From contig NZ_CP137557.1 of the NCBI RefSeq assembly GCF_019249655.2, positions 3,886,001 to 3,950,000 of the forward strand: a stretch of DNA of 64,000 nucleotides, in the 5' to 3' direction. How positions within the stretch are numbered: position 1 is the first letter of the stretch; every line of letters starts with the position of its first letter. Of the stretch, positions 1 through 64,000 are shown one piece after another. The notes under the pieces were generated by a model. That model worked only from the letters and a program-made list of their open reading frames with translations. It was not told the DNA's origin and did no database searches. Source of the stretch: Segatella copri (lineage in GTDB: Bacteria > Bacteroidota > Bacteroidia > Bacteroidales > Bacteroidaceae). A program made the position numbers and the translations under genes.

Positions 1-1466
1 TCCTGTTTCAGTGCCTGTTCGATGCCAATGGTATTGAAAGGTACAGGACCTCGGCTCAATTCCGGGATGTTGAAACTCTTCAGGCAGTCGTCGTAAAAGG
101 TCGGCTCCTTTTGTGGGAGTACAAATGGCTTGTGGGCCTTGCCTTGCCGGTCGATATAGCAGAAGTAAGGTTTGCCGTAGATGCCATCATCCCGTTTGCT
201 GATGAAGACAAACCATCTACCGGTATGTGACCAGCAGTGATAGGTGTCGCTCTTCTTGCTGTTCACAATGTTGAGGCTGTCGGTCTTGCCTGTCTGTAAA
301 TCCAGCATATAGAGGTCTGACTCTGTGTGCCAGACTGGGAAGGTACCGTAATCCAGGACCGTGAAGAGACAGAATCTGCCGTCAGGACTAATCTTAGGAT
401 GACATACGGAACGGGATGAGTAGAGGGTGTCTATTCTTTCTCCAAATGTGCCATTTACCTCATTGAAGGGAATGCGCACCAAGGCATATTTCAGATTCTT
501 CAGATTTTTCTGATTCTTGTCGGACAGTTCCTTCTTGTTGGCTGCACAGTAGTAGATGTATTTGCCGTTGGCCGAAAAGGTGGGAAAAGTCTCCAGATGG
601 CTACTGTCGCTTGCCAGTGGTGATGAGATGATGCGGTTGTTGTCGAGGTCGGCCACATATATGTCGCTTGCCGTATCATATACTTCCAGTCGCTTGTCGG
701 TATTGATATTGAAATCTCTCACCATTGTATTGGTTGAATAGGTGAGATATCTGCCCGAAGGATTGAAACTGTAGTATATTCCAGGTAAAGCCATGCCCTT
801 GCCTTGCAGGTTGAGTTTTCTCAGTTTACCGTTACGGTTGAGTATGGTTCCTCCATTTTCACCTCTTAGATAGATGATGCTGAGATTCTCGTTCTGGTTG
901 CCATACGCATACGTGTTCATCTTGAGATGTTTGAGCAGGGTGTAGTCGGCGATTATCTTTTCATCCCAGTTCTCTATACAGCGTTGTTTTGTTTTGGTCT
1001 TACTCCATACATCATAGGTTGGTTCTATGAGCTGATAGGTAAGATACGAGTCGATGCTGTCGCTCACCACTTGCCAGGTAAAAGGTCTGAAGGCCGTCCA
1101 TTCCCCCTCGTCGCTCTTGGAATATATCTGCACCTTGATGTTCTTGCCAGCTGCCTTCGCCAGGAAATATTTCCACTCTTTTAAGTCGAACTTCAGATTT
1201 TGGCTATTGCTGGTAGCCGTCAGGGTATTATCTGCATCATCCTCATCTGCTCCTTCGATGGTGAGTACTGTCTCGATGTTGGTGAGGTGCTTGTCACGAA
1301 TCTTGAAGTTGAGCGGTGCGATGTTCACGGGGATGGTAACATCAGCATAGTCGGGATACATATTGGGCAGATGATTCTTCTGCTCTGCATTCTCATGTGT
1401 CTGGGCGCATGAGGCGAACAGAAGGAGTCCTGCCAGGGTGATATTTAGAATGTTCTTGTGTTTCAT
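1..1466 (-). CDS. PD40/TolB-like beta-propeller lipoprotein (C-terminus beyond window)
   Basis: The minus-strand frame is open from an ATG at 1466 to the left edge, so the C-terminus is missing and about 488 residues are visible. The N-terminus is a lipoprotein signal with a lipobox ending LLLFASC at about residue 20. An Ig-like or beta-sandwich segment follows (about 40-150), then a repeated region with TolB/PD40-type blades such as YYSFNPSGRYLTYS, FSANGKYIYY and PKISPDGRFCLF. TolB-like blades usually make periplasmic or surface propellers that bind other proteins; no enzymatic residues are evident. The start codon overlaps the stop of the upstream membrane-protein gene by 4 bp (ATGA), which implies translational coupling and a shared function, perhaps a secreted complex. 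The specific function is not recognised. Confidence 0.8.
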   Translation of the reverse strand, partial: MKHKNILNITLAGLLLFASCAQTHENAEQKNHLPNMYPDYADVTIPVNIAPLNFKIRDKHLTNIETVLTIEGADEDDADNTLTATSNSQNLKFDLKEWKYFLAKAAGKNIKVQIYSKSDEGEWTAFRPFTWQVVSDSIDSYLTYQLIEPTYDVWSKTKTKQRCIENWDEKIIADYTLLKHLKMNTYAYGNQNENLSIIYLRGENGGTILNRNGKLRKLNLQGKGMALPGIYYSFNPSGRYLTYSTNTMVRDFNINTDKRLEVYDTASDIYVADLDNNRIISSPLASDSSHLETFPTFSANGKYIYYCAANKKELSDKNQKNLKNLKYALVRIPFNEVNGTFGERIDTLYSSRSVCHPKISPDGRFCLFTVLDYGTFPVWHTESDLYMLDLQTGKTDSLNIVNSKKSDTYHCWSHTGRWFVFISKRDDGIYGKPYFCYIDRQGKAHKPFVLPQKEPTFYDDCLKSFNIPELSRGPVPFNTIGIEQALKQ

Positions 1467-2812
1467 CTTACTTGCTTTATAAACTGGTTGTTGTTGTCTT
1501 GCTGCTCAAGTCTGATGTTCTTGCGCTTGTCGAGATACGTCTGCAGTATGGCTTTCTCTTCTGCACTGGCGTTTTTGCCGAGAGAAGCGAAAATGCGGTC
1601 GGCCCATCTTTTCCAGACGAATGTCTTTTGAAGAATACGAAGATATTTGCGGGTGGCGGCATAATTTCCTTTCACCAGATTGATTTCTGCGAGTCGCTTC
1701 ACCATGCGGATGTTGCGGCAGTTGGGGGAATATATGTTTCCCAGCATGGCTGCCCGTTCGCAGAAGGTCATATCGTCTAGAGCCCAGTATAGTTCATTCA
1801 GTGCATGGATGGTGAGCAGGGAAGGGTTGGCTTCCAATGTCTCAAAGGTACCGATGTCTTTGTTGGGGTACTTCTTTAAGGAAGCAGGCTGACTGCGAAA
1901 TTGTGCCATGATGAGGTCATGGTAAAACTTCATGTACTGGTTCGGGTTCTTATCCTTTTCAACCATGTTGATTACCCGGTTGTAGTTGCCAAAGTAGTAT
2001 TCACAATCCACGGCGAGTGTCCTTTCCTGGTCTAATTGTGGTTTTACCAATTTGCCTATACCCGGATACGTATAGATGGTTTGGAAATCACAGAAGTAAA
2101 GGCGTTTGCAGAGCATGAGCAGGAAGAAGGTAATCACCAGGGTGGTCAGGCAATAGTAGCAGCCTGCTTTCATGATGTTCTCGAGGCTGCCTATGAAGAC
2201 CAGTGCGCCGTAAATCCATACGCCGTATCCGAAGAACCAATGACATACGAAAATTGATATGGTGATACTGAATGTTGAGATCCAGATCGGAAGTCCCATG
2301 CGATGCAATGTAGGATTATTTTCGTCCATCGTTTCTATCTTATTGATAAACTTTCTGGTGCTGGCAAGTATTGTGGTGCTGACACGGAATACGCTGGCTC
2401 CACCGGCTATTGCCAGGATGCTGCTCAGCCGGTATTCGTAATCCAAACTGAAGCAGACCAACAGCGTCATCACTGCGAACGCAGCGATATTGGGTGCCCA
2501 TGTTCCCTTGAAGCCTGCATCTCTCACCGCATATTTGATGTTGTAGCCAGCGAGAAGGATGCAGAGGGTAAGAATGGTAGCCCCCATATAGTGATAGAGA
2601 TAGAACTGTGTGAGAAAATCACCAGCCATACATGCCAGCCAACCTGGTTTTTCCAGATAGGTGGTAAGATAATCCCATGATGCCAGGAACAGCTGGTTCT
2701 GCTCCTGGTAATACAGATGATAGGGATAGCAGAATTGGAAGAAAGCAAAACATGCTATAGCCCCAAATACATATATGATGAATATGCAAAAGCTTTTTAG
2801 ATTACTATTCAT
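1463..2812 (-). CDS. DUF6057-like integral membrane protein
   Basis: A protein of 449 residues. The frame opens further upstream, but the ATG at 2812 is preferred because a promoter -7 box lies at 2835-2842, downstream of the farther start. The N-terminal half holds about seven hydrophobic segments (for example FCIFIIYVFGAIACFAFF and the LTTLVITFFLLMLCK segment). The C-terminal half is soluble and TPR-like, rich in Leu, Tyr and Asn. This two-part layout matches the DUF6057 family of Bacteroidales as I remember it; the function is unknown. Its stop overlaps the start of the PD40 lipoprotein gene by 4 bp, so the two form an operon and probably act together at the envelope. Confidence 0.75.
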   Translation of the reverse strand: MNSNLKSFCIFIIYVFGAIACFAFFQFCYPYHLYYQEQNQLFLASWDYLTTYLEKPGWLACMAGDFLTQFYLYHYMGATILTLCILLAGYNIKYAVRDAGFKGTWAPNIAAFAVMTLLVCFSLDYEYRLSSILAIAGGASVFRVSTTILASTRKFINKIETMDENNPTLHRMGLPIWISTFSITISIFVCHWFFGYGVWIYGALVFIGSLENIMKAGCYYCLTTLVITFFLLMLCKRLYFCDFQTIYTYPGIGKLVKPQLDQERTLAVDCEYYFGNYNRVINMVEKDKNPNQYMKFYHDLIMAQFRSQPASLKKYPNKDIGTFETLEANPSLLTIHALNELYWALDDMTFCERAAMLGNIYSPNCRNIRMVKRLAEINLVKGNYAATRKYLRILQKTFVWKRWADRIFASLGKNASAEEKAILQTYLDKRKNIRLEQQDNNNQFIKQVR

Positions 2813-2834
2813 AATTTGATAAGTTTGGTTATTG

Positions 2835-2842
2835 CAAAGGTA
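2835..2842 (-). promoter_or_regulatory. -7 box (TACCTTTG) of the DUF6057/PD40 operon
   Basis: On the minus strand the motif TACCTTTG matches the Bacteroidetes TAnnTTTG -7 consensus and lies 22 bp before the chosen ATG at 2812. A TTG occurs 24 bp further upstream, longer than the usual spacing of about 20, so the -33 box is weak or absent. Confidence 0.55.
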
Positions 2843-2940
2843 GAAAAAAAATATAAGAATAAGTAACAATACTGCGTTAAATTAATATTTAATCGTCTGT
2901 AAATCAATAACTTATATTAAGAAATGCTTATGAAAACTTA

Positions 2941-4255
2941 ACTATAGAAAGTTGGTCAAGTCGCTGATTTTCAGTAACTTTGCAAATCACGACAAACGCA
3001 AAATTATATGAATACAGGACTTGACCAATATATGGATATCTTTAAAGATGCAGTTGAAGATTCGGCTGCAAAGTTAACAAAAAGTTTCGAGAAAATACTC
3101 ATCGAGGTGATAATTTTGTTCATGGTAATACCAAGAAAGATAAATTTCACCCAAATGGGGAGGTATGGCTCGCATGTTGAGCAAACCTATCGCAACGCAT
3201 TCGGCTTAAAAAAGTCGAAAAGCATTGACTGGCTCAAACTTAATGTCTCACTTGCCAAGCGCTTCTTTGGTAAACAGGGAAGATGGGCTATTGCCATTGA
3301 TCCCAGCTACATCAGCAAAGCTGGCAAGAAGACTCCACATATCGGTCGTTTTTGGTCGGGATGTGCACAGTCTGTTAAACATGGTCTCGAAATCATGGGT
3401 ATTGGCCTCATTGATATTGATGCCAAAGACTGCATGATGTTAAAAGCACACCAGTCGCTAAGTAATAAAGAACTGAGTCTTAGAAACAAGACTATGGTAG
3501 ATTTCTATATCAGCGTCATTAAGCGTTACCGCAAGGAACTTCTTAAACTCTCAACCCTCATAGTTGCAGATGCTTACTTCTCTACAAGTACATTTGTTAA
3601 TGGGATAAAGAAAGAAGGGTTCTCTTTGATAAGCCGCTTTCGTGACAATGCTTGTCTCTTTTATGTCTATGCTGGTCCACGTACTGGAAAACGTGGTCGC
3701 CCCAAGACCAAGGATGGCAAGATTGATATGAAGAATCTTGACCTCACTCGAATGGAGAAGATGGAGATGAAAGATATAGAAGGAACAGCTTATACTTTGA
3801 TAGCCTATTCCAAGGCACTCAGGTGTAAAGTTAGACTTGTCATCTGGCAGATGCCGAATGGCAAGAAGAAACTATTCTTCTCTACAGACACCTCACTTTC
3901 GGGTGAAGAAGTACTTCTTTATTATAGAACCAGGTTCCAGATCGAATTTTGCTTTCGTGACGCCAAAGGCTATACTGGTCTTATGGACTGCCAGGCTCGC
4001 GATAAGTGGAAACTCGATTTTGCTTTCAATGCTTCGTTCACATCACTAAATGTTGCCAAGGTAACTATGAAGGAGATGGGAATGGAATATTCTATGTCTT
4101 CATTCAAGTCACTGATGACCAATATTTATCTGGTGAAACGAATTTTTAAAGCAAGCGGGTACACCCCGAACCGAACTTTAATTAGCAAGATTTTCAAAGA
4201 TCTCTCGTGCTTACAGCGTATAGCTGCTTAGCACATTATTGAATTATTAACGAAC
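2941..4255 (+). mobile_element. IS4-family insertion sequence (ends approximate)
   Basis: A single transposase gene with its own promoter (TTG at 2952-2954, 20 bp, TAACTTTG at 2975-2982) sits between two chromosomal genes. Its ends are not sharply visible. A weak inverted match lies near 2943-2952 (ATAG, 3 bp, GTT) and 4247-4256 (AAC, 3 bp, CTAT). No clear target duplication was found. The total size of about 1.3 kb fits a simple IS4-family element. Confidence 0.5.
3008..4231 (+). CDS. IS4-family DDE transposase
   Basis: A 407-residue protein that appears complete. The catalytic DDE fold is visible: a first Asp in IAIDPSYISKAG (about residue 98), a second in LIVADAYFST (about 193), and the IS4 signature Y-x2-R-x3-E-x6-K near residues 310-325 (read as YRTRFQIEFCFRDAKG). 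These residues cut and join the element ends. The frame is intact and there is a promoter at 2952-2982, so the element may still be active. It lies between the DUF6057 promoter and the terminator of the RidA-like gene and disrupts no visible coding sequence. Confidence 0.9.
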   Translation: MNTGLDQYMDIFKDAVEDSAAKLTKSFEKILIEVIILFMVIPRKINFTQMGRYGSHVEQTYRNAFGLKKSKSIDWLKLNVSLAKRFFGKQGRWAIAIDPSYISKAGKKTPHIGRFWSGCAQSVKHGLEIMGIGLIDIDAKDCMMLKAHQSLSNKELSLRNKTMVDFYISVIKRYRKELLKLSTLIVADAYFSTSTFVNGIKKEGFSLISRFRDNACLFYVYAGPRTGKRGRPKTKDGKIDMKNLDLTRMEKMEMKDIEGTAYTLIAYSKALRCKVRLVIWQMPNGKKKLFFSTDTSLSGEEVLLYYRTRFQIEFCFRDAKGYTGLMDCQARDKWKLDFAFNASFTSLNVAKVTMKEMGMEYSMSSFKSLMTNIYLVKRIFKASGYTPNRTLISKIFKDLSCLQRIAA

Positions 4256-4263
4256 TATTGAGT

Positions 4264-4314
4264 AATAAAAATGCAGAAATTTGCTTGTAGGGGGCAAATT
4301 TCTGCATTTTTATT
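4264..4314. terminator. Strong bidirectional terminator hairpin
   Basis: Two perfect 21-bp arms (4264-4284 and 4294-4314) flank a 9-base loop. They are A-rich on one side and T-rich on the other, so the hairpin can end transcription in both directions. It serves the IS transposase side and the RidA-like gene, whose stop codon lies at the edge of the right arm. Confidence 0.85.
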
Positions 4315-5362
4315 ATCTTTCTGCGATAAATTCCATCTCAATCAGCCATCCTGGCCTGCAGACTTTGGCTTCTACGATGATGCGGGGTATCTGCGGATAA
4401 AACTGTTGCATCATTCTATCTACCGTATGATAGTCGGAAATATCTCGCAGGTAGATGATGAAATATTGGATATCGTTCATGGTGGCATCGCCATCTTTCA
4501 GCAAGGCTCCTACGTTCTCCAGCAGTCTGCCGGTCTGTCTTACAATATCTTCTTCATAAACTACGTTTCCCAGTTTGTCGATGCTCGCCGTGCCTGAGAT
4601 GAAGTATTGCTGCTTGAAATGCTGGCTTCCATCAGAATTGCTGCAATGCGTTGGCAGCGTAACCCGGGTTCCCCTTTCGAAGGCTACGCCATATTCATGG
4701 GTAGGGTTCAGATGTTCCAGTGCCTGGAGATACTTCTTGTCTTCTTCCTTGATGCCGGGGAAGGTGAGGAAATCGATGGCTACTGCTGCATGGCGAACGG
4801 GAGTGGCTCCTCCGATGCCGGTGCTGGCGATGTAGTGGGTGTCGGCAGTTAATCCTTCCTTGTCGAAAATGTCGTTGCGTGCTTCCACTACGCCCTGGTA
4901 ATTCACGTCGATGTTGGTAACGTATATCCAGGTACGCACAAGATTGCGTTCCATTGTCATATCCGTATCTGCAATGATTTGCAGATATTTGTTGAAAAGA
5001 AGGTTTGTCTGCTCGTATGAATCCTTCCCCTTTGCTTCTTCCTCCGTCAGGCGAAGACTATGGAATAGGAGTGGTGTCTCATCGTCCGTGGTCTTGACCA
5101 GAAGTGAAATCTTGCTGCCGCAAAGGGGTGTTTGCTCTACGATGGTGAGGTGGATATCTTTCAGATACTCCTGATAGAGAAGAGAGTCCTGGAAATCCTG
5201 AATCTGATTTTGGGAGTCGCTGAGAAATACCTTGCAATATTGCAAAGTGCGATGCTCCTGTTTCTCAATGTCGAGATAATTACCTAGTTTTAGATACAGA
5301 AAGTTGAGGCGGTCATTGAATGTCCCCATCACTTCTGGTGTAATAATGCTGTATTTATCCAT
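4313..5362 (-). CDS. RidA/YjgF-domain protein, long form
   Basis: A protein of 349 residues from the ATG at 5362. A farther in-frame ATG at 5410 overlaps the -7 box at 5408-5415 and is unlikely. The last 110 or so residues resemble a RidA/YjgF-YER057c domain (GTASIDKLGNVVY, RQTGRLLENVGALL, with RIIVEAKVCRPGWLIEMEF at the end). The first 200 resemble a diverged second RidA-like half with a TWIYVTNIDV segment, an arrangement seen in long Rid-like and FkbO/Hyg5 chorismatase-like proteins. Short RidA enzymes hydrolyse reactive enamine/imine intermediates. Whether this long form does so, or works on another substrate, cannot be told from sequence. It is a single gene with its own promoter and terminator. 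Confidence 0.75.
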   Translation of the reverse strand: MDKYSIITPEVMGTFNDRLNFLYLKLGNYLDIEKQEHRTLQYCKVFLSDSQNQIQDFQDSLLYQEYLKDIHLTIVEQTPLCGSKISLLVKTTDDETPLLFHSLRLTEEEAKGKDSYEQTNLLFNKYLQIIADTDMTMERNLVRTWIYVTNIDVNYQGVVEARNDIFDKEGLTADTHYIASTGIGGATPVRHAAVAIDFLTFPGIKEEDKKYLQALEHLNPTHEYGVAFERGTRVTLPTHCSNSDGSQHFKQQYFISGTASIDKLGNVVYEEDIVRQTGRLLENVGALLKDGDATMNDIQYFIIYLRDISDYHTVDRMMQQFYPQIPRIIVEAKVCRPGWLIEMEFIAER

Positions 5363-5407
5363 CTTGTTTTTTGTCTTTTCTTCTGAATATCTTCTACAAT
5401 TTTTCTG

Positions 5408-5415
5408 CAAAGTTA
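5408..5415 (-). promoter_or_regulatory. -7 box (TAACTTTG) of the RidA-like gene
   Basis: The minus strand carries TAACTTTG, 45 bp before the ATG at 5362. No good -33 TTTG lies 20 bp upstream, so the core promoter is partial. Confidence 0.5.
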
Positions 5416-5506
5416 CGGATAATTCATGAGAAAAGAAAAAAACAAGATGGACTTTTGATGAAAATACCTACTTATGGTGATGGGTATTCCTGTTATCTGT
5501 AAAATA

Positions 5507-6469
5507 TTAAAGCGATTCGAGCATGCGCTTGATTACAACTTCGGCTGAAATCTCACGGTTGGCTGCCTCTGGAATCACCAGGCTGTTCTTGCTCTCGATG
5601 ACATCATCGGTAACAATCAGACCGCGGCGAACAGGCAGACAGTGCATGAAGCAACCATCATTGGTCCAGCTCATGTGCTCCTCGTCGATGGTCCAGCTCA
5701 TATCTTTGCTCAAGATCTCACCATACTGTGCTGGATTTTTCACGCCCGGACAGCTCCAGTTCTTGGCATAAACGAAGTCTGCACCTTCCAGCGCCTTCTT
5801 CTGGTCGTACTCCACCTTGGCATTGCCCACAAACTTAGGGTCCAGCTCATAGCCCTCAGGGTGAGTAACCACGAAATCAACATCGGCTGCGTTCATCCAC
5901 TGGGCGAATGAGTTTGGTACAGCCTGAGGCAGGGCACGGCAGTGAGGAGCCCAGGTCAAGACTACCTTAGGACGAGCCACCTTCTTATGCTCCTCAATGG
6001 TGATGAGGTCGGCGAATGCCTGGAGTGGGTGAACGGTGGCAGTCTCCATGGCGAAGACTGGGCGGCCGCTGTACTTCACAAACTGGTTTACGATAGTCTC
6101 GGCGTAATCGTAGTCACGGTCTTTCAAACCGGCAAAGCTGCGCACGCCAATCAAATCGCAGAAGCTACCCATTACTGGGATAGCTTCCAGCAGATGTTCG
6201 CTCTTGTCGCCATCCATGATAACGCCACGCTCTGTCTCCAGTTTCCATGCACCGGCGTTCACGTCGAGCACGATCACATTCATGCCCAGGTTCATCGCAG
6301 CCTTCTGTGTACTCAGTCGGGTACGGAGACTGTTATTGAAGAATATCATCAGCAAGGTCTTGTTCTTGCCCAACTCCTGATAACCGAAACGGTTTGCTTT
6401 CACTTCCTGTGCCTCGGCGAGCGCTGCTTTCAAGTCGCCAAGGTCTTCAACATTAAAGAATGTCTTCAT
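5507..6469 (-). CDS. argF': N-succinyl-L-ornithine carbamoyltransferase (ArgF')
   Basis: 320 residues; ATG at 6469. It transfers the carbamoyl group of carbamoyl phosphate to an N-acylated ornithine in arginine synthesis. Visible motifs are NNSLRTRLSTQ (carbamoyl-phosphate loop, about 45-55), GAWKLETERGVIMDGDKS (about 73-90), ATVHPLQAFADL and MHCLPVRRGL. The protein aligns from memory with the Bacteroides fragilis succinylornithine enzyme along its whole length. The residue reported to set acetyl versus succinyl specificity (Glu92 in Xanthomonas, Pro90 in B. fragilis, just before the EH pair) is Ser90 here. Published mutants of the Xanthomonas enzyme with Ser at this site became succinylornithine-specific, so succinyl use is still predicted. 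It lies 71 bp downstream of proA on the same strand with no promoter seen between them, so they are probably cotranscribed. Confidence 0.92.
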   Translation of the reverse strand: MKTFFNVEDLGDLKAALAEAQEVKANRFGYQELGKNKTLLMIFFNNSLRTRLSTQKAAMNLGMNVIVLDVNAGAWKLETERGVIMDGDKSEHLLEAIPVMGSFCDLIGVRSFAGLKDRDYDYAETIVNQFVKYSGRPVFAMETATVHPLQAFADLITIEEHKKVARPKVVLTWAPHCRALPQAVPNSFAQWMNAADVDFVVTHPEGYELDPKFVGNAKVEYDQKKALEGADFVYAKNWSCPGVKNPAQYGEILSKDMSWTIDEEHMSWTNDGCFMHCLPVRRGLIVTDDVIESKNSLVIPEAANREISAEVVIKRMLESL

Positions 6470-6512
6470 TGTTATTTCGTTTTTTGTTTGTTATTTCTAA
6501 TATAATGCTATT

Positions 6513-6547
6513 GAATTCTTCACTCTTCACTTTTCGTTCTTCACTTC
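6513..6547. repeat. Copy of a dispersed 35-bp intergenic repeat (diverged)
   Basis: The stretch begins GAATTCTTCACTCTTCAC and overlaps the proA stop codon. It is a variant of a 35-bp sequence present in two exact copies at 25426-25460 and 53616-53650. It is built from repeats of TTCACTCTTC-like words. Confidence 0.6.
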
Positions 6548-7827
6548 CTTGTCTGTCCCTGACCTGTAATCAACCACTTGTAGGTAGTAATCTCTTCTAG
6601 CGCCATTGGTCCGCGGGCTCCAAGCTTTTGGGTGCTGATGCCAATTTCTGCGCCCAGTCCGAACTGTGCGCCATCGGTAAAGCTGGTAGGAGCGTTTACA
6701 TAAACGCAGGCTGCATCTACCATTGCCTGGAACTTCTTCTGGGTTGCTTCGTTATTGGAAACGATGCTCTCGCTGTGTCCGCTTCCGTAGGTGGCGATAT
6801 GCTCGAGTGCCTCATCTTCCGAAGCCACGGTCTTGATACCCATCTGCATGCTGAGCCATTCGGTGTTCCAGATGCTCTTCATGTTAGCATCAGTTTCCTT
6901 CATCTTCGCTTCGCTTTCCTCAGCCTTATATAATAAGGTGTCAGGATAGTGCCCCTTTAATGCCTCGTAGGCCTTGGCATCTGCATGAATCTTGGTCTGC
7001 TTCTCGGCGAGCCCCTTGCAGAGGGCAGGGAGATCGCTTAATCTGCTTTCATGAATCAGCAGACAGTCGAGTGCATTGCATACGCTTACTCTTCGGCACT
7101 TGGCATTTGTGATGATGCGCTTGCCCATCTCCAGGTCGCCATCTTTATCGAAGTAGCAGTGTACCACGCCAGCTCCAGTCTCGATAACCGGCACTTTGGC
7201 AGTATCACGAACGAAGTTGATAAGCTTCTTTCCACCTCGAGGAATGCAGAGGTCGATATAGCCCACGGCATTCAGCATTTCGCCTGTAGCCTCATGGGTA
7301 GCTGGTAGAAGCGTACATACGTTTGGATTCACGCCATACTTTATCAACACCCTGTTGATAAGTTCGACACCCGCTGAGTTAGAGGAGTTTGCATCCTTTC
7401 CACCTTTCAGTACGCATGCATTTCCACTCTTGAAACAGAGAGAAAAAACATCGTAGGTAACATTAGGACGGGCCTCGTAAATCATGCCGATGACTCCGAA
7501 TGGAACGGCTACTCGCTGCAGGTGCAATCCGTTGTCGAGTGTCTTGTCTTTGAGAACTCTTCCGAGTGGTGAGGGCAGGGTACTTACGTGTCTCATATCC
7601 GAAGCAATATCCTGGAGTCGCTGCTCGGTGAGTTGCAATCGGTCGTAGAGTGGGTTAGCCTTGTCCATCTTAGCCAAGTCTTCTGCATTTGCCTGGAGGA
7701 GCACAGGAGTTTCGGCGATGATAGCGTCAGCCACCGCCTGCAGGATTTCATTACGTTGTTCGTCGCTGAGCAAGCCCAGGGTCTTGCTGGCAGCCTTCAC
7801 TTTTTGGAAAGTCTCTTTCAGTTCCAT
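6541..7827 (-). CDS. proA: Gamma-glutamyl phosphate reductase (proline synthesis)
   Basis: 428 residues, the usual ProA length. It reduces gamma-glutamyl phosphate to glutamate semialdehyde with NADPH, the second step of proline synthesis. Family motifs include [16 protein letters not shown] (about 110-125), [20 protein letters not shown] and the catalytic cysteine region [15 protein letters not shown] (about 245-258), with [18 protein letters not shown] near the C-terminus. A full consensus promoter lies upstream (7872-7903). argF' follows on the same strand, linking proline and arginine synthesis. proB and proC are elsewhere in the window (17.8 and 22.9 kb). Confidence 0.95.
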
Positions 7828-7871
7828 TCGCTATTTCCTTTCTTATTTAATGATAAGATGTTATTTCGTTG

Positions 7872-7903
7872 CAAAGGTAAGTATAATTATTGGAAATCGC
7901 AAA
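7872..7903 (-). promoter_or_regulatory. proA promoter (TTTG - 20 bp - TACCTTTG)
   Basis: On the minus strand, TTTG (7900-7903) and TACCTTTG (7872-7879) are separated by exactly 20 bp, the Bacteroidetes sigma-ABfr consensus. The ATG of proA is 44 bp downstream of the -7 box. Confidence 0.8.
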
Positions 7904-7973
7904 CTTTATGCAAGAAAAAGTGATGATTTTGTATAAAAATGTATAGTTATACGGAAAATGAGATTCAAAAAGG

Positions 7974-8646
7974 TCAGGCAGCGCCTGGTCCTTTTTTCAT
8001 CTTGTCGTACATCTGAAGATACATATCCATTTGTCCTACATCCTGGTAAGTAATGCGATTACCTTCAAATCGACCAAGATATAAGAAGACGTTCATAATA
8101 TGAGATGTTAATATTGCGGTTCTAGGTTCTGAAACTCCAACCTTGCTCATATGCCTCCTTTGCATACCATTCACGAGCCTTTTTGTCTTCTACTCGTATA
8201 AGACGCTCGTAATGAGACCAAGGAAGAAGGCGTAACTCGGATTGGGCAGACTGTGTCTGACCTTTTTTGGGTAGCAAAGAAAATTCATCAGACAGTGTCT
8301 GCTGTTTTTGCTTTTTGAATTCCTCAGACAGTGTCTGAGGAATTGTTAACTCTTTGAATTTCAGGTAGAACTTCTTGAAATTCATGATGTTTGTCTCAGA
8401 GAATCCTTTTCCGAATTCCTTGGTCAAAGCAGCCGAAGCAACCTCTATCACATGCTTTCCGTATTCAGCACGTGATGCTCCGTTCTGTTCCTGTTCTACA
8501 ATACGTTGTCCTATTCTCCTGTTTCTTTCCACCAGAGAATAATTGACGGCAGCAAATGCTTTGCTGCGAGCCTTGCTGACGATGGAGCGCAAGTCGTTGA
8601 CGAGCATATTGTCTTCATCGTTATATTTCTTGTTGAGTTGCTTCAT
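7974..8646 (-). pseudogene. Decayed YhcG/DUF1016-family nuclease gene
   Basis: From the ATG at 8646 the first frame (8122-8646) encodes 174 residues with a DUF1016 N-terminal domain (INYSLVERNRRIGQRI-like start, then SETNIMNFKKFY and LRLLPWSHYERLIRVEDKKAREWY). It then runs out of frame. Another frame (7974 to about 8120) carries the isolated fragment VGQMDMYLQMYDKMKKG, which belongs to the nuclease half of this family. The catalytic core between the two pieces is missing, so the gene is broken by deletion and frameshift. YhcG-like proteins are predicted PD-(D/E)XK nucleases often found near restriction systems. The short tandem CAGACAGTGTCTG-type words within the coding part (8243-8342) may have helped the decay. 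A MITE-like insertion lies just upstream. Confidence 0.8.
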
Positions 8647-8663
8647 GATGCTTTTATTAATGA

Positions 8664-8945
8664 CTCAAGTTTCGCAAGTAACCTCCGGTCCCCGAAGGGG
8701 GCCAACTTTCAATAACCGCTGGTGGAATGACCGAAGGTCATGGAACCTGCGGACAACCAATAGTAGGGAGAAAGCGTCCCCAAAGGGGGCGAACCTCATC
8801 CAGTCTTGCTCCTGTTCGCCCCCTTCGGGGACGATAAGAGAGTTTCTGTCACTATCCGCAGGTTCCATTCCCTTCGGTCATTCCACCCGCGGTTATTCAC
8901 ATTCGCCCCCTTCGGGGACGGTAGAATGCTACTTGCGAAACTTCA
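8664..8945. mobile_element. MITE-like element: 282 bp, 14-bp inverted ends, 8-bp target duplication
   Basis: Perfect 14-bp terminal inverted repeats (8667-8680 AAGTTTCGCAAGTA and its complement at 8930-8943) enclose a non-coding, largely palindromic interior. A 32-bp arm at 8722-8753 pairs with 8855-8886, and CCCCTTCGGGG-type hairpins occur several times. Outside the ends lies a perfect 8-bp direct repeat, ATTAATGA (8656-8663 and 8946-8953), read as the target duplication. There is no transposase, so it would need one in trans. It separates the -7 box at 8963-8970 from the YhcG start codon at 8646. Confidence 0.8.
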
Positions 8946-8962
8946 ATTAATGAAATATGTTG

Positions 8963-8970
8963 CAAAGATA
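8963..8970 (-). promoter_or_regulatory. -7 box (TATCTTTG) of the YhcG remnant, displaced by the MITE
   Basis: TATCTTTG on the minus strand is now 316 bp from the ATG at 8646. Removing the 282-bp element plus one 8-bp duplication would leave about 26 bp, a normal leader length. This supports insertion of the element into the 5' untranslated region. Confidence 0.5.
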
Positions 8971-9089
8971 GTACTTTCTTTCTAAAAATCCATCTTTCCC
9001 ATCACTTTTTTCGATAAAAGTTTGGCGGTTTCACAAAAAATGCTTAAAAATAAATCAAACGAACTGTAGCGCATAGAAACAATATATGC

Positions 9090-9200
9090 ATAGTCGTACA
9101 ACACGAGATTTGTTGTCGTACGACTATAGGGTGTGAAGTTGTACAATTATAGGGTGTATGCTTGTACAACTATAGGGTATGATGTAGTACAATTTTAACG
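9090..9200. repeat. Imperfect tandem repeats, period about 22-26 bp
   Basis: Four to five units contain a GTACAAYTATAGGGTGT-like core (around 9110, 9132, 9155 and 9187), ending in the diverged unit GTACAATTTTAACGTGT. No gene is associated. The unit spacing varies, so this is a degenerate array or repeated protein-binding sites rather than a CRISPR. Confidence 0.6.
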
Positions 9201-9206
9201 TGTTGC

Positions 9207-9282
9207 CACTAGGCTCAGCAGAGGTGCTGACTGCAGTCGGCAGACCTGCTGGCTAGGCTCAGCAGAGCTGCCGAGCCTAGTG
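9207..9282. repeat. Inverted repeat with internal duplicated TAGGCTCAGCAGAG
   Basis: CACTAGGCTC at 9207-9216 is the exact reverse complement of GAGCCTAGTG at 9273-9282. The word TAGGCTCAGCAGAG occurs twice inside (9210 and 9254). The segment could fold into a cruciform or RNA hairpin. No coding potential is apparent. Confidence 0.6.
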
Positions 9283-9366
9283 CCAATCTTCGAGAAGCCA
9301 TATTCTCTTACTAAAGAAACTGCTCCGCTAACCTGCGAATTTGTATCCTCTAACAAATAGTGAGAT

Positions 9367-9407
9367 AACGTGCGGAATCTATCTTTTTTAGATACATTCC
9401 GCACGTT
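9367..9407. terminator. Stem-loop with 12-bp perfect arms, possible terminator
   Basis: AACGTGCGGAAT (9367-9378) pairs with ATTCCGCACGTT (9396-9407). The loop holds a short T run; no long T tract follows on the plus side. It may end a transcript or may be a structured remnant. The rest of 8954-10071 holds only repeats and promoter-like motifs and no convincing gene. Confidence 0.5.
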
Positions 9408-9672
9408 TAAAGCATATTTTCTCTGTCGCAGAAATACTTGGGACTTTCTTCTGCCATTGCCTACATTTGCAACCGAAATCAAGCCCGAATGACCGCTGGT
9501 TTGAAGGTGTGATGTGAACCCTAGGCTCCAATACTTTTGTATATACAGCGTGTTATAAAGGTAAATGAAATGAATATCAGGGTTTTAGATATAGGTTTTT
9601 AGTATTAGAAAACTAGTTTTTCGAAACCATGCCTTCACATCACAGCCTTGCCTTCACACAAACAGGGATTTC

Positions 9673-9840
9673 ATCTTAGTCATTGAGATTTCTATCTTAG
9701 TCACTGAGATTTCTATCTTAGTCATTGAGATTTCTATCTTAGTCACTGGGAGATTTATCTTAGTCACTGAGATTTCTATCTTAGTCACTGGGAGATTTAT
9801 CTTAGTCACTGAGATTTCTATCTTAGTCATTGAGAGATTT
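9673..9840. repeat. Eight tandem copies of a 21-bp unit
   Basis: Eight consecutive 21-bp units begin ATCTTAGTCA(C/T)TG. Two unit types alternate: one ends AGATTTCT and the other GGAGATTT. The translated minus frame gives a low-complexity TKIEIS/TKINLP repeat, which is an echo of the DNA repeat rather than a likely protein. The array ends in a T tract (9840-9848), about 230 bp before the lactonase gene. Confidence 0.85.
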
Positions 9841-9890
9841 TTTTTTTTGCGTATCTTCACGAAAGTTCAGAGTGAGTCGAAAAAAAGCAG

Positions 9891-9898
9891 TATCTTTG
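9891..9898 (+). promoter_or_regulatory. -7 box (TATCTTTG) upstream of the lactonase
   Basis: TATCTTTG on the plus strand follows the 21-bp repeat array. It lacks a clear -33 TTTG. A second candidate, TATTTTTG at 10028-10035, is 37 bp before the lactonase ATG and is the better placed of the two. Confidence 0.45.
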
Positions 9899-10071
9899 CG
9901 CCGTCATTCAGAAGGAGATGCCGAATGTATATGGTTGGTTGGGGTGCAGAGTAGTTGCCTCTCTTGCTTAAAGAGTTAAAAATAATAGTTTTTTGCTTTT
10001 TCGCTTGCCCGTTTCCATTTCTTTTTGTATTTTTGCTTCTGATGCAATATTAATATTATAAACTTGATAAA

Positions 10072-11211
10072 ATGATACGACTTATGGACAATATAAAGGC
10101 GATATTGGCAGGCTTGTCCTTGACGATGGCTGTGGGGATGCCGGCAGTGGCGAGTGATGAACTTACAATGGTGGTAGGTACTTATACCGACCAGAGTACT
10201 TCGGATGGAATGTATGTTTATCGTTTCAACCAGCATACAGGGAAGTCGCAATTGGTGGGCGATGTGCAGGCAGGCAATCCTTCGTTCCTCATGATGAATC
10301 ATGATGCAAATCGGGTTTATGCCGTGAGTGAATATGATGATGGGCGACAAGGGCTCGGGGCTTTCGTACTCAATAAGAAAGAGGGTTCGATGACTCCGCT
10401 TGGGTATCAGAAGTGTGGAACGAAGGCTACTCGACAGGAAAACAATATGCCTGGTGCTGCACCATGCAATGTGATGCTGTATGGCGGATATGTAGTGACA
10501 TCCAATTATAATGGGGGTGATATTTCCGTATTCCCAATCAAGGAAGATGGAAGTGTGGCGCCAGAATCGCAATATTTCGATATGCATCGACAGGGGAGTG
10601 GCGTGGTTTCGCATATCCATTGCTGCCAGATGACTCCTGATCATCAATATATGCTTGCCAATGATTTGGGGAACGACTGTATCTGGCGCTTCCAGGTAAA
10701 TGATGGCAGGGAATTCTTATCCAATCCTGTTCTTGCCTATCAGGCACCTAAAGGAACGGGACCACGCCATCTTGTATTCAACTCAAAAGGCAATGTGGTT
10801 TATCTGATAGGCGAACTGGATGGCACGGTAACCGTATTGGGATATAACAAGGGTACATTGCAGGAGTTGCAGCGCATACAGGCTTCAAAGACCCGTACGC
10901 TTGGAAGTGCTGATATTCATCTGTCTCCTGACGGTCGCTTTCTCTATGCATCCCATCGGTTAACCGATGAGGGCATCTCGGTATTTGCCGTAGATAAGAA
11001 ATCGGGTCTGCTCACAAAGATAGGCTTCCAACCTACAGCTGCCCATCCTCGCAATTTCGCCATCACGCCTAACGGAGAGTTTATGCTTGTGGCGTGCCGT
11101 GACAGCCATGTGATTCAAGTTTTCAAAATCGACAGGAAAACAGGAATGATGGTTGATACGAAGCAGGATATAAAGGTTGGAAAACCTGTCTGCGTGCAGT
11201 TTGCCAATTAA
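10072..11211 (+). CDS. Periplasmic 6-phosphogluconolactonase-type beta-propeller lactonase
   Basis: 379 residues. An N-terminal signal peptide (about residues 5-28, with AILAGLSLTMAVGMPAVAS) points to export; an alternative start is Met5. The mature part has the seven-bladed lactonase (Pgl/YbhE) pattern: VVGTYTDQSTSDGMYVY, GNPSFLMMNHDANRVYAVSE, SNYNGGDISVFP, HLVFNSKGNVVYLI, ADIHLSPDGRFLYASHR, and HPRNFAITPNGEFMLVACR. Cytosolic relatives open 6-phosphogluconolactone. Export suggests action on an extracellular sugar lactone, or another role, and the substrate is unknown. It converges with the DUF6377 regulator gene across only 33 bp and may belong functionally to the neighbouring alpha-galactoside locus. 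Confidence 0.85.
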   Translation: MIRLMDNIKAILAGLSLTMAVGMPAVASDELTMVVGTYTDQSTSDGMYVYRFNQHTGKSQLVGDVQAGNPSFLMMNHDANRVYAVSEYDDGRQGLGAFVLNKKEGSMTPLGYQKCGTKATRQENNMPGAAPCNVMLYGGYVVTSNYNGGDISVFPIKEDGSVAPESQYFDMHRQGSGVVSHIHCCQMTPDHQYMLANDLGNDCIWRFQVNDGREFLSNPVLAYQAPKGTGPRHLVFNSKGNVVYLIGELDGTVTVLGYNKGTLQELQRIQASKTRTLGSADIHLSPDGRFLYASHRLTDEGISVFAVDKKSGLLTKIGFQPTAAHPRNFAITPNGEFMLVACRDSHVIQVFKIDRKTGMMVDTKQDIKVGKPVCVQFAN

Positions 11212-11244
11212 TACGCTTTGGGGCTTATCAGGCACTTGCTCTGG

Positions 11245-12861
11245 TTAGCCTATCACATTGCATAGTTGGTTGATGGCTGCATCAAAAGTGGCGAGGTCTT
11301 TGGCTCGCTTTCTGATGGCAGTCTTGTAATTATAAATGGTTTGCGTAGAATAGAACAGGAGGGTGGCCAGTTCCTGACCATCTGTAATTCCTAGTCGCAT
11401 CAGTGCATAGATACGCAGTTCCTTGGTGAGACTGTTTGGGGCAGGGAGAACAATCTGCTTTTCAGGCAACAGCAGTTGGTTGAACTCTTCCACGAAATTC
11501 GGATATAAGTCAATGAATGCCTTGTCGAAGCGAATATAGAAGTTGGCTGCCTCTTCTTCTGCCAGCTTGTAGCTATTGATGGCAGTCAGAAGATCGGCAG
11601 TTTGCTTTGCCTTGATTTTGCGGCTTACCAGTTTGCGATAATCATCCAGTTTCTTGATATATACGGCACTGATATCCATGAATAAATGCATATAGGTCTC
11701 TCTTCGCTTATTGGTGTTGAGCAGCTTCTGGTTCAGTTCGTCCAAGAGTGTATTTTGGCTTTTTATCTCCCTACGGCTCTTGGCCAGACGCTTGTTCATC
11801 TTGAATGCAAAGAAAGCCATGGCAAGGAATCCTAGCGACAGGATACTCACGATGACGAGGGATGCTGTTACGATGCGGTTCTTGCGTACTTCTGCCTGAT
11901 GGTTCGTTTCTGTGATAAGGGGAAGTATGCGGGAAATCTCAACCATGCGGAGACGGTTGTTGTAGAATTGGGCATCCTCCATGGAGCAATAGATGTATTT
12001 GGAAGCCCTCTTTGCATAGGAGGCATCCTTATTATATAGATAGGTGGAAAGTTCCTGAAGGGCAAGATTCTCTTTCAGGGGGCATATCTGGTCTGAGATG
12101 GCTGCTTCTACAATATACTTCTCATACAAATCCTTTTGGTCGGTATCATAATAATAGCGGGCAATGCAATAAGCCGATGAGGCATGCACACGGCTGTTCA
12201 GGGGACTGGCTGAAAGCGCCTTCATGTAGAACTGAAGTGTTTTTTTGCTTGTACGCTGCTTTAGAAATTCAAACTCTCCTGAAAGATAGTAATAAAGAGC
12301 GGATTCCTTGTTGCCGATATGCTCAAGAGTCTTGCCTAAATAAAAACGTTTTTTGGCTTCTAATCCTTCTTGAAACTCCGACTTGTTGCAGAAAGTTCCC
12401 CAGTAGTTATATACCCAAGTCAAGGTATAATAATAGTATTGCAATAACTTAGGTGACATTTTCTCCACATCCATTGCGAGCATTAAGTCTTCTGCCTGGC
12501 TGTAGAAACCGCCTGTTGATAGCACTGCCGCGCGATTGATTTTATTCAGGTTGATGAAATAATCATCCTGAAGCTGTGCTGCCAGCTGGTAGCCCTTCTT
12601 GGCGTATGTCATGGCAGAGTCGTAACGGTAGGTATAATACTCCCTGTAGATTTGGTTATAGAGACTAAGCTGGCTGCGCTTGTCGGAAGTCATGTGTAGT
12701 TGCTTTTTGAGTCTTAGCAGTTTCGCTTCTTTTCTTTGGGTAAACTTGCTTCGCTGAGCGATGTAACTGTCTAAACGATGGAACAGCTGTTCCTCGTTTA
12801 CGGAAGAAGCACTTGCCAGCAATGGCATAAGCATCATTAAGAACCACAATACTACTTTCAT
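11245..12861 (-). CDS. DUF6377-type membrane-anchored TPR regulator
   Basis: 538 residues: a signal peptide (1-19), a long periplasmic TPR-like region (about 25-320), one membrane span near residues 330-352 (IVTASLVIVSILSLGFLAM), a coiled-coil linker (about 355-400) and a conserved cytoplasmic C-terminal part. That part ends in an HTH-like segment (DGQELATLLFYSTQTIYNYKT, about 490-510). DUF6377 proteins in Bacteroidales sit beside TonB-receptor/glycan loci and are thought to sense envelope signals and regulate transcription. Here it is divergent from the TonB-dependent receptor at 13164, which it probably controls; this is inference from position and domain layout. A -7 box lies at 12932-12939. 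Confidence 0.85.
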   Translation of the reverse strand: MKVVLWFLMMLMPLLASASSVNEEQLFHRLDSYIAQRSKFTQRKEAKLLRLKKQLHMTSDKRSQLSLYNQIYREYYTYRYDSAMTYAKKGYQLAAQLQDDYFINLNKINRAAVLSTGGFYSQAEDLMLAMDVEKMSPKLLQYYYYTLTWVYNYWGTFCNKSEFQEGLEAKKRFYLGKTLEHIGNKESALYYYLSGEFEFLKQRTSKKTLQFYMKALSASPLNSRVHASSAYCIARYYYDTDQKDLYEKYIVEAAISDQICPLKENLALQELSTYLYNKDASYAKRASKYIYCSMEDAQFYNNRLRMVEISRILPLITETNHQAEVRKNRIVTASLVIVSILSLGFLAMAFFAFKMNKRLAKSRREIKSQNTLLDELNQKLLNTNKRRETYMHLFMDISAVYIKKLDDYRKLVSRKIKAKQTADLLTAINSYKLAEEEAANFYIRFDKAFIDLYPNFVEEFNQLLLPEKQIVLPAPNSLTKELRIYALMRLGITDGQELATLLFYSTQTIYNYKTAIRKRAKDLATFDAAINQLCNVIG

Positions 12862-12931
12862 AACTATCCTTTTAATTGTTATTGTTACTATCAGATAGGC
12901 TATAAGAATGCCTTAGAGTTGTATTTTTCTG

Positions 12932-12939
12932 CAAAGATA
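12932..12939 (-). promoter_or_regulatory. -7 box (TATCTTTG) of the DUF6377 regulator gene
   Basis: TATCTTTGCA preceded by AAAAGTAG on the minus strand, 71 bp from the ATG at 12861. The same 18-bp block occurs before proC at 23704-23721. No clear -33 box was found. Confidence 0.5.
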
Positions 12940-13085
12940 CTACTTTTATTCCTCTTTTTATCATCTACTCTATTAAAAAGTATTAATATCTTTGATGGAT
13001 TGATTATTAGTAGGTTATAGACTTTATAACCTGGTATTTATCTACTCGTAACCTACACATGATGCCAATGTCTGAAAAATCTCCT

Positions 13086-13093
13086 TAACTTTG
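13086..13093 (+). promoter_or_regulatory. -7 box (TAACTTTG) of the TonB receptor/GH36 unit
   Basis: TAACTTTG on the plus strand lies 70 bp before the ATG at 13164. There is no good TTTG 20 bp upstream, which is common in regulated promoters. The 302-bp divergent region 12862-13163 holds this box and the one for the DUF6377 gene. Confidence 0.5.
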
Positions 13094-13163
13094 CAACCGC
13101 AATCGAATCGCATTCGGTGGCAAGTGAAATCAAGTCAAACTAAGAATAAACAACTGTAAGATT

Positions 13164-15470
13164 ATGAACTTAAGAATCCGTACATTTTCTATGGCTTTGG
13201 TAGCGATGTCAGCTGCAAGCCAAGTGTATGCACTTCCTTCTGACGATTCTGAAAACAAGGAGAAAAAGGAAGAGCGTAATGTGATGCTCAACGCATCTGA
13301 TGCCAACAAGCCTCGTGAAATCCAGATAGGATTGCCAAGCGAGGATGTAACCGTATATGAGAACGGTCTTCCTGCCGTTTACTCTTCTTCCGTACACAAG
13401 CTGTCTGCCCATTGGCGAAGCGATGCCTCACTGAAAGGTACCGACTTGATGACTCCATCTGAGTCTGCCATTGCTACGGGTAATATTGCGTACGCAGTTT
13501 CTTCTTTCAGCGAGTTGGGACAGAAAGAGTTCAAGGGCAAGCTCAACTATAAGGCAAACCATTTTGGTATGCAGAATGTAGATCTCAACCTGTCTGGTGG
13601 AATCGGTGACAATTGGCTTTATACAGCCAGTATGTATCAGAATTTCGATCCAGGTAGTTTCAAGCTTCGCTTTACTGATTATGCCGACCGTACCCAACTT
13701 TATCATTTCGGCATCACTCGCATCTTGAATGATGGAAAGGGACGTGTCTCCTTATTATATAAGTATTCCAACAGCAAGAACCCTGGCAATTTTGCCAATG
13801 CAGCCCCATTTATCTATTCTGGCGACGGCAGTATCAAGAAGATTGATGGCTTTGACCCTGGTATGGACTCATACGTGCAACGTCAAGGTTCTTTCCAATA
13901 CTTGAATACAAAGTCAGGAAAGATGGAGACATGGAATATGAGCGATGGCAGTGAGAATCATGCCAACGAGATTGCCCTCATCAGTCAGTATCAGTTTGAT
14001 AATGGATGGTTGTGGAAATTCAACGCCAAGTATATGAATGCTCCACGTGCCAATTATGTGGATTACGGAGGAAGTACCATCTCTAAGGTGAGCGAGGCTG
14101 ATGGCTATCAGCTTTCTGATGGGTCTGACTACAGTGGCTACATAGAGGGACGTCGCACCTGGTTGCATGTTGGTAAGGTGAGCAATGCGCTTTTGACTAC
14201 CGAAATCTCCAAGCAGTTGAACAACCATAAGTTAATGATTGGTTTGAACGAGTGGTATTACCATCTCAATTACTATTCGTCTTCGTTCCAGTGGGCAGGC
14301 ACCGTAGAAGCTTATCCACGCTCCTTGAGCCAGATGTATGTCAATCCGCTTGATCCTACACAGACAGCCCGCCGTTCTGAGACTTTCGGTTATAATGAGT
14401 TGAGTCCTGAATACACCAAGGGATCAGAGAACAAGTTGGCACTCTACTTTACCGACGAATGGAAGGTAAGTCCTAAGTTCAAGGTGTTCTATGGTGGTAG
14501 ATTGGAGTACTACCGTATGTCTGCCGAGCAGATTTCTACTCCACGTTTCTCAGGATTCCACATGGGTAACTATAATACATACGCCACTGCTGCTGATGGT
14601 TCTGTTGTTGCTACCGAGCACAGCATCGAAGCAAAGAACGTAACCAAGGATAAATTGAATTATGCAGCCACCTTGCAGTTGACGTATAACCTGACCCGCC
14701 AGTTTGGTTTGACAGCCGATGCTACCATCGCCACCCGTTTCCCACGTATCAGCGAGTATGCAGGAACAGGTCCTACCGAGGAACAGTATAAGCGAGTAAC
14801 CATCCCACTGATTCGTGGTGGTATTTTCTACAAGAATGATTGGATTGACCTTTCTTCAATGGTGACCTATATTTCTAAGTCGAACAATATCGACCAGCAG
14901 AATCTTACCAAGCCAGGAACAACAGAGGGCAAGACCGTGTTGCTCATCTATAACATCCAGACTTTGGGTTGGACAACCTCGGCAGAAATCAATCCGTTCA
15001 AGAACTTCCACATGCATGCACTCTTCACCTATCAGAAGCCGGTGTATAAGAACTATAATGCAAGTGTAACGTTCAGTGACGGTCAGTCTATGGGAGTGAA
15101 TGCCAATAACATGATTGTCAAGGAGATTCCTCAGGTACTTATTGAGTTGGACCCTAAATACGACATCACCAAGAATCTGAATGCCTGGTTGAGCTTCCGT
15201 TACTTCGGTAAGACCTATGCCAACCTTCAGGAGGCACTCTATTTCAATGGTCACTGGGAGACTTTCGGCGGAATCAACTGGAATGTGAACAAGAATCTGA
15301 GCCTTGGCGTGAGTGTCATCAATATCTTCAACGAGAAGGGTGCCAAGGGTACCATTAGTGGCTCTGAGCTGATTACCAAGCAGGAAGCCGGAAAATATGA
15401 AGGCAAGTACATGAGTGGTAGCTATCTCCGTCCGTTCACGGTGGAATTCTCTGCAGGAATCAAGTTCTAA
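13164..15470 (+). CDS. TonB-dependent receptor-like outer-membrane beta-barrel protein
   Basis: 768 residues with a signal peptide (1-23, cleaved near VYALP). The C-terminus ends in Phe (RPFTVEFSAGIKF), a typical BAM beta-signal. The region 45-130 looks like a reduced plug (VTVYENGLPAVYSS, then the TPSESAIATGNIAYAVSSF segment). The rest has the alternating pattern of a 22-strand barrel with aromatic girdles. There is no carboxypeptidase-like CarboxypepD_reg domain and no obvious TonB box, and no SusD partner gene follows. The barrel probably imports an oligosaccharide for the GH36 enzyme encoded 64 bp downstream. The divergent DUF6377 gene is the likely regulator. Confidence 0.8.
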   Translation: MNLRIRTFSMALVAMSAASQVYALPSDDSENKEKKEERNVMLNASDANKPREIQIGLPSEDVTVYENGLPAVYSSSVHKLSAHWRSDASLKGTDLMTPSESAIATGNIAYAVSSFSELGQKEFKGKLNYKANHFGMQNVDLNLSGGIGDNWLYTASMYQNFDPGSFKLRFTDYADRTQLYHFGITRILNDGKGRVSLLYKYSNSKNPGNFANAAPFIYSGDGSIKKIDGFDPGMDSYVQRQGSFQYLNTKSGKMETWNMSDGSENHANEIALISQYQFDNGWLWKFNAKYMNAPRANYVDYGGSTISKVSEADGYQLSDGSDYSGYIEGRRTWLHVGKVSNALLTTEISKQLNNHKLMIGLNEWYYHLNYYSSSFQWAGTVEAYPRSLSQMYVNPLDPTQTARRSETFGYNELSPEYTKGSENKLALYFTDEWKVSPKFKVFYGGRLEYYRMSAEQISTPRFSGFHMGNYNTYATAADGSVVATEHSIEAKNVTKDKLNYAATLQLTYNLTRQFGLTADATIATRFPRISEYAGTGPTEEQYKRVTIPLIRGGIFYKNDWIDLSSMVTYISKSNNIDQQNLTKPGTTEGKTVLLIYNIQTLGWTTSAEINPFKNFHMHALFTYQKPVYKNYNASVTFSDGQSMGVNANNMIVKEIPQVLIELDPKYDITKNLNAWLSFRYFGKTYANLQEALYFNGHWETFGGINWNVNKNLSLGVSVINIFNEKGAKGTISGSELITKQEAGKYEGKYMSGSYLRPFTVEFSAGIKF

Positions 15471-15534
15471 GATAATAACGAAAGAATTATAGCGTTTAAT
15501 TATAACAAAGCAATCACATAAAAACCAAAGAACA

Positions 15535-17715
15535 ATGAAAAAGGTATTTATGATTATCGCAGCGATGTGCATGACATCTATCATGGCATCTGCTCAAAAG
15601 ACCATCAGAGTGTCAACCGATAAGACCGACCTCGTGATGCAAGTTTCTCCTAAGGGTCGCCTCTACCAGGTGTATCTGGGTGACAAGTTGAAGAATCCTT
15701 CAGATTACAATCATCTGAAGTGGGATGTATATGCGGCTTCTGATGGTTCCGTCTGCCAGCGAGGTCATGAGGTTTATGCAACCTCTGGTGATGAAGATTT
15801 CTTCGAACCGGCAGTGGCAGTGACCCATGCAGATGGTAATATGACCACCTATTTATATTATCAGTCTTCTGAAGAAAAGGCTATCAGTGGAGGTGTTGAG
15901 ACCATCATCACTCTTAAGGACAAGGTGTATCCGCTGACCGTGAAGCTCCACTATGCAGCTTACCCTAAGGAGAACGTCATCAAGGCATGGAGCGAAATCT
16001 CTCATAAGGAGAAAGCTCCGGTTACACTTTGGAGATATAGCTCTACAATGCTTTATTTCAAGGCAAACAAGTATTTCGTTACCAATTATCATAGCGACTG
16101 GGCTAAGGAAGGCCAGCCTGAGACTTGCCAGTTGACTGCTGGTAAAAAGATTGTTGATACCAAGTTGGGTACCCGTGCAGCCATGCAGGAGGAGCCCTTC
16201 TTTGAACTGGGATTCGATGAGCCTGCCAAGGAGAATGAGGGCAAGGTGATGCTTGGAACCATCGGATGGCCTGGCAACTTCCGCTTTACCTTCGAGGTAG
16301 ATAACGTGGGAGCCCTTCGTGTTATCCCTGCCATCAATCCATACGCCTCTAACTATAAGCTGAAGGCTGGTGAGACGTTCACTACCCCTGAGTTTATCTT
16401 TGCCATGAGTGATAATGGTATTGGTGAGGCTTCCCGTAATTTGCACAATTGGGCTCGCCAGTATCAGGTAAACATGGGTATGGAAGATCGCCTTACGCTC
16501 TTGAACAACTGGGAGAATACCGGCTTCGACTTCAACCAGCAGAGTCTTGCTGAGTTGATGAAGGATGCCAAGGACCTGGGTGTAGATATGTTCTTGCTTG
16601 ATGATGGTTGGTTTGCCAACAAGTATCCTCGCAAGGACGACCATGCAGGTCTCGGCGACTGGGAGGCTACCAAGAGCAAGCTGCCTGATGGAATACCTGG
16701 ATTGGTAAGAGATGCCAAAAAGGCTGGTGTGAAGTTTGGTATTTGGATTGAGCCTGAGATGGTGAATCCTAAGAGTGAACTCTTTGAGAAGCATCCTGAC
16801 TGGGTCATCATGCAGCCAAAGCGTGATACCTATTATTACCGCAATCAGCTGGTACTTGATATCAGTAATCCTAAGGTGCAGGACTATGTATTCGGCATCG
16901 TGGATCGCATCATGACGGAGAATCCGGATGTGGCTTACTTCAAGTGGGACTGCAACAGTGTGATTACCAATATCTATTCTCCATATCATAAGGAGAATCA
17001 GGGTAATTTCTATATCGATCATGTGCGTGGTATCTACAAGGTGCTTACCCGTATTCATAAGAAGTATCCTAAGTTGCCGATGATGCTCTGCTCTGGTGGT
17101 GGCGGCAGAATGGATTACGAGATGCTGAAGTATTTCACTGAGTTCTGGTGTTCAGACGATACGGATCCATACGAGCGCCTCTACATCCAGTGGAGCTTGT
17201 CTAAGTTCTTCCCAGCCAAGACCATGGGTTCGCATGTAACTAACTGGAACAAGAATACCAGTGTGAAGTTCCGCACCGATGTTTGCAGTTCATGTAAGTT
17301 GGGCTTTGATATCGACCTCAAGTCGCTTTCTGGTGATGAATACAAGTTTGTGCAGAATGCAGTCAAGAACTACGATAGCATGAAGCCGATGATTCTCGAT
17401 GGCGACCAGTATCGTCTGGTTTCTCCATACGAAGGCAACCACTGTGCCATTAACTATGTAAGTAAGGACAGGCAGCGTGCCGTTCTCTTTGCTTACGACT
17501 TGCATCCACGCTACAAGGAGCCTGTGATGAATGTGAAGATGCAGGGATTGGATGCCGATAAGGTTTATACCGTAAAGGAGCTTAATCTGATGCCTGGCAA
17601 GGAATCTGATTTGGAGTGCAATGGCAAGCAGTATAGCGGTGACTATCTGATGAAGGTCGGTTTGAATGTATTCAGCCAGACAGATGGAACCAGCCATGTA
17701 TTGGTATTAGAATAA
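15535..17715 (+). CDS. GH36 alpha-galactosidase, exported
   Basis: 726 residues, starting with a signal peptide (MKKVFMIIAAMCMTSIMASA). It matches family GH36: an N-terminal beta-supersandwich (about 25-300), a TIM barrel (about 310-640) and a C-terminal beta domain. Visible motifs are LLDDGWFANKYPR, GIWIEPEMVNPKSEL, YFKWDCN with the predicted nucleophile Asp472, and WCSDDTDPYERL with the predicted acid/base Asp541 or Asp542. The 70-residue spacing agrees with known family members. It removes terminal alpha-1,6-galactose from melibiose, raffinose or galactomannan-type substrates, probably in the periplasm. It is the second gene of the receptor unit and is followed by a strong terminator. Confidence 0.93.
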   Translation: MKKVFMIIAAMCMTSIMASAQKTIRVSTDKTDLVMQVSPKGRLYQVYLGDKLKNPSDYNHLKWDVYAASDGSVCQRGHEVYATSGDEDFFEPAVAVTHADGNMTTYLYYQSSEEKAISGGVETIITLKDKVYPLTVKLHYAAYPKENVIKAWSEISHKEKAPVTLWRYSSTMLYFKANKYFVTNYHSDWAKEGQPETCQLTAGKKIVDTKLGTRAAMQEEPFFELGFDEPAKENEGKVMLGTIGWPGNFRFTFEVDNVGALRVIPAINPYASNYKLKAGETFTTPEFIFAMSDNGIGEASRNLHNWARQYQVNMGMEDRLTLLNNWENTGFDFNQQSLAELMKDAKDLGVDMFLLDDGWFANKYPRKDDHAGLGDWEATKSKLPDGIPGLVRDAKKAGVKFGIWIEPEMVNPKSELFEKHPDWVIMQPKRDTYYYRNQLVLDISNPKVQDYVFGIVDRIMTENPDVAYFKWDCNSVITNIYSPYHKENQGNFYIDHVRGIYKVLTRIHKKYPKLPMMLCSGGGGRMDYEMLKYFTEFWCSDDTDPYERLYIQWSLSKFFPAKTMGSHVTNWNKNTSVKFRTDVCSSCKLGFDIDLKSLSGDEYKFVQNAVKNYDSMKPMILDGDQYRLVSPYEGNHCAINYVSKDRQRAVLFAYDLHPRYKEPVMNVKMQGLDADKVYTVKELNLMPGKESDLECNGKQYSGDYLMKVGLNVFSQTDGTSHVLVLE

Positions 17716-17740
17716 CGTATCAACTATTCATAATAAAAAC

Positions 17741-17778
17741 AAAAAGCAGCAAAGTCTATAATAGGCTTGCTGCTTTTT
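17741..17778. terminator. Bidirectional terminator between GH36 and proB
   Basis: The perfect 12-bp arms AAAAAGCAGCAA (17741-17752) and TTGCTGCTTTTT (17767-17778) lie between two convergent genes. The A and T tracts at the outer ends allow termination in both directions. Confidence 0.85.
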
Positions 17779-17809
17779 TAGGTTTCTGTATTTCTTATCC
17801 CTAATGATT

Positions 17810-18592
17810 TTACTTGTTTAGCGGTCTTGCCACAAACTCAGTATGAAGGGTCTCCATCGGATGTTCCTTCAGATTGATGAGAATGTTTGGCGTGTTGCCG
17901 TTGGCGATGATTACCTTGATGCCGGCATTGGCTACATCGTGGGCGGTCTTTACTTTAGAAGTCATACCGCCTCTGCCGTGACTGCTCTTGCTGGCAAGGA
18001 TGTACTCGCTGATATCGCGGTCGTAATAAACCGATGGGATGATGCGGGTGGTAGGTTCGCTTGGGTCGCCATTGTAGATGCCATCCACATTACTTAATAG
18101 AATCAAGGTGTCGGCATTCATCATCTTGGCAATCAAGCCTGACAACTCATCGTTATCGGTAAACATCAGCTCGGTGATGCACACGGTATCGTTCTCGTTG
18201 ACGATAGGGAGCACGTTGTTTTCCAGCATCACCTGCATGCAGGCTTCCTGGTTCTTATACTGCTCTTCGGCACCGAAATTCTCCTTCATGGTCAATACCT
18301 GACCTATCTTGATCTTGTATTCGCGGAAAAGGTTGTAATAGAGACCTACGAGTTTCACCTGTCCGATGGCAGAGAACAGCTGGCGTTGCTCCACGCTGTC
18401 CAGTTGGTGGTCAACGTGCAGTTCGGCTCTTCCGGCAGCCACGGCACCAGAAGAAACCAGAATCACCTCATAGTCGTGTTTTCTGAGCCAGACAATCTGA
18501 TCAACAATCGCCGACATTCTCGTTACATCCAGTTTTCCGTCTTCTCGGGTCAGCACGTTGCTGCCCACCTTCACTACGATTCTTTTTCCCAT
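17810..18592 (-). CDS. proB: Glutamate 5-kinase, short form without PUA domain
   Basis: 260 residues from the ATG at 18592. The frame extends upstream, but the protein proper begins GKRIVVKVGSNVLT, the first strand of the amino-acid kinase fold. It phosphorylates glutamate at the gamma-carboxylate, the first step of proline synthesis. Motifs are VLVSSGAVAAGR-like (residues 45-56), LPIVNENDTV, FTDNDELSGLIA, LLSNVDGIYNGDP and GRGGMTSKVKTA. The C-terminal PUA domain of the E. coli enzyme is absent, as in many Bacteroidetes; loss of PUA changes but need not remove proline feedback. It lies downstream of the acyl-CoA ligase on the same strand, separated by a hairpin-rich repeat. Confidence 0.93.
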   Translation of the reverse strand: MGKRIVVKVGSNVLTREDGKLDVTRMSAIVDQIVWLRKHDYEVILVSSGAVAAGRAELHVDHQLDSVEQRQLFSAIGQVKLVGLYYNLFREYKIKIGQVLTMKENFGAEEQYKNQEACMQVMLENNVLPIVNENDTVCITELMFTDNDELSGLIAKMMNADTLILLSNVDGIYNGDPSEPTTRIIPSVYYDRDISEYILASKSSHGRGGMTSKVKTAHDVANAGIKVIIANGNTPNILINLKEHPMETLHTEFVARPLNK

Positions 18593-18620
18593 AAATTTTA
18601 TGCTGATGAATGCTTTTTGC

Positions 18621-18802
18621 AAGTTTCGTAAATGGCTTGAGGATGGACAAGCCCCCCCCCTAGACACCATACGACTAGAAAGTCCAAAAGCACCTAGACG
18701 CCACACGCCCTGAAAGGGCAGAAACTCCTAGCCCAGGGCAACGCCCTGGGTTAAGGTTTATAATTGCTATACGCCCTGTAAGGGCAAAAGCTTTCGAAAC
18801 TT
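18621..18802. repeat. Palindrome-rich intergenic element with AAGTTTCG inverted ends
   Basis: AAGTTTCG (18621-18628) is the complement of CGAAACTT (18795-18802), the same terminal word as in the MITE-like element at 8664-8945. Inside are three hairpins: GCCCT-gaa-AGGGC, CCCAGGGC-aac-GCCCTGGG and GCCCT-gta-AGGGC, plus a run of ten C at about 18651-18660. No target duplication was found. It fills the gap between the acyl-CoA ligase and proB and may attenuate read-through. Confidence 0.6.
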
Positions 18803-18817
18803 GAAAAGCTTGATTTC

Positions 18818-20479
18818 CTATTTCTTTTTATTGTCTTTTTCTCGAATCTCTACTCTTCGAATCTTGCCGGAGATGGTCTTTGGCAGTTCATCTACGAATT
18901 CGATGATGCGAGGATATTTATAAGGAGCAGTCTCGTGCTTCACATGATCCTGCAGCTTCTTGATGAGGTCTGGACCTGCCATACTCTTGTATTCATCCTT
19001 CAGTACGACGGTAGCCTTGACTACCATGCCGCGGATTGGGTCTGGCACACCGGTGATGGCGCACTCTACTACGGCAGGGTGAGTCATCAGGGCATTCTCT
19101 ACCTCGAAAGGACCGATACGGTAACCCGAACTCTTGATTACGTCGTCGATTCTGCCCTCAAACCAGAAGTAGCCTTCTTCATCACGCCAAGCCATATCGC
19201 CCGTGTGATAGTAACCATCATGCCAAACCGATTTGGTCTGCTTCTCATCACGATAGTAATATTTGAAGAGACCGATAGGCTTGTTATCGCCGATGCGGAT
19301 GCAAATCTCACCCTTTTCACCATCCTCGCATTCCGTCATGTCTGGGCGAAGAATGTGAACATCATATTGTGGATTTGGCTTGCCCATGCTTCCTGGCTTT
19401 GGCTTAATCCAAGGGAAGGTTCCCAAGGTCATGGTGGTCTCAGTCTGTCCGAAGCCCTCGTAAATCTGAACACCAGTCAGCTTCTGGAAGGTTTCTGCCA
19501 CGGATGGGTTCATTGCCTCACCCGCAGTGGTGCAGTATTCAAGACTGCTGAGATTATACTTTGAGAAATCTTCCTGAATCATGAAGCGATAGATGGTAGG
19601 AGGGGCACAGAAAGAGGTGATGTGGTACTTCTCAATCTGGCGCATGATCTTATCCGCCGTAAACTTCTCGTGATCGAAGACGAAGACGGTGGCTCCGGCA
19701 AACCATTGTCCGTAGAGCTTGCCCCATACAGCCTTGCCCCAACCGGTATCTGCTACGGTAAGATGGATGGAATTCTCGTGGAGATTATGCCAATATACAC
19801 CCGTGGTCAGATGACCGAGGGCATAGAGGTGATCGTGTGCCACCATCTTTGGCTCGCCAGTGGTTCCCGATGTGAAGTACATCAGCAGGGTATCTTCATT
19901 AGAGTTTACATGTTCAGGGCGAACAAAAGGAGCGCATTCGTTCCATTCCTTCATCCAGTCGTGGAAACCTTCTGGGATGTCCGGACCGATACTGATCAGG
20001 GTCTTGACGGTAGGACTCTCTGGCATTGCCTCTTTAATTTGCTCTACCACGTAATCATCGCCGCAGCAGATAATCGCCTTTACGCTTGCTGCATTGTTGC
20101 GGTAAACGATGTCGTGCTTGGTAAGCATGTGGGTGGCAGGGATGGCTACGGCGCCCAACTTGTGGAGGCCTAGCATGGCGAGCCACCACTGATAGTGACG
20201 CTTCAGAATCAGCATCACCTTATCATCGTGACCGATGCCGAGACTCTGGAAGTAAGCAGCAGCCTTGTCGCTCTGCTCCTTCAGGTCCTTGTAGGTGAAA
20301 CGGATTTCCTCACCTCGTTCGCTTGCCCAGAGCAGCGCCACGTGGTCTGGTTTGATCTTTGCCCATTCGTCCATCACGTCGTAGGCGAAGTTGAAATCTT
20401 CTGGTATGATAAACTCCAGATGCTCCTTGAAGTCTTGCTCTGAAGTGAATTTTGTCTGTTTAAGAAATCTCTCGATCAT
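18818..20479 (-). CDS. AMP-forming acyl-CoA synthetase (acetyl/medium-chain type)
   Basis: 553 residues of the adenylate-forming family. Core motifs are MYFTSGTTGEPKMVAHD (phosphate loop, about 190), YEGFGQTETTMTLG (about 335), HTGDMAWRDEEGYFWFEGR (about 430), and PKTISGKIRR with the catalytic lysine near the C-terminus. It activates a carboxylic acid to its acyl-adenylate and then the CoA thioester; the chain length cannot be set from sequence, though the best resemblance is to acetyl- and medium-chain-CoA synthetases. It starts 10 bp after the XRE/cupin regulator gene, in a pair that recurs in Bacteroidetes, so the regulator probably controls it in response to a small molecule. Confidence 0.9.
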   Translation of the reverse strand: MIERFLKQTKFTSEQDFKEHLEFIIPEDFNFAYDVMDEWAKIKPDHVALLWASERGEEIRFTYKDLKEQSDKAAAYFQSLGIGHDDKVMLILKRHYQWWLAMLGLHKLGAVAIPATHMLTKHDIVYRNNAASVKAIICCGDDYVVEQIKEAMPESPTVKTLISIGPDIPEGFHDWMKEWNECAPFVRPEHVNSNEDTLLMYFTSGTTGEPKMVAHDHLYALGHLTTGVYWHNLHENSIHLTVADTGWGKAVWGKLYGQWFAGATVFVFDHEKFTADKIMRQIEKYHITSFCAPPTIYRFMIQEDFSKYNLSSLEYCTTAGEAMNPSVAETFQKLTGVQIYEGFGQTETTMTLGTFPWIKPKPGSMGKPNPQYDVHILRPDMTECEDGEKGEICIRIGDNKPIGLFKYYYRDEKQTKSVWHDGYYHTGDMAWRDEEGYFWFEGRIDDVIKSSGYRIGPFEVENALMTHPAVVECAITGVPDPIRGMVVKATVVLKDEYKSMAGPDLIKKLQDHVKHETAPYKYPRIIEFVDELPKTISGKIRRVEIREKDNKKK

Positions 20480-20489
20480 AATAACTCTC

Positions 20490-21044
20490 CTAGATAATTA
20501 TACAAAGGAACTTGGCAGGCTCATTGTTGAGTGAACGGAAGCAGTGTGACTTCTTGCTGTCGAAGTAGATGCTGTCGCCTGGGTTCAGCACCATTACCTT
20601 CTCTTCGATGGTAACTTCCAGCTGTCCCTCAATCACATAGTCATATTCCTGTCCGTCGTGTCCGTTCTTGTTCGGCTTCTTGTCGCCAGGCAACGGATCC
20701 ACCTGTACCATGAACGGATTCACCTTTCTATCCTTGAATCCCACGGCAAGGCTCTGGTATTTATACTGGTTGTTGCGGTCTATCTCCGGTCCCTGACCCT
20801 TGCGGGTAACGTAGTATCCCTTCATGCGAGGTTCCTCGCCGAAGAGCAATACGTCGAGGTCGATGCCGTATCGCTTTGAAATCTTTGAAAGTCGATACAC
20901 GGATGGGTCGGCTTCTCCCGACTCAATCTTGAGATAGTGGTCAAGACTGATTTCGCAAAGTTCAGCCACCTCCTCTGCCGGGATGTTGAGAACCTCGCGG
21001 AGACCTTTCAGTCTTTCACCGATTTGCTTAATTGCTTCATCCAT
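20490..21044 (-). CDS. XRE-family regulator with C-terminal cupin domain
   Basis: 184 residues from the ATG at 21044. The frame extends upstream, but that extension would start within the -7 box and the operator palindrome. Residues 1-65 form an HTH_3 domain (IGERLKGLREVLNIPAEEVAE, then LDHYLKIESGEADPSVYRLSKIS). Residues 105-184 form a cupin (HDGQEYDYVIEGQLEVTI, LNPGDSIYFDSKKSHCF). Such regulators bind a ligand with the cupin and act on adjacent metabolic genes. The acyl-CoA ligase gene lies 10 bp downstream. A perfect palindrome in the leader suggests autoregulation. Confidence 0.9.
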   Translation of the reverse strand: MDEAIKQIGERLKGLREVLNIPAEEVAELCEISLDHYLKIESGEADPSVYRLSKISKRYGIDLDVLLFGEEPRMKGYYVTRKGQGPEIDRNNQYKYQSLAVGFKDRKVNPFMVQVDPLPGDKKPNKNGHDGQEYDYVIEGQLEVTIEEKVMVLNPGDSIYFDSKKSHCFRSLNNEPAKFLCIII

Positions 21045-21070
21045 AGTTCTATTCTTTATAGTTGTTCCTG

Positions 21071-21095
21071 GCGAAGGTATATTGTATACCTTCGC
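21071..21095. promoter_or_regulatory. Perfect palindrome in the XRE/cupin leader, likely operator
   Basis: GCGAAGGTAT (21071-21080) and ATACCTTCGC (21086-21095) are exact complements around a 5-bp spacer. They lie between the -7 box (21105-21112) and the start codon (21044), where a bound dimer would block transcription. Confidence 0.65.
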
Positions 21096-21104
21096 ATTTT
21101 GGGG

Positions 21105-21136
21105 CAAAATTACGACTTTTTGTTGATATATCCAAA
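21105..21136 (-). promoter_or_regulatory. Promoter of the XRE/cupin-acyl-CoA ligase unit
   Basis: TTTG (21133-21136), exactly 20 bp, then TAATTTTG (21105-21112) on the minus strand fit the Bacteroidetes consensus. Confidence 0.75.
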
Positions 21137-21252
21137 CAATCTGCTGATAAATTAATAGATTAAAGTGATATTTATGTATGAAGCATAAAACTATTAGAAT
21201 GCGCAGACTTCCTCCTCACGTATTTTGTTGTTTGCCATATTCTAATCTTTCT

Positions 21253-22830
21253 TTATTTAACTTCTTTCCAATCAATGAGTCCTTTGCCCATATCATCTAA
21301 TTCTACAGCCAATCCTATAACCTTTCTGCCATCTGCCAAGAAAGGCTTGAGATAGCCATTGCTGATGATTTGCTTCTCGGCAGCTTCCAATCCTCCGTTG
21401 TTGGTTAACTTCAGTTCCACTACATAGATGAAGCGGGAGGTGGAGGCTACGATGTCTATTCTACCTGTTGATAACATGTGCTCTACCTCTACTTTGCAGC
21501 CTATGGCATTCAAAATGGTGCTAATGATGAGGCGATAACGCTCCTCCATGTCCATACTTGCCAATTTTTTATTGCTGTATGGGACATTTGAGATAAGAGA
21601 TTTCATACACTTCTTGGCTTCTTCCAAATTGCCATTGTTCAAGCTGTGCATTAACTTACTTTGTATGGAGACAATATCCGTAATGTCCTTTTGGGTCAAT
21701 GCTGGCAGTACTGCTTTGTAGAGAGCCTTTCTTACTTCCTCATTCGGAAAGCCTAAAGAATATCCATCTTCATCAAAACCCTTGATAGTGAGATAACCTG
21801 TCTGATAGAGGAATAGTTCGGCACCGCCTTCTATGACATCTGATGTCTCCAGAGTGTCTTTGTCGATGTAGCAATCTTCGAAGTCATGAAGGCGTAGCTC
21901 CATGTTGTTCACGAATTTATTCAGCATGGAAGTGGCGCCGGATGAAATCCAATAGTTGCGCAGACGCAATTGGGAGAGGGCGTTGAGCAAGCTGAACGGA
22001 TTGTAGATGTCGGTCATGTTCTCATCGCTGAAATGATAACCGTCATAATAGGTCTTCAACTTGTCGTGTGCTTCTTCAATGCTGCATTCCATCTTATCTG
22101 CCAAGGCCTCCAACTCTGGGGCGAAGTTAACTGTCAATTCTTTCTCGGTAATGCCACAAAGAGGGGCAAATTGTGGGAGAAAGCTGATGTTTGTCAGATG
22201 GTTAAGTACTGAGAATAAGGAAATCTGAGTAAACTTCGTGATGCCTGTGATGAAGACAAAGCGAAGTACATTTCCTTTGAGTTTGAGTACGGAGAATACA
22301 GAACGATAAACTTCAGTGCAACCTTCATGCTCTGGTGTCTTCCATGAATGCTGCAAAGGGGAATCGTATTCGTCAATCAGTACCACTACTTGCTTACCTG
22401 TCTTTTGATAGGCTGTGTCAAGGATAACTTGGAGGCGTACGGATTCGCGAGATGTCTCTTTAGGCTTGATGCCGTATAATGCTTCGTATTTCGAAAACTC
22501 AAGATTGAGATAGTCTTTGATTTCGGCAGCAGTGGCACCTGCACCGCTCATGTCAAGTCTGATGACGGGATACTCTGTCCATTCTTCTTCCAGTTCCATA
22601 ATCTTCAGCCCCTCAAAGAGTTCTTTCTTGCCTTCAAAGTAGCATTGCAAAGTATCAAGAAGCAGAGACTTACCGAAACGACGAGGACGGCTCAGATAAT
22701 TGTATAAATCACCTGAGTGAGTAAGTTGCCATACCAAGTCGGTCTTGTCAACATATAAGTAGCCTTCCTTGCGGATAATGCTAAAGAATTGTATGCCAGC
22801 TGGCAATTTCCTTGTGTTCATCTCTGCCAT
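21253..22830 (-). CDS. AAA-ATPase-like/PD-(D/E)XK nuclease-like protein (DUF1703 type)
   Basis: 525 residues. The N-terminal AAA-ATPase_like domain has a P-loop variant, SRPRRFGKSLLLDTL (about 46-60), and a Walker B strand, VVVLIDEYDSPL (about 148-159). The C-terminal PD-(D/E)XK domain reads GRIDIVASTSRFIYVVELKL (about 460-480), with the Asp and the ExK core in place. These proteins are very common in multiple copies in Bacteroidetes, and their role is unproven: defence, mobile DNA or signalling have been suggested. It is inserted in the strand-consistent run between proC and the XRE/cupin gene, with no tight coupling to either. The frame is intact. Confidence 0.85.
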   Translation of the reverse strand: MAEMNTRKLPAGIQFFSIIRKEGYLYVDKTDLVWQLTHSGDLYNYLSRPRRFGKSLLLDTLQCYFEGKKELFEGLKIMELEEEWTEYPVIRLDMSGAGATAAEIKDYLNLEFSKYEALYGIKPKETSRESVRLQVILDTAYQKTGKQVVVLIDEYDSPLQHSWKTPEHEGCTEVYRSVFSVLKLKGNVLRFVFITGITKFTQISLFSVLNHLTNISFLPQFAPLCGITEKELTVNFAPELEALADKMECSIEEAHDKLKTYYDGYHFSDENMTDIYNPFSLLNALSQLRLRNYWISSGATSMLNKFVNNMELRLHDFEDCYIDKDTLETSDVIEGGAELFLYQTGYLTIKGFDEDGYSLGFPNEEVRKALYKAVLPALTQKDITDIVSIQSKLMHSLNNGNLEEAKKCMKSLISNVPYSNKKLASMDMEERYRLIISTILNAIGCKVEVEHMLSTGRIDIVASTSRFIYVVELKLTNNGGLEAAEKQIISNGYLKPFLADGRKVIGLAVELDDMGKGLIDWKEVK

Positions 22831-22890
22831 AGTCTTCGTTTTCTTTTATGGGTTGTTTGCTATGTACCTTCTATCATCTACAGATAGAAT

Positions 22891-23673
22891 CTATTTCTTT
22901 CCTGCTATCAATCCCTTGATGACGGCATTGGTGAAGCCATTCTGCTCCATCGTGTTCAAGCCCTTGATGGTGCAGCCGCCAGGAGTAGTAACCTTATCAA
23001 TGGCAGCCTCTGGGTGTTCGCCTGTTGCCTGGAGCAGCTCTACGGCACCCTTGATGGTCTGCAAGACAATCTTCTGGGCATCCTTAGCCTTGAAGCCCAT
23101 CTCTACGCCGCCTTCCACATTGGCTCTTACATAGCGCATGGCGTAAGCGATGGCACACGACATAGCTGTGGCAGCAGGGAAGAGGCGTTCTTCCATGATG
23201 AGGCTTTCGCCCAATTCATCGAAGATTTCTGTAATCTGCTGGATTTCTGTGGCAGATGCATCTACAGGAGTGATGAAGGTCATCGACTGCTTGTAGGCGA
23301 TGGCGATATTTGGCATCACGAGGAAGAAGGTTGGGGTAATACCATCCTTATCTAACCACTCCTTGATGTTGGCTGATGGCACACCGGCTGCAACGACCAC
23401 GAGTTTCTGGCTCTTGTAGTCGAGTGCATCCTTGATTCCCTTTAATGTCTTCTCCACGCACCATGGCTTTACTACCACGCATACGATGTCTGCGCCGTGG
23501 CAAGCCAACTGGTTGTCGAGAGTTACGCTGGCTCCTTCGCTTGCGAAGTGATCCAATACTGGTTGGTTATGGTCTGATACCGTAATATCTGATGGAGTGA
23601 ACTTCTCGCTCTGCAAGAGTCCTTCAGCCATGGCACCGCCCATAGCACCTGCTCCGATAATTGTTATTTTCAT
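22891..23673 (-). CDS. proC: Pyrroline-5-carboxylate reductase
   Basis: 260 residues from the ATG at 23673, where MKITIIGAGAMGGAMAEGLL gives the dinucleotide-binding GxGxMG fold at once; the frame upstream is leader. It reduces pyrroline-5-carboxylate to proline, the last step of proline synthesis. The P5CR C-terminal signature is visible near the end (KVTTPGGCTIKGLNTMEQNG, about 225-245), along with SCAIAYAMRYV. proA (6.5 kb) and proB (17.8 kb) complete the pathway within this window. A -7 box lies at 23706-23713. Confidence 0.93.
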   Translation of the reverse strand: MKITIIGAGAMGGAMAEGLLQSEKFTPSDITVSDHNQPVLDHFASEGASVTLDNQLACHGADIVCVVVKPWCVEKTLKGIKDALDYKSQKLVVVAAGVPSANIKEWLDKDGITPTFFLVMPNIAIAYKQSMTFITPVDASATEIQQITEIFDELGESLIMEERLFPAATAMSCAIAYAMRYVRANVEGGVEMGFKAKDAQKIVLQTIKGAVELLQATGEHPEAAIDKVTTPGGCTIKGLNTMEQNGFTNAVIKGLIAGKK

Positions 23674-23705
23674 TGTCGTCTTATAGTTAAAATGCAATTA
23701 CGGTG

Positions 23706-23713
23706 CAAAGATA
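23706..23713 (-). promoter_or_regulatory. -7 box (TATCTTTG) of proC
   Basis: TATCTTTG on the minus strand lies 32 bp before the proC ATG and is preceded by AAAAGTAG, as before the DUF6377 gene. No clear -33 box. Confidence 0.55.
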
Positions 23714-23960
23714 CTACTTTTATCTGAAAATAGCGTGTTTATTGATGATTTTTTAAGGAAGTACGCTTGTTTGCTGACGATATTTTAAGAATTTTGCTAG
23801 TTTACTCCCATTCTGGAAGTATCCACGTCCTTGGTTCTCTTCTCCTTGTACTTGCCTATCTTACAGATGATGGAGATGAAACTATGTAAATGATATTCTA
23901 GAAATAGACAATCAAGAAGAAACACCCATATAATGGGGAAAGAAGAAATTGAAAATTTTC

Positions 23961-24048
23961 CCTTAAGGATATTTATTTTTTGCCTTAAGGGAAAATATAT
24001 TTTGCCTTAAGGGAAATTAAATCTTTCCTTAAGGGATATTTTCGCTAT
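23961..24048. repeat. Four CCTTAAGG palindromes phased every 22 bp
   Basis: CCTTAAGG begins at 23961, 23983, 24005 and 24027, exactly 22 bp apart. The spacers are AT-rich and diverged. The remaining stretch 23714-24337 holds no complete gene: a short minus-strand reading near 23804-23870 (CKIGKYKEKRTKDVDTSRMG) may be a gene fragment, and there is another fragment at 24101-24229. Confidence 0.8.
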
Positions 24049-24100
24049 ATCTTGATCTGTAAAGTTATTTGTAAATGCAGATGTTGTCTTGGTTTGATGA

Positions 24101-24229
24101 CACTTTTCCGACACGACCCTATTTGATAAGTTCTCCAAAGAACTTGGCGAAGTGGTGGTGAAAGCTCATTTTCCTCAATATAAGAAGACCCACGAAGGAC
24201 TGCTGACATTCGAAAGTAGAGCCATTTAA
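24101..24229 (+). pseudogene. C-terminal gene fragment, family not recognised
   Basis: A plus-strand frame between stops reads TLFDKFSKELGEVVVKAHF then PQYKKTHEGLLTFESRAI and ends at TAA (24227-24229). It has no start codon, and its balanced composition is unlike the surrounding AT-rich noise. It looks like the tail of a deleted gene. I do not recognise the family. Confidence 0.4.
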
Positions 24230-24250
24230 GATTATTTTTTTGAGGTAGGC

Positions 24251-24376
24251 TTGCACTTTTAGGCAGGAATGTTTGGAGATAAAAAATAAAAGGTGTATAT
24301 TTGCAGCGTGATTACTATTTAAAATGAGGAGGTAAATATGGATAGATATCAAATTATACGTATAATCCATGACTAT
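24251..24376 (+). repeat. 126-bp direct repeat, copy 1 (mntA promoter and start)
   Basis: This segment is identical base for base to 28939-29064 as read. It contains a -7 box TATATTTG (24296-24303), the GAGGAGG ribosome site and the first 13 codons of mntA. The second copy carries the same leader but no intact gene. The repeats are 4,688 bp apart in the same orientation. Confidence 0.9.
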
Positions 24377-24640
24377 ATGTCTAAGAAGCCTGTGTTGAAG
24401 GCATGGATCTTTGGGTCTTTTGCTCGTGGTGAAGAAAAGGCTCAGAGCGATATAGATATTCTCTTTGTCCCCGATTTTGAGCATGGTTCGTTTACTTTGC
24501 TTACTCATGGAGGAATGTATGAGGAATTGAAGCAACTGCTAGGTCGTGAAGTTGACTTGGTAGTTGATGGCTCTTTGCGTCCGTATGCTCAGGAGAGTGT
24601 TGAACGAGATAAAATCTTGGTATATGAGAGAGCTAGTTAG
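24338..24640 (+). CDS. mntA: MntA-type minimal nucleotidyltransferase (antitoxin)
   Basis: 100 residues. The MNT core is visible: GSFARGE at residues 26-32 and SDIDILF with Asp38 and Asp40, with a further acidic strand (EVDLVVDG) near 71-78. In HepT/MntA systems this enzyme transfers AMP groups to a tyrosine of the HEPN toxin and so silences it. The start has a very strong GAGGAGG site 7 bp upstream. The downstream HEPN gene overlaps by 17 bp, the usual arrangement. A truncated twin of the promoter and first codons lies at 28939-29064. Confidence 0.9.
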   Translation: MDRYQIIRIIHDYMSKKPVLKAWIFGSFARGEEKAQSDIDILFVPDFEHGSFTLLTHGGMYEELKQLLGREVDLVVDGSLRPYAQESVERDKILVYERAS

Positions 24641-24992
24641 GGATAAAGGAAGACTGGAAGATATTGTGGAGTATTCTTCCAACGTACTCAAAATCATTGA
24701 TGGGATAGAGTTTGAGGAGTTTTCCTCAAATATTTTAGTCTATTTTGCAACGATGAAAAATGTAGAGATAGTAGGCGAGGCTGCTTATATGCTGACCAAG
24801 GAATTCAAGGCAAGTCACCCGGAGATTCCTTGGAAACAGGTGGAAGGTATGCGCCATGTTTTGGTGCATGGTTATTCGCAGGTGTTGCCTCGTATTCTTT
24901 GGGCTACAGCAAAAGAGAATATTCCCGAAATCAAGGCTCAAGTGGAGAAATACCTGAACGAGACAGATTGGGAACATTATTGTGGGGAATAA
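24624..24992 (+). CDS. hepT: HepT-type HEPN-domain toxin (DUF86)
   Basis: 122 residues from the ATG at 24624, inside the end of mntA. The frame extends upstream within mntA, but that is overlap only. The HEPN active motif R-x4-H-x-Y is intact as RHVLVHGY (Arg77, His82, Tyr84). This is the RNase centre, and the tyrosine is the residue AMPylated by MntA in the known system. The helical pattern (LRLEDIVEYSS-like start, FATMKNVEIVGEAAYMLTKEF) fits DUF86. The pair with mntA is a type VII toxin-antitoxin module, expected to cut RNA when the antitoxin is lost. Confidence 0.9.
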   Translation: MRELVRDKGRLEDIVEYSSNVLKIIDGIEFEEFSSNILVYFATMKNVEIVGEAAYMLTKEFKASHPEIPWKQVEGMRHVLVHGYSQVLPRILWATAKENIPEIKAQVEKYLNETDWEHYCGE

Positions 24993-25036
24993 TGAACTTG
25001 TTCTTCTATACTGATTTATATTAAGCGCTTGTAGAT

Positions 25037-25189
25037 ATGAAAGAGAACAATAAATTAAAAGTAGTTCATACCACCTGGGAGGAGTTCCTTAAGGAGCATC
25101 CAGTTAATGAGGTAGTTGATATGCCATCTTTGCCTAATGGCTATGTGGCAAGGGTTGTGACTGTTAATGCGGTTTCGTATACCTCTTGA
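25037..25189 (+). CDS. Small protein of 50 residues downstream of hepT
   Basis: An ATG 44 bp after the hepT stop opens 50 codons: KENNKLKVVHTTWEEFLKEH, then NEVVDMPSLPNGYVARV, ending at TGA. The composition is protein-like. It could be a third gene of the module or the truncated start of a larger gene. The family is not recognised, and no separate promoter was found. Confidence 0.45.
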   Translation: MKENNKLKVVHTTWEEFLKEHPVNEVVDMPSLPNGYVARVVTVNAVSYTS

Positions 25190-25333
25190 ACAGTTATGAT
25201 AAAGGCTGGCTGCTGGAATTATTTGTATGCGGTCTGTAACGATTGTCCCTGCCTTTATGAATCCCATTGGTACATATTTTCGTCTTTCGGAAGAAACACG
25301 TTTGCATTTAATTCAATACTGTTATACGAGCTT

Positions 25334-25420
25334 CTACTCTCGTTTGGGTAAATTCTTGAGGAACTTATTTCCTATGAATACAAAGGCAGCGGCAGCATTT
25401 TTCTGTTGTTTCTCTGTCAT
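25334..25420 (-). pseudogene. 28-codon 5' remnant, possibly of a DNA methyltransferase gene
   Basis: On the minus strand an ATG at 25420 opens MTEKQQKNAAAAFVF and stops after 28 codons. The opening resembles N-termini of some large DNA methyltransferases from Prevotella (a memory-based match). A full consensus promoter at 25494-25524 drives it, suggesting a real gene once started here. The stretch 25190-25584 holds nothing else but a 35-bp repeat and a hairpin. Confidence 0.35.
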
Positions 25421-25425
25421 GTTCG

Positions 25426-25460
25426 TAAGTGAAGAGTGAAGAACGAAGAGTGAAGAATTC
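25426..25460 (-). repeat. 35-bp dispersed repeat, exact copy
   Basis: Its reverse complement equals 53616-53650 over all 35 bases, from GAATTCTTCACTCTTC to the end TTCACTTA. It lies in the leader of the 28-codon remnant. A diverged third copy is at 6513-6547. Confidence 0.85.
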
Positions 25461-25493
25461 GTCGGCTACTCTTGCGTTGTCTCTTCCTGTTGG

Positions 25494-25524
25494 CAAAGGT
25501 AATAACTTTTTCTTAAAACGCCAA
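25494..25524 (-). promoter_or_regulatory. Consensus promoter with no intact gene behind it
   Basis: On the minus strand CTTG (TTG at 25522-25524), exactly 20 bp, then TACCTTTG (25494-25501). The only frame downstream is the 28-codon remnant at 25334-25420. Confidence 0.65.
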
Positions 25525-25557
25525 GAGCGACAGCCAAAAATGTATCGGCTGCCGCTC
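25525..25557. terminator. Stem-loop after the YhcG remnant
   Basis: GAGCGACAGCC (25525-25535) pairs with GGCTGCCGCTC (25547-25557) with one mismatch. It lies just past the end of the minus-strand gene at 25585 and just before the promoter at 25494-25524, so it probably separates two transcription units. Confidence 0.6.
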
Positions 25558-25584
25558 TATTATTTGCTTTTGACATTTGCTTGC

Positions 25585-26082
25585 TCAATTAATCTTTTTT
25601 TCTTTTTCCTCACTAAATGCCTTTATCTCATCAGCAAGGACTTTCTGTAATTTCTCTTTCGGTACTATCAGCTGATAGTCTGCCACTCCGATAGGTTTTC
25701 CCATATCTTCAAGTGCAAGCTCCAAAATGGGACTTGTCACACCTAAGAAGCCGAAATTGTAGCTGCTGCTAAATACCTCATTGGCATACTGCGCTTGTTC
25801 GGCAGGAAGAGTGCGGTCGAAATTGTTGCCTACTCGTGCCAATGTCTGTGTCTCATACATTTTGAGTTTGATGGCATTGAGCAACAAGTCGCGATTCCAG
25901 ACTTTGGCTACGGTTTCCTGTGCATAAAATAGCGTGGCTTCATCATTCAGCCCCTTACTCAACAGCAGCAGATTGTGCGACCACGGCAAAAGTGCAACGC
26001 TCCGTAGCACTTTTGTATCATACCCTGCGTAACGTTTATAAAATTTCATCATATTCCAAAGTTGATGTGGTGAAACATCCAT
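25585..26082 (-). pseudogene. YhcG/DUF1016-family protein with deleted nuclease core and short N-terminus
   Basis: 165 residues in one open frame. The beginning, HQLWNMMKFYKRYAGYD then RSVALLPWSHNLLLLSKG, corresponds to the second part of the DUF1016 N-terminal domain; the first 60 or so residues of the family are absent. The end, LEDMGKPIGVADYQLIVPKE, is the family's C-terminus. Between them, at FGFLGVTSPI-LELALED, roughly 100 residues including the PD-(D/E)XK catalytic strands are missing. The deletion kept the frame, so a stable but nuclease-dead product could still be made. Full members are predicted nucleases near restriction-modification genes. It is the second YhcG remnant in this window (see 7974-8646). 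Confidence 0.75.
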
Positions 26083-26285
26083 TATTTATAGTCTTTGCAA
26101 TCTTAACACTACAATAAACGTGCGCCAATGCTATAACAACCGTTAAAAATTAAGTCTTATTTCGAAATTTCATCCGTTTTTTATTCTTTTGTTCCCATTT
26201 TAGCGATATTTTTCGTATATTCGCATTCGCAATCGGGAAACCGACAACGCAAAAAATAAAAAATGAATGCAAAAACAAATATCTT

Positions 26286-26519
26286 ATGGCAAAGATTATT
26301 GTAAGAAACCAAACGAAAAAAACACTAACAAAAGATGGTGTTGATTACATCTGCATTACCGATATAGCAAGGCAGAAGAATCCCATTGAACCCAAAGATG
26401 TGGTAAAGAATTGGTTGCGTTCCAAAAACACCTTGGAGTACTTAGGACTTTGAGAGCAGTTGAACAACCCTAATTTTAAAGGGGTCGAATTCTACCCCCT
26501 TTTGAAAGAAGCGGGCTAG
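26286..26519 (+). pseudogene. KilA-N domain gene with internal stop and truncated end
   Basis: An ATG at 26286 opens 55 codons: AKIIVRNQTKKTLTKDGVDY, then YICITDIARQKNP and NWLRSKNTLEYLGL, a KilA-N domain start. A TGA at 26451-26453 stands where the family has Trp (LGLWEQLNNPNF pattern). The same frame continues with EQLNNPNFKGVEFYPLLKEAG to a TAG at 26517, where the family would go on to its DNA-binding core. A G-to-A nonsense change plus truncation explains this. KilA-N proteins are phage or mobile-element regulators or antirepressors. Confidence 0.75.
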
Positions 26520-26592
26520 AATGCTTTTACGATGAGTCCGACTCGATGGGTGGAACTAACCTATGCTGTAGTATTATTAAATTTTATCAACT

Positions 26593-27201
26593 ATGAATAG
26601 TAAGAATTTATACTTTACAATCTTCTCTTTAATCCTTTTAGGATTTATCTCTTCTTGTGCAGAGAATAGTTATAAGTGTAGGCCTTCTTATGCAAGCAAC
26701 ATAGAACAACTTAATGAAAAGTTATATGATTCTTATGCAAATGTTGCAGTAAGGAAAAACAACACAACATCTGATGACATAATAACACCAGAATATTTTG
26801 GAGGCTCATATGTCAAGGCAAATAAACTTATTGTCATGGTCAAAAATGGAAGTCCAAAAGGAATAGAAGATATAAAGAAAAGACTAGGCACAGATTCAAA
26901 TGTGACATTTGTATCTTGTACTTATTCTCTTCAAGAATTAAAAGAATTAAACGCTAAATTGAAAGTATCTTTTGCCAAGAAAGCTGCATTGCGAGACGAA
27001 ATTGGGTGGGTTGCTGTTGGTATCAGACCTATTCAAAATAGAATTGTCGTATATTTGAATAATGCTTCTAATAAAAATATCTCTAAATTCAAGAATGAAA
27101 TTTGCAATTCAGATAAAATAATTTTTGATCAGTTGGAAATAGAGCCAATTGAAATACAAAAAGATACAGCAAAAGACGAAAAAGTAGGAAGTCCCTCATA
27201 A
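26593..27201 (+). CDS. Lipoprotein of unknown function
   Basis: 202 residues. A lipoprotein signal ends at the lipobox GFISSC (Cys22), so the protein is anchored in the envelope, perhaps on the surface. The mature part has a segment (SCTYSLQELKELNAKL then GWVAVGIRPIQNRIVVYLNN) whose strand-helix-strand pattern recalls prodomain-like or inhibitor-like alpha/beta folds that precede S1 peptidases; no protease domain follows. Base composition is much more AT-rich than in neighbouring housekeeping genes, a sign of transfer. The stop codon is part of a 33-bp tandem repeat. The family is not recognised. Confidence 0.7.
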   Translation: MNSKNLYFTIFSLILLGFISSCAENSYKCRPSYASNIEQLNEKLYDSYANVAVRKNNTTSDDIITPEYFGGSYVKANKLIVMVKNGSPKGIEDIKKRLGTDSNVTFVSCTYSLQELKELNAKLKVSFAKKAALRDEIGWVAVGIRPIQNRIVVYLNNASNKNISKFKNEICNSDKIIFDQLEIEPIEIQKDTAKDEKVGSPS

Positions 27202-27288
27202 AAATGTATGGATAACTCGAAAAGTCCCTCATAAAAGTGTGTTAATCTTCAAAAAAGTCCCTCATAAAAATGTGATAGATTTTGCTAT
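27190..27288 (+). repeat. Three 33-bp repeats starting at the lipoprotein's stop
   Basis: AGTCCCTCATAAAA recurs at 27190, 27223 and 27256, exactly 33 bp apart. The first copy encodes the last three residues and stop (SPS*), and because 33 is a multiple of three the later copies repeat the same in-frame stop. After this, 27289-27536 holds no convincing gene; the reading FLDTLPQEEKAARLTAES near 27446-27500 may be a fragment. Confidence 0.8.
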
Positions 27289-27493
27289 TTCATTGTTTTT
27301 CAGTCTTTTGCAGCAAGAATACAATAATTATACCATGAATATATGAAGGAGATGATGTCGCATCGCAACCTTTTTGATGGCTTTTAAAGAACACTATATT
27401 CTTGATATAAAGTATCGTGACAAGGCAATTGAGATTATTGAAACTCTTTTTCCTGGATACCTTACCCCAAGAAGAAAAAGCAGCGAGACTGAC

Positions 27494-27521
27494 GGCAGAG
27501 AGTACTTGTGGACTCTCTGCC
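27494..27521 (+). terminator. Terminator hairpin with T tract
   Basis: GGCAGAGAGT (27494-27503) and ACTCTCTGCC (27512-27521) are exact complements, followed by TTTTC on the plus strand. It would end a plus-strand transcript from the lipoprotein region before the convergent radical SAM gene. Confidence 0.75.
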
Positions 27522-27536
27522 TTTTCTTCGGACTGC

Positions 27537-28430
27537 TTACAACGATTCTATGCTGTCACGATAACTTCTCAACTGTTCTTCGCTCAATTTCGCCTTTGCA
27601 TCTCTTAGTTTTTGCAGCAACGAAACTCTGTCATGGGGCAAGGAACCGGTAAATGGTACAGGATTGCTAACCGTTCGCCCCAGAATATGCGTCTGGATAT
27701 GCAGATGCTCTATGAGTGTTATCATCTCATCGAAACGCTCATGCTCTGTTGCCTCCTCAAACTTACCTTCTTGAATTTCTTGGTAGAGTTGGCTTTCTGG
27801 AAACAATGTTAGCGAGAGGAAACCTATGCTTACTGGGTGAAGTTGGTTGAAAACCCCAGCCGAACGCAGAGCGTTTCTTTCACCGTTTCCATGACCACCT
27901 AATCCGACGAGATAGAAGAAGTGATAATGTATATCTGCTTCTTCAAGTTTACGGCATTGTTCAACGATGTCTTCGGACAGATACCCTTTGTTGACCCTTG
28001 TTAGAGTTTCACTGTCGCCACTCTCTACGCCAATGGTAAGATAATCGAAACCTAAGTGGTGGAGCTGTTGCAGTTCCTCTACCGTCTTGTTGCGAATATC
28101 CGTGATTCGAGAGAAACAACCGATGGTAGGGTGTCCTTCGCCTACGTATTTTCTGATGAGCAATGCAATGTCAGTCAGGCGGTTCGTGGTGAGCACAAAA
28201 GGATTGGCACCTGTAAGAAATATACGGTGAGCTCGTGGTTGGAAAGAATGGACTACTTTTAAGTCTTCCTCTATTTCCGACATCGGAGACATACGGAACT
28301 TCTGCTTGCCATAGAGCGTGCAGAACTTGCAGCGATGCCAAGTACAGCCAGCTGTGACCTGCAAGAGTTGTGAAGTGGCTTCATAAGGAGGTCGCCACAC
28401 CGGACCGTCAAAATGTAATGTGGGTTGCAT
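27537..28430 (-). CDS. Radical SAM protein (Elp3/B12-binding-like subgroup, function unknown)
   Basis: 297 residues. The cluster motif is CTWHRCKFC (C-x4-C-x2-C, about residues 29-37), the spacing found in the GCSxNxCxFC group of small radical SAM proteins. Further core pieces are FLTGANPFVLTT, GCFSRITDIRNK, LTIGVESGDSETLTRVNKGY and HYHFFYLVGLGG. The enzyme should bind a 4Fe-4S cluster and S-adenosylmethionine. The substrate is not evident, and no peptide or cofactor partner gene is adjacent. It is divergent from an HxlR-family regulator gene, a likely regulatory pair. A -7 box lies at 28485-28492. Confidence 0.85.
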   Translation of the reverse strand: MQPTLHFDGPVWRPPYEATSQLLQVTAGCTWHRCKFCTLYGKQKFRMSPMSEIEEDLKVVHSFQPRAHRIFLTGANPFVLTTNRLTDIALLIRKYVGEGHPTIGCFSRITDIRNKTVEELQQLHHLGFDYLTIGVESGDSETLTRVNKGYLSEDIVEQCRKLEEADIHYHFFYLVGLGGHGNGERNALRSAGVFNQLHPVSIGFLSLTLFPESQLYQEIQEGKFEEATEHERFDEMITLIEHLHIQTHILGRTVSNPVPFTGSLPHDRVSLLQKLRDAKAKLSEEQLRSYRDSIESL

Positions 28431-28484
28431 ACTATTTCCTTTCTTTTTTACGTTATTATAATGGTATCATCAAAATTGATGGTG

Positions 28485-28492
28485 CAAAGGTA
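28485..28492 (-). promoter_or_regulatory. -7 box (TACCTTTG) of the radical SAM gene
   Basis: TACCTTTG on the minus strand, 54 bp before the ATG at 28430, within the 132-bp divergent region shared with the HxlR gene. No -33 box at the normal distance. Confidence 0.5.
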
Positions 28493-28562
28493 AGGAAATA
28501 CCGACAAAAAAAATCATCATATTGGCTTTATGCCCCTAACCAAAAGGTAAGTATTGAAGATT

Positions 28563-28910
28563 ATGAAGAAGAAACTCAATTATGATTATTGCCAAGCCGC
28601 TCCTGTCTTGGAATGGATGAGTCAGAAATGGGCATTGGTCGTGATGCTCCGTATAGAGGAATACGAAAAGGAAAGCATCCGTTTCAGCGAACTTTTCCGA
28701 ACAATCCCCCAGGTTTCGGAAAAAGTACTTGCGTCCACGCTTGATTATCTACAGCAAGAAGGACTTGTTACAAGAGAGAGATTTGAAGAAGTTCCTCCAA
28801 GGGTGGAATATTCTCTCACACCAATAGCCAAGGACTTCTTGCGAGAAATAGGCTACGTCATAGAATGGGGGCAGCTGCATTTTGAGCAGATAGTGAAGGG
28901 CAGAAAATAG
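28563..28910 (+). CDS. HxlR-family winged-helix regulator
   Basis: 115 residues from the ATG at 28563; a TTG three codons upstream is less likely. The HxlR pattern is clear: CQAAPVLEWMSQKWALVVML, RFSELFRTIPQVSEKVLAST, LDYLQQEGLVTRERFEEVPP and VEYSLTPIAKDFL. The family includes sensors of electrophiles or redox stress through an N-terminal cysteine, present here as Cys8 or so. It probably regulates the divergent radical SAM gene. Confidence 0.88.
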   Translation: MKKKLNYDYCQAAPVLEWMSQKWALVVMLRIEEYEKESIRFSELFRTIPQVSEKVLASTLDYLQQEGLVTRERFEEVPPRVEYSLTPIAKDFLREIGYVIEWGQLHFEQIVKGRK

Positions 28911-28938
28911 ATTGGCTTTAAGTAGTAATTATAACAGT

Positions 28939-29064
28939 TTGCACTTTTAGGCAGGAATGTTTGGAGATAAAAAATAAAAGGTGTATATTTGCAGCGTGAT
29001 TACTATTTAAAATGAGGAGGTAAATATGGATAGATATCAAATTATACGTATAATCCATGACTAT
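28939..29064 (+). repeat. 126-bp direct repeat, copy 2, with truncated mntA start
   Basis: Identical to 24251-24376. It keeps the TATATTTG box (28984-28991), the GAGGAGG site and the first 13 mntA codons, then diverges into an unrelated sequence with a stop after 14 more codons. It is an orphan promoter and leader at the right edge of the accessory island. Confidence 0.9.
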
Positions 29065-29155
29065 GACAGCGTGTCGCAGTATTTCGGCATAATCGCAGTT
29101 CTCTATTGAGAGCCTGTTGTCTTTATTGTCTGTTTTCCAATAAGGGGAACAAAAA

Positions 29156-29183
29156 AGCAGCAAACCGCAAAGGGCTTGCTGCT
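29156..29183. terminator. Hairpin between the island and argD
   Basis: AGCAGCAA (29156-29163) and TTGCTGCT (29176-29183) are complements, with an A tract on the left that becomes a T tract on the minus strand. It is well placed to end the arginine operon, whose last gene stops at 29250. Confidence 0.65.
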
Positions 29184-29249
29184 CAAGATAGGAGTGTTTC
29201 CTATTTCTTTTATGGGTTGAGTTTTCTTTATATCCTTATCTCAATGGGT

Positions 29250-30392
29250 TTATACTTCCTTCAATACGGTTTCCAATCTTCCGATGAAGTCATCCACATT
29301 CTCCTTGGTCAATACCAATGGAGGGAGGATACGGAGGATGTTGGTGCCGGCGCAACCGGTGAAGCAGTGCTGCTCGTGGATGAGCTTGCTGCGAACTTCC
29401 TTGTGAGGAATATCGAGTACGGCTCCTACCATTAAACCACGGCCACGAACTTCTGTGATATGGCTGTTGCGCTTCTGCAACTCCTTCAGCTGGGCGATGA
29501 GATATTCACCAACCTCATGCGCATTCTGTACCAGGTTCTCCTTCTCGAATACATCGAGAACGGCGAGGGCTGCTGTACATGCCAGGTGGTTGCCGCCGAA
29601 GGTAGTACCCAGCTGACCATATACAGGAGTAAACTCTGGAGAAATCAACACGCCACCCATAGGGAAACCATTGCCGATACCCTTGGCTACGGTGATGAGA
29701 TCTGGCTTGATGCCCAACCACTGGTGAGCAAAGAACTTACCGCTTCTACCATAACCGCACTGGATTTCATCGCAAATCAGGATGGTGCCGTATTTCTTGC
29801 AGGCTGCCTGCAAGCCCTGAGCAAACTCAGGAGTTACCATGTTACAACCACCTACGCCCTGAATAGCTTCGATGATACAAGCACATACATCGCCCTTGGC
29901 GAGTTCCTTCTCCCATGCCTCCAGATCGTTGATAGGAAGATAGGTTACGTGACCATTGTCATTGATAGGTGCGATGATTTTTGGATTATTTGTTACCTCT
30001 ACGGCAAGGGATGTTCTGCCGTGGAATGCCTTTTCTAAAGAGAGCACGCGGGTTCTGCCGTTGGTAAAAGAAGCCAGTTTCAAGGCATTCTCGTTTGCCT
30101 CGGCACCCGAGTTGATGAGGAAGAACTGATAATCTTCATAACCGCTAGCCTTGCCCAGACGCTCAGCGAGTTTCACCTGCAACTTGTTAATGACAGAGTT
30201 GGAGTAGAAACCCAGGTTGTTCAACTGGTTGGTGAGCATCTCCACATAGTGAGGATGGCAATGACCGATGCTGATAACGGCATGACCGCCATAGAGGTCG
30301 AGATATTCCTGACCCTTGTCGTCCCATACCTTACAGCCCTTACCTTTTACTATATTAATATCGAAAAGAGGATATACGTCGTAAAGTTTCAT
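29250..30392 (-). CDS. argD: N-acyl-ornithine aminotransferase
   Basis: 380 residues from the ATG at 30392; the frame upstream is leader. A class-III aminotransferase that makes N-acylornithine from the semialdehyde produced by ArgC, using PLP and glutamate. Motifs are GGHAVISIGHCHP, INSGAEANENALKLA, KAFHGRTSLAVEVT, ILICDEIQCGYGRSG and the PLP lysine in ITVAKGIGNGFPMGG. In this genus the natural substrate is probably N-succinyl- rather than N-acetylglutamate semialdehyde, judging by the argF' type in the same window; the sequence of ArgD alone does not prove it. It is the last gene of the operon, 110 bp after argC. Confidence 0.93.
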   Translation of the reverse strand: MKLYDVYPLFDINIVKGKGCKVWDDKGQEYLDLYGGHAVISIGHCHPHYVEMLTNQLNNLGFYSNSVINKLQVKLAERLGKASGYEDYQFFLINSGAEANENALKLASFTNGRTRVLSLEKAFHGRTSLAVEVTNNPKIIAPINDNGHVTYLPINDLEAWEKELAKGDVCACIIEAIQGVGGCNMVTPEFAQGLQAACKKYGTILICDEIQCGYGRSGKFFAHQWLGIKPDLITVAKGIGNGFPMGGVLISPEFTPVYGQLGTTFGGNHLACTAALAVLDVFEKENLVQNAHEVGEYLIAQLKELQKRNSHITEVRGRGLMVGAVLDIPHKEVRSKLIHEQHCFTGCAGTNILRILPPLVLTKENVDDFIGRLETVLKEV

Positions 30393-30502
30393 GTTAAATC
30401 TATGTTTTAAGAAAAACAACTCATAGAGTTATCTTGTGATAAACTTTTTTTTTATGATAGAAGAACGAATGATTTTTCATCCGTTCTTCCGAATTCTTTT
30501 AT

Positions 30503-31504
30503 CTAAAATGCTGATGGCTTGAGTTTCAAACCTGCTGTCTGGTCGAGACCAAACATGATGTTCATGTTCTGAACTGCCTGACCCACGGCGCCCTTTAAGA
30601 GATTGTCGATGCAGGAAGTAATCAGGAGCTTATCGCCATACTTATCCACATGAACCAGGCACTTGTTGGTATTCACCACCTGCTTCAGGTCGATAGCCTT
30701 ATCCACATAGTGGGTGAACTTGGCATTCTTGTAGAACTCCTTGTAACCTGCCACGATTTCCTCGATTGGCTTGTCGGTCTTCACCACTTCTGTAGCGAAG
30801 ATGCCACGGGCGAAGTCGCCACGGTAAGGGATGAAGTCGATGGCTGCATCGAGATAACCCTGTGTCTGCTTCAGACTCTCACGAATCTCTGGCACGTGCT
30901 GATGGTTGAATGCCTTGTAGATGCTCATATTGTTGTTGCGCCATGAGAAATGGGTAGTGGCACCTGGCTTCTGACCAGCGCCGGTGCTACCGGTAATGGC
31001 ATTGACAGATACATCGCTGTTGATGAGGCCCATCTTAGCAGCAGGCAACAAACCAAGTTGAATGCAGGTTGCAAAACAACCTGGGTTTGCCACGTGCTGA
31101 GCTACGGCTATTTTTGATTCATTTATTTCTGGAAGACCATATACAAAATCGTGAGCGGCTGGGGTTGGCTGCTGGGTAGCAACTACAGTCTCAGGGGCAA
31201 GACGGAAGTCCTGTGCCAGGTCGATTATCTTCACGTTCTCCGGAACATTGTGCTCCTTCAGGAACGCCTCGCTCTTGCCATGACCGAAGCAGAAGAAGAT
31301 AACATCCACCTGGTCGAAAGGCATCTCGGCGGTAAACTTCAAGTCAGTCTCGCCATACAATCCCTCGTGAACCTCAGCCACCAGGTTGCCGGCGTTACTC
31401 TCGCTGTTGGCGAATACAATCTCTGCCTCTGGGTGGTTGATAAGGAGGCGAATCAACTCACCTCCTGTATAACCAGCTGCTCCTAAAATACCTACTTTTA
31501 CCAT
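30503..31504 (-). CDS. argC: N-acyl-gamma-glutamyl-phosphate reductase
   Basis: 333 residues. NADPH-dependent reduction of N-acylglutamyl phosphate, the third arginine step. The Rossmann start is VGILGAAGYTGGELIRLL. The catalytic cysteine is in VANPGCFATCIQLGLLP (about residue 140), and the family segment GSTGAGQKPGATTHFSWRNN follows. It lies 45 bp downstream of argG and 110 bp upstream of argD, in one run on the minus strand. Confidence 0.95.
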   Translation of the reverse strand: MVKVGILGAAGYTGGELIRLLINHPEAEIVFANSESNAGNLVAEVHEGLYGETDLKFTAEMPFDQVDVIFFCFGHGKSEAFLKEHNVPENVKIIDLAQDFRLAPETVVATQQPTPAAHDFVYGLPEINESKIAVAQHVANPGCFATCIQLGLLPAAKMGLINSDVSVNAITGSTGAGQKPGATTHFSWRNNNMSIYKAFNHQHVPEIRESLKQTQGYLDAAIDFIPYRGDFARGIFATEVVKTDKPIEEIVAGYKEFYKNAKFTHYVDKAIDLKQVVNTNKCLVHVDKYGDKLLITSCIDNLLKGAVGQAVQNMNIMFGLDQTAGLKLKPSAF

Positions 31505-31549
31505 AATTTAAGTGAAGAGTGTCTGTTTGAAGTGTCTTGCTAATGTGAA

Positions 31550-32752
31550 TTAACGCTGTTCGTCTGGGTGCATACCGTAGTAAACACGCAAAGGTGTTGA
31601 AGAAACCTTGATGAAGCCCTTCGCATCCTCTGCTGTCCAACCGTGCTGCATCTCGCCATACTCACCGAGCTTAGACTTGGTCAAATCGTCTGGTGAGTCG
31701 ATACCTACAGTCTGGAAACTGTATGGACGAAGCTTCAGGATAGCTGTACCGTTTACGTTGCGCTGAGAAGAAGTCAGCATTGCCTCGATATCCGGCATCA
31801 CTGGCTCCAGGTACTGACTCTCGTGGAGGAACATTCCGTACCAGTTACCTACCTGGTCCTTCCAGTACTGTTGCCACTTGCTCAATGTGCTCTTCTCCAA
31901 CAGGCGGTGAGCCTCGATGATGAGTTTAGGAGCTGCAGCCTCGAAAGCTACACGACCCTTGATACCGATGATGGTGTCACCCACGTTGCAGTCGCGACCG
32001 ATGGCGTAAGATGCACCAATCTCCTCAATCTTCTGGATGGCAGCAATCTTATCATCAAACTTCTCGCCGTTGACAGCCACAATCTCACCCTTCTCGAAGG
32101 TAATCTTCAGCTCAGCCTCTTCTTCCTTGGCAGTAACGTGCTTCAGGTAAGCCTCCTCTGGAAGACCCTGGGTTGGGTCGAGAATCTCACCACCGCAGAT
32201 ACTGGTTCCCCAGATACCTACGTTATAAGAATACTTCAACTTGGTGAAGTCTGCATAGAAGCCGTGCTCGTTCAGGTAGTCAACCTCCTCCTTACGGGAA
32301 AGTGCCTTGTCACGGGTCAATGTGATGATCTCTACACCAGGAGCCATAACCAGGAAGGTCATGTCGAAACGAATCTGGTCGTTGCCGGCACCTGTACTTC
32401 CGTGAGCGATGGCATCAGCACCAATCTCCTTGGCGTAACGTGCGATGGCGATAGCCTGGAAGATACGCTCTGAAGATACAGAGATAGGGTAGCAGTTGTT
32501 GCGGAGCACATTACCGAAAATCATGTATTTCAATGATTTCTCGTAATACTCATGGGTAACGTCGAGAGTGACGTATGCCTTGGCACCCAACTTATATGCG
32601 TTCTCCTCGTTGGTCTTCAACTGCTCGGCAGAGAAACCACCTGTGTTAGCGCATGCTGCATAAACATCCCAGCCATCCTGGGTCAATTTCATTACTGTGT
32701 ATGATGTATCGAGACCGCCGCTGAAAGCGACTACAACTTTCTTATTTGCCAT
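31550..32752 (-). CDS. argG: Argininosuccinate synthase
   Basis: 400 residues. It joins citrulline and aspartate with ATP. The N-terminal PP-loop is VVVAFSGGLDTSYTVMKL (about 5-22). Further signatures are ISVSSERIFQAIAIARYA, AHGSTGAGNDQIRFD and GIWGTSICGGEILDP. A citrulline deacylase and argininosuccinate lyase, also needed for the pathway, are not in this window. The 74-bp gap to the upstream GNAT gene contains two small hairpins and no promoter box. Confidence 0.95.
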   Translation of the reverse strand: MANKKVVVAFSGGLDTSYTVMKLTQDGWDVYAACANTGGFSAEQLKTNEENAYKLGAKAYVTLDVTHEYYEKSLKYMIFGNVLRNNCYPISVSSERIFQAIAIARYAKEIGADAIAHGSTGAGNDQIRFDMTFLVMAPGVEIITLTRDKALSRKEEVDYLNEHGFYADFTKLKYSYNVGIWGTSICGGEILDPTQGLPEEAYLKHVTAKEEEAELKITFEKGEIVAVNGEKFDDKIAAIQKIEEIGASYAIGRDCNVGDTIIGIKGRVAFEAAAPKLIIEAHRLLEKSTLSKWQQYWKDQVGNWYGMFLHESQYLEPVMPDIEAMLTSSQRNVNGTAILKLRPYSFQTVGIDSPDDLTKSKLGEYGEMQHGWTAEDAKGFIKVSSTPLRVYYGMHPDEQR

Positions 32753-32826
32753 TTTATTTTATGTTTAATATGTGGTGAATAATATTTAGATGGCATTCTT
32801 GCCAACACCTTATTATATATAAGGAT

Positions 32827-33432
32827 TTAGATTTCTGCAGAAGGACCGTCAATCTTGCGGATTCTCTCAATCACTTCCTGAGGAAGCTTGATAGGCAGAT
32901 GCTCCTCTGGGTCGAAGAGCATGGCGGTGCAGATGCAGTATTTGCGGTTGGTGCGATGGAGGACATCTACGTTGATGCAACCCTCGCAACCCCGCCAGAA
33001 TGACTCGTCGTCGGTCAGGTCGGCGAAGGTAACAGGAAGATAACCCAGCTGGGTGTTCATCTTCATGACAGCCGAACCGGAAGTCAAAGAGAAAATCTTG
33101 GCATGAGGCCATCGCTGTCGGGCGAGCGTAAAGGTCAGGTTCTTGATGCGCTTAGCCAGTCCCATACCACGGAAGTCTGGGTGAACGATCAAACCTGATG
33201 TGGTGACATAGTGCTTGTTGCCCCATGTTTCGATGTAGCTGAAACCTGCGAACTTATCGCCCTGGAGTGCGATGACAGCCTTGGCTTCGCGCATCTTGGT
33301 AGCCACATATTCAGGTGAACGCTTGGCGATACCTGAACCACGTTTCTTTGCTGCTTCTGCGATTGTAGTCAGAATGGTGTCGATGTATTTGATGTGACTT
33401 TCGTCAGCCACCATTACTTTAACTTCTTCCAT
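32827..33432 (-). CDS. GNAT acyltransferase in the arginine operon, probable N-acylglutamate synthase
   Basis: 201 residues. A GNAT fold is visible: LTTSGLIVHPDFRGMGLAKRI carries the acyl-CoA loop (about residues 78-98), with FAGFSYIETWGNKHYV before it. The tail has an unusual cysteine cluster, RGCEGCINV and KYCICTAML. Position as second gene of argR-GNAT-argG-argC-argD and the absence of argA or argJ suggest that it makes the N-acylglutamate that starts the pathway. With a succinyl-type argF', the donor would be succinyl-CoA. This is inference from context; the fold alone fits many acceptors. Confidence 0.75.
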   Translation of the reverse strand: MEEVKVMVADESHIKYIDTILTTIAEAAKKRGSGIAKRSPEYVATKMREAKAVIALQGDKFAGFSYIETWGNKHYVTTSGLIVHPDFRGMGLAKRIKNLTFTLARQRWPHAKIFSLTSGSAVMKMNTQLGYLPVTFADLTDDESFWRGCEGCINVDVLHRTNRKYCICTAMLFDPEEHLPIKLPQEVIERIRKIDGPSAEI

Positions 33433-33487
33433 TTTCTCTTAAATATTTAATAATGTTCTTGTTTCTATTTCTTATTTATGGGTTGAA

Positions 33488-33973
33488 TCAGTCGTGCAGA
33501 CTGAGTTCAGGAATAACCACCGAAAGTGCATTGATGATCTCTTCTTCTGTAATTCCCTTTTTCTTGACGAGGAAGATGGTGTCATCTCCTGCGATGGTTC
33601 CCAGAATCTGGGTGATGTCGCTGTTGTCAATGTTGTAGGCAATGCTGCTGGCATATCCCGGTCGGGTTCTGATAACTACCATGTTGCCCGAGAAGTTGAT
33701 GGAGAGGAATCCTGTTCCCATTGCCATGTTGCTGATCGGGATATGGTTGGATACCCGCTTGTAGAGTGCATCGTTCGGAAGTACGTATGTGTATTTGCCG
33801 CTGGATGAAGCTGCCTTGGCTACCTTCAGTAGCTTGAGGTCGCGGCTCAATGTGGCTTGCGTAATCTCAAATCCTTCCTGGGCGAGCGCTTGCAAGAGTT
33901 GATCCTGCGAACTCAACTCTTGACTAGAGATGAGCATCTTCAATGTTTCCAATCTGCTATTTTTTACCTTCAT
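33488..33973 (-). CDS. argR: Arginine repressor
   Basis: 161 residues, the normal ArgR length. The N-terminal winged helix includes ISSQELSSQDQLLQALAQEG and ITQATLSRDLKLLKVAK (the S-R-D recognition helix). The C-terminal oligomerisation and arginine-binding domain has NMVVIRTRPGYASSIAYNID, then DITQILGTIAGDDTIFLV with the GTIAGDDT arginine-site motif. First gene of the arginine operon, with a consensus promoter at 34002-34033. It should repress this operon when arginine is plentiful. Confidence 0.95.
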   Translation of the reverse strand: MKVKNSRLETLKMLISSQELSSQDQLLQALAQEGFEITQATLSRDLKLLKVAKAASSSGKYTYVLPNDALYKRVSNHIPISNMAMGTGFLSINFSGNMVVIRTRPGYASSIAYNIDNSDITQILGTIAGDDTIFLVKKKGITEEEIINALSVVIPELSLHD

Positions 33974-34001
33974 ACGTTGTATTTTTATTCGTTTGCCGTT
34001 G

Positions 34002-34033
34002 CAAAATTACACAAAATATGCGAAACTGCCAAA
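34002..34033 (-). promoter_or_regulatory. Promoter of the arginine operon
   Basis: TTTG (34030-34033), exactly 20 bp, then TAATTTTG (34002-34009) on the minus strand, 28 bp before the argR ATG. It is a full Bacteroidetes consensus. Confidence 0.8.
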
Positions 34034-34045
34034 TAAATATTAGGA

Positions 34046-34117
34046 AAAATGCATTTTAAGCGATAAAATGTTTTAAAAGTTAGGTTTTATGCATGTTTTA
34101 TGCAGTATATTTATGCA
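34046..34117. promoter_or_regulatory. Cluster of TGCA-centred sites, candidate ArgR operators
   Basis: A 12-bp palindrome AAAATGCATTTT (34046-34057) and three TTATGCA words (34087, 34098, 34111) lie just upstream of the argR promoter, also upstream of the divergent GH92 promoter. ArgR binds AT-rich palindromic boxes in pairs; whether this genus uses a TGCA-centred box is not known to me. The 317-bp intergenic region 33974-34290 holds only these sites and two promoters. Confidence 0.35.
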
Positions 34118-34219
34118 TACGGCGTGTTTGCACTCTGTCTTCTTCTTCCTCATTCTTCCAGATAATGAAAGAAAAGTGTAGAAATTTCGTCTTCAAAGTG
34201 TATTTTCTACGTAGAAAAA

Positions 34220-34250
34220 TTGCAGATATTGATTTTTTTGCTTATATTTG
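34220..34250 (+). promoter_or_regulatory. Promoter of the phosphatase-GH92 gene
   Basis: TTG (34220-34222), exactly 20 bp, then TATATTTG (34243-34250) on the plus strand, 40 bp before the ATG at 34291. Confidence 0.75.
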
Positions 34251-34290
34251 CAAAGTATTCCTCATTGATGCAATGAGTAAGTAAACTACA

Positions 34291-37200
34291 ATGAACAGAA
34301 TAGTTACATTATTATATATATGGTTAGGTTGCATCCTTTCCATGCAAGCACAAACCCGTCATCAGATGGGGGGCATTTATTTCGCCTATCCCGGAGGTCC
34401 GTCAGCGCAGACTGGAACTTTCGGGACAGACTCCTGCTGCGTGCTTGATTCCTTGAAAGGCGCTTTGCCAGATTCCCAAAAGCATGCTCTCAAGGATTCC
34501 CTGATTCCTTCGTCGGGTCTTATTCCTGCCGGATTTACTCCTTTTTATGTCAGTCATTACGGTCGCCACGGTTCCCGATGGATGGCGCATGACGACCGTT
34601 ATGTATGGATATGCAGGCATTTCGAGGATGAGAGTAATCTCACTCCGCTCGGACTGCAGGTGAAGGGAATGCTGACAAGAATGTGGGAGAATGCCAGGGG
34701 AAATGGTGGAAAGCTCACCCGGCTCGGTGCACTTCAGCATCAGGGCATCGCCCGACGAATGTTTGCCCACTTTCCGCAAATCTTTGCTGCCGGCAATCAG
34801 GTGAAGGCACGTTCCAGCATCTCCGACCGTTGTGCCAGGAGTATGCAAGCCTTTACTTCGGAACTACAGCTCCTCCAGCCCCAGTTGAACCTGGATGTGA
34901 AGACCGATTCTGCTGATATGGCATGGATAGCCCACGTTTCTCCCGAAATCAAGGCGCTGGCAAGCAGAACCAAGGTGGAACCTCTGATTTCTCCCGACAG
35001 ATTTCTCCGTCAACTCTTCAAAGACATCTCGAAGATAGATGAACCGATGAAACTGATGGTCGAGATGCATGCCATCACTTCATCCATCCAGGATGTGGGC
35101 TTGAATTTCCCGGTTTATCCTATCGACATAGAAGAAGCCTTGAATGCCCTCTTCACGGATGAGGAGTTCCAAGCCATCTATGAGGCAAACAATCGTCGCA
35201 TGACCATCGTCAATGGCAACGAACCTACCAACGAGTCGATTCCTGCACGTTGTGCCATTCCGCTCTGGCAGAACATCGAGGCTGAGGCTGATGCCGCCCT
35301 GCGTGCTCGCCAGTCGTCGGCAACTCTCCGCTTCGGTCACGATACGGCACTCTATCGCCTGCTTTCGCTCCTCTTCAATACCGCCCATCTTCCTCCAAGT
35401 GCCAAGGATGATGAGGAACAGGTGGTATTGGGCGATGATGTGGACAGGATGGATAGGGTGGTTCCGATGGCAGCGAATCTGCAGATGATTTTCTATAAGA
35501 ATGCCCAGGATTCCGTCTTGGTGAAGTTCATGCTCAATGAGAAGGACATCAAGATCAATATCCTCTCGCAGGTGGAGTATGGCACGTGCTACTATCCCTG
35601 GAACCAGTGGAAGAAGCAGATGCACGAACGTATCCACAACCTGGAGCACATCCGCCAGCTGAATGCCATCAACACGATGGTGGGCACGGCACAGGCCAAC
35701 ACCCTGAGTGCCGGCCTGTTTGGCAAGGGCAGTGAGGAGCATGGACAGACCCTGCCTGCCGTACTCGTTCCGAACGGTCAGAACTTCTGGACTCCGCAGA
35801 CCCAGGATACCGAACAGAAGTGCATCGCACCTTATTATTATAAGGACTCCCTTTTGCAGGGTTTCCGCTGCAGCCATTGGATAGTGGGTGGCTGCATGCA
35901 GGATTACGGTTCCTTTACCGTTGCCGCCCTGGGCAATGAGCTGAGGCTCCAGCCCGAGCAGCGCGCCACTCCTTTCAGTCATGCCGATGAGGTTTCGCAT
36001 CCTCATTACTATGCGGTGAATCTGAAGAAGGAGCATCTCAAGGCTGAGATGACGGCATTGAGCCATACCTCCATCCTCCGTGTCACTCCCGAAAAGGACC
36101 AGCTGGTGCGTCTGGTCATCAATCCGAATAGTGATGAAGGGCAGGGCTACATCGAGATTGATACCCTCAATCATGTGGTGTATGGCTATAATCCGGTGCA
36201 TCGCATTTACCAGGGATGGGGCGAGTCGGCTGGTTTCAGCGGTCACTTCGTGCTGGCTTACGATGCCAGAGACCTGGTGGATTACGGAGTGTTCGAAGGT
36301 GACAACAGAATTAGCAAGGGCTTGAAGATGCAGGATAAGCCACGCATCGGTGCCTGGCTCACTTTCCGTGGAAAGGCGGGCAAGGCGATGGAGTGGATGT
36401 CGGGCACTTCCTTCACCTCCCGCGAGAAAGCCCTGGCAAATCTCAATGCCGAGAACTACAACTATGGCGGCTTGGATTTCTATAGCATGATGCAGTTTGC
36501 TGCCGATTTGTGGTGCGACCGTCTGCATACCATCGATGTGGAGCATAGCGACCAGGCAAAGGTCAACCAGTTTTACGGTGCCCTGTATCGCTGTTCCTTC
36601 CTCCCTCACGAAGTGAGTGATGTGGGTGATGAAATCAGATATGATGATTTCTCCATGTGGGACATCTATCGTGCTGAATTGCCGCTCTATACGCTTATCA
36701 CCCCGAAGCGTTCGGGCGAGATGATGCAGTCGCTGGTCGGGATGTATCAGAACCGTGGCTGGCTTCCTGCCTTCCCATGTTGGAACAGTTATACGGCTGC
36801 GATGATAGGCGACCATGCCAGTGCCGCCCTTGCCGATGCCTACATCAAGGGAATCCGCAACTTCGATGCGCAGAAGGCTTACGAGGGAATGCGCATGAAT
36901 GCTTTCTCTACACCTTATATATATAAGGAGTATCAGGATGGAAAGGGACGCCGTGCCATCCAGTCGTATATCAATAATGGCTACATTCCTTTGGAGGATA
37001 TGGTGGAGGAAGCTTATCATACCAACGAGCAGACTTCACGCACCCTGGAGTATGCCTACGATGATTTTGCCGTGGCGCAGATGGCGAAGGCGTTGATGGA
37101 TTCCTGCAGGGATGCTTCGCAGCGACAGAAATATCAGGAAGATTACAACGAACTGATGCGCCGTTCAGAGAATTGGCGCAATGTCATCAACCCCGTCTCG

Positions 37201-37848
37201 GGTTGGGCGGATGGCAGATATGAGAATGGAAAATGGCTGAACAATAAAGACCTGGTTCATCGCCAGAGCTTCATCACCGAGGGTGCTGCCTGTCATTATA
37301 CCTGGTATGTGCCCCAGAATCCGGAAGGATTGTTTGATGTGATCCGCCATAGCAAACCGATGGATAAGAAGGAGAAGAAGGCAGAAGATAAGGTCATCTA
37401 CCGCCTGGATAGGATGTTCGACAAGGGATGGTACTGGCATGGCAACGAACCTTGCCATCAGATAGCCTATCTTTATGATGCTGCCGGAGCTCCGGAGAAG
37501 ACCCAGCAATGGGTGCACCACATCCTGCAGACGGAGTATAATGATACCCCGGGCGGTTTGTCGGGCAATGATGATGCGGGTCAGATGTCGGCATGGTATG
37601 TATTCTCCTCCCTGGGTTTCTACCCGGTTTGTCCTGGCACACCTTATTATTATATAGGTACGCCAGGTTTCGACAAGGTGACGCTGAATCTGGAAAACGG
37701 AAAGAAGTTCATCTTGTCAGCCCGAAGAAAGGATGCAGGCAGCTACCTCATCCAGTCTACCTCTCTTAACGGAAAACCACTGAATGGTTATCGCCTCTCT
37801 CACCAGCAGATAGTGAGTGGAGGGCAACTGCTTTTTGAATTGAAATAA
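34291..37848 (+). CDS. Secreted fusion: histidine acid phosphatase + GH92 alpha-mannosidase
   Basis: 1,185 residues in one intact frame. A signal peptide (1-20, cleaved near SMQAQ) exports the protein. Residues 80-465 are a branch-2 histidine phosphatase of the inositol-polyphosphate-phosphatase type: the RHGSRW motif at 92-97 with the nucleophilic His93, and a HD pair in RFGHDTALYRLL near residue 350. Residues 470-1185 are a complete GH92 unit: an N-terminal beta-sandwich, then the (alpha/alpha)6 barrel with FPCWNSYTAAMIGDHA, GYIPLEDMVEEAYH, GNEPCHQIAYLYDAAG and LSGNDDAGQMSAWYVF. GH92 enzymes are calcium-dependent exo-alpha-mannosidases. The fusion suggests a substrate with both phosphate and alpha-mannose, such as yeast phosphomannan or a phosphorylated glycan. 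That is inference. Confidence 0.88.
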   Translation: MNRIVTLLYIWLGCILSMQAQTRHQMGGIYFAYPGGPSAQTGTFGTDSCCVLDSLKGALPDSQKHALKDSLIPSSGLIPAGFTPFYVSHYGRHGSRWMAHDDRYVWICRHFEDESNLTPLGLQVKGMLTRMWENARGNGGKLTRLGALQHQGIARRMFAHFPQIFAAGNQVKARSSISDRCARSMQAFTSELQLLQPQLNLDVKTDSADMAWIAHVSPEIKALASRTKVEPLISPDRFLRQLFKDISKIDEPMKLMVEMHAITSSIQDVGLNFPVYPIDIEEALNALFTDEEFQAIYEANNRRMTIVNGNEPTNESIPARCAIPLWQNIEAEADAALRARQSSATLRFGHDTALYRLLSLLFNTAHLPPSAKDDEEQVVLGDDVDRMDRVVPMAANLQMIFYKNAQDSVLVKFMLNEKDIKINILSQVEYGTCYYPWNQWKKQMHERIHNLEHIRQLNAINTMVGTAQANTLSAGLFGKGSEEHGQTLPAVLVPNGQNFWTPQTQDTEQKCIAPYYYKDSLLQGFRCSHWIVGGCMQDYGSFTVAALGNELRLQPEQRATPFSHADEVSHPHYYAVNLKKEHLKAEMTALSHTSILRVTPEKDQLVRLVINPNSDEGQGYIEIDTLNHVVYGYNPVHRIYQGWGESAGFSGHFVLAYDARDLVDYGVFEGDNRISKGLKMQDKPRIGAWLTFRGKAGKAMEWMSGTSFTSREKALANLNAENYNYGGLDFYSMMQFAADLWCDRLHTIDVEHSDQAKVNQFYGALYRCSFLPHEVSDVGDEIRYDDFSMWDIYRAELPLYTLITPKRSGEMMQSLVGMYQNRGWLPAFPCWNSYTAAMIGDHASAALADAYIKGIRNFDAQKAYEGMRMNAFSTPYIYKEYQDGKGRRAIQSYINNGYIPLEDMVEEAYHTNEQTSRTLEYAYDDFAVAQMAKALMDSCRDASQRQKYQEDYNELMRRSENWRNVINPVSGWADGRYENGKWLNNKDLVHRQSFITEGAACHYTWYVPQNPEGLFDVIRHSKPMDKKEKKAEDKVIYRLDRMFDKGWYWHGNEPCHQIAYLYDAAGAPEKTQQWVHHILQTEYNDTPGGLSGNDDAGQMSAWYVFSSLGFYPVCPGTPYYYIGTPGFDKVTLNLENGKKFILSARRKDAGSYLIQSTSLNGKPLNGYRLSHQQIVSGGQLLFELK

Positions 37849-37913
37849 TAGAATCATAGAAATTAATACTGTAGGCGTAAGCCTGGCAACTAGATCAATT
37901 AACAGATAAGTAT

Positions 37914-38945
37914 ATGGATGCTGTAACGAGTTTTATTTATGGAATGAGCATGATGTTCTTTTCCATGATGGCATGGATGTTTTGGCGTAAGGGCAGTGAA
38001 CGGCTCTTCCGCCTCATCATGCTTTTGATGTTGATAGCGGACGCACAGTGCCTGAAAGACCTCGTGCTCTTCTACTACAAGGGTTTCGGCAGTACGGAGG
38101 GATGGTATTTCACCTCCGCTGTCGATATGTTTATCATTCCGTTCTATAGCTTTGTGCTGATGGAACTGGTAAAACCGGGATGGACCACCTGGACCAAGGC
38201 GGTGGTGCTGGAGTTGCCTTTTGTGCTGCTTCCGCTCTTGTTTCTCATCTCGGGTGCCAACATCTATTTTTATATTCTCTCGGTATGGGGTGCCGTTTAT
38301 GGCGTCACCACCTTCGTTGTACTCTTCTTCCTCATCCGCAGGTATCATCGCCAGCTCAAGGAGCGTTTCTCCTATCAGGAGAACATCAACCTTTCCTGGC
38401 TCCTTGCCATCCTTGGCAGTTTCTTCCTCATCCTGATTATCTGGACCTTGAGCTGCTTTGTCATCGACGGAGGCTTCGACAATCTTTATATGGTCTGCTC
38501 CCTGGCTATCTGGATGTTCATCTGTTACTTTGTGTATCGACATGAGTCGGTGATTGATGAACTGAAGGATGTGGAGGCAGCGCATGCAGAAGCTGCTCCG
38601 CAAGAGAGTGAAGAGGAAAAGCAAGGTCTCGCCACCGAGGTGCAGCGTCTCTTTGAAGTGGAGAAAATCTATCTCAATCCGCGACTCAAGCTCTCGGATG
38701 TGGCACACATGGTGGGCACCAACCGCACTTATCTCAGCAGGTATTTCAATCAGGAGAATGGCAGCACGTTCTATGATTTCGTGAACAATTACCGCCTCCG
38801 TTATGCGGAAAATCTGCTTCGAAACTCAGAATCTTCCATTCTGGAGATTTCAGAGAAGTCGGGATTTAATTCCCTTTCCACCTTTAGAAGAGTCTTTTCT
38901 TCTGCTTATGGCTGTTCGCCTAATGAATTTAGAAATGCTCTGTAA
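37914..38945 (+). CDS. Membrane-bound AraC-family regulator
   Basis: 343 residues. The N-terminal 210 contain about six or seven hydrophobic helices (SMMFFSMMAWMFW, VVLELPFVLLPLLFLI, LSWLLAILGSFFLILII), a 7TM-like sensor layout. The C-terminal 100 are an AraC/XylS DNA-binding domain with two HTH motifs (LSDVAHMVGTNRTYLSRYF and ILEISEKSGFNSLSTFRRVF). Membrane AraC proteins of Bacteroidetes are thought to respond to envelope signals. It begins 65 bp after the phosphatase-GH92 gene on the same strand and may regulate it. A strong terminator lies downstream (39153-39189). Confidence 0.88.
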   Translation: MDAVTSFIYGMSMMFFSMMAWMFWRKGSERLFRLIMLLMLIADAQCLKDLVLFYYKGFGSTEGWYFTSAVDMFIIPFYSFVLMELVKPGWTTWTKAVVLELPFVLLPLLFLISGANIYFYILSVWGAVYGVTTFVVLFFLIRRYHRQLKERFSYQENINLSWLLAILGSFFLILIIWTLSCFVIDGGFDNLYMVCSLAIWMFICYFVYRHESVIDELKDVEAAHAEAAPQESEEEKQGLATEVQRLFEVEKIYLNPRLKLSDVAHMVGTNRTYLSRYFNQENGSTFYDFVNNYRLRYAENLLRNSESSILEISEKSGFNSLSTFRRVFSSAYGCSPNEFRNAL

Positions 38946-39088
38946 ATGATTGTAAACCAACTGAATTTACGAAATGAATGCATGTTTTTTACGAAATGAG
39001 TTTTGGTAACAGACAATAAAAAAGATACTTTTTGTTCAAATGGCTTCTTTTTTTTACCAAATGAAGCCTGACTTTCGGAGAAAAAGCT

Positions 39089-39196
39089 TATCTTTGCATC
39101 AGAATTTTCTAGATTAGGTTTACTTATCATTTGCTTTTGATAGAACACATAAAGAGGTTGGCTAACCCGTGGAGGGCAAGCCAACCTCTGCTTTTT
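39089..39196 (+). ncRNA. Candidate small RNA of about 90 nt
   Basis: A -7 box TATCTTTG (39089-39096) is followed by about 56 bp with no open frame and then a strong terminator. There is no good -33 box. Upstream, TTTACGAAATGA occurs twice and TTTACCAAATGA once (38960-39065), possible regulator sites. It could equally be an orphan promoter beside the AraC terminator. The 320-bp gap 38946-39265 contains only these items. Confidence 0.35.
39153..39189 (+). terminator. Strong intrinsic terminator after the AraC gene
   Basis: AGAGGTTGGCT (39153-39163) and AGCCAACCTCT (39179-39189) are exact 11-bp complements, followed by GCTTTTTTT. Confidence 0.85.
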
Positions 39197-39265
39197 TTAT
39201 ATACTAAGAAAAACTGCTGATTCCTATATTCTGATTTTAACTTCAGAAATCAGATAACTGAAATC

Positions 39266-40021
39266 TTATTCCTTGTTGCTTCCGAAGATGCGAAGCAGAT
39301 AGAGGAACAGGTTGATGAAGTCGAGGTACAATGTCAAGGCTCCGATGAGTGCCAACTTCTGAGCACCTTCGCTCATGTCGTACTGTGTCTGGAGCATGTG
39401 CTTAATCTTCTGGCTATCCCATGCTGTAAGACCGGTGAAGATAGCAACACCCACGTAGCTCAGGATGTAGTCAAATCCAGAACTCTTCAGGAACATGTTT
39501 ACTACGGTGGCGATAATCAAACCAATCAAAGCCATGAAGAGAATCTTGCCCATCGAGGTCAGGTCCTTCTTGGTGGTGTAACCATATACAGCCATGGCAC
39601 CGAAGGTTCCGGCTGTGATGAAGAACACCTTGGCAATGCTGGTCATCGTGTAAACCACGAAGATGGAAGAGAGCATCGCTCCGTTCAATACCGAGTAGAC
39701 GATGAAGAGCAGGGTAGCCGTGCTTAGCGACAGGCGGTTCAGGGCACCTGTGATAATGAATACCAGGGCGAGTTCAGCGATTACCAGTCCGAAGAGCAAG
39801 CCTCGGCTTGTCATCAGCGTCATCATCAGGGTTGGGCTGGCAGCCACGCCGTATGCAGTAACACCCGTAATAACGAGAGCCAGGGTCATCCATGTATAAA
39901 CCTTGCGCATCAGTGCGGAGAACACGCCGCTCAATCCACGCTCCTTCTCATTGATAGCAAAGCCGTTGCTTTGCTGTTCATTCTGATTATTAATCAGATT
40001 GTACATTTCCTTTTCTGTCAT
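39266..40021 (-). CDS. BI-1/YccA-family membrane protein
   Basis: 251 residues from the ATG at 40021; the frame upstream overlaps the leader. It has seven hydrophobic segments, for example MTLALVITGVTAYGVAAS, LLFGLVIAELALVFIITGAL and FITAGTFGAMAVYGY. The C-terminal part carries the conserved acidic feature of the family in FTGLTAWDSQKIKHM, and the protein ends with LYLDFINLFLYLLRIFG. Bacterial members (YccA, YbhL, BsYetJ) are pH-dependent calcium-leak channels or modulators of FtsH; which applies here is unknown. A single gene with a -7 box at 40058-40065. Confidence 0.9.
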   Translation of the reverse strand: MTEKEMYNLINNQNEQQSNGFAINEKERGLSGVFSALMRKVYTWMTLALVITGVTAYGVAASPTLMMTLMTSRGLLFGLVIAELALVFIITGALNRLSLSTATLLFIVYSVLNGAMLSSIFVVYTMTSIAKVFFITAGTFGAMAVYGYTTKKDLTSMGKILFMALIGLIIATVVNMFLKSSGFDYILSYVGVAIFTGLTAWDSQKIKHMLQTQYDMSEGAQKLALIGALTLYLDFINLFLYLLRIFGSNKE

Positions 40022-40057
40022 AGTTTTATTTTCTAATTGTTGTGCAAATACAAAGCG

Positions 40058-40065
40058 CAAAGATA
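40058..40065 (-). promoter_or_regulatory. -7 box (TATCTTTG) of the BI-1 gene
   Basis: TATCTTTG on the minus strand, 36 bp before the ATG at 40021. The -33 region is poor. Confidence 0.55.
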
Positions 40066-40194
40066 ATGCCAATTATTGAAACTAGCGATTATCTCTGCGC
40101 TTTATTAACATTTATTCCGTTCTTTTACGGCTTTCCGACTGTTTTGACTGGTTTTTATCTCATTCTTTTCAGTCTTCGTCCGTGTCCTCATCCC

Positions 40195-43100
40195 TTATTT
40201 CAGGGCAATCTTCCTTACTGCCACCTGTTTGCCGCCTCGTGTCACTTCTACGATTACGTTGCCCTGGATGGCTGTGCGAACCTGTTCCTTCTCAGCCTTT
40301 GCCTTCTTTTGGAGGGCGAGAACGCCATCGGCAGCATACACGCTGATGAGGTCGTTCGGCTGGAGTCCCTTGAGGACGATGGTTCTGAATCCGATAGCCT
40401 GGATGCTGATGTCTGACTTCATGTCGGTTGCCATGCGGTTGAAACTGATGGTGAAGCGATGGTTCTGCTCGCCTGCCTGGCTTGCATGGAATCGGTAATC
40501 GTCTTCCTTCAGGTCTATAGCCTTTCCGGTTTCCTTGTCCTTCAGCCATACGGTTTCGTATTCGCTGGCATCGCATTCTTCAGGAATGCTGATGGTGTAT
40601 TCACCCGTTTCCGGCAGACTGATGCCGATGCTCTGTTCTGCTTCAATGCTGATGGCAGAGAGGAGCGAGTAGCGTCCGCCGTTGCGGGTTGCATAGATCT
40701 GAGCATTCTGGCTGGTCATCCATTTTACGCCGTCGCTTCCCAGGTCGAAGTCTGATTTCGCCTCCTGAGCAGGAACTGCGTTCAACTGGAGCTGGTCATC
40801 TGCAGGAGTGCCGTTGCCGGCTCTGCTGTTTCTGTTGCTCTGTGTGATGGCGATGTCGAGGGCTCGGGTTGCTTGATAGGCTGTTGTTGCCCTTGCTTCC
40901 GAATGTCCTACTATCACGATTTCTGAATTATCCAGAGTGGCAGTCTGCGTAAACACGGCATCCATCGCTGGGATGTAGCCGGTTGTTACACCATCCGTAT
41001 TGATAGCCTTGTAGCTGCCGTTTTCTTCGCATTGGTAGATGACTCTGCCATATTCCATATCGCTATAGTTCATGGCGCAGAGATAAGGAGACCCGAAGAG
41101 GTTCCAGCCCATGTTCTCCTTGTGGGTGAACTTCAAGCCGCCACCATTGCTGCTCGACCATGGTTGCTGGTTATTGTTCTGTACCAGGGTAATCTTATCC
41201 AGCAGGCTCTTGTTGGTGCTACCGTCTTTCTCCGTGTAACTGGTTCCGTAGAAACGGACGGTCATCTTGCCATTAGCTTCCATTCTGAAACCTGCGGTGA
41301 AGTTTCGCTGGTTGTCTACGCCCTTTACCCATGCTTTACTATCGTTTTTGTCAAATTTATAGTCGTACTTGGCACGAGTAGCTGCATTATAGTAGTAGGC
41401 TACTACGCTACCATCAGCAGGATTATTTGTGCCCTCAACCTCCATATTGGTAGCCTTGAAAGGCATGGAGAAGAAGTTGGTTCTTGCCTTCAAGTTTCTT
41501 TCCACGGCAAAGTTGGTGAGGTTTACATAACTGTTGTTGCCTCTTAAACCAGCGTGGTGCTTCAAGAGTAGGAAGCCTGGGCTGAACGGATTCGTCTCTG
41601 TATAGAATGTGTTGTCGAGCTTCAGCTCCTTGTCTTCTGCCATGACATAGATCACAGATTTACCATGAGGATAATCTGATTTCTTTGCTTCTGCATCTTT
41701 TGTTAGATACCAAGTCTCGAAACATCCGTTATCAACCTTACCTCTGATGCGTTGGTTGCCGGCAAGGTCATGGTTGTGCATCACCATGTCGATGCATTCT
41801 TGAGTTTTGCTTGCGTCTGTGTTAGCGTTGATGTTGGCATTGTCTGTCTCGTCAAGCTGGTACTTCCAATAATCATCTTTCACATATTTATTATAGGTGG
41901 TTACAGATGATCTGTTGACAGCACTACCTGTCAATGATGGTAATGCGCCGGAAGCAGTTACATTGACAGACTTCACGTCTTTCACGGTTCCTAACGCCAG
42001 ACTGTTGTAGAGCAAACCACTTGCATCGCCTGTTACCTTTGCTTTTGCATCGAGGATAGAAGTAGAGAGCATACTGTTGCCCTGGAGGCAGACGTTGCCC
42101 GAAACCTTGAATCCATCAACAAGACACATTCTGGTATCTGTAGTTCCGCTGTTGAGTGTCAGTCCATTGATGGTAGACTGACTGGCAAACTCAATGATTC
42201 CTTTTCTCTGAGTAAGGAGATCCTGCACGATAGCTTCTGGTTCTGTTTTAGAACTTTTTTCTTTGCGCATCGAACCAAACATCTTGACACCAGGCATGCT
42301 GATGTTCACGTTATCAGCCTTCATATTCCTGTCTACGAAGACGTAGCCATATTTACCTGCATTCTTGTTGGCATAAAGCTCAGCCAGGTTGATGGCGCCT
42401 TGCAGGTCGTTGGTTGGGCTTTCCCAGCTTTCACCTGTTCCTGTAACTGCAGAACCTTCTTTTACATAGATAATCTGAATCATCTTCGTGTCACACTCGT
42501 ATGCACCGATATCTATGTTGTCGCCAATCAGACGGGCAGTATTGCCCAAGTCCTTTTCGGAGTTTATATTAGCATTTTGCTGATATTTGTCGTTGCTTCC
42601 TTGATCAAGTAACTTGAGGCTAGGTCGAATTCTATAGTCACCGTTATTGGGATCAACAAAGTTCGGACCATTTAGCACATCACCATTCTCGATAGAACTA
42701 GCTATCACGACATTTTTGTTATCTGTATTCAGATTTTGAGAACCATTCTTCCAGGCGACAGAATTATACACGTTGTCTGTTACACTAACCGCAGTGCCTG
42801 TATTGTTGACAAATGTGGCATTTGTTATGTCTGCTGATTGTGAACCGTCAATAGTAAGACCATCTCCGATACCATCTGCAAACAGTACATTCCACATGTG
42901 TATGCCATCCCCCAGGGTGTTGTCTACCTTCATTCCGGTTCCTTTATTCTCTCTAAAGGCACAATGATGGAGCCTCATTTTTTCTCCCTTTCCGGCTTGA
43001 TCATTGTTAACCTTCGCATTTACTCCCACACCACTCTGGTTCTGGAATGTGAAACCGGAAATAGTCACCGGCTTACCATTCGTTACGATATTAAGCAAGT

Positions 43101-46100
43101 TTTTGGTTTCGCCCACCTTTGCTGGGTTCTCAATGAGTACCGAAGGCTTGCTGAAGTCTTGCACCTCTGTTCCGTCAGCATTCTTCGAGCCTGTACAACC
43201 ACCTACAAGTTCAATCGATGTTATATACTTAGCCTTTTCGTCATTGTTCACAATGAGAGAGAAGGCATCGCCGCTAGAGTAGGTTGGCGAATAATAAGTA
43301 CCTCCACGTACAAACACCTTTCTGTTGTTGTTGGTTGTAGTACCTGCAGATACGTTGCCAGAAGGGTTAGCCATGGCAATGATGGCACCACGAAGGTCGG
43401 TGCTTTGGTTATCCCAACTGCTACCATCGCCATTTCCTTTCTCTTCCGTACCGATATAAACCTTTTCTAAGTCTGTAAACTTGAATACATACTGGAATTC
43501 ATACATGCCGATGTCGATAGGCTTTTCTCTCACTACACCTTTCTCGTCTTTCGGACCAACGTATCTGTAGTATTCCTTACTGCTGTTAGCAGAACGGATA
43601 TACTCAGATCGATAACCATATTCCTTAAGGCGATTATTGTGCATACTCCACCATTTCTGATATTTACCACTCTCGTTTGTATCGTCTGCATCCTTCTTTC
43701 CATCACCTGCATCTGTAAGCACAGAGATAGCCTGTGGATTCCACTTGGCATCCTGTGTATAACCTTCGTAACCCTTTGTCGTTGTAGGCGCTGTGAAGCG
43801 TGGACCATCCGATGCGATGTTCTCCTTGTTCAGCTTGATGTTGCCATCGGTTGCAGGAGAAACTGTAGAAGCAGGTAATTTATCCCAGGCGCAGTTGCGC
43901 ATGTGATCTCTTTGGAGGAGCACACTATTATCTGTAGATTCATTACCCCAAATGGCGGTATTATATAATATAGGTGTAATCGTACCATTTTTCACCTCGT
44001 TCTCCACATGGATGGCTCCATCTTGCTTTGCCTTGTTGTTCACGATGAGGCTGTTTACGATGTAGGCATCCTGATAGCCCGCAGCCATACTGCCAGCATC
44101 GTTTGCTCTACGGATGTAGATGGCTCCGCCTTGCGAAACTTCTGTGCCCGTATATCTGCCACAAGTTACATCATTGTTGGCTAAGAGCGAGTTGACGATA
44201 TGCAGGTTTCCATTCTCAGATTCTGTGAGATAGAGATAGATGGCTCCACCCTTACCTGGTTCGGTGATGACATCCTGACTAGCCTTTTCTGATACGTCTC
44301 TATTGCCGCTGATTGTACTGCCGATGATGTCCAGACTTGCATTGTTGGCATAGATAGCTCCGCCATGCAGACCGGAGTTTTTGATCAGTCGGCAACGGTT
44401 CAATGTATAGTTCACGCGGTTGGTGTAGATAGCGCCTCCACGACCAATCTCGGCAACTTCGTTAGTTCCTCCTTCTTCTTTCTTCAGCTGTGTCATGGTT
44501 TCACCATTCATGATGGTAATACCGTCTAATACCACTTCATTGTTCAATGTTGCCGAAGTACCTGTGGTGCCCGCATTGCTGTAGACTACATGATATACAT
44601 TACGCTCCTTTTCCGATGCCTTGATGTCACCGGAAAGAATCGTAGGATTCTGGAACTCCCATGGCTCTATCAATCCGTTCTTATTGTTGTCGGTCATGTA
44701 GTTCTTGTTGCGGTTAGCCAAGATGTCTTTGATGTCTCCATCTGGAGTCAAAGTATTACCTCCAAAGCTTGTAAACTTATCTCCAGCTTCTTCTCCCGTA
44801 GTAGGATTAACTGGAGTTGAAGAATACAGGTCATCTTTCGAGAAACTGCCGAAGATATCTACGTTCACAGGGATGGTGAAACTCTGCAAGCGGCGGTCTA
44901 TCGTGTTCTGCTCTTGCGAAAGATCTTTATTCTGTCGCATCTTGCTCGGCTTATAGGTTCCGCCTGTCATCAGAATCTCGAAGTGGGTAGTTTCATCAGC
45001 TACTCCCTCTTCTCTAGCCTCATTGATATAGTCGAGGGCTGCTTCAAGACTGTTGAAAGGAGTTAGGAAGGAGCGGCCATAATACTTTGCCTTCTCTTCT
45101 TCTGTTACAATCTCACCACCTGTCTGAGAAACAAACAGGCGCTTCAGAAGCTTGGTATTATCAAACGCAGGCAGATCAGATGTGTATGCACCTGCTGTCT
45201 GTTGCTTGGTCATGGTTCTTTCCTTGCCGGTAATATCGTAGCTGCTGATACCATAATCCTTCCATGCAGTTACGTATTCTTCCAAAACTCCGTTGTCAAT
45301 CAATGGTGAATAGGCACGAGGCTTGAAGATTTTGTTGTCGTTGAAGTAACTGTCAAGATCGCTAGTCATCTCCGTGTTCATTCTGTTGGCTGGCAACGCC
45401 ATCTTCTCTACGAAACAATAGTTGTATGGATAGAATTTCTCCGTATATTCTCCCAGTCCCTGCAGATAGTCGTAAGATTGATAGTTCACATCACCGCTGA
45501 TGTTGTTGTCGGTCTGTGCCGAATTTCCCCATATCACGGAGTTACCGCCAATCAGGGAGTTTTCCTCCTGGTAGATTCCGCCGCCAATGGTTGCCTCGTT
45601 TCTGGCGATGGTGCATGAGATGACGTAGGCATGGTAGTTCTTGGTGTCTTCGTTCTTGTCGTTGGAACGAAGTGCATAGATGGCACCACCTTTCTGTGCC
45701 TTGTTTCTTACGATGACACTACCGCTTACGATGCTACCTTTCAGCAACATGAGAGCACCGCCTTGGGTAGCCTGACAGTCGGAAATCTCACAGTTGCGTA
45801 CATGTGCCTTTCTTGGCACAATGGCTGCACCACCCATACTCTTGAAGCCCGACTTGTCGCTTGCGTTACCGTCTATCAGGCGACAGCCATCTATGATGGT
45901 ATTCTCTGTCAGGGCAGTGGTGTTGTAGTCGTCATAGTTGCCCGTAGGCCATTTGCCGAAGCACACGGTGTGGTAGCCGTTCACCTCCTGGTTAACGGCA
46001 GAACCTTCTTTTACTTCGGTTATGGCACTTAATACCGTCTGGTATGTGCTGATACAGTCGCGTTTGTCATTATCCCAATTGGCGGTTCCATCTTTCAGCT

Positions 46101-49100
46101 TTCCTCCTTCCTGGTCACCCTCATAGTAACCACCCATCAGGCATACTCCGTTAGGAATCAGGAAGGTATAACTCTGCGGATCGCTAGGGTCTGCCAGTGT
46201 GTTGGCATGATAAGTAAAGCGCTTTCCGGTTTCATCAGCCTGATAACCTGCCACTTTTACAAACACCTGATGCTTTAGGTTGCTATCTGTAATGCCTTGG
46301 TTCGCTGTTTTAAATTTCTCGCCGGCAGCGGTCAGCACACTCTGCAGCTTGTCAGCACAGGCAGCGTTTTCCGGACTGTCTCCACTTCTGTTTCCCCATC
46401 CGTTTTGGGTTACATAATAAATGTAATCTATAATATTTGCGCTGTTTGTCTTTTTCTGTGGTGCGATATTGGCATTATTGTCAGCCTCGTAGGCACCGAT
46501 ATCAATGGCGCAGTCCTTGATACGGTTGGTATAGTCCATATCGGTTTCCGGAAGGATGATTCCATTTCCTACATTTGTGGTTCCACCATTCAGACACTTG
46601 TTACCCGTCAAACCACCCGCCTCGTACAGACGGAAGTTGTTCTTCAGTCGGGCATTGCGGAAGCGGAAATTGTTTCCACTTTCGTAGGTCTGGTCTTCAA
46701 ATGGGAAAGCCAAATTTGTGCCAGTGAAATTTCCATCGCTTTCCTGGAATTTGTTGTTGATGTTACCACTGTTCATGTAGCAGTTGTGGGATGGATTCAT
46801 CTTGCCCGATGCAGCTGAGTTTACTTGATCTGTGACACTTCTATTACTGTTGTCGTAATTATCATAGATAATACAGTTGTAGAGTGAGAGCTGTGAGCTA
46901 ACTCCGGTTTTGGCATCCTGCCAGTGATAGATGCCGGTTCCGTTTGTCGCCATATTGTAGGCGATGGTGTTGTTGTAGAACTTGGCACTTTCCAGGAAGA
47001 TGCCTCCACCCCAGCAGGTTCCGTTATAGCAGCGGTTGTTTGCCACCACAAGGTTGAATCCGGTACCTTGAATCATATAGGCTCCGCCTCCATAACTTTC
47101 ACTGCTGTTGGCATAACTCAGGTTTCTCAGCAGGTAACTGTTCGAAATCTTACTGTTCTCGCCGTCCATATACAAACCGCCACCACGTACGCGACTGCCA
47201 TGGTTGAAGTTGTTGACGATGATGAGATTTTCCAGTTCTACACCTCGGAATACACGCACACCTGCTCCTCCGTCACGGTTGGCACCAGGATAGTTGATGA
47301 TGTAACCGTGACGTACAGAGAAGCCATCCCATTTGGCATGCTCGTAATCCACGTAGTTTTTATCGTCTTTTAAAGTTCCTTTATAGCGTACGGCATTACC
47401 ATCAGTACGTGAGGCGTTTCCATCACCCGATGGCGACCAGGTAGGAAGGCATACGTCTGGCTGATAGAGAACATAATGGCGCTCTGTTTTCCCGCTGTTT
47501 ATCAACGTTTTTGTAAAGTCATAATTAGAGCCATCAGTAGGATTTTTCTCCTGATACCACATTTCCTTATCTCCGTTTTTGAAGTATACAGGCGATTCCT
47601 TTCTGATCTGTAGAATGGTTTCATACTTGGTCTTTTCCAGATTTTCGTATTCCTTACGTGCCGGCACGTATTGTGACAGCAGCGGATGGCGGTCGTCTTC
47701 TCCTGGGTAGCCTTCGTATGGGAAACCGCCATAAACCTTCACGTTGTCTCTGATAACGAATCCTTTGTAGTCGGTATAGATACCTGCACCTACCCACACC
47801 ACAACGCTGTCTTTTTTTATTTTATTCAACTCAGCTGCTCTTTCCACAGCATATTGTAGACCGCTGATGTATCGTTCGTCTCTGTTGTTGGTGATTTTAT
47901 TATATGTTCCCCAGCCAGAGAGATACTGCTTGTCCTGATTTCCTGAGTTAGTCCAGAAATCACCATAAGAGTCAGTTTCTGAACGATACTTGCCGTTAGT
48001 CTGACTATAATCTGTATTGTCAATAGTGGTGCTAAGCAGCGTATTGTCACTCTGCTTTTCATAGAAATCATTGCCGTTTCTTGCCTTTGTATTATCACAC
48101 ATAGCGTTGCCGATGATAGCCTTGTCCCAGCTGCTTCCATCATATTCGGTATTTGATTCATTCAGAATATTGAAGTTAGGGTTGCCGTCCTGGTCGTCAT
48201 TATTGGCGTCGCTGATGCTTTCATACTTCTGGTTGTACGAACGCACGTAGATAATCTTTCCTGCTTTTGGCAGGAGAGCTTCGTATGCACCCAGGTCAGG
48301 AACACCACCTAGGTTGCGGTCTTCGCCGGTGATGTCCTTGACTGTTGTGGTTGCATTGTTTTCTTGGGCGCTGTTGATGATGCGGCCAGCCTGTACAGAA
48401 CTGGTCAGCGGGCGGAAGGATGAATAGCCTCCGTAATAAACGTTGCCGCTCATCTTGGCACCCACTTCATTGGTTGGGTTGCTGAAGTTCAGGGCTCCGT
48501 CTTTTCCCAGAGTGTTGATATCGTTGATATTCGTGCTGTTCTTGCATTTCGAACCATCCCATGTGCCGTTGATGTTCAGTTTGTTTCCTACAGCATACGA
48601 GGTAGCCTTCACAAGGTCGTTATCTGGCGCTACTCCCTCATTGTTGATGATGCTCACGTGGTTGAGTGTGAGTTTGTTGTTGCTGCCTTGAGCCTTGTTC
48701 AGATAGATGATGGAAGGCAGCTCCGATGGACTTGGATTATGCGGATCCTTGCTTGTGTTGTTATTGATGACGCAGTTTTCCAGTTCCAATTTCACATTCA
48801 CGGCATCCGGCATGGTAGCGATAGCACCGCCATCTGTCGCCGTGTTGTTCTCAAAGATGCAATTCTTCAGCTTCACGGTGGTTGCTTGGCTGCTCTGGTC
48901 CATGCTGCCTATCAGCACGCCGCCACCATAAGGCATGTAGGCAGTACCGGCGGCGTATGCATGGGTAAAGGCATAGCCGTCGATGGTGATGTTGGCACCC
49001 GCTTCGATGCGGACCAGATGGTAGAGGCCCTCGTTGAGTTCAGAACCATTCAGGTTTCCGTTCACTTCGGTGCGGTATTTGATAGGGGCACGGTCTTCAT

Positions 49101-52100
49101 CCTTTGGATTCGGATTCTCTGAATATCCTGGATAACCGCCATACACGGTAATTGGGAGTAGGCAAGGTGGAACGCTGAAGGTGCATGACCTGGCATCTGT
49201 TTCCTCGCACTTGTAGGCTATCTTCGGTTCGAACACACCCTCGCGGCTACAGATTTCAAACTCCCAACCGCTGTTCTTGCTGATGGTAAATTCCTCTGGC
49301 GTAGTGTTGTCAGCAGTAACTACCTGAACCTTGTCTCCATCCTTGATGTTGGCAAGATAATCCAGTACTTCATCTACTGTTGATGAGGTATAGCTCTTTT
49401 CCCACGACTGTCCTGTTCCGTCCACCAGTTCTCGTGAACGGTCAAAGTAGATGCGCAGGCGTTTCTTGCTGTCATTCTTTTCAAATACAAGGTCGTGGTT
49501 GTCAGCCATATAGGCTCCTGCTGACGGAACCGAACTGATAGCTTTTCCGCTCAGGTCTATTTTTGGCTGATACAGGTAGGAAGATGGCAGGAGAGCATAG
49601 CTGATGCCCACGTTGCGCAGTCGGCTACCTGTCAATGTTTCCCAGTAATAGTTCACCGTCTTCATGTCTGTAAGAACGCCACGTTTCTCGTTGAAGGCTT
49701 CCACCGTATTGTAAGGTGCCTCCTTGCCCATCACGAATCCCTTGCCCGAGTAATACGTGTTGATGGAGATGGTTCCGCTCTGATAGGAGCTGGTCCATTT
49801 GGCTGCATTTACATCCGAGATGGCGTTGTTGTAAAACTGTACGGTCTCTTCTGATGGGTTGGCTGCATAAATCTGTGCCATGGACGCTGAGTTGCTGGTG
49901 CCAGACTTGTGCCGGAGCAGCGAGTTGTTCCAGATGACGTTGTTGGCAAGAAGACCCTTTTTCTTAATATACACACCACCCGTATTGGATGACAGCTCGT
50001 CAGCGGCATCTGATGTGTTGGTGGTGTAGTTGTTGACGATGGTGTTGTTAATCACCAGTCCGTGACCATCCAGATACACAGCACCATTTCGGGTACTGGT
50101 ATTGTTACTGATTACCGAGGTGGCAAGAATCTGATAATAGGCTTTCTCTGAGTTATTAGCGTCACCATTCAGATATACACCCGCTCCCTGATAGGCAGAG
50201 CAGTTGGTTACCATGCTTCGGGTGATGAAGCCGGCTTCGTCTATATAGATACCTCCGCCCTGGTAAGCCGAACAGTTGTATACCAGGTTACCTTCCGTCT
50301 GTCCGTTCTTGCAGTAGATGCCGCCGCCACGTGGCTTGATGCTTCCGCTTTCTTTCATGCCCGGGTTACAGAATCTCACGGTGCAGTAGCGCATTCGGGC
50401 TGATGGGTCGTTGATATAAACGCCTGCACCACAGCCTGGGGCGTATTCGGCTTTGTTCGTATCGTGAAATTTACCTCCCTCAATGGTGAAGCCTTCAAGA
50501 TATACTTCGTCGGTAAAGGCATTTCCTCCAGGCAAGGGAGCAAACCATACCACATGGTAGGAACCGCTGTTCTGTATGTTCCAGGCTTCGTCATTATTAC
50601 TCCAGTTGGCATCGTCGCTTCCCTTGAATTCCGCACCCCTGATGATGGATTCTTGTTTCCAGCCCCATGGCTTTAAATCCTTGGATTCCTCGATGCGCTC
50701 GGAACGTCTTTTTTCGGTTCCCTTAAATGCACCATAAACGCTGATGCCATTCTTCATCAGCAGGGATACTGGGGATGATGTATCATCGGTAATGCGGTCT
50801 TTTACTACATAGGTTCCGGCTGCTACCCAGACTTCGCCTTTCTCGCCTGGTGCATTATCTGCCAAATCGTTGATGGCCCACTGGATATCGTCCGTGGCAT
50901 CATTCCATGTTGATCCGTCGCCCTTTCCCTCTTTCTGAGGCTTCACGTATCTGATGCGTCCTGCCTTCATGCGGGCATACTCGTAGGCGCCGATGTCGAT
51001 GGTGCTTGTCTGATAGCGTGTTCTACCCATGATGTCGGTAGAAGTTGTTTCCAGGGTTGCATTAACTACAAGATTTTTATAGTATTCCAGTTTTCCCTTG
51101 TTCAGAAGGGCAGAGGTTTCCTCGAAAGTGAAGGCGGTGCTGTATAATTGCTTCAGGTTACTGCTGAATGAGAAGTCGTAACCCTGGGTCACGGCACTCT
51201 GCTTGAACCAAGGGGCTGGCTCTATGCCGTGGTTCTCGTTGCTGATCCTTACGTTCCCGTTAGCGTCGGTGTTGGCCTTGGAATTGGTTACCTCTACTTC
51301 CGGAAAAGCACAGGAATAGAAGGCAGGACGGCTGTCTTGCTTGCTGAGTGCAGTGGAATGCCAGAGCACGGTGTTGTAAACCGCTCCGCCGTCATTGCTG
51401 TTAGAAGCCCCGTCTGTGGTCAGGTCTGCGGCTGATACGGTGTTGGCAATAACAGAACAGTTGACGATTTTCGATGTGTTCGAAAGTCGGATACCGCCGT
51501 TCGTATTGTTGTTGATGTTGCAGTTGTAGACGGTGGCTGTTCCGTCTATCCACATACCGCCACCTTCGTTTTCGCTGGAGCCTCGCTTGCCTGCCACATT
51601 ATTAAAAATGCTGCAGTAGCTAATGGCTGACAGCTGGTTGGTGCAGGAATTATCTACATAGATGGCACCGCCGCGCATGCCGTAGTTGTTCGCAAAGTTA
51701 CATTGCGAAATACGGAAGAAGCGACTCTGGGCATTGCCGTCGTTGCTGTTCACCACGTAGATGCCGCCACCTCTGCCATTTGCAGAAGTATTCGCTCCAC
51801 TGGCATTACCTGCTGCGATGAGGAAACCGGAAACAATGGTTGGCTTGTTGCCGTCGTTGGTGTTGTCCTGTGTTACGCCCATCTGGAGGGTCAGCACATG
51901 GGTGGCATTGTCGGTGCGGGTGGTGTTCTCTGGATAGATAATCAGCTGCTGGCTCGCCTTGTCGTTGGTATCGATATCGCCCACCAGAGCCGTCTGATAC
52001 TTCATCTGATATTTGTGCCTGCCCGTAGGGAGATCGTTCTTGATGGTTTCATTTCCTGCAAAACCTCCATACATGGCAACGCCCGAAGGGAGAACGAAGC

Positions 52101-52152
52101 CTCCCTCCGGTGCCTTGTAGATGTGACCGGTAATGTCCTCATAGCCTTTCAC
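40195..52152 (-). CDS. Giant secreted parallel beta-helix protein, main frame (N-terminus out of frame)
   Basis: 3,985 codons without interruption. The nominal start is a GTG in the middle of a domain, so the true N-terminus is the signal-peptide frame at 52160-52354. About eight repeated modules each open with a motif like YVK...GDGSSWD and close with IDIGAYE or a variant; closings lie near 50990, 49510, 48270, 46480, 45180, 43510, 42490 and 41720. Within modules about 20 GGAIY/GGGIY turns mark right-handed beta-helix coils, as in Pmp-type and pectate-lyase-like surface proteins. The last 80 residues (LQPNDLISVYAADG, then VIVEVTRGGKQVAVRKIALK) resemble a type IX secretion sorting domain. It is the last gene of the fimbrial operon and is probably a surface adhesin or fimbrial tip. 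Tip placement is inference. Confidence 0.85.
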   Translation of the reverse strand: MKGYEDITGHIYKAPEGGFVLPSGVAMYGGFAGNETIKNDLPTGRHKYQMKYQTALVGDIDTNDKASQQLIIYPENTTRTDNATHVLTLQMGVTQDNTNDGNKPTIVSGFLIAAGNASGANTSANGRGGGIYVVNSNDGNAQSRFFRISQCNFANNYGMRGGAIYVDNSCTNQLSAISYCSIFNNVAGKRGSSENEGGGMWIDGTATVYNCNINNNTNGGIRLSNTSKIVNCSVIANTVSAADLTTDGASNSNDGGAVYNTVLWHSTALSKQDSRPAFYSCAFPEVEVTNSKANTDANGNVRISNENHGIEPAPWFKQSAVTQGYDFSFSSNLKQLYSTAFTFEETSALLNKGKLEYYKNLVVNATLETTSTDIMGRTRYQTSTIDIGAYEYARMKAGRIRYVKPQKEGKGDGSTWNDATDDIQWAINDLADNAPGEKGEVWVAAGTYVVKDRITDDTSSPVSLLMKNGISVYGAFKGTEKRRSERIEESKDLKPWGWKQESIIRGAEFKGSDDANWSNNDEAWNIQNSGSYHVVWFAPLPGGNAFTDEVYLEGFTIEGGKFHDTNKAEYAPGCGAGVYINDPSARMRYCTVRFCNPGMKESGSIKPRGGGIYCKNGQTEGNLVYNCSAYQGGGIYIDEAGFITRSMVTNCSAYQGAGVYLNGDANNSEKAYYQILATSVISNNTSTRNGAVYLDGHGLVINNTIVNNYTTNTSDAADELSSNTGGVYIKKKGLLANNVIWNNSLLRHKSGTSNSASMAQIYAANPSEETVQFYNNAISDVNAAKWTSSYQSGTISINTYYSGKGFVMGKEAPYNTVEAFNEKRGVLTDMKTVNYYWETLTGSRLRNVGISYALLPSSYLYQPKIDLSGKAISSVPSAGAYMADNHDLVFEKNDSKKRLRIYFDRSRELVDGTGQSWEKSYTSSTVDEVLDYLANIKDGDKVQVVTADNTTPEEFTISKNSGWEFEICSREGVFEPKIAYKCEETDARSCTFSVPPCLLPITVYGGYPGYSENPNPKDEDRAPIKYRTEVNGNLNGSELNEGLYHLVRIEAGANITIDGYAFTHAYAAGTAYMPYGGGVLIGSMDQSSQATTVKLKNCIFENNTATDGGAIATMPDAVNVKLELENCVINNNTSKDPHNPSPSELPSIIYLNKAQGSNNKLTLNHVSIINNEGVAPDNDLVKATSYAVGNKLNINGTWDGSKCKNSTNINDINTLGKDGALNFSNPTNEVGAKMSGNVYYGGYSSFRPLTSSVQAGRIINSAQENNATTTVKDITGEDRNLGGVPDLGAYEALLPKAGKIIYVRSYNQKYESISDANNDDQDGNPNFNILNESNTEYDGSSWDKAIIGNAMCDNTKARNGNDFYEKQSDNTLLSTTIDNTDYSQTNGKYRSETDSYGDFWTNSGNQDKQYLSGWGTYNKITNNRDERYISGLQYAVERAAELNKIKKDSVVVWVGAGIYTDYKGFVIRDNVKVYGGFPYEGYPGEDDRHPLLSQYVPARKEYENLEKTKYETILQIRKESPVYFKNGDKEMWYQEKNPTDGSNYDFTKTLINSGKTERHYVLYQPDVCLPTWSPSGDGNASRTDGNAVRYKGTLKDDKNYVDYEHAKWDGFSVRHGYIINYPGANRDGGAGVRVFRGVELENLIIVNNFNHGSRVRGGGLYMDGENSKISNSYLLRNLSYANSSESYGGGAYMIQGTGFNLVVANNRCYNGTCWGGGIFLESAKFYNNTIAYNMATNGTGIYHWQDAKTGVSSQLSLYNCIIYDNYDNSNRSVTDQVNSAASGKMNPSHNCYMNSGNINNKFQESDGNFTGTNLAFPFEDQTYESGNNFRFRNARLKNNFRLYEAGGLTGNKCLNGGTTNVGNGIILPETDMDYTNRIKDCAIDIGAYEADNNANIAPQKKTNSANIIDYIYYVTQNGWGNRSGDSPENAACADKLQSVLTAAGEKFKTANQGITDSNLKHQVFVKVAGYQADETGKRFTYHANTLADPSDPQSYTFLIPNGVCLMGGYYEGDQEGGKLKDGTANWDNDKRDCISTYQTVLSAITEVKEGSAVNQEVNGYHTVCFGKWPTGNYDDYNTTALTENTIIDGCRLIDGNASDKSGFKSMGGAAIVPRKAHVRNCEISDCQATQGGALMLLKGSIVSGSVIVRNKAQKGGAIYALRSNDKNEDTKNYHAYVISCTIARNEATIGGGIYQEENSLIGGNSVIWGNSAQTDNNISGDVNYQSYDYLQGLGEYTEKFYPYNYCFVEKMALPANRMNTEMTSDLDSYFNDNKIFKPRAYSPLIDNGVLEEYVTAWKDYGISSYDITGKERTMTKQQTAGAYTSDLPAFDNTKLLKRLFVSQTGGEIVTEEEKAKYYGRSFLTPFNSLEAALDYINEAREEGVADETTHFEILMTGGTYKPSKMRQNKDLSQEQNTIDRRLQSFTIPVNVDIFGSFSKDDLYSSTPVNPTTGEEAGDKFTSFGGNTLTPDGDIKDILANRNKNYMTDNNKNGLIEPWEFQNPTILSGDIKASEKERNVYHVVYSNAGTTGTSATLNNEVVLDGITIMNGETMTQLKKEEGGTNEVAEIGRGGAIYTNRVNYTLNRCRLIKNSGLHGGAIYANNASLDIIGSTISGNRDVSEKASQDVITEPGKGGAIYLYLTESENGNLHIVNSLLANNDVTCGRYTGTEVSQGGAIYIRRANDAGSMAAGYQDAYIVNSLIVNNKAKQDGAIHVENEVKNGTITPILYNTAIWGNESTDNSVLLQRDHMRNCAWDKLPASTVSPATDGNIKLNKENIASDGPRFTAPTTTKGYEGYTQDAKWNPQAISVLTDAGDGKKDADDTNESGKYQKWWSMHNNRLKEYGYRSEYIRSANSSKEYYRYVGPKDEKGVVREKPIDIGMYEFQYVFKFTDLEKVYIGTEEKGNGDGSSWDNQSTDLRGAIIAMANPSGNVSAGTTTNNNRKVFVRGGTYYSPTYSSGDAFSLIVNNDEKAKYITSIELVGGCTGSKNADGTEVQDFSKPSVLIENPAKVGETKNLLNIVTNGKPVTISGFTFQNQSGVGVNAKVNNDQAGKGEKMRLHHCAFRENKGTGMKVDNTLGDGIHMWNVLFADGIGDGLTIDGSQSADITNATFVNNTGTAVSVTDNVYNSVAWKNGSQNLNTDNKNVVIASSIENGDVLNGPNFVDPNNGDYRIRPSLKLLDQGSNDKYQQNANINSEKDLGNTARLIGDNIDIGAYECDTKMIQIIYVKEGSAVTGTGESWESPTNDLQGAINLAELYANKNAGKYGYVFVDRNMKADNVNISMPGVKMFGSMRKEKSSKTEPEAIVQDLLTQRKGIIEFASQSTINGLTLNSGTTDTRMCLVDGFKVSGNVCLQGNSMLSTSILDAKAKVTGDASGLLYNSLALGTVKDVKSVNVTASGALPSLTGSAVNRSSVTTYNKYVKDDYWKYQLDETDNANINANTDASKTQECIDMVMHNHDLAGNQRIRGKVDNGCFETWYLTKDAEAKKSDYPHGKSVIYVMAEDKELKLDNTFYTETNPFSPGFLLLKHHAGLRGNNSYVNLTNFAVERNLKARTNFFSMPFKATNMEVEGTNNPADGSVVAYYYNAATRAKYDYKFDKNDSKAWVKGVDNQRNFTAGFRMEANGKMTVRFYGTSYTEKDGSTNKSLLDKITLVQNNNQQPWSSSNGGGLKFTHKENMGWNLFGSPYLCAMNYSDMEYGRVIYQCEENGSYKAINTDGVTTGYIPAMDAVFTQTATLDNSEIVIVGHSEARATTAYQATRALDIAITQSNRNSRAGNGTPADDQLQLNAVPAQEAKSDFDLGSDGVKWMTSQNAQIYATRNGGRYSLLSAISIEAEQSIGISLPETGEYTISIPEECDASEYETVWLKDKETGKAIDLKEDDYRFHASQAGEQNHRFTISFNRMATDMKSDISIQAIGFRTIVLKGLQPNDLISVYAADGVLALQKKAKAEKEQVRTAIQGNVIVEVTRGGKQVAVRKIALK

Positions 52153-52159
52153 CCAGATT

Positions 52160-52354
52160 TCATCGCCAGGCTTGGCTCAGTGCATTTTCCAGGGTGATAG
52201 CATTCTCCCATGATAAGCCGTCGCTGCCGGAGGTCGTTATCTCGGAATCTGCTTTTACATAATAGGTCTTGCCTTGTGCAGACAAGGCGATGGAGCAACC
52301 CAGCAACAGGAGGGTTGCGATAAGCTTGCAGTATGTTGGATAGAGTTTTCTCAT
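52160..52354 (-). pseudogene. Signal peptide and first residues of the giant beta-helix protein, separated by a frameshift
   Basis: The ATG at 52354 opens a signal peptide (LIATLLLLGCSIALSAQ), then KTYYVKADSEITTSGSDG and LSWENAITLENALSQA, which is the usual opening of the beta-helix modules. It stops 14 bases into what should be the next segment. The main frame resumes as PGDEIWVKGYED. Adding one AAGCC unit to the local AGCCAAGCC would restore SQAKPGDEIWVKG exactly. So gene and signal are intact apart from a 5-bp slip, a sequencing error or phase variation. It starts 21 bp after the upstream lipoprotein gene. Confidence 0.85.
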
Positions 52355-52375
52355 GATGAATATTCTCTTATTATG

Positions 52376-53593
52376 TTAGAATTTGTCGATGATGATGTTG
52401 CTCGCATTACCGATTTTGGCTCCCTTGATGGTTACGTTGATCTTGTACCATTGGGCAGGATTGAAACTTTCTGTCCGGTTCTTCAAGTCGAAAGTCACCT
52501 TGTCGGATTTTTCCTCTGTTGCGCCATCTTTTTTCGTCTTGATATCGAAGGTGATGCGTGGCTTCGTAGTGCCATCAGGGAAGGTGTAATGATAAACTCT
52601 TCCGTTACGCTTGCTGATTTCCGAGGTGTTGATGAAGTTTTTCTGTCCGCCTACGGATGTCTTTTGGGTTATACTTGAAGCGGCGGCATAGAGGGTAGGG
52701 AAGAGCCGTCCGTATCCTGCACCCGATGTGGTGGAACCTGTCCCTGAAGTTCCTGTGCCTTCTGCCTCACCATGATAAGTAAAGCCTTCTACTTTCACAT
52801 CGGTGAACTTCGGATTTCCCTTGGCATCATTCTCGTAAGCTCCCTTAGCATCCCATTGGATGTCGAGTTTGGTGGCAAGTCTGCCCAGCACCATGCGCCA
52901 ATATCGCTTGGTGCTGCTGGTGGTGTTCGAGCTGAATTCCACGGGAATCTCTCGTTTGTTGGTCAACGTGTTGTCGACAACATTCACTTCTGTTGCATAA
53001 CCGCTGGCTACGCTGATGAACTTGGCTATATCCATCGTATTCTTTGTTTTATCAAATGCGTAGTCGTTGGAAATCTGTAAGTTATAGATGTCTTTGTTGT
53101 GGTCTTTTCCGTCCTTTGCTATCTCGCTTAAGGCTTTTTCCAGGTCCAAACCTTTGCCCTTGCTATAGGTTACACCATAAACGCAGCAGGTGCCTGGAGG
53201 CAGATAGATGGTGTAGTCGTGATAGCCGTTGGCATCGGCAGGCGACAGGGTAGAGGTGTAATGGCTCACTGGCTTGGTACTCTCAAAATCCTCTTTTTTT
53301 CTGAAGGTATCGTAATACACCATCGTGTTGGCTGAACCGTCATAGATGTCTTTTCCCGTTGTCTTTTTCGTATAGGCGATGATGATGGTGAGCCGGTCCC
53401 AGTCCACCTCGTCGTGGGCGTCTTCTCCCGGGTCTCCGACTCGGGTGCTTGACTTGTCGTTAGGCACGGAGAGGGTGAGCGAGATGGGAGCCAACGTGTC
53501 CTTTGGCCTCTCCTCGCTCTGCTCGCTTCCGCTGCATCCTGCCAGCATGATAAGCGATAGTATAACAAATATGTATTTCGTAATATGATTCAT
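52376..53593 (-). CDS. Fimbrillin-like lipoprotein (FimA/Mfa family)
   Basis: 405 residues. A lipobox (LIMLAGC, Cys20) marks export by the Lpp route, as for fimbrillin precursors. An SSTRVGDPGEDA segment at about 48-60 lies where FimA/Mfa-type proteins are cut by a trypsin-like protease before assembly. The remainder is beta-rich with Thr/Ser-rich loops and ends with FNPAQWYKINVTIKG, a common C-terminal pattern of these families. It lies between the Mfa2/FimB-like gene and the beta-helix gene, where minor or tip subunits are encoded. Which position it takes in the fibre is unknown. Confidence 0.75.
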   Translation of the reverse strand: MNHITKYIFVILSLIMLAGCSGSEQSEERPKDTLAPISLTLSVPNDKSSTRVGDPGEDAHDEVDWDRLTIIIAYTKKTTGKDIYDGSANTMVYYDTFRKKEDFESTKPVSHYTSTLSPADANGYHDYTIYLPPGTCCVYGVTYSKGKGLDLEKALSEIAKDGKDHNKDIYNLQISNDYAFDKTKNTMDIAKFISVASGYATEVNVVDNTLTNKREIPVEFSSNTTSSTKRYWRMVLGRLATKLDIQWDAKGAYENDAKGNPKFTDVKVEGFTYHGEAEGTGTSGTGSTTSGAGYGRLFPTLYAAASSITQKTSVGGQKNFINTSEISKRNGRVYHYTFPDGTTKPRITFDIKTKKDGATEEKSDKVTFDLKNRTESFNPAQWYKINVTIKGAKIGNASNIIIDKF

Positions 53594-53615
53594 ATATCAA
53601 ATCTTTATAGCCGTT

Positions 53616-53650
53616 GAATTCTTCACTCTTCGTTCTTCACTCTTCACTTA
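53616..53650 (+). repeat. 35-bp dispersed repeat, exact copy
   Basis: The same 35 bases as the reverse complement of 25426-25460. It lies between two fimbrial genes and overlaps the stop codon of the Mfa2-like gene, as the diverged copy at 6513 overlaps the proA stop. Confidence 0.85.
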
Positions 53651-54622
53651 AATCTCAATGTCGTGGCTTCCGCCTGGCTTCCAGTCGAGTTTCACGCTTA
53701 CGCCTACGGCGGTGTTACTGGTAGAGAGCGAACCGTCTTCCTTCAGTCGGGTCTTGATAATCTTAAGCTTGCCGGCTTTCAGCGGTTCGTTCATGGTGAA
53801 GATGGTTTCGGTGTATTTGTCGTTCACCTTGGCGATGACGTGGTAGCGCCATTCCGGTTTGATGCTCGGGAAGCAGACTGTGTATAGGGCATCGTGGGTT
53901 GGAATGGAGTTGGTGATGAAATCCTGGTTGATTCTCTTTGCCCTGACCATCGTGTTGAGGCTGGAAGAATAGGTGCTGTCGTTCACCTGGAATTGGGTTG
54001 CCATGCCTTCTACAAATCCCCAGAGTTCTGTGGGCTGCACCTTGCTCTGGTCGATGACCACCACAGCTGAGCTGTTTGCCATATAGAGCGTGGTTTGCAG
54101 ATCGTGTTCGAAATCGTTCTCGTCGATGGAGAGTCGGGAAGTGAACAGTCCGATGTTGTGACTGTTGATGGTATCTTTTGCCTCTTGCCGCAAAGCGAGT
54201 GATCTACAGGAGTTTGCGTTGATGATTTTTACGTTGTCGGCGCTTCCTGTATTGGCGAGAGAGAGGTTCTGATAGTTGTTGCGTGGCAGATAGATGGTGT
54301 AGGATACCGAGTTGGCCCCCATCTTGTTTGCCTCGTGGTGGGAGAGTTCTTCGCCTACGAAGAAGGAGAGGTCGTTGTCGTGGGCATGGTCGGTGAATAC
54401 CTTACTGAGTGCCTGTTTCAGCCGGGCTGCAATCTCCTGTTCTTCGATGAGGTTCAGATCCACGTCAATCACGGTGTTGATCTGCGTATTGAGTTGCAGA
54501 TTATATTGTATCTTATACTCTTTGCCGCAGTCGCTCATATCTTCATCAATACATGAAGATAAACTGGTGATGAGGCTGATGGTCATCACGGATGCCAGTA
54601 AAGTGTTATATAGTTTTTTCAT
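53648..54622 (-). CDS. Mfa2/FimB-family fimbrial anchor lipoprotein
   Basis: 324 residues from the ATG at 54622; the frame upstream is leader. The lipobox is SLSSC (Cys24), then IDEDMSDCGKEYKIQYNLQL, the typical opening of Mfa2/FimB proteins. The pattern of two beta-sandwich domains continues with VSYTIYLPRNNYQNLSLAN and ends KLDWKPGGSHDIEI. These proteins anchor the fibre in the outer membrane and limit its length. It is the third gene of the operon, after the 518-bp hairpin-rich gap. Confidence 0.85.
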   Translation of the reverse strand: MKKLYNTLLASVMTISLITSLSSCIDEDMSDCGKEYKIQYNLQLNTQINTVIDVDLNLIEEQEIAARLKQALSKVFTDHAHDNDLSFFVGEELSHHEANKMGANSVSYTIYLPRNNYQNLSLANTGSADNVKIINANSCRSLALRQEAKDTINSHNIGLFTSRLSIDENDFEHDLQTTLYMANSSAVVVIDQSKVQPTELWGFVEGMATQFQVNDSTYSSSLNTMVRAKRINQDFITNSIPTHDALYTVCFPSIKPEWRYHVIAKVNDKYTETIFTMNEPLKAGKLKIIKTRLKEDGSLSTSNTAVGVSVKLDWKPGGSHDIEI

Positions 54623-54687
54623 TGTACTTTTTGCATTCTTAATGTTCGACAATCTTCCTCTACAAATATTATTATAATTTGCGTTTT

Positions 54688-54839
54688 CTATTGCACACTA
54701 CACGGAAGTTCAGCAAATAGCTGTGTATAAGGTTGTTATGTGAGTGTAGTGTGGGCGCTGACACTACACGAATACTACACTACATTACACGGAGCGAGAT
54801 GAGTGTAGTGTGGTGTAGTGTTAGTGTAGTGTGCAATAG
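54688..54839. repeat. 152-bp inverted-repeat element rich in TGTAGTG words
   Basis: CTATTGCACACTACAC (54688-54703) is the exact complement of GTGTAGTGTGCAATAG (54824-54839). Between them GTAGTGT or its complement occurs about eight times. It would fold into a long hairpin in the transcript between the fimbrillin and anchor genes. Further along (54900-55060) are GGCAGTTAACTGCC, a perfect 14-bp palindrome, and a TTGCCC/GGGCAA stem. No gene is present in 54623-55140. Confidence 0.8.
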
Positions 54840-55081
54840 TTTTCGAGATTTCTGCGTATGCTGCGATACGCTGATTTCGAAAGCCTGTTTCCGAAGGCAA
54901 GTGTAGGCGATAGCGGAGTGGAATTCCGCTCATTTCGCAAAGTGCCTAGGCATGGCAGTTAACTGCCGTAGTTAGGACAGAAAGTTGCCCCAGCTAGGGC
55001 AATTTCGTGCCTTTCTGAGGCGCAAAACGGGATGAGATTCAGTTGCTAGCCTGTCAAGCCCCATTTGTGTTTCTAGAAAGT

Positions 55082-55114
55082 TCCCCCGCACGCCCTTTAA
55101 GAACGTGTGGGGGA
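55082..55114. terminator. Terminator or attenuator after the large fimbrillin gene
   Basis: TCCCCCGCACG (55082-55092) pairs with CGTGTGGGGGA (55104-55114), with one G-T wobble. It lies 27 bp after the fimbrillin stop and before the rest of the operon, and could reduce expression of the downstream anchor and tip genes relative to the main subunit. Confidence 0.7.
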
Positions 55115-55140
55115 TAAGCTATCGTTTTATTCTATCTGGC

Positions 55141-57042
55141 TTAGAGGTTTACATCGAATTTTATACCATCCTGCCATTTAAGATCTACTGCAAGACCTAC
55201 GTTAATCTTTGATGTACGCATATCAGGGATATGGTTGTATGCCTTCTTCAAGTTTGTGATGGTGAAGTTGGCAATGGTGGTATGATCCTTGACAAATACA
55301 CGGTCGACAGTTGTGGTAGTATTTCCTTCGAGCTTCAATTCACCAACCAAATAGAATTTGGTGTTTGCAGGAATTATGCCTTCTGCACCATAGAAAGCTA
55401 CACCTGAATTATTTTCTAATTCTACGGTTACAAATACGTTGCTTTGCTTGTTGGCAGTTGCATCCTTGTTGTCCAATACCAATGTGTAGTTCGGGCTTGA
55501 TTCTGTTGTTTTTGCTGCAAAACCAAAATTCATGTTATTATCGTAAATCGTATAACTGAATTCATTAGTATTGGTAGCATATGGTTCGAAATTCCAAGCT
55601 ACACCTTGTGGCTGTCCACCAACTAAAATACCTGTAACCTTGAAGCCTTCTGTTGGTATATTTATGGTGTTGTTCTTGTCATATCCAAAATTGCCATCTT
55701 TTGCATTATCTTCTAATGGACCATTATTGCACTTTATAGTTGATTTCAAGCATGCTACACCATATTGGAGTGGATTTTGTAATGCAACGAAACGAGTTCT
55801 ATTTTCAACTACGTCATTGTAACCTGTGTTCCAAATTGTACCTTTAGTCCATTCCTCGTATGTTGGTAATTTTGCAACTGCAGTAATCTCCTCTTGGGAT
55901 GTCTTTACTGGAGAACTTACAAAATATGCTAACTCTGCAGGGTATGTGATTTTGGTATAATCAATGTTGTTTCCTGCATTGGTTGCTCCTATGCCAACAT
56001 TGTTTGCATCGACAAAAGCAAATTGATCAGTATTCCATTGTACCTTTGCTACACCATCAGGTAAGTTCTTGTTTCTTGGAAATTCTACATCCTTGAGGGT
56101 GGTGCTTAGAGCGGTTTTACAGTTCTCGACGATTTTTTTGGCCAACTCGTTTTCCGTAGACTCATCCTTACCACCGATAACGTTTTTTAAGTCAGTAATG
56201 AGTTCTTTTACTGAAGTGGCAGAACCCGCAGTCAAGCTTTTAAATTTCGAGTAGCGAGAAGCTAATGCCTCGCGCTCATTCTCTGTGCCGAAATCAGATG
56301 GGGACTCCTTCTTAATTTCAGACCATTTGATGGTCTTTTTGTTGCCTTCAGGTCCTACCTCTATGGAAGTACCTGCAATAGTGTTCAGTGCTGTCAAAAT
56401 ATCTTTGCCATCTTCTGCAAAATTTGTTCCATTATAGGCTTTAACCAAATTGAACTTAAGCTCTGTTAGTGTTGGCTTTGCCCCTGAAGTTAATTTTTCA
56501 TAAGGATTAGTCAATGCACCAGCTGCAAAATTATCTCTAACGGTACTCTGCCCTGTTGTTCCATTATATAAATTTCTTGGAGCTTTAGCATACAGAATAA
56601 TATTCTTTGTTCCGACAGGAATAGCAATGTCACGATAAACACTACGCCAAGAAGTCATGTTCGTTCCGCTGACGTTATCTTTACTTGATGCATTTCCGCT
56701 AGTTCCAAGGTTTAGGGCTGCGGTAGATGTAGATTTCTCTCCAGTACCTGTATTTGTTCCAGGTGTGCCCTCGAAAGAAAACATTTCCATATTGTCCAAT
56801 CCCAAAAACGTTTTATCGTTTTGGGTATAGTGCTCTGTCATTCTCGTTGAAACTCTGGCATTTCCGCCCTCATCATTTCCTGCATACGGAATGTTCAGGT
56901 AGAACTGTGTCTTCACCACCTGTCCTGCCACACCTGATCCTCCGTCCAGAGGATCTTCTGAATCTGAAGAGCAGGAAGTGAATCCTGCTGCGCTTGCAAG
57001 AAGCATTGCACTTGCCAAGCTAAATAGTTGAAATCTTTTCAT
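55141..57042 (-). CDS. Large fimbrillin-like lipoprotein, probable main subunit
   Basis: 633 residues. The lipobox is AAGFTSC (Cys24). An arginine-containing site (GNARVSTRMTEHYTQ, about residues 62-76) is a possible maturation cleavage. The body is beta-rich with a long insertion (about 200-330) of helical, charged character (NEREALASRYSKFKSL, STENELAKKIVENCK), which is unusual for the family. The C-terminus, INVGLAVDLKWQDGIKFDVNL, matches the end pattern of Mfa1/FimA-type fimbrillins, whose last strand completes the neighbouring subunit. The position after the DUF3575 gene and before Mfa2/FimB supports the role of main subunit. Confidence 0.78.
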   Translation of the reverse strand: MKRFQLFSLASAMLLASAAGFTSCSSDSEDPLDGGSGVAGQVVKTQFYLNIPYAGNDEGGNARVSTRMTEHYTQNDKTFLGLDNMEMFSFEGTPGTNTGTGEKSTSTAALNLGTSGNASSKDNVSGTNMTSWRSVYRDIAIPVGTKNIILYAKAPRNLYNGTTGQSTVRDNFAAGALTNPYEKLTSGAKPTLTELKFNLVKAYNGTNFAEDGKDILTALNTIAGTSIEVGPEGNKKTIKWSEIKKESPSDFGTENEREALASRYSKFKSLTAGSATSVKELITDLKNVIGGKDESTENELAKKIVENCKTALSTTLKDVEFPRNKNLPDGVAKVQWNTDQFAFVDANNVGIGATNAGNNIDYTKITYPAELAYFVSSPVKTSQEEITAVAKLPTYEEWTKGTIWNTGYNDVVENRTRFVALQNPLQYGVACLKSTIKCNNGPLEDNAKDGNFGYDKNNTINIPTEGFKVTGILVGGQPQGVAWNFEPYATNTNEFSYTIYDNNMNFGFAAKTTESSPNYTLVLDNKDATANKQSNVFVTVELENNSGVAFYGAEGIIPANTKFYLVGELKLEGNTTTTVDRVFVKDHTTIANFTITNLKKAYNHIPDMRTSKINVGLAVDLKWQDGIKFDVNL

Positions 57043-57077
57043 AACTTTAGTCAGATTTTAGTATGTAAATAATCTTG

Positions 57078-58619
57078 TTAATTAAAAATTCTATCATATT
57101 GCATGAGGTTCTTCTTCGCCTCCTCATCGCCAGTCTCCATCGCCTGCTGCCAATAACGGCGGGCGGCTTCTCGGTTGCCCGTCATGTAGTAGGCTATGCC
57201 GAGGGCATTGGCGGCTCGCTTGTCGGCTTTTACCTTCTGCAATTCCTTCAACGCCTCCTGGTAACGCTCCGACTTGAGCAACTGGGTGGCTAGGTTGATG
57301 GTGGTCGCCGCCTCGTCAGGTACGTAATCGTAGTAGATGCGGAGGAAACCGGAATTGCGCTGGTTGCCCAGAATCTTATCACGAAGTTCTGCCCATGCCT
57401 TGCCTTGGTCGATACTCTTGATGCGACGCTCCCTGCGGTCGGCATCAGGTTCGCTGTCGATAATCCTCAGCAGTTCGTCCCGGCATTTCAGGTCGCTCTC
57501 CTTGATACTATAGCGAAGTTCAGCCCAAGCCTCTCCGCCATTGTTGCACTCGAAGTGCGAATCGGGAAGCAAGGTGCGTTGCTGAATATAATCCTTCAAT
57601 GCCTCTGCTCGCTTACCAGCCAACTGTTCATTAAATTTCACGGAACCATCGATGGATGCAAGACCCACTATCTGGATAATCTTCACCGAAGAAGTGGTAT
57701 CCTTCATGATGGCTTTGGTGATGTCGATAATCTGGTCGAGCACCTTGTTATTATTGCGGAACTCCTGCGTAATCTCAGCCTTCGACTTTGGGAAGAAAAT
57801 GTAGAGTGCTCCTTCTTCCTGGCTCAAAACCAAATCCTTGGTGTAAGGACGATAGGTCTTAATATCTTGAAGCACAGGGTTGTTCTTCTGTAAATCGCCC
57901 GCCTTGCCCGTGTTGTCCTTGACGAACGAAAGGGCTGGGATAAACTGGATTTCGTTGAGCGTGCAATTATCTTCAGGAAGGATGATCTCCTGCGGCTCCT
58001 TCTGGCGGCAGTTGTCCATGCGGTCGGTAGCCCCGATGTTGTAAACCAGCGAAACAGCCAACTTGGTTGGCATCACGAAAGTCTTGTTTTTTTTCTCGAT
58101 AGCTGTACCGCATTTTCCATAACAGTTATATTTGGTATAGCGAGTGAATCCCACTCCCAGTCCCAGTGCCGTTTCCAGGTTCCATCTGTTGCTCTTGCCG
58201 AGCGACCAGTCGTAACCATACACCAGTCCTACTGCACCCAAGTCACCTTGGAACCGATGCTTTTTTAGCTCTGGAAAAAAGCCGAAGGGGAAGTGTACGC
58301 CACCCGCATTGTAATGCGAGTAGAGTATGTTGGCTCCCAAGAAGTGTCCGATGTAGGGGCATCCAAGCCAGTATCTGATTTCCGGTTGTATCGCAATGTG
58401 CTTCAGCTTTTTGTTTCCACTATACGTAAATGTGTTCCATCCTAATGATAGATCCATCGACAATCGGTTAGATAGTCTGGTTTCTGCAGCGATATTGGGT
58501 GTTGTTGTAGCCCAGTATGCTAGGTTCGTCTTCAATCGCCAGTCTTGTGCCAGCGCGGAATTCATCGTAAGAGTAGAAATCAAGAGGAGCAGCATGCGCA
58601 GTCCATTACTTCTATTCAT
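57078..58619 (-). CDS. DUF3575/OmpA-domain outer-membrane protein with TPR tail
   Basis: 513 residues. A signal peptide (1-24) is followed by a DUF3575-type beta-barrel (about 26-190: [42 protein letters not shown]). Then comes an OmpA-like domain (about 250-420: [34 protein letters not shown], where the family's D and R residues bind peptidoglycan), and two TPR-like repeats at the end. In Bacteroidetes, DUF3575 proteins are the first gene of Mfa-type fimbrial loci, where they support assembly. It is 35 bp upstream of the fimbrillin gene, with the operon promoter at 58769-58800. Confidence 0.88.
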
Positions 58620-58768
58620 GTATCGTTCTCTTTATATTGTTCTTAATCTTCTTTATCGTTCTTAGATATACCGTATTTTGTACGGGTATACCATATTTTA
58701 TGTCGGATATATCTGATTTTGCTCAGAATATACCATTCAAGTTAGTATAACTTTCATTTATTCATAGG
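58620..58768 (-). promoter_or_regulatory. Fimbrial operon leader with GGTATAY repeats and hairpins
   Basis: The leader of about 145 nt contains three GGTATA words, the perfect palindrome GGTATACC (58685-58692) and the hairpin CCGTA-ttttg-TACGG (58671-58685). These could be regulator sites or an RNA switch. No known riboswitch motif is recognised. Confidence 0.5.
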
Positions 58769-58800
58769 CAAAGGTAGCAAAAAATCCGATAGCTTCCAAA
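58769..58800 (-). promoter_or_regulatory. Promoter of the fimbrial operon
   Basis: TTTG (58797-58800), exactly 20 bp, then TACCTTTG (58769-58776) on the minus strand. The -33 box ends about 5 bp from the left end of the IS1182-family element. Confidence 0.8.
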
Positions 58801-58805
58801 AAAAC

Positions 58806-60844
58806 GGGGGAGGCCGTCCGAAAACTTAATTAGGGAAGCAAACAACTGAATTGGGCATTTTTCTTTTGCTCTTTATAGTTAATTAACTTCGTATCTTCTT
58901 GATTCTCAATTATTTTATGTATCTTTGTAGTAAAAAACAAGAAAGATATGGCATATAAAAAAGGACAAGATAGACGACAGAGGGTTCTTTTCCCTGATTG
59001 CATTGACGAGTATGTAGAGGCTGACGCCCCTGTTCGCTTGTTTGATGCTTTTGTCGATAATCTCAAAATGGATGAACTGGGATTCGTCCGCAGTACTCCT
59101 GCAGAGACAGGTACTCCTGGATATGATCCTCGCGATCTCCTCAAACTCTATATTTATGGTTACTTCTATCAGGTACGTTCCTCTCGCAAACTTGCTCGTG
59201 AGTGCAAGTGTAACGTAGAGGTAATGTGGCTGCTCAACAAGCTGACTCCTGACTTTCGTACAATCTCCGATTTCCGCAAGGACAACAAGAAGGCTATTAC
59301 TAAAGTTTTTAAAGAGTTCAACAAGTTTTGTATGGGACTGAAGCTCTTTTCCAAGTCGTACATCTCTATTGATGGAAGCAAGTTTAAGGCTGTAAATGCT
59401 AAAGACAACAACCTTACTCTAAGCAAACTCGATGACCGAATCAAGCGTCTTGATGAACATATTTCAATCTATATGGAAGAACTTGAAGCATACGATCATG
59501 AGGAAGGACGCAGGCTCTCTAAAGATGAGTTGCAACGTAAGCTTGATGTTTGCAAGGAGCGCAAGGAACGCTATGAGGGATACCGTGATACACTTGAGAA
59601 AAGTGGTGAAAGCCAGATTTCCTTAACCGATCCTGATTCCCGACTAATGAAAGCCAACGAAGGCTTTTGTGTCGGTTATAATGTGCAAACTGCAGTTGAT
59701 GCGGAGAGCCATATGATAGCAGGCTTCCTGGTAACCAACAGTCCAACAGACCATGGTCAGCTTACAAGCGTAGCATCTGAGGTGAAAGCCGATTATGGTG
59801 TTGACGTTCTTGAATCAACTGCAGACAAGGGGTACGAGTGTCCCGAGGTTCATGCAGATGCATTGGCTAATGGTATCGTACCAAATGTCATCCAACGTGA
59901 TGGCAGCTGCACGGAGCAGGTTCAGTTTGACTATAACGAAGCTACCATAACTGACGAACAAAAGTCAAGTACTAATCCAGAAGATTTGAAGGCATGTCTT
60001 GAAGCTGCAGTCATACCGGAAGCCTACAAGGATTTTTTAACCGATGCACAGATTGTAGAGGTCAAGGAGTACACTTCTGATGTAGCAGAGTCTGCTGTAC
60101 TGAAGATGACTCCCGGGCAGATGCGTGCCAAGGCTCTTGAAGGATACTTCGTGAGGGATGCCGAACGCAATCTTGTCTATTGTCCGCAAGGAGAAATCCT
60201 GAGGCAAAAGTCTATCAAAAGAAACGGTATGATCCGCTACTGCAACAAGCTTGCATGTAAAAAATGCAAGTGCAAGTGTACCATCCAGAAGTTCAAGGAG
60301 GCAGACTTCAACAAAGACACCTTGATAAAGGCAACCGAAGCAAAACGCAAGCAACTCAAAGAAGAGAATAAGGACAAGCCAAAACCTCCAAGAATGAAGA
60401 TCGTGAAGAAGGGTGTCCGTTACGTTTTACATCTAGATCAGAACAAGATGGACAATCGCAAATGCCTCTCCGAGCATCCTTTTGGAACCATGAAGCGAGC
60501 ACTTGGGCAATACTACTTTTTACTGAAAGGCAAACTGAAAGTAACTGCTGAGATGGGTCTCTTTTGCCTATCTTATAACCTTCGTCGTGCCATATCTCTC
60601 AAAGGTGTACCTGCTTTGATTGCTTCTCTTGGATAATGACCTGTAGGGATCAATACCATCGAAAAACACGCTCTATTAGTGTTCATATCGGCCATTTTAA
60701 GCCCTTATGACGAATTGTTTAACATAAACTAAAATTTTAAGATGAAAAAAGATATGCCCTTAGAGGGGCTTAGGTGGAGTCGTGATAGCGGTTCTGCCCT
60801 CTATGATACACCCCAAAACGGCCGTTCTCGGACGGGCTGGGGGG
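58806..60844 (+). mobile_element. IS1182-family insertion sequence (ends approximate)
   Basis: Imperfect inverted repeats AGGCCGTCCGAAAAC (58811-58825) and GTTCTCGGACGGGCT (60824-60838) bound an element of about 2.04 kb with one transposase gene. Outside each end is a G run. No clear target duplication was seen. The transposase has its own -7 box, TATCTTTG (58920-58927). The stretch 60637-61009 holds the right end, a GTGTGC/GCACAC palindrome (60886-60899) and no gene. Confidence 0.7.
58948..60636 (+). CDS. IS1182-family transposase
   Basis: 562 residues and intact. The N-terminal DUF772-type domain is clear (PDCIDEYVEADAPVRLFDAF, GYDPRDLLKLYIYGYFYQ). The DDE catalytic part includes YISIDGSKFKAVNAKD (first Asp near 140), STADKGYECPEVHADAL (second Asp) and a C-terminal stretch with NRKCLSEHPFGTMKRALG for the Glu. 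A cysteine cluster (LACKKCKCKCTIQ, about 428-440) is typical of the family. The frame is complete, so the element may be mobile. Confidence 0.92.
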   Translation: MAYKKGQDRRQRVLFPDCIDEYVEADAPVRLFDAFVDNLKMDELGFVRSTPAETGTPGYDPRDLLKLYIYGYFYQVRSSRKLARECKCNVEVMWLLNKLTPDFRTISDFRKDNKKAITKVFKEFNKFCMGLKLFSKSYISIDGSKFKAVNAKDNNLTLSKLDDRIKRLDEHISIYMEELEAYDHEEGRRLSKDELQRKLDVCKERKERYEGYRDTLEKSGESQISLTDPDSRLMKANEGFCVGYNVQTAVDAESHMIAGFLVTNSPTDHGQLTSVASEVKADYGVDVLESTADKGYECPEVHADALANGIVPNVIQRDGSCTEQVQFDYNEATITDEQKSSTNPEDLKACLEAAVIPEAYKDFLTDAQIVEVKEYTSDVAESAVLKMTPGQMRAKALEGYFVRDAERNLVYCPQGEILRQKSIKRNGMIRYCNKLACKKCKCKCTIQKFKEADFNKDTLIKATEAKRKQLKEENKDKPKPPRMKIVKKGVRYVLHLDQNKMDNRKCLSEHPFGTMKRALGQYYFLLKGKLKVTAEMGLFCLSYNLRRAISLKGVPALIASLG

Positions 60845-61009
60845 TAATTTTTGTATTTTAGATTTTCTTAACTATATAAAGAATCGTGTGCGTGCACACA
60901 TGCGCTCAACGTGTGTATGTATACTATAAGGAGCTGGAAGGAGAATAATGAGTTAGAATGTTTAAGACTGTTAAATTTGAGATAAAAATGAAACTTTCTT
61001 CTCTGAAAA

Positions 61010-61041
61010 TTTGGTGGTTTCGAAAATAGTTAGTACTTTTG
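61010..61041 (+). promoter_or_regulatory. rRNA operon promoter
   Basis: TTTG (61010-61013), exactly 20 bp, then TACTTTTG (61034-61041) on the plus strand. It lies about 277 bp before the 16S gene, a usual leader length. The leader (61049-61317) holds no convincing gene. Confidence 0.75.
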
Positions 61042-61317
61042 CACTCGCTTTTGAGAAATACACTTTCTCTAAGCAAATAAAGAAAGAGTTCTTTGAAAGA
61101 TTTTACATAAACAGACAAGTAGTACAAGAAGCGGTTTTGGATTACACCTTATTATATATAGGGAGTATGAAGGAACTGGGTAAAAAGAAACGAACCGTCA
61201 AGCAATTGACAAGTCAGGTTTACTAAGCTTCAATAAACGAAAAGGATATTCGTCCTAAGTACAGACAACAAACACTTCGCTATACTTTCGGGTTTAGCAA
61301 AGTAAAAATGATATTTT

Positions 61318-62851
<1,534 letters not shown>

Positions 62852-63003
62852 GGAGAGACGATTATCTTTAGCTATTAGTTTATAGTTAATAGTTTATAGT
62901 TTTAGTGACTGATTAAAGTTCGCTTCTCTTCTTGTACGCACCATCTGTTTAATTAAATAAGAGATAGAGAATGTTCGGCAGAGATGCTACTCTTTACCAA
63001 CAC

Positions 63004-63077
63004 AGTCCTATAGCTCAGTTGGTTAGAGCGCCACACTGATAATGTGGAGGTCGGCAGTTCAAATCTGCCTGGGACTA
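63004..63077 (+). tRNA. tRNA-Ile (GAT)
   Basis: 74 nt with anticodon GAT in the loop CTGATAA. The acceptor arms AGTCCTA and TGGGACT pair with one wobble. D-loop, T-loop (GTTCAAATC) and discriminator A are present; CCA is not encoded. It lies in the usual 16S-23S spacer position. Confidence 0.96.
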
Positions 63078-63096
63078 CTTCTTTACTTCTCGATTC

Positions 63097-63170
63097 GGGG
63101 GATTAGCTCAGTTGGCTAGAGCACCTGCTTTGCAAGCAGGGGGTCAACGGTTCGAATCCGTTATTCTCCA
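63097..63170 (+). tRNA. tRNA-Ala (TGC)
   Basis: 74 nt with anticodon TGC in the loop TTTGCAA. The acceptor arms GGGGGAT and ATTCTCC pair with two wobbles. T-loop GTTCGAATC; discriminator A; CCA not encoded. It is 19 bp after tRNA-Ile. The following spacer (63171-63388) has a TCTTTGACATATTG word similar to antitermination boxes. Confidence 0.96.
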
Positions 63171-63388
63171 CTATGTCATTAGTTGAGTTGCTTTAAACTG
63201 TCAACTTTCAACTATAAACTGACAAAAAGATCTTTGACATATTGACACAAGCAAAACTGTAAGTAATGAACTTTAGTTCAGACTAAAGTGAATCAAATCG
63301 CAAGATGAGATTTCACAAGTTAGAATACAGCTGAAAGTATGAGCTACTTATTCGTTATTCGGAAACGAGTAACAAGAATACAGTCGTA

Positions 63389-64000
63389 AAGAAAGTAAGA
63401 AAGGGCGTATGGCGGATGCCTAGGCTCACGGAGGCGATGAAGGACGTGATAAGCTGCGATAAGCTTCGGGTAGGTGCAAATAACCTTTGATCCGGAGATT
63501 TCCGAATGGGACAACCTAGCCGTCTGAAGGACGGTTACTCTTACCAATGTAAGAGAGCTAACGCAGGGAACTGAAACATCTTAGTACCTGTAGGAAGAGA
63601 AAATAAATAATGATTCCCCTAGTAGTGGCGAGCGAACGGGGAACAGCCCAAACCAGTGGCGTCGCAAGGCGTGGCTGGGGTTGTAGGACCGCGACATTGT
63701 ATGCAAATCGTGAACAGAACACTTTGGAAAATGTGACCATAGACGGTGATAGTCCAGTATGTGAAGCGAAATGCAGCATAGCGGTATCCTGAGTAACGCG
63801 GGACACGAGGAATCCTGCGCGAATCTGCCGGGACCATCCGGTAAGGCTAAATACTCCCGTGAGACCGATAGCGAACGAGTACTGTGAAGGAAAGGTGAAA
63901 AGAACCCCGAGCAGGGGAGTGAAATAGTTCCTGAAACCATGCGCCTACAAGCGGTCGGAGCATCGCAAGATGTGACGGCGTGCCTTTTGCATAATGATCC
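63389..64000 (+). rRNA. rrl: 23S ribosomal RNA, 5' part
   Basis: The gene start is placed by comparison with the E. coli 5' end (GGCGGATGCCTAGGC region at 63411). The conserved segments AGTAGTGGCGAGCGAACGGG and GAAAGGTGAAAAGAACCCCG are present. It runs off the right edge. Confidence 0.95.

What the first reader, a model, noticed from the sequence alone, without database searches (positions are those of the whole stretch)
52152..52200. Giant surface protein is frameshifted at a short AAGCC tandem repeat
The signal peptide (52354) and the 3,985-codon body (40195-52152) lie in different frames. Adding one AAGCC unit at the local AGCCAAGCC (about 52171-52179) restores an unbroken SQAKPGDEIWVKG reading. 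The site is just after the signal peptide, where slippage would switch secretion of the whole adhesin on or off. It could be phase variation, a fixed loss or a sequencing slip. The body of almost 12 kb carries no other stop, which argues that the frame has been under recent selection.
Basis: partly seen in the sequence, partly recalled or inferred. Interest (0 to 1): 0.72.

Follow-up and report, generated by a model that had tools for sequence, protein, structure and literature searches.

The report
Inherited frameshift silences giant surface protein
In this gut bacterium (close to Segatella copri) the gene for a giant surface protein is cut off from its secretion signal by a small deletion; broken-looking forms of the same kind occur in other strains beside intact ones, so it looks like an inherited loss-of-function variant rather than a sequencing error or a dedicated on/off switch.

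Summary
The frameshift is real in the sequence: a 64-aa signal-peptide ORF (52160-52354, minus strand) ends just before a 3,985-codon open body (40195-52152) in another frame. The window is close to Segatella copri; strain iA622 has an intact 4,047-aa version, 5 nt longer at this point. A sequencing error is unlikely: of 220 distinct homologues listed in two capped searches, 179 run from an upstream start through the site and 22 start at the window's GTG position. The residual AGCCAAGCC tract is at chance level (30 in the gene, 30.2 expected) and is absent from the six intact relatives whose DNA I could read. In residues 251-750 the window clusters with nine homologues; all ten are off. Other N-terminal breaks, and one apparently independent net 5-nt loss, suggest recurrent loss. 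Best reading: a segregating loss-of-function allele of a giant beta-helix-like surface protein at the end of a putative pilus-like operon. Slippage may have caused it; reversible phase variation is not supported, but not excluded.

The parts
52160..52354 (-). 64-aa ORF: signal peptide plus first residues of the giant protein, ends at TGA 52162-52160
   Evidence: 22 listed homologues carry the identical 62-aa segment fused in frame to the body
52160..52177 (-). frameshift site; residual 9-nt period-5 tract at 52169-52177; net 5 nt shorter than intact S. copri iA622
40195..52152 (-). 3,985-codon body of the giant protein (GTG start), about eight beta-helix-like modules judged by eye from recurring GAYE-like motifs, cut off from its signal peptide
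   Evidence: NCBIfam choice-of-anchor Q 63.8 bits, cut-off 25; Pfam Beta_helix 18.5 bits, below its cut-off of 25.9
52376..53593 (-). 405-aa putative lipoprotein directly upstream; 63% identical to its neighbour-gene counterpart in iA622; similar-looking sequence upstream in L007 and L008 (by eye)
   Evidence: lipoprotein model LPAM_1 17.8 bits, below its cut-off of 20
53648..54622 (-). 324-aa putative lipoprotein from ATG 54622 (listed as 334 aa from TTG 54652)
55141..57042 (-). 633-aa putative lipoprotein, pilin-like by gene order only; 50% identical to its iA622 counterpart
   Evidence: fold not established
57078..58619 (-). 513-aa DUF3575 protein with OmpA-like and TPR matches below cut-off, first gene of the putative operon

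Best explanation
The window carries an inherited loss-of-function allele of a giant, strain-variable surface protein. A net 5-nt loss right after the signal-peptide segment puts the 12-kb body out of frame. Translation from the normal start yields a 64-aa peptide; anything started at the downstream GTG would lack a signal peptide and stay inside the cell, so the protein is effectively off. The deletion probably arose once in this lineage, perhaps by replication slippage over a short, imperfect direct repeat, and was passed on and moved between strains by homologous recombination. Shown: the two frames, the intact relative, the recurrence of bodies starting at the same position, the all-off cluster, and the absence of a longer-than-chance tract. 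Inferred: that the other site-starting proteins carry the same deletion (their DNA was not readable), a single origin, the recombination, slippage as the cause, and absence of secretion.
For: Two frames and an open body. Intact iA622 copy, dN/dS 0.26 over 3,965 aligned codons. Of 220 distinct homologues listed start just below the site, 179 run through it from an upstream start, 19 have other starts. 22 intact homologues share the window's 62-aa signal segment exactly. Residues 251-750: the window's cluster is 10 of 10 off. Repeat at chance level. No such repeat in six readable intact relatives. Other N-terminal breaks. One off lineage also carries an in-frame internal loss of about 640 residues (P0046-P0049), and P0045 ends earlier still.
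Against: DNA at the site is known only for the window, iA622 and more distant species. Site-starting proteins could in principle be gene-caller start choices or carry other lesions. P0129 seems to show a second net 5-nt loss at the same place in another haplotype (one contig), which fits a mutational hot spot. A second cluster in residues 251-750 mixes 4 off with 29 on members, and a third has 5 off and 1 on. 17 of the 22 site-starting bodies are still full length (3,972-3,991 aa), so decay is not far advanced.
Confidence: 0.7

Rival explanations
1. Reversible phase variation: slipped-strand mispairing at the short repeat switches the giant protein on and off, as pentamer repeats do in the leader-peptide region of Neisseria opa genes.
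For: Site lies directly behind the signal peptide; on and off forms coexist among homologues and within one body cluster (4 off of 33); P0129 suggests a second, independent net 5-nt loss; 2 of 101 intact proteins carry a junction variant that would fit a longer perfect tract.
Against: Tract at chance length; absent from intact iA622 and five more distant species; 10 of 10 off in the window's own cluster; the two junction variants lie in another signal haplotype, none among the 22 intact proteins with the window's signal segment; the gene also seems to be silenced by unrelated lesions.
Confidence: 0.15
2. Assembly or sequencing error in the window.
For: A single small indel in an otherwise perfect 12-kb frame; no reads available; no whole genome held for the window.
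Against: 22 listed homologues from other records start at the same position, while 22 intact ones with the window's own signal segment are called from the ATG; the window shares a body tract with nine of those off forms and with no listed on form.
Confidence: 0.06
3. The split is functional: +1 programmed frameshifting at the stop, or reinitiation at the GTG, still makes the protein.
For: Only 7 bases lie between the stop (ends 52160) and the GTG at 52152; 17 of 22 site-starting bodies are full length.
Against: Intact copies need no frameshift; a GTG-started product has no signal peptide. No shift signal was searched for.
Confidence: 0.05

Closest known systems
Neisseria opa genes (CTCTT repeats in the leader-peptide region)
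   Same: A pentamer-sized indel near the signal-peptide region takes a surface protein out of frame (passage of PMC3960869).
   Different: opa has variable numbers of repeats and switches at about 1e-3 per cell per generation (same passage); here under two units, at chance level, with no sign of switching in the data seen.
Type V pili of Bacteroidota (tip, stalk and anchor pilins)
   Same: Putative operon of lipoprotein genes ending in a large surface protein; passages of PMC12632263 describe lipoprotein pilins and tips with a ligand-binding domain.
   Different: No pilin family or solved pilin matched the three lipoproteins (one search gave only two weak S-layer hits, E 0.026); the model of the 633-aa protein is unusable; the giant protein is a roughly 4,000-aa beta-helix-like protein.
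Choice-of-anchor Q (NF041518) domain proteins
   Same: 63.8 bits against a cut-off of 25; recurring GAYE-like motifs.
   Different: About eight modules in one protein and a mosaic sequence between strains.
Ordinary strain-specific pseudogenes of surface proteins (general knowledge)
   Same: One indel near the N-terminus with an otherwise intact frame.
   Different: Off forms make up 19 of the 120 closest homologues and occur on several recombinant bodies.

Membership tests
Simple-sequence-repeat contingency locus (phase variation) | Repeat tract longer than expected by chance | tested here: not met
   9-nt tract; 30 in the gene, 30.2 expected
Simple-sequence-repeat contingency locus (phase variation) | Tract present in on copies and relatives | tested here: not met
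   absent from iA622 and from L005-L009; DNA of the other intact S. copri-type copies was not readable
Simple-sequence-repeat contingency locus (phase variation) | On and off states mixed within one lineage | tested here: inconclusive
   residues 251-750: window's cluster 10 off, 0 on; others 4 off of 33, 5 off of 6, four off singletons
Simple-sequence-repeat contingency locus (phase variation) | Reversible switching in culture | not testable with these tools
   no reads, no cultures
Choice-of-anchor Q / right-handed beta-helix protein | Curated family model above cut-off | tested here: met
   NF041518 63.8 bits (cut-off 25). Pfam Beta_helix stays below its cut-off
Choice-of-anchor Q / right-handed beta-helix protein | Beta-helix fold | tested here: inconclusive
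   mean pLDDT 56.5, residues about 130-300 more confident with periodic short strands; best PDB match 9cdv_A E 5.5e-5 but TM-score 0.33; pectin and pectate lyases only at E above 0.06
Type V pilus operon | Pilin fold or family match of the lipoproteins | tested here: inconclusive
   no pilin family or PDB sequence match; model mean pLDDT 28.8
T9SS type A cargo | C-terminal sorting domain above cut-off | tested here: not met
   TIGR04183 13.9 bits, cut-off 23

The most novel reading that the evidence does not exclude
A giant surface protein of an abundant gut commensal exists as a balanced on/off polymorphism: off alleles, made repeatedly by small N-terminal lesions with a hot spot behind the signal peptide, are kept and moved between strains by recombination with the 12-kb body intact, so that a strain can lose or regain exposure of the protein by exchange with neighbours.
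Probability: 0.2. Interest if true: 0.55.

Novelty: new member of a known kind. Interest (0 to 1): 0.33.

Why it matters
If right, a very large surface protein of a common human gut bacterium is made or not made depending on the strain, so strain-level studies should score this gene as on or off and not only as present. It also warns against reading two-unit repeats as phase variation: a large public protein set and a chance model settle much of the question.

Tried and rejected
Dedicated slippage switch: rejected as the best reading because of the chance-length tract and the all-off cluster. Sequencing slip: judged unlikely because of recurrence in other records. Advanced pseudogene decay: not seen in the window (dN/dS 0.26, no stops).

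Dead ends: the search for short N-terminal peptides (13 hits) did not return the window's own 64-aa ORF, so the other off forms could not be paired with their upstream half. Two scans of viral contigs found no copy. At DNA level only 4 of 397 related genomes matched, iA622 over the whole query and 3 others over 24-43 bases. By protein, 16 of 398 genomes matched, seven besides iA622 at 42-45% identity. The model of the 633-aa protein is unusable, so no fold search was run on it. No title or abstract start in the listings deals with this gene, and one search found no paper; these listings are capped and the library holds open-licence papers only.

Counts to read with care: searches list the best 120 of 1,865 and of 1,665 proteins, and each scored only the candidates sharing most words. 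The '179' is a motif count: site motif found with more than 40 residues before it; signal peptides were not tested one by one. One search used 30 of the 120 proteins. One search used the window plus 123 of the 220 distinct proteins (124 rows; 122 kept in its last segment). An earlier count said 18 of 120 site-starting proteins; the correct count is 19.

Full report
What is there. On the minus strand, an ATG at 52354 opens a 64-aa ORF beginning with a signal peptide (judged by eye) and stopping at TGA 52162-52160. The giant body lies in another frame: open from 52176, with the first usable start GTG at 52152, running to 40195, 3,985 codons without a stop.

Where it comes from. A scan of genome contigs (one genome per species) found one relative of the first 300 body residues, in Segatella copri strain iA622, 94% identical. 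A 4.3-kb stretch of other genes of the window matches that genome at 95%. The window is thus S. copri or very close to it; no whole genome is held for it. In iA622 the gene is intact: 4,047 aa from the signal-peptide Met, and 5 nt longer than the window across the interval (counted by eye). Window and iA622 bodies align over 3,965 codons with dN/dS 0.26 and no stops, so the frame was under purifying selection until recently.

Is the repeat special? No. It is a 9-nt period-5 tract. The gene holds 30 tracts of that length, with 30.2 expected from 50 first-order Markov shuffles, and the window holds 168. The six intact copies whose DNA I could read do not have it: iA622, L005, L006, L007, L009 and L008 up to its contig end. 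In two further relatives, L004 and L010, the motif used to find the site was not found in the fetched stretch.

Is it an error? Probably not. One search lists the best 120 of 1,865 homologues of the first 400 body residues. Of these, 101 run from an upstream start through the site and 19 start just below the break, at the position of the window's GTG. A second search, whose length window left out the longest forms, listed 120 of 1,665. Together they give 220 distinct proteins: 179 through the site, 22 starting at the GTG position in six distinct 250-residue haplotypes, and 19 with other starts. Of those 19, P0151-P0154 and P0193-P0198 begin further down the body; the other nine are distant relatives with their own starts. 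Twenty-two intact proteins carry the window's 62-aa signal segment letter for letter, so gene callers do choose the upstream ATG when it is in frame. That the 22 site-starting proteins carry the same deletion is an inference, since their DNA could not be fetched.

Is it a switch? The evidence is mostly against. Clustering the window with 123 proteins by body segment shows a mosaic gene. In residues 251-750 the window falls in a cluster of ten, all off and none on. An on copy with that tract would be identical over residues 1-400, the part that ranks by, and so should have been listed. The other off forms lie in a cluster of 33 with 4 off, a cluster of 6 with 5 off, and four singletons. This fits an inherited off allele whose 5' part has recombined into several bodies, but recurrent loss would look similar for the scattered ones. 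N-terminal loss also seems to occur in other ways. Short N-terminal peptides (sequences) include P0131, 46 aa, with a longest contig of 232 kb, and P0132, both ending where intact relatives read on (apparent nonsense codons); P0133, and probably P0130, end in shifted frames; P0129 runs into the same shifted frame as the window but on a different haplotype. Counting its codons gives 9 nt where intact copies have 14, an apparently independent net 5-nt loss at the same place. That case rests on one contig of 2.2 kb. It is the best evidence for a hot spot. Two of 101 intact proteins have a junction variant that would fit a longer perfect tract, both in another signal haplotype; none of the 22 with the window's signal segment has it.

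What the protein is. NCBIfam's choice-of-anchor Q domain scores 63.8 bits against a cut-off of 25; Pfam Beta_helix stays below its cut-off. Recurring GAYE-like motifs suggest about eight modules (by eye). A model of body residues 1-400 has mean pLDDT 56.5, with a more confident middle (about 130-300) of periodic short strands. Its only PDB matches at E 0.001 or better are three chains of Rhombotarget A (best 9cdv_A, E 5.5e-5) with TM-scores of about 0.3; pectin and pectate lyases appear only at E above 0.06. The C-terminus resembles a T9SS sorting domain only below cut-off. Upstream lie a DUF3575 protein and three putative lipoproteins; the last of these is 63% identical to its counterpart beside the giant gene in iA622. 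This gene order resembles a type V pilus operon as described in passages of PMC12632263, but no family or solved-structure match supports pilin identity (one search gave two weak S-layer hits). 'Adhesin' is therefore a reasonable guess, not a result.

Mechanism. Most likely a single small deletion, possibly by slippage across a short imperfect repeat, separated the signal from the body. The cell would make a 64-aa peptide; any product of the downstream GTG lacks a signal peptide. The closest precedent is the opa pentamer repeats in the leader-peptide region (passage of PMC3960869), which differ in having variable repeat numbers and rapid switching. A review passage (PMC11868660) gives the criterion for finding such loci, repeat numbers not expected from genome composition alone, which this site fails.

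Verdict. A real frameshift, best read as an inherited loss-of-function allele of a strain-variable giant surface protein; phase variation not supported but not excluded; interest moderate to low.

Noticed in passing
window 54688-54703 and 54824-54839: Perfect 16-bp inverted repeat 120 nt apart, with a nested ACACT-rich inverted repeat (54761-54832), just upstream of the 324-aa lipoprotein gene. iA622 has different inverted repeats at the same place. Either a hairpin or a candidate invertible segment; orientation in other strains not tested.
   Followed up: partly
window 58948-60636: IS1182-family transposase between the operon and a ribosomal RNA operon (16S 61318-62849, tRNA-Ile and tRNA-Ala, start of 23S).
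   Followed up: no
P0046-P0049 and P0045 (homologues): An off lineage with an in-frame internal loss of about 640 residues; P0045 ends earlier still.
   Followed up: partly
P0113 (homologue): A signal-bearing form of 3,491 aa on 26 contigs whose match to the window ends at body residue 3407: apparently a common C-terminally shortened allele.
   Followed up: no
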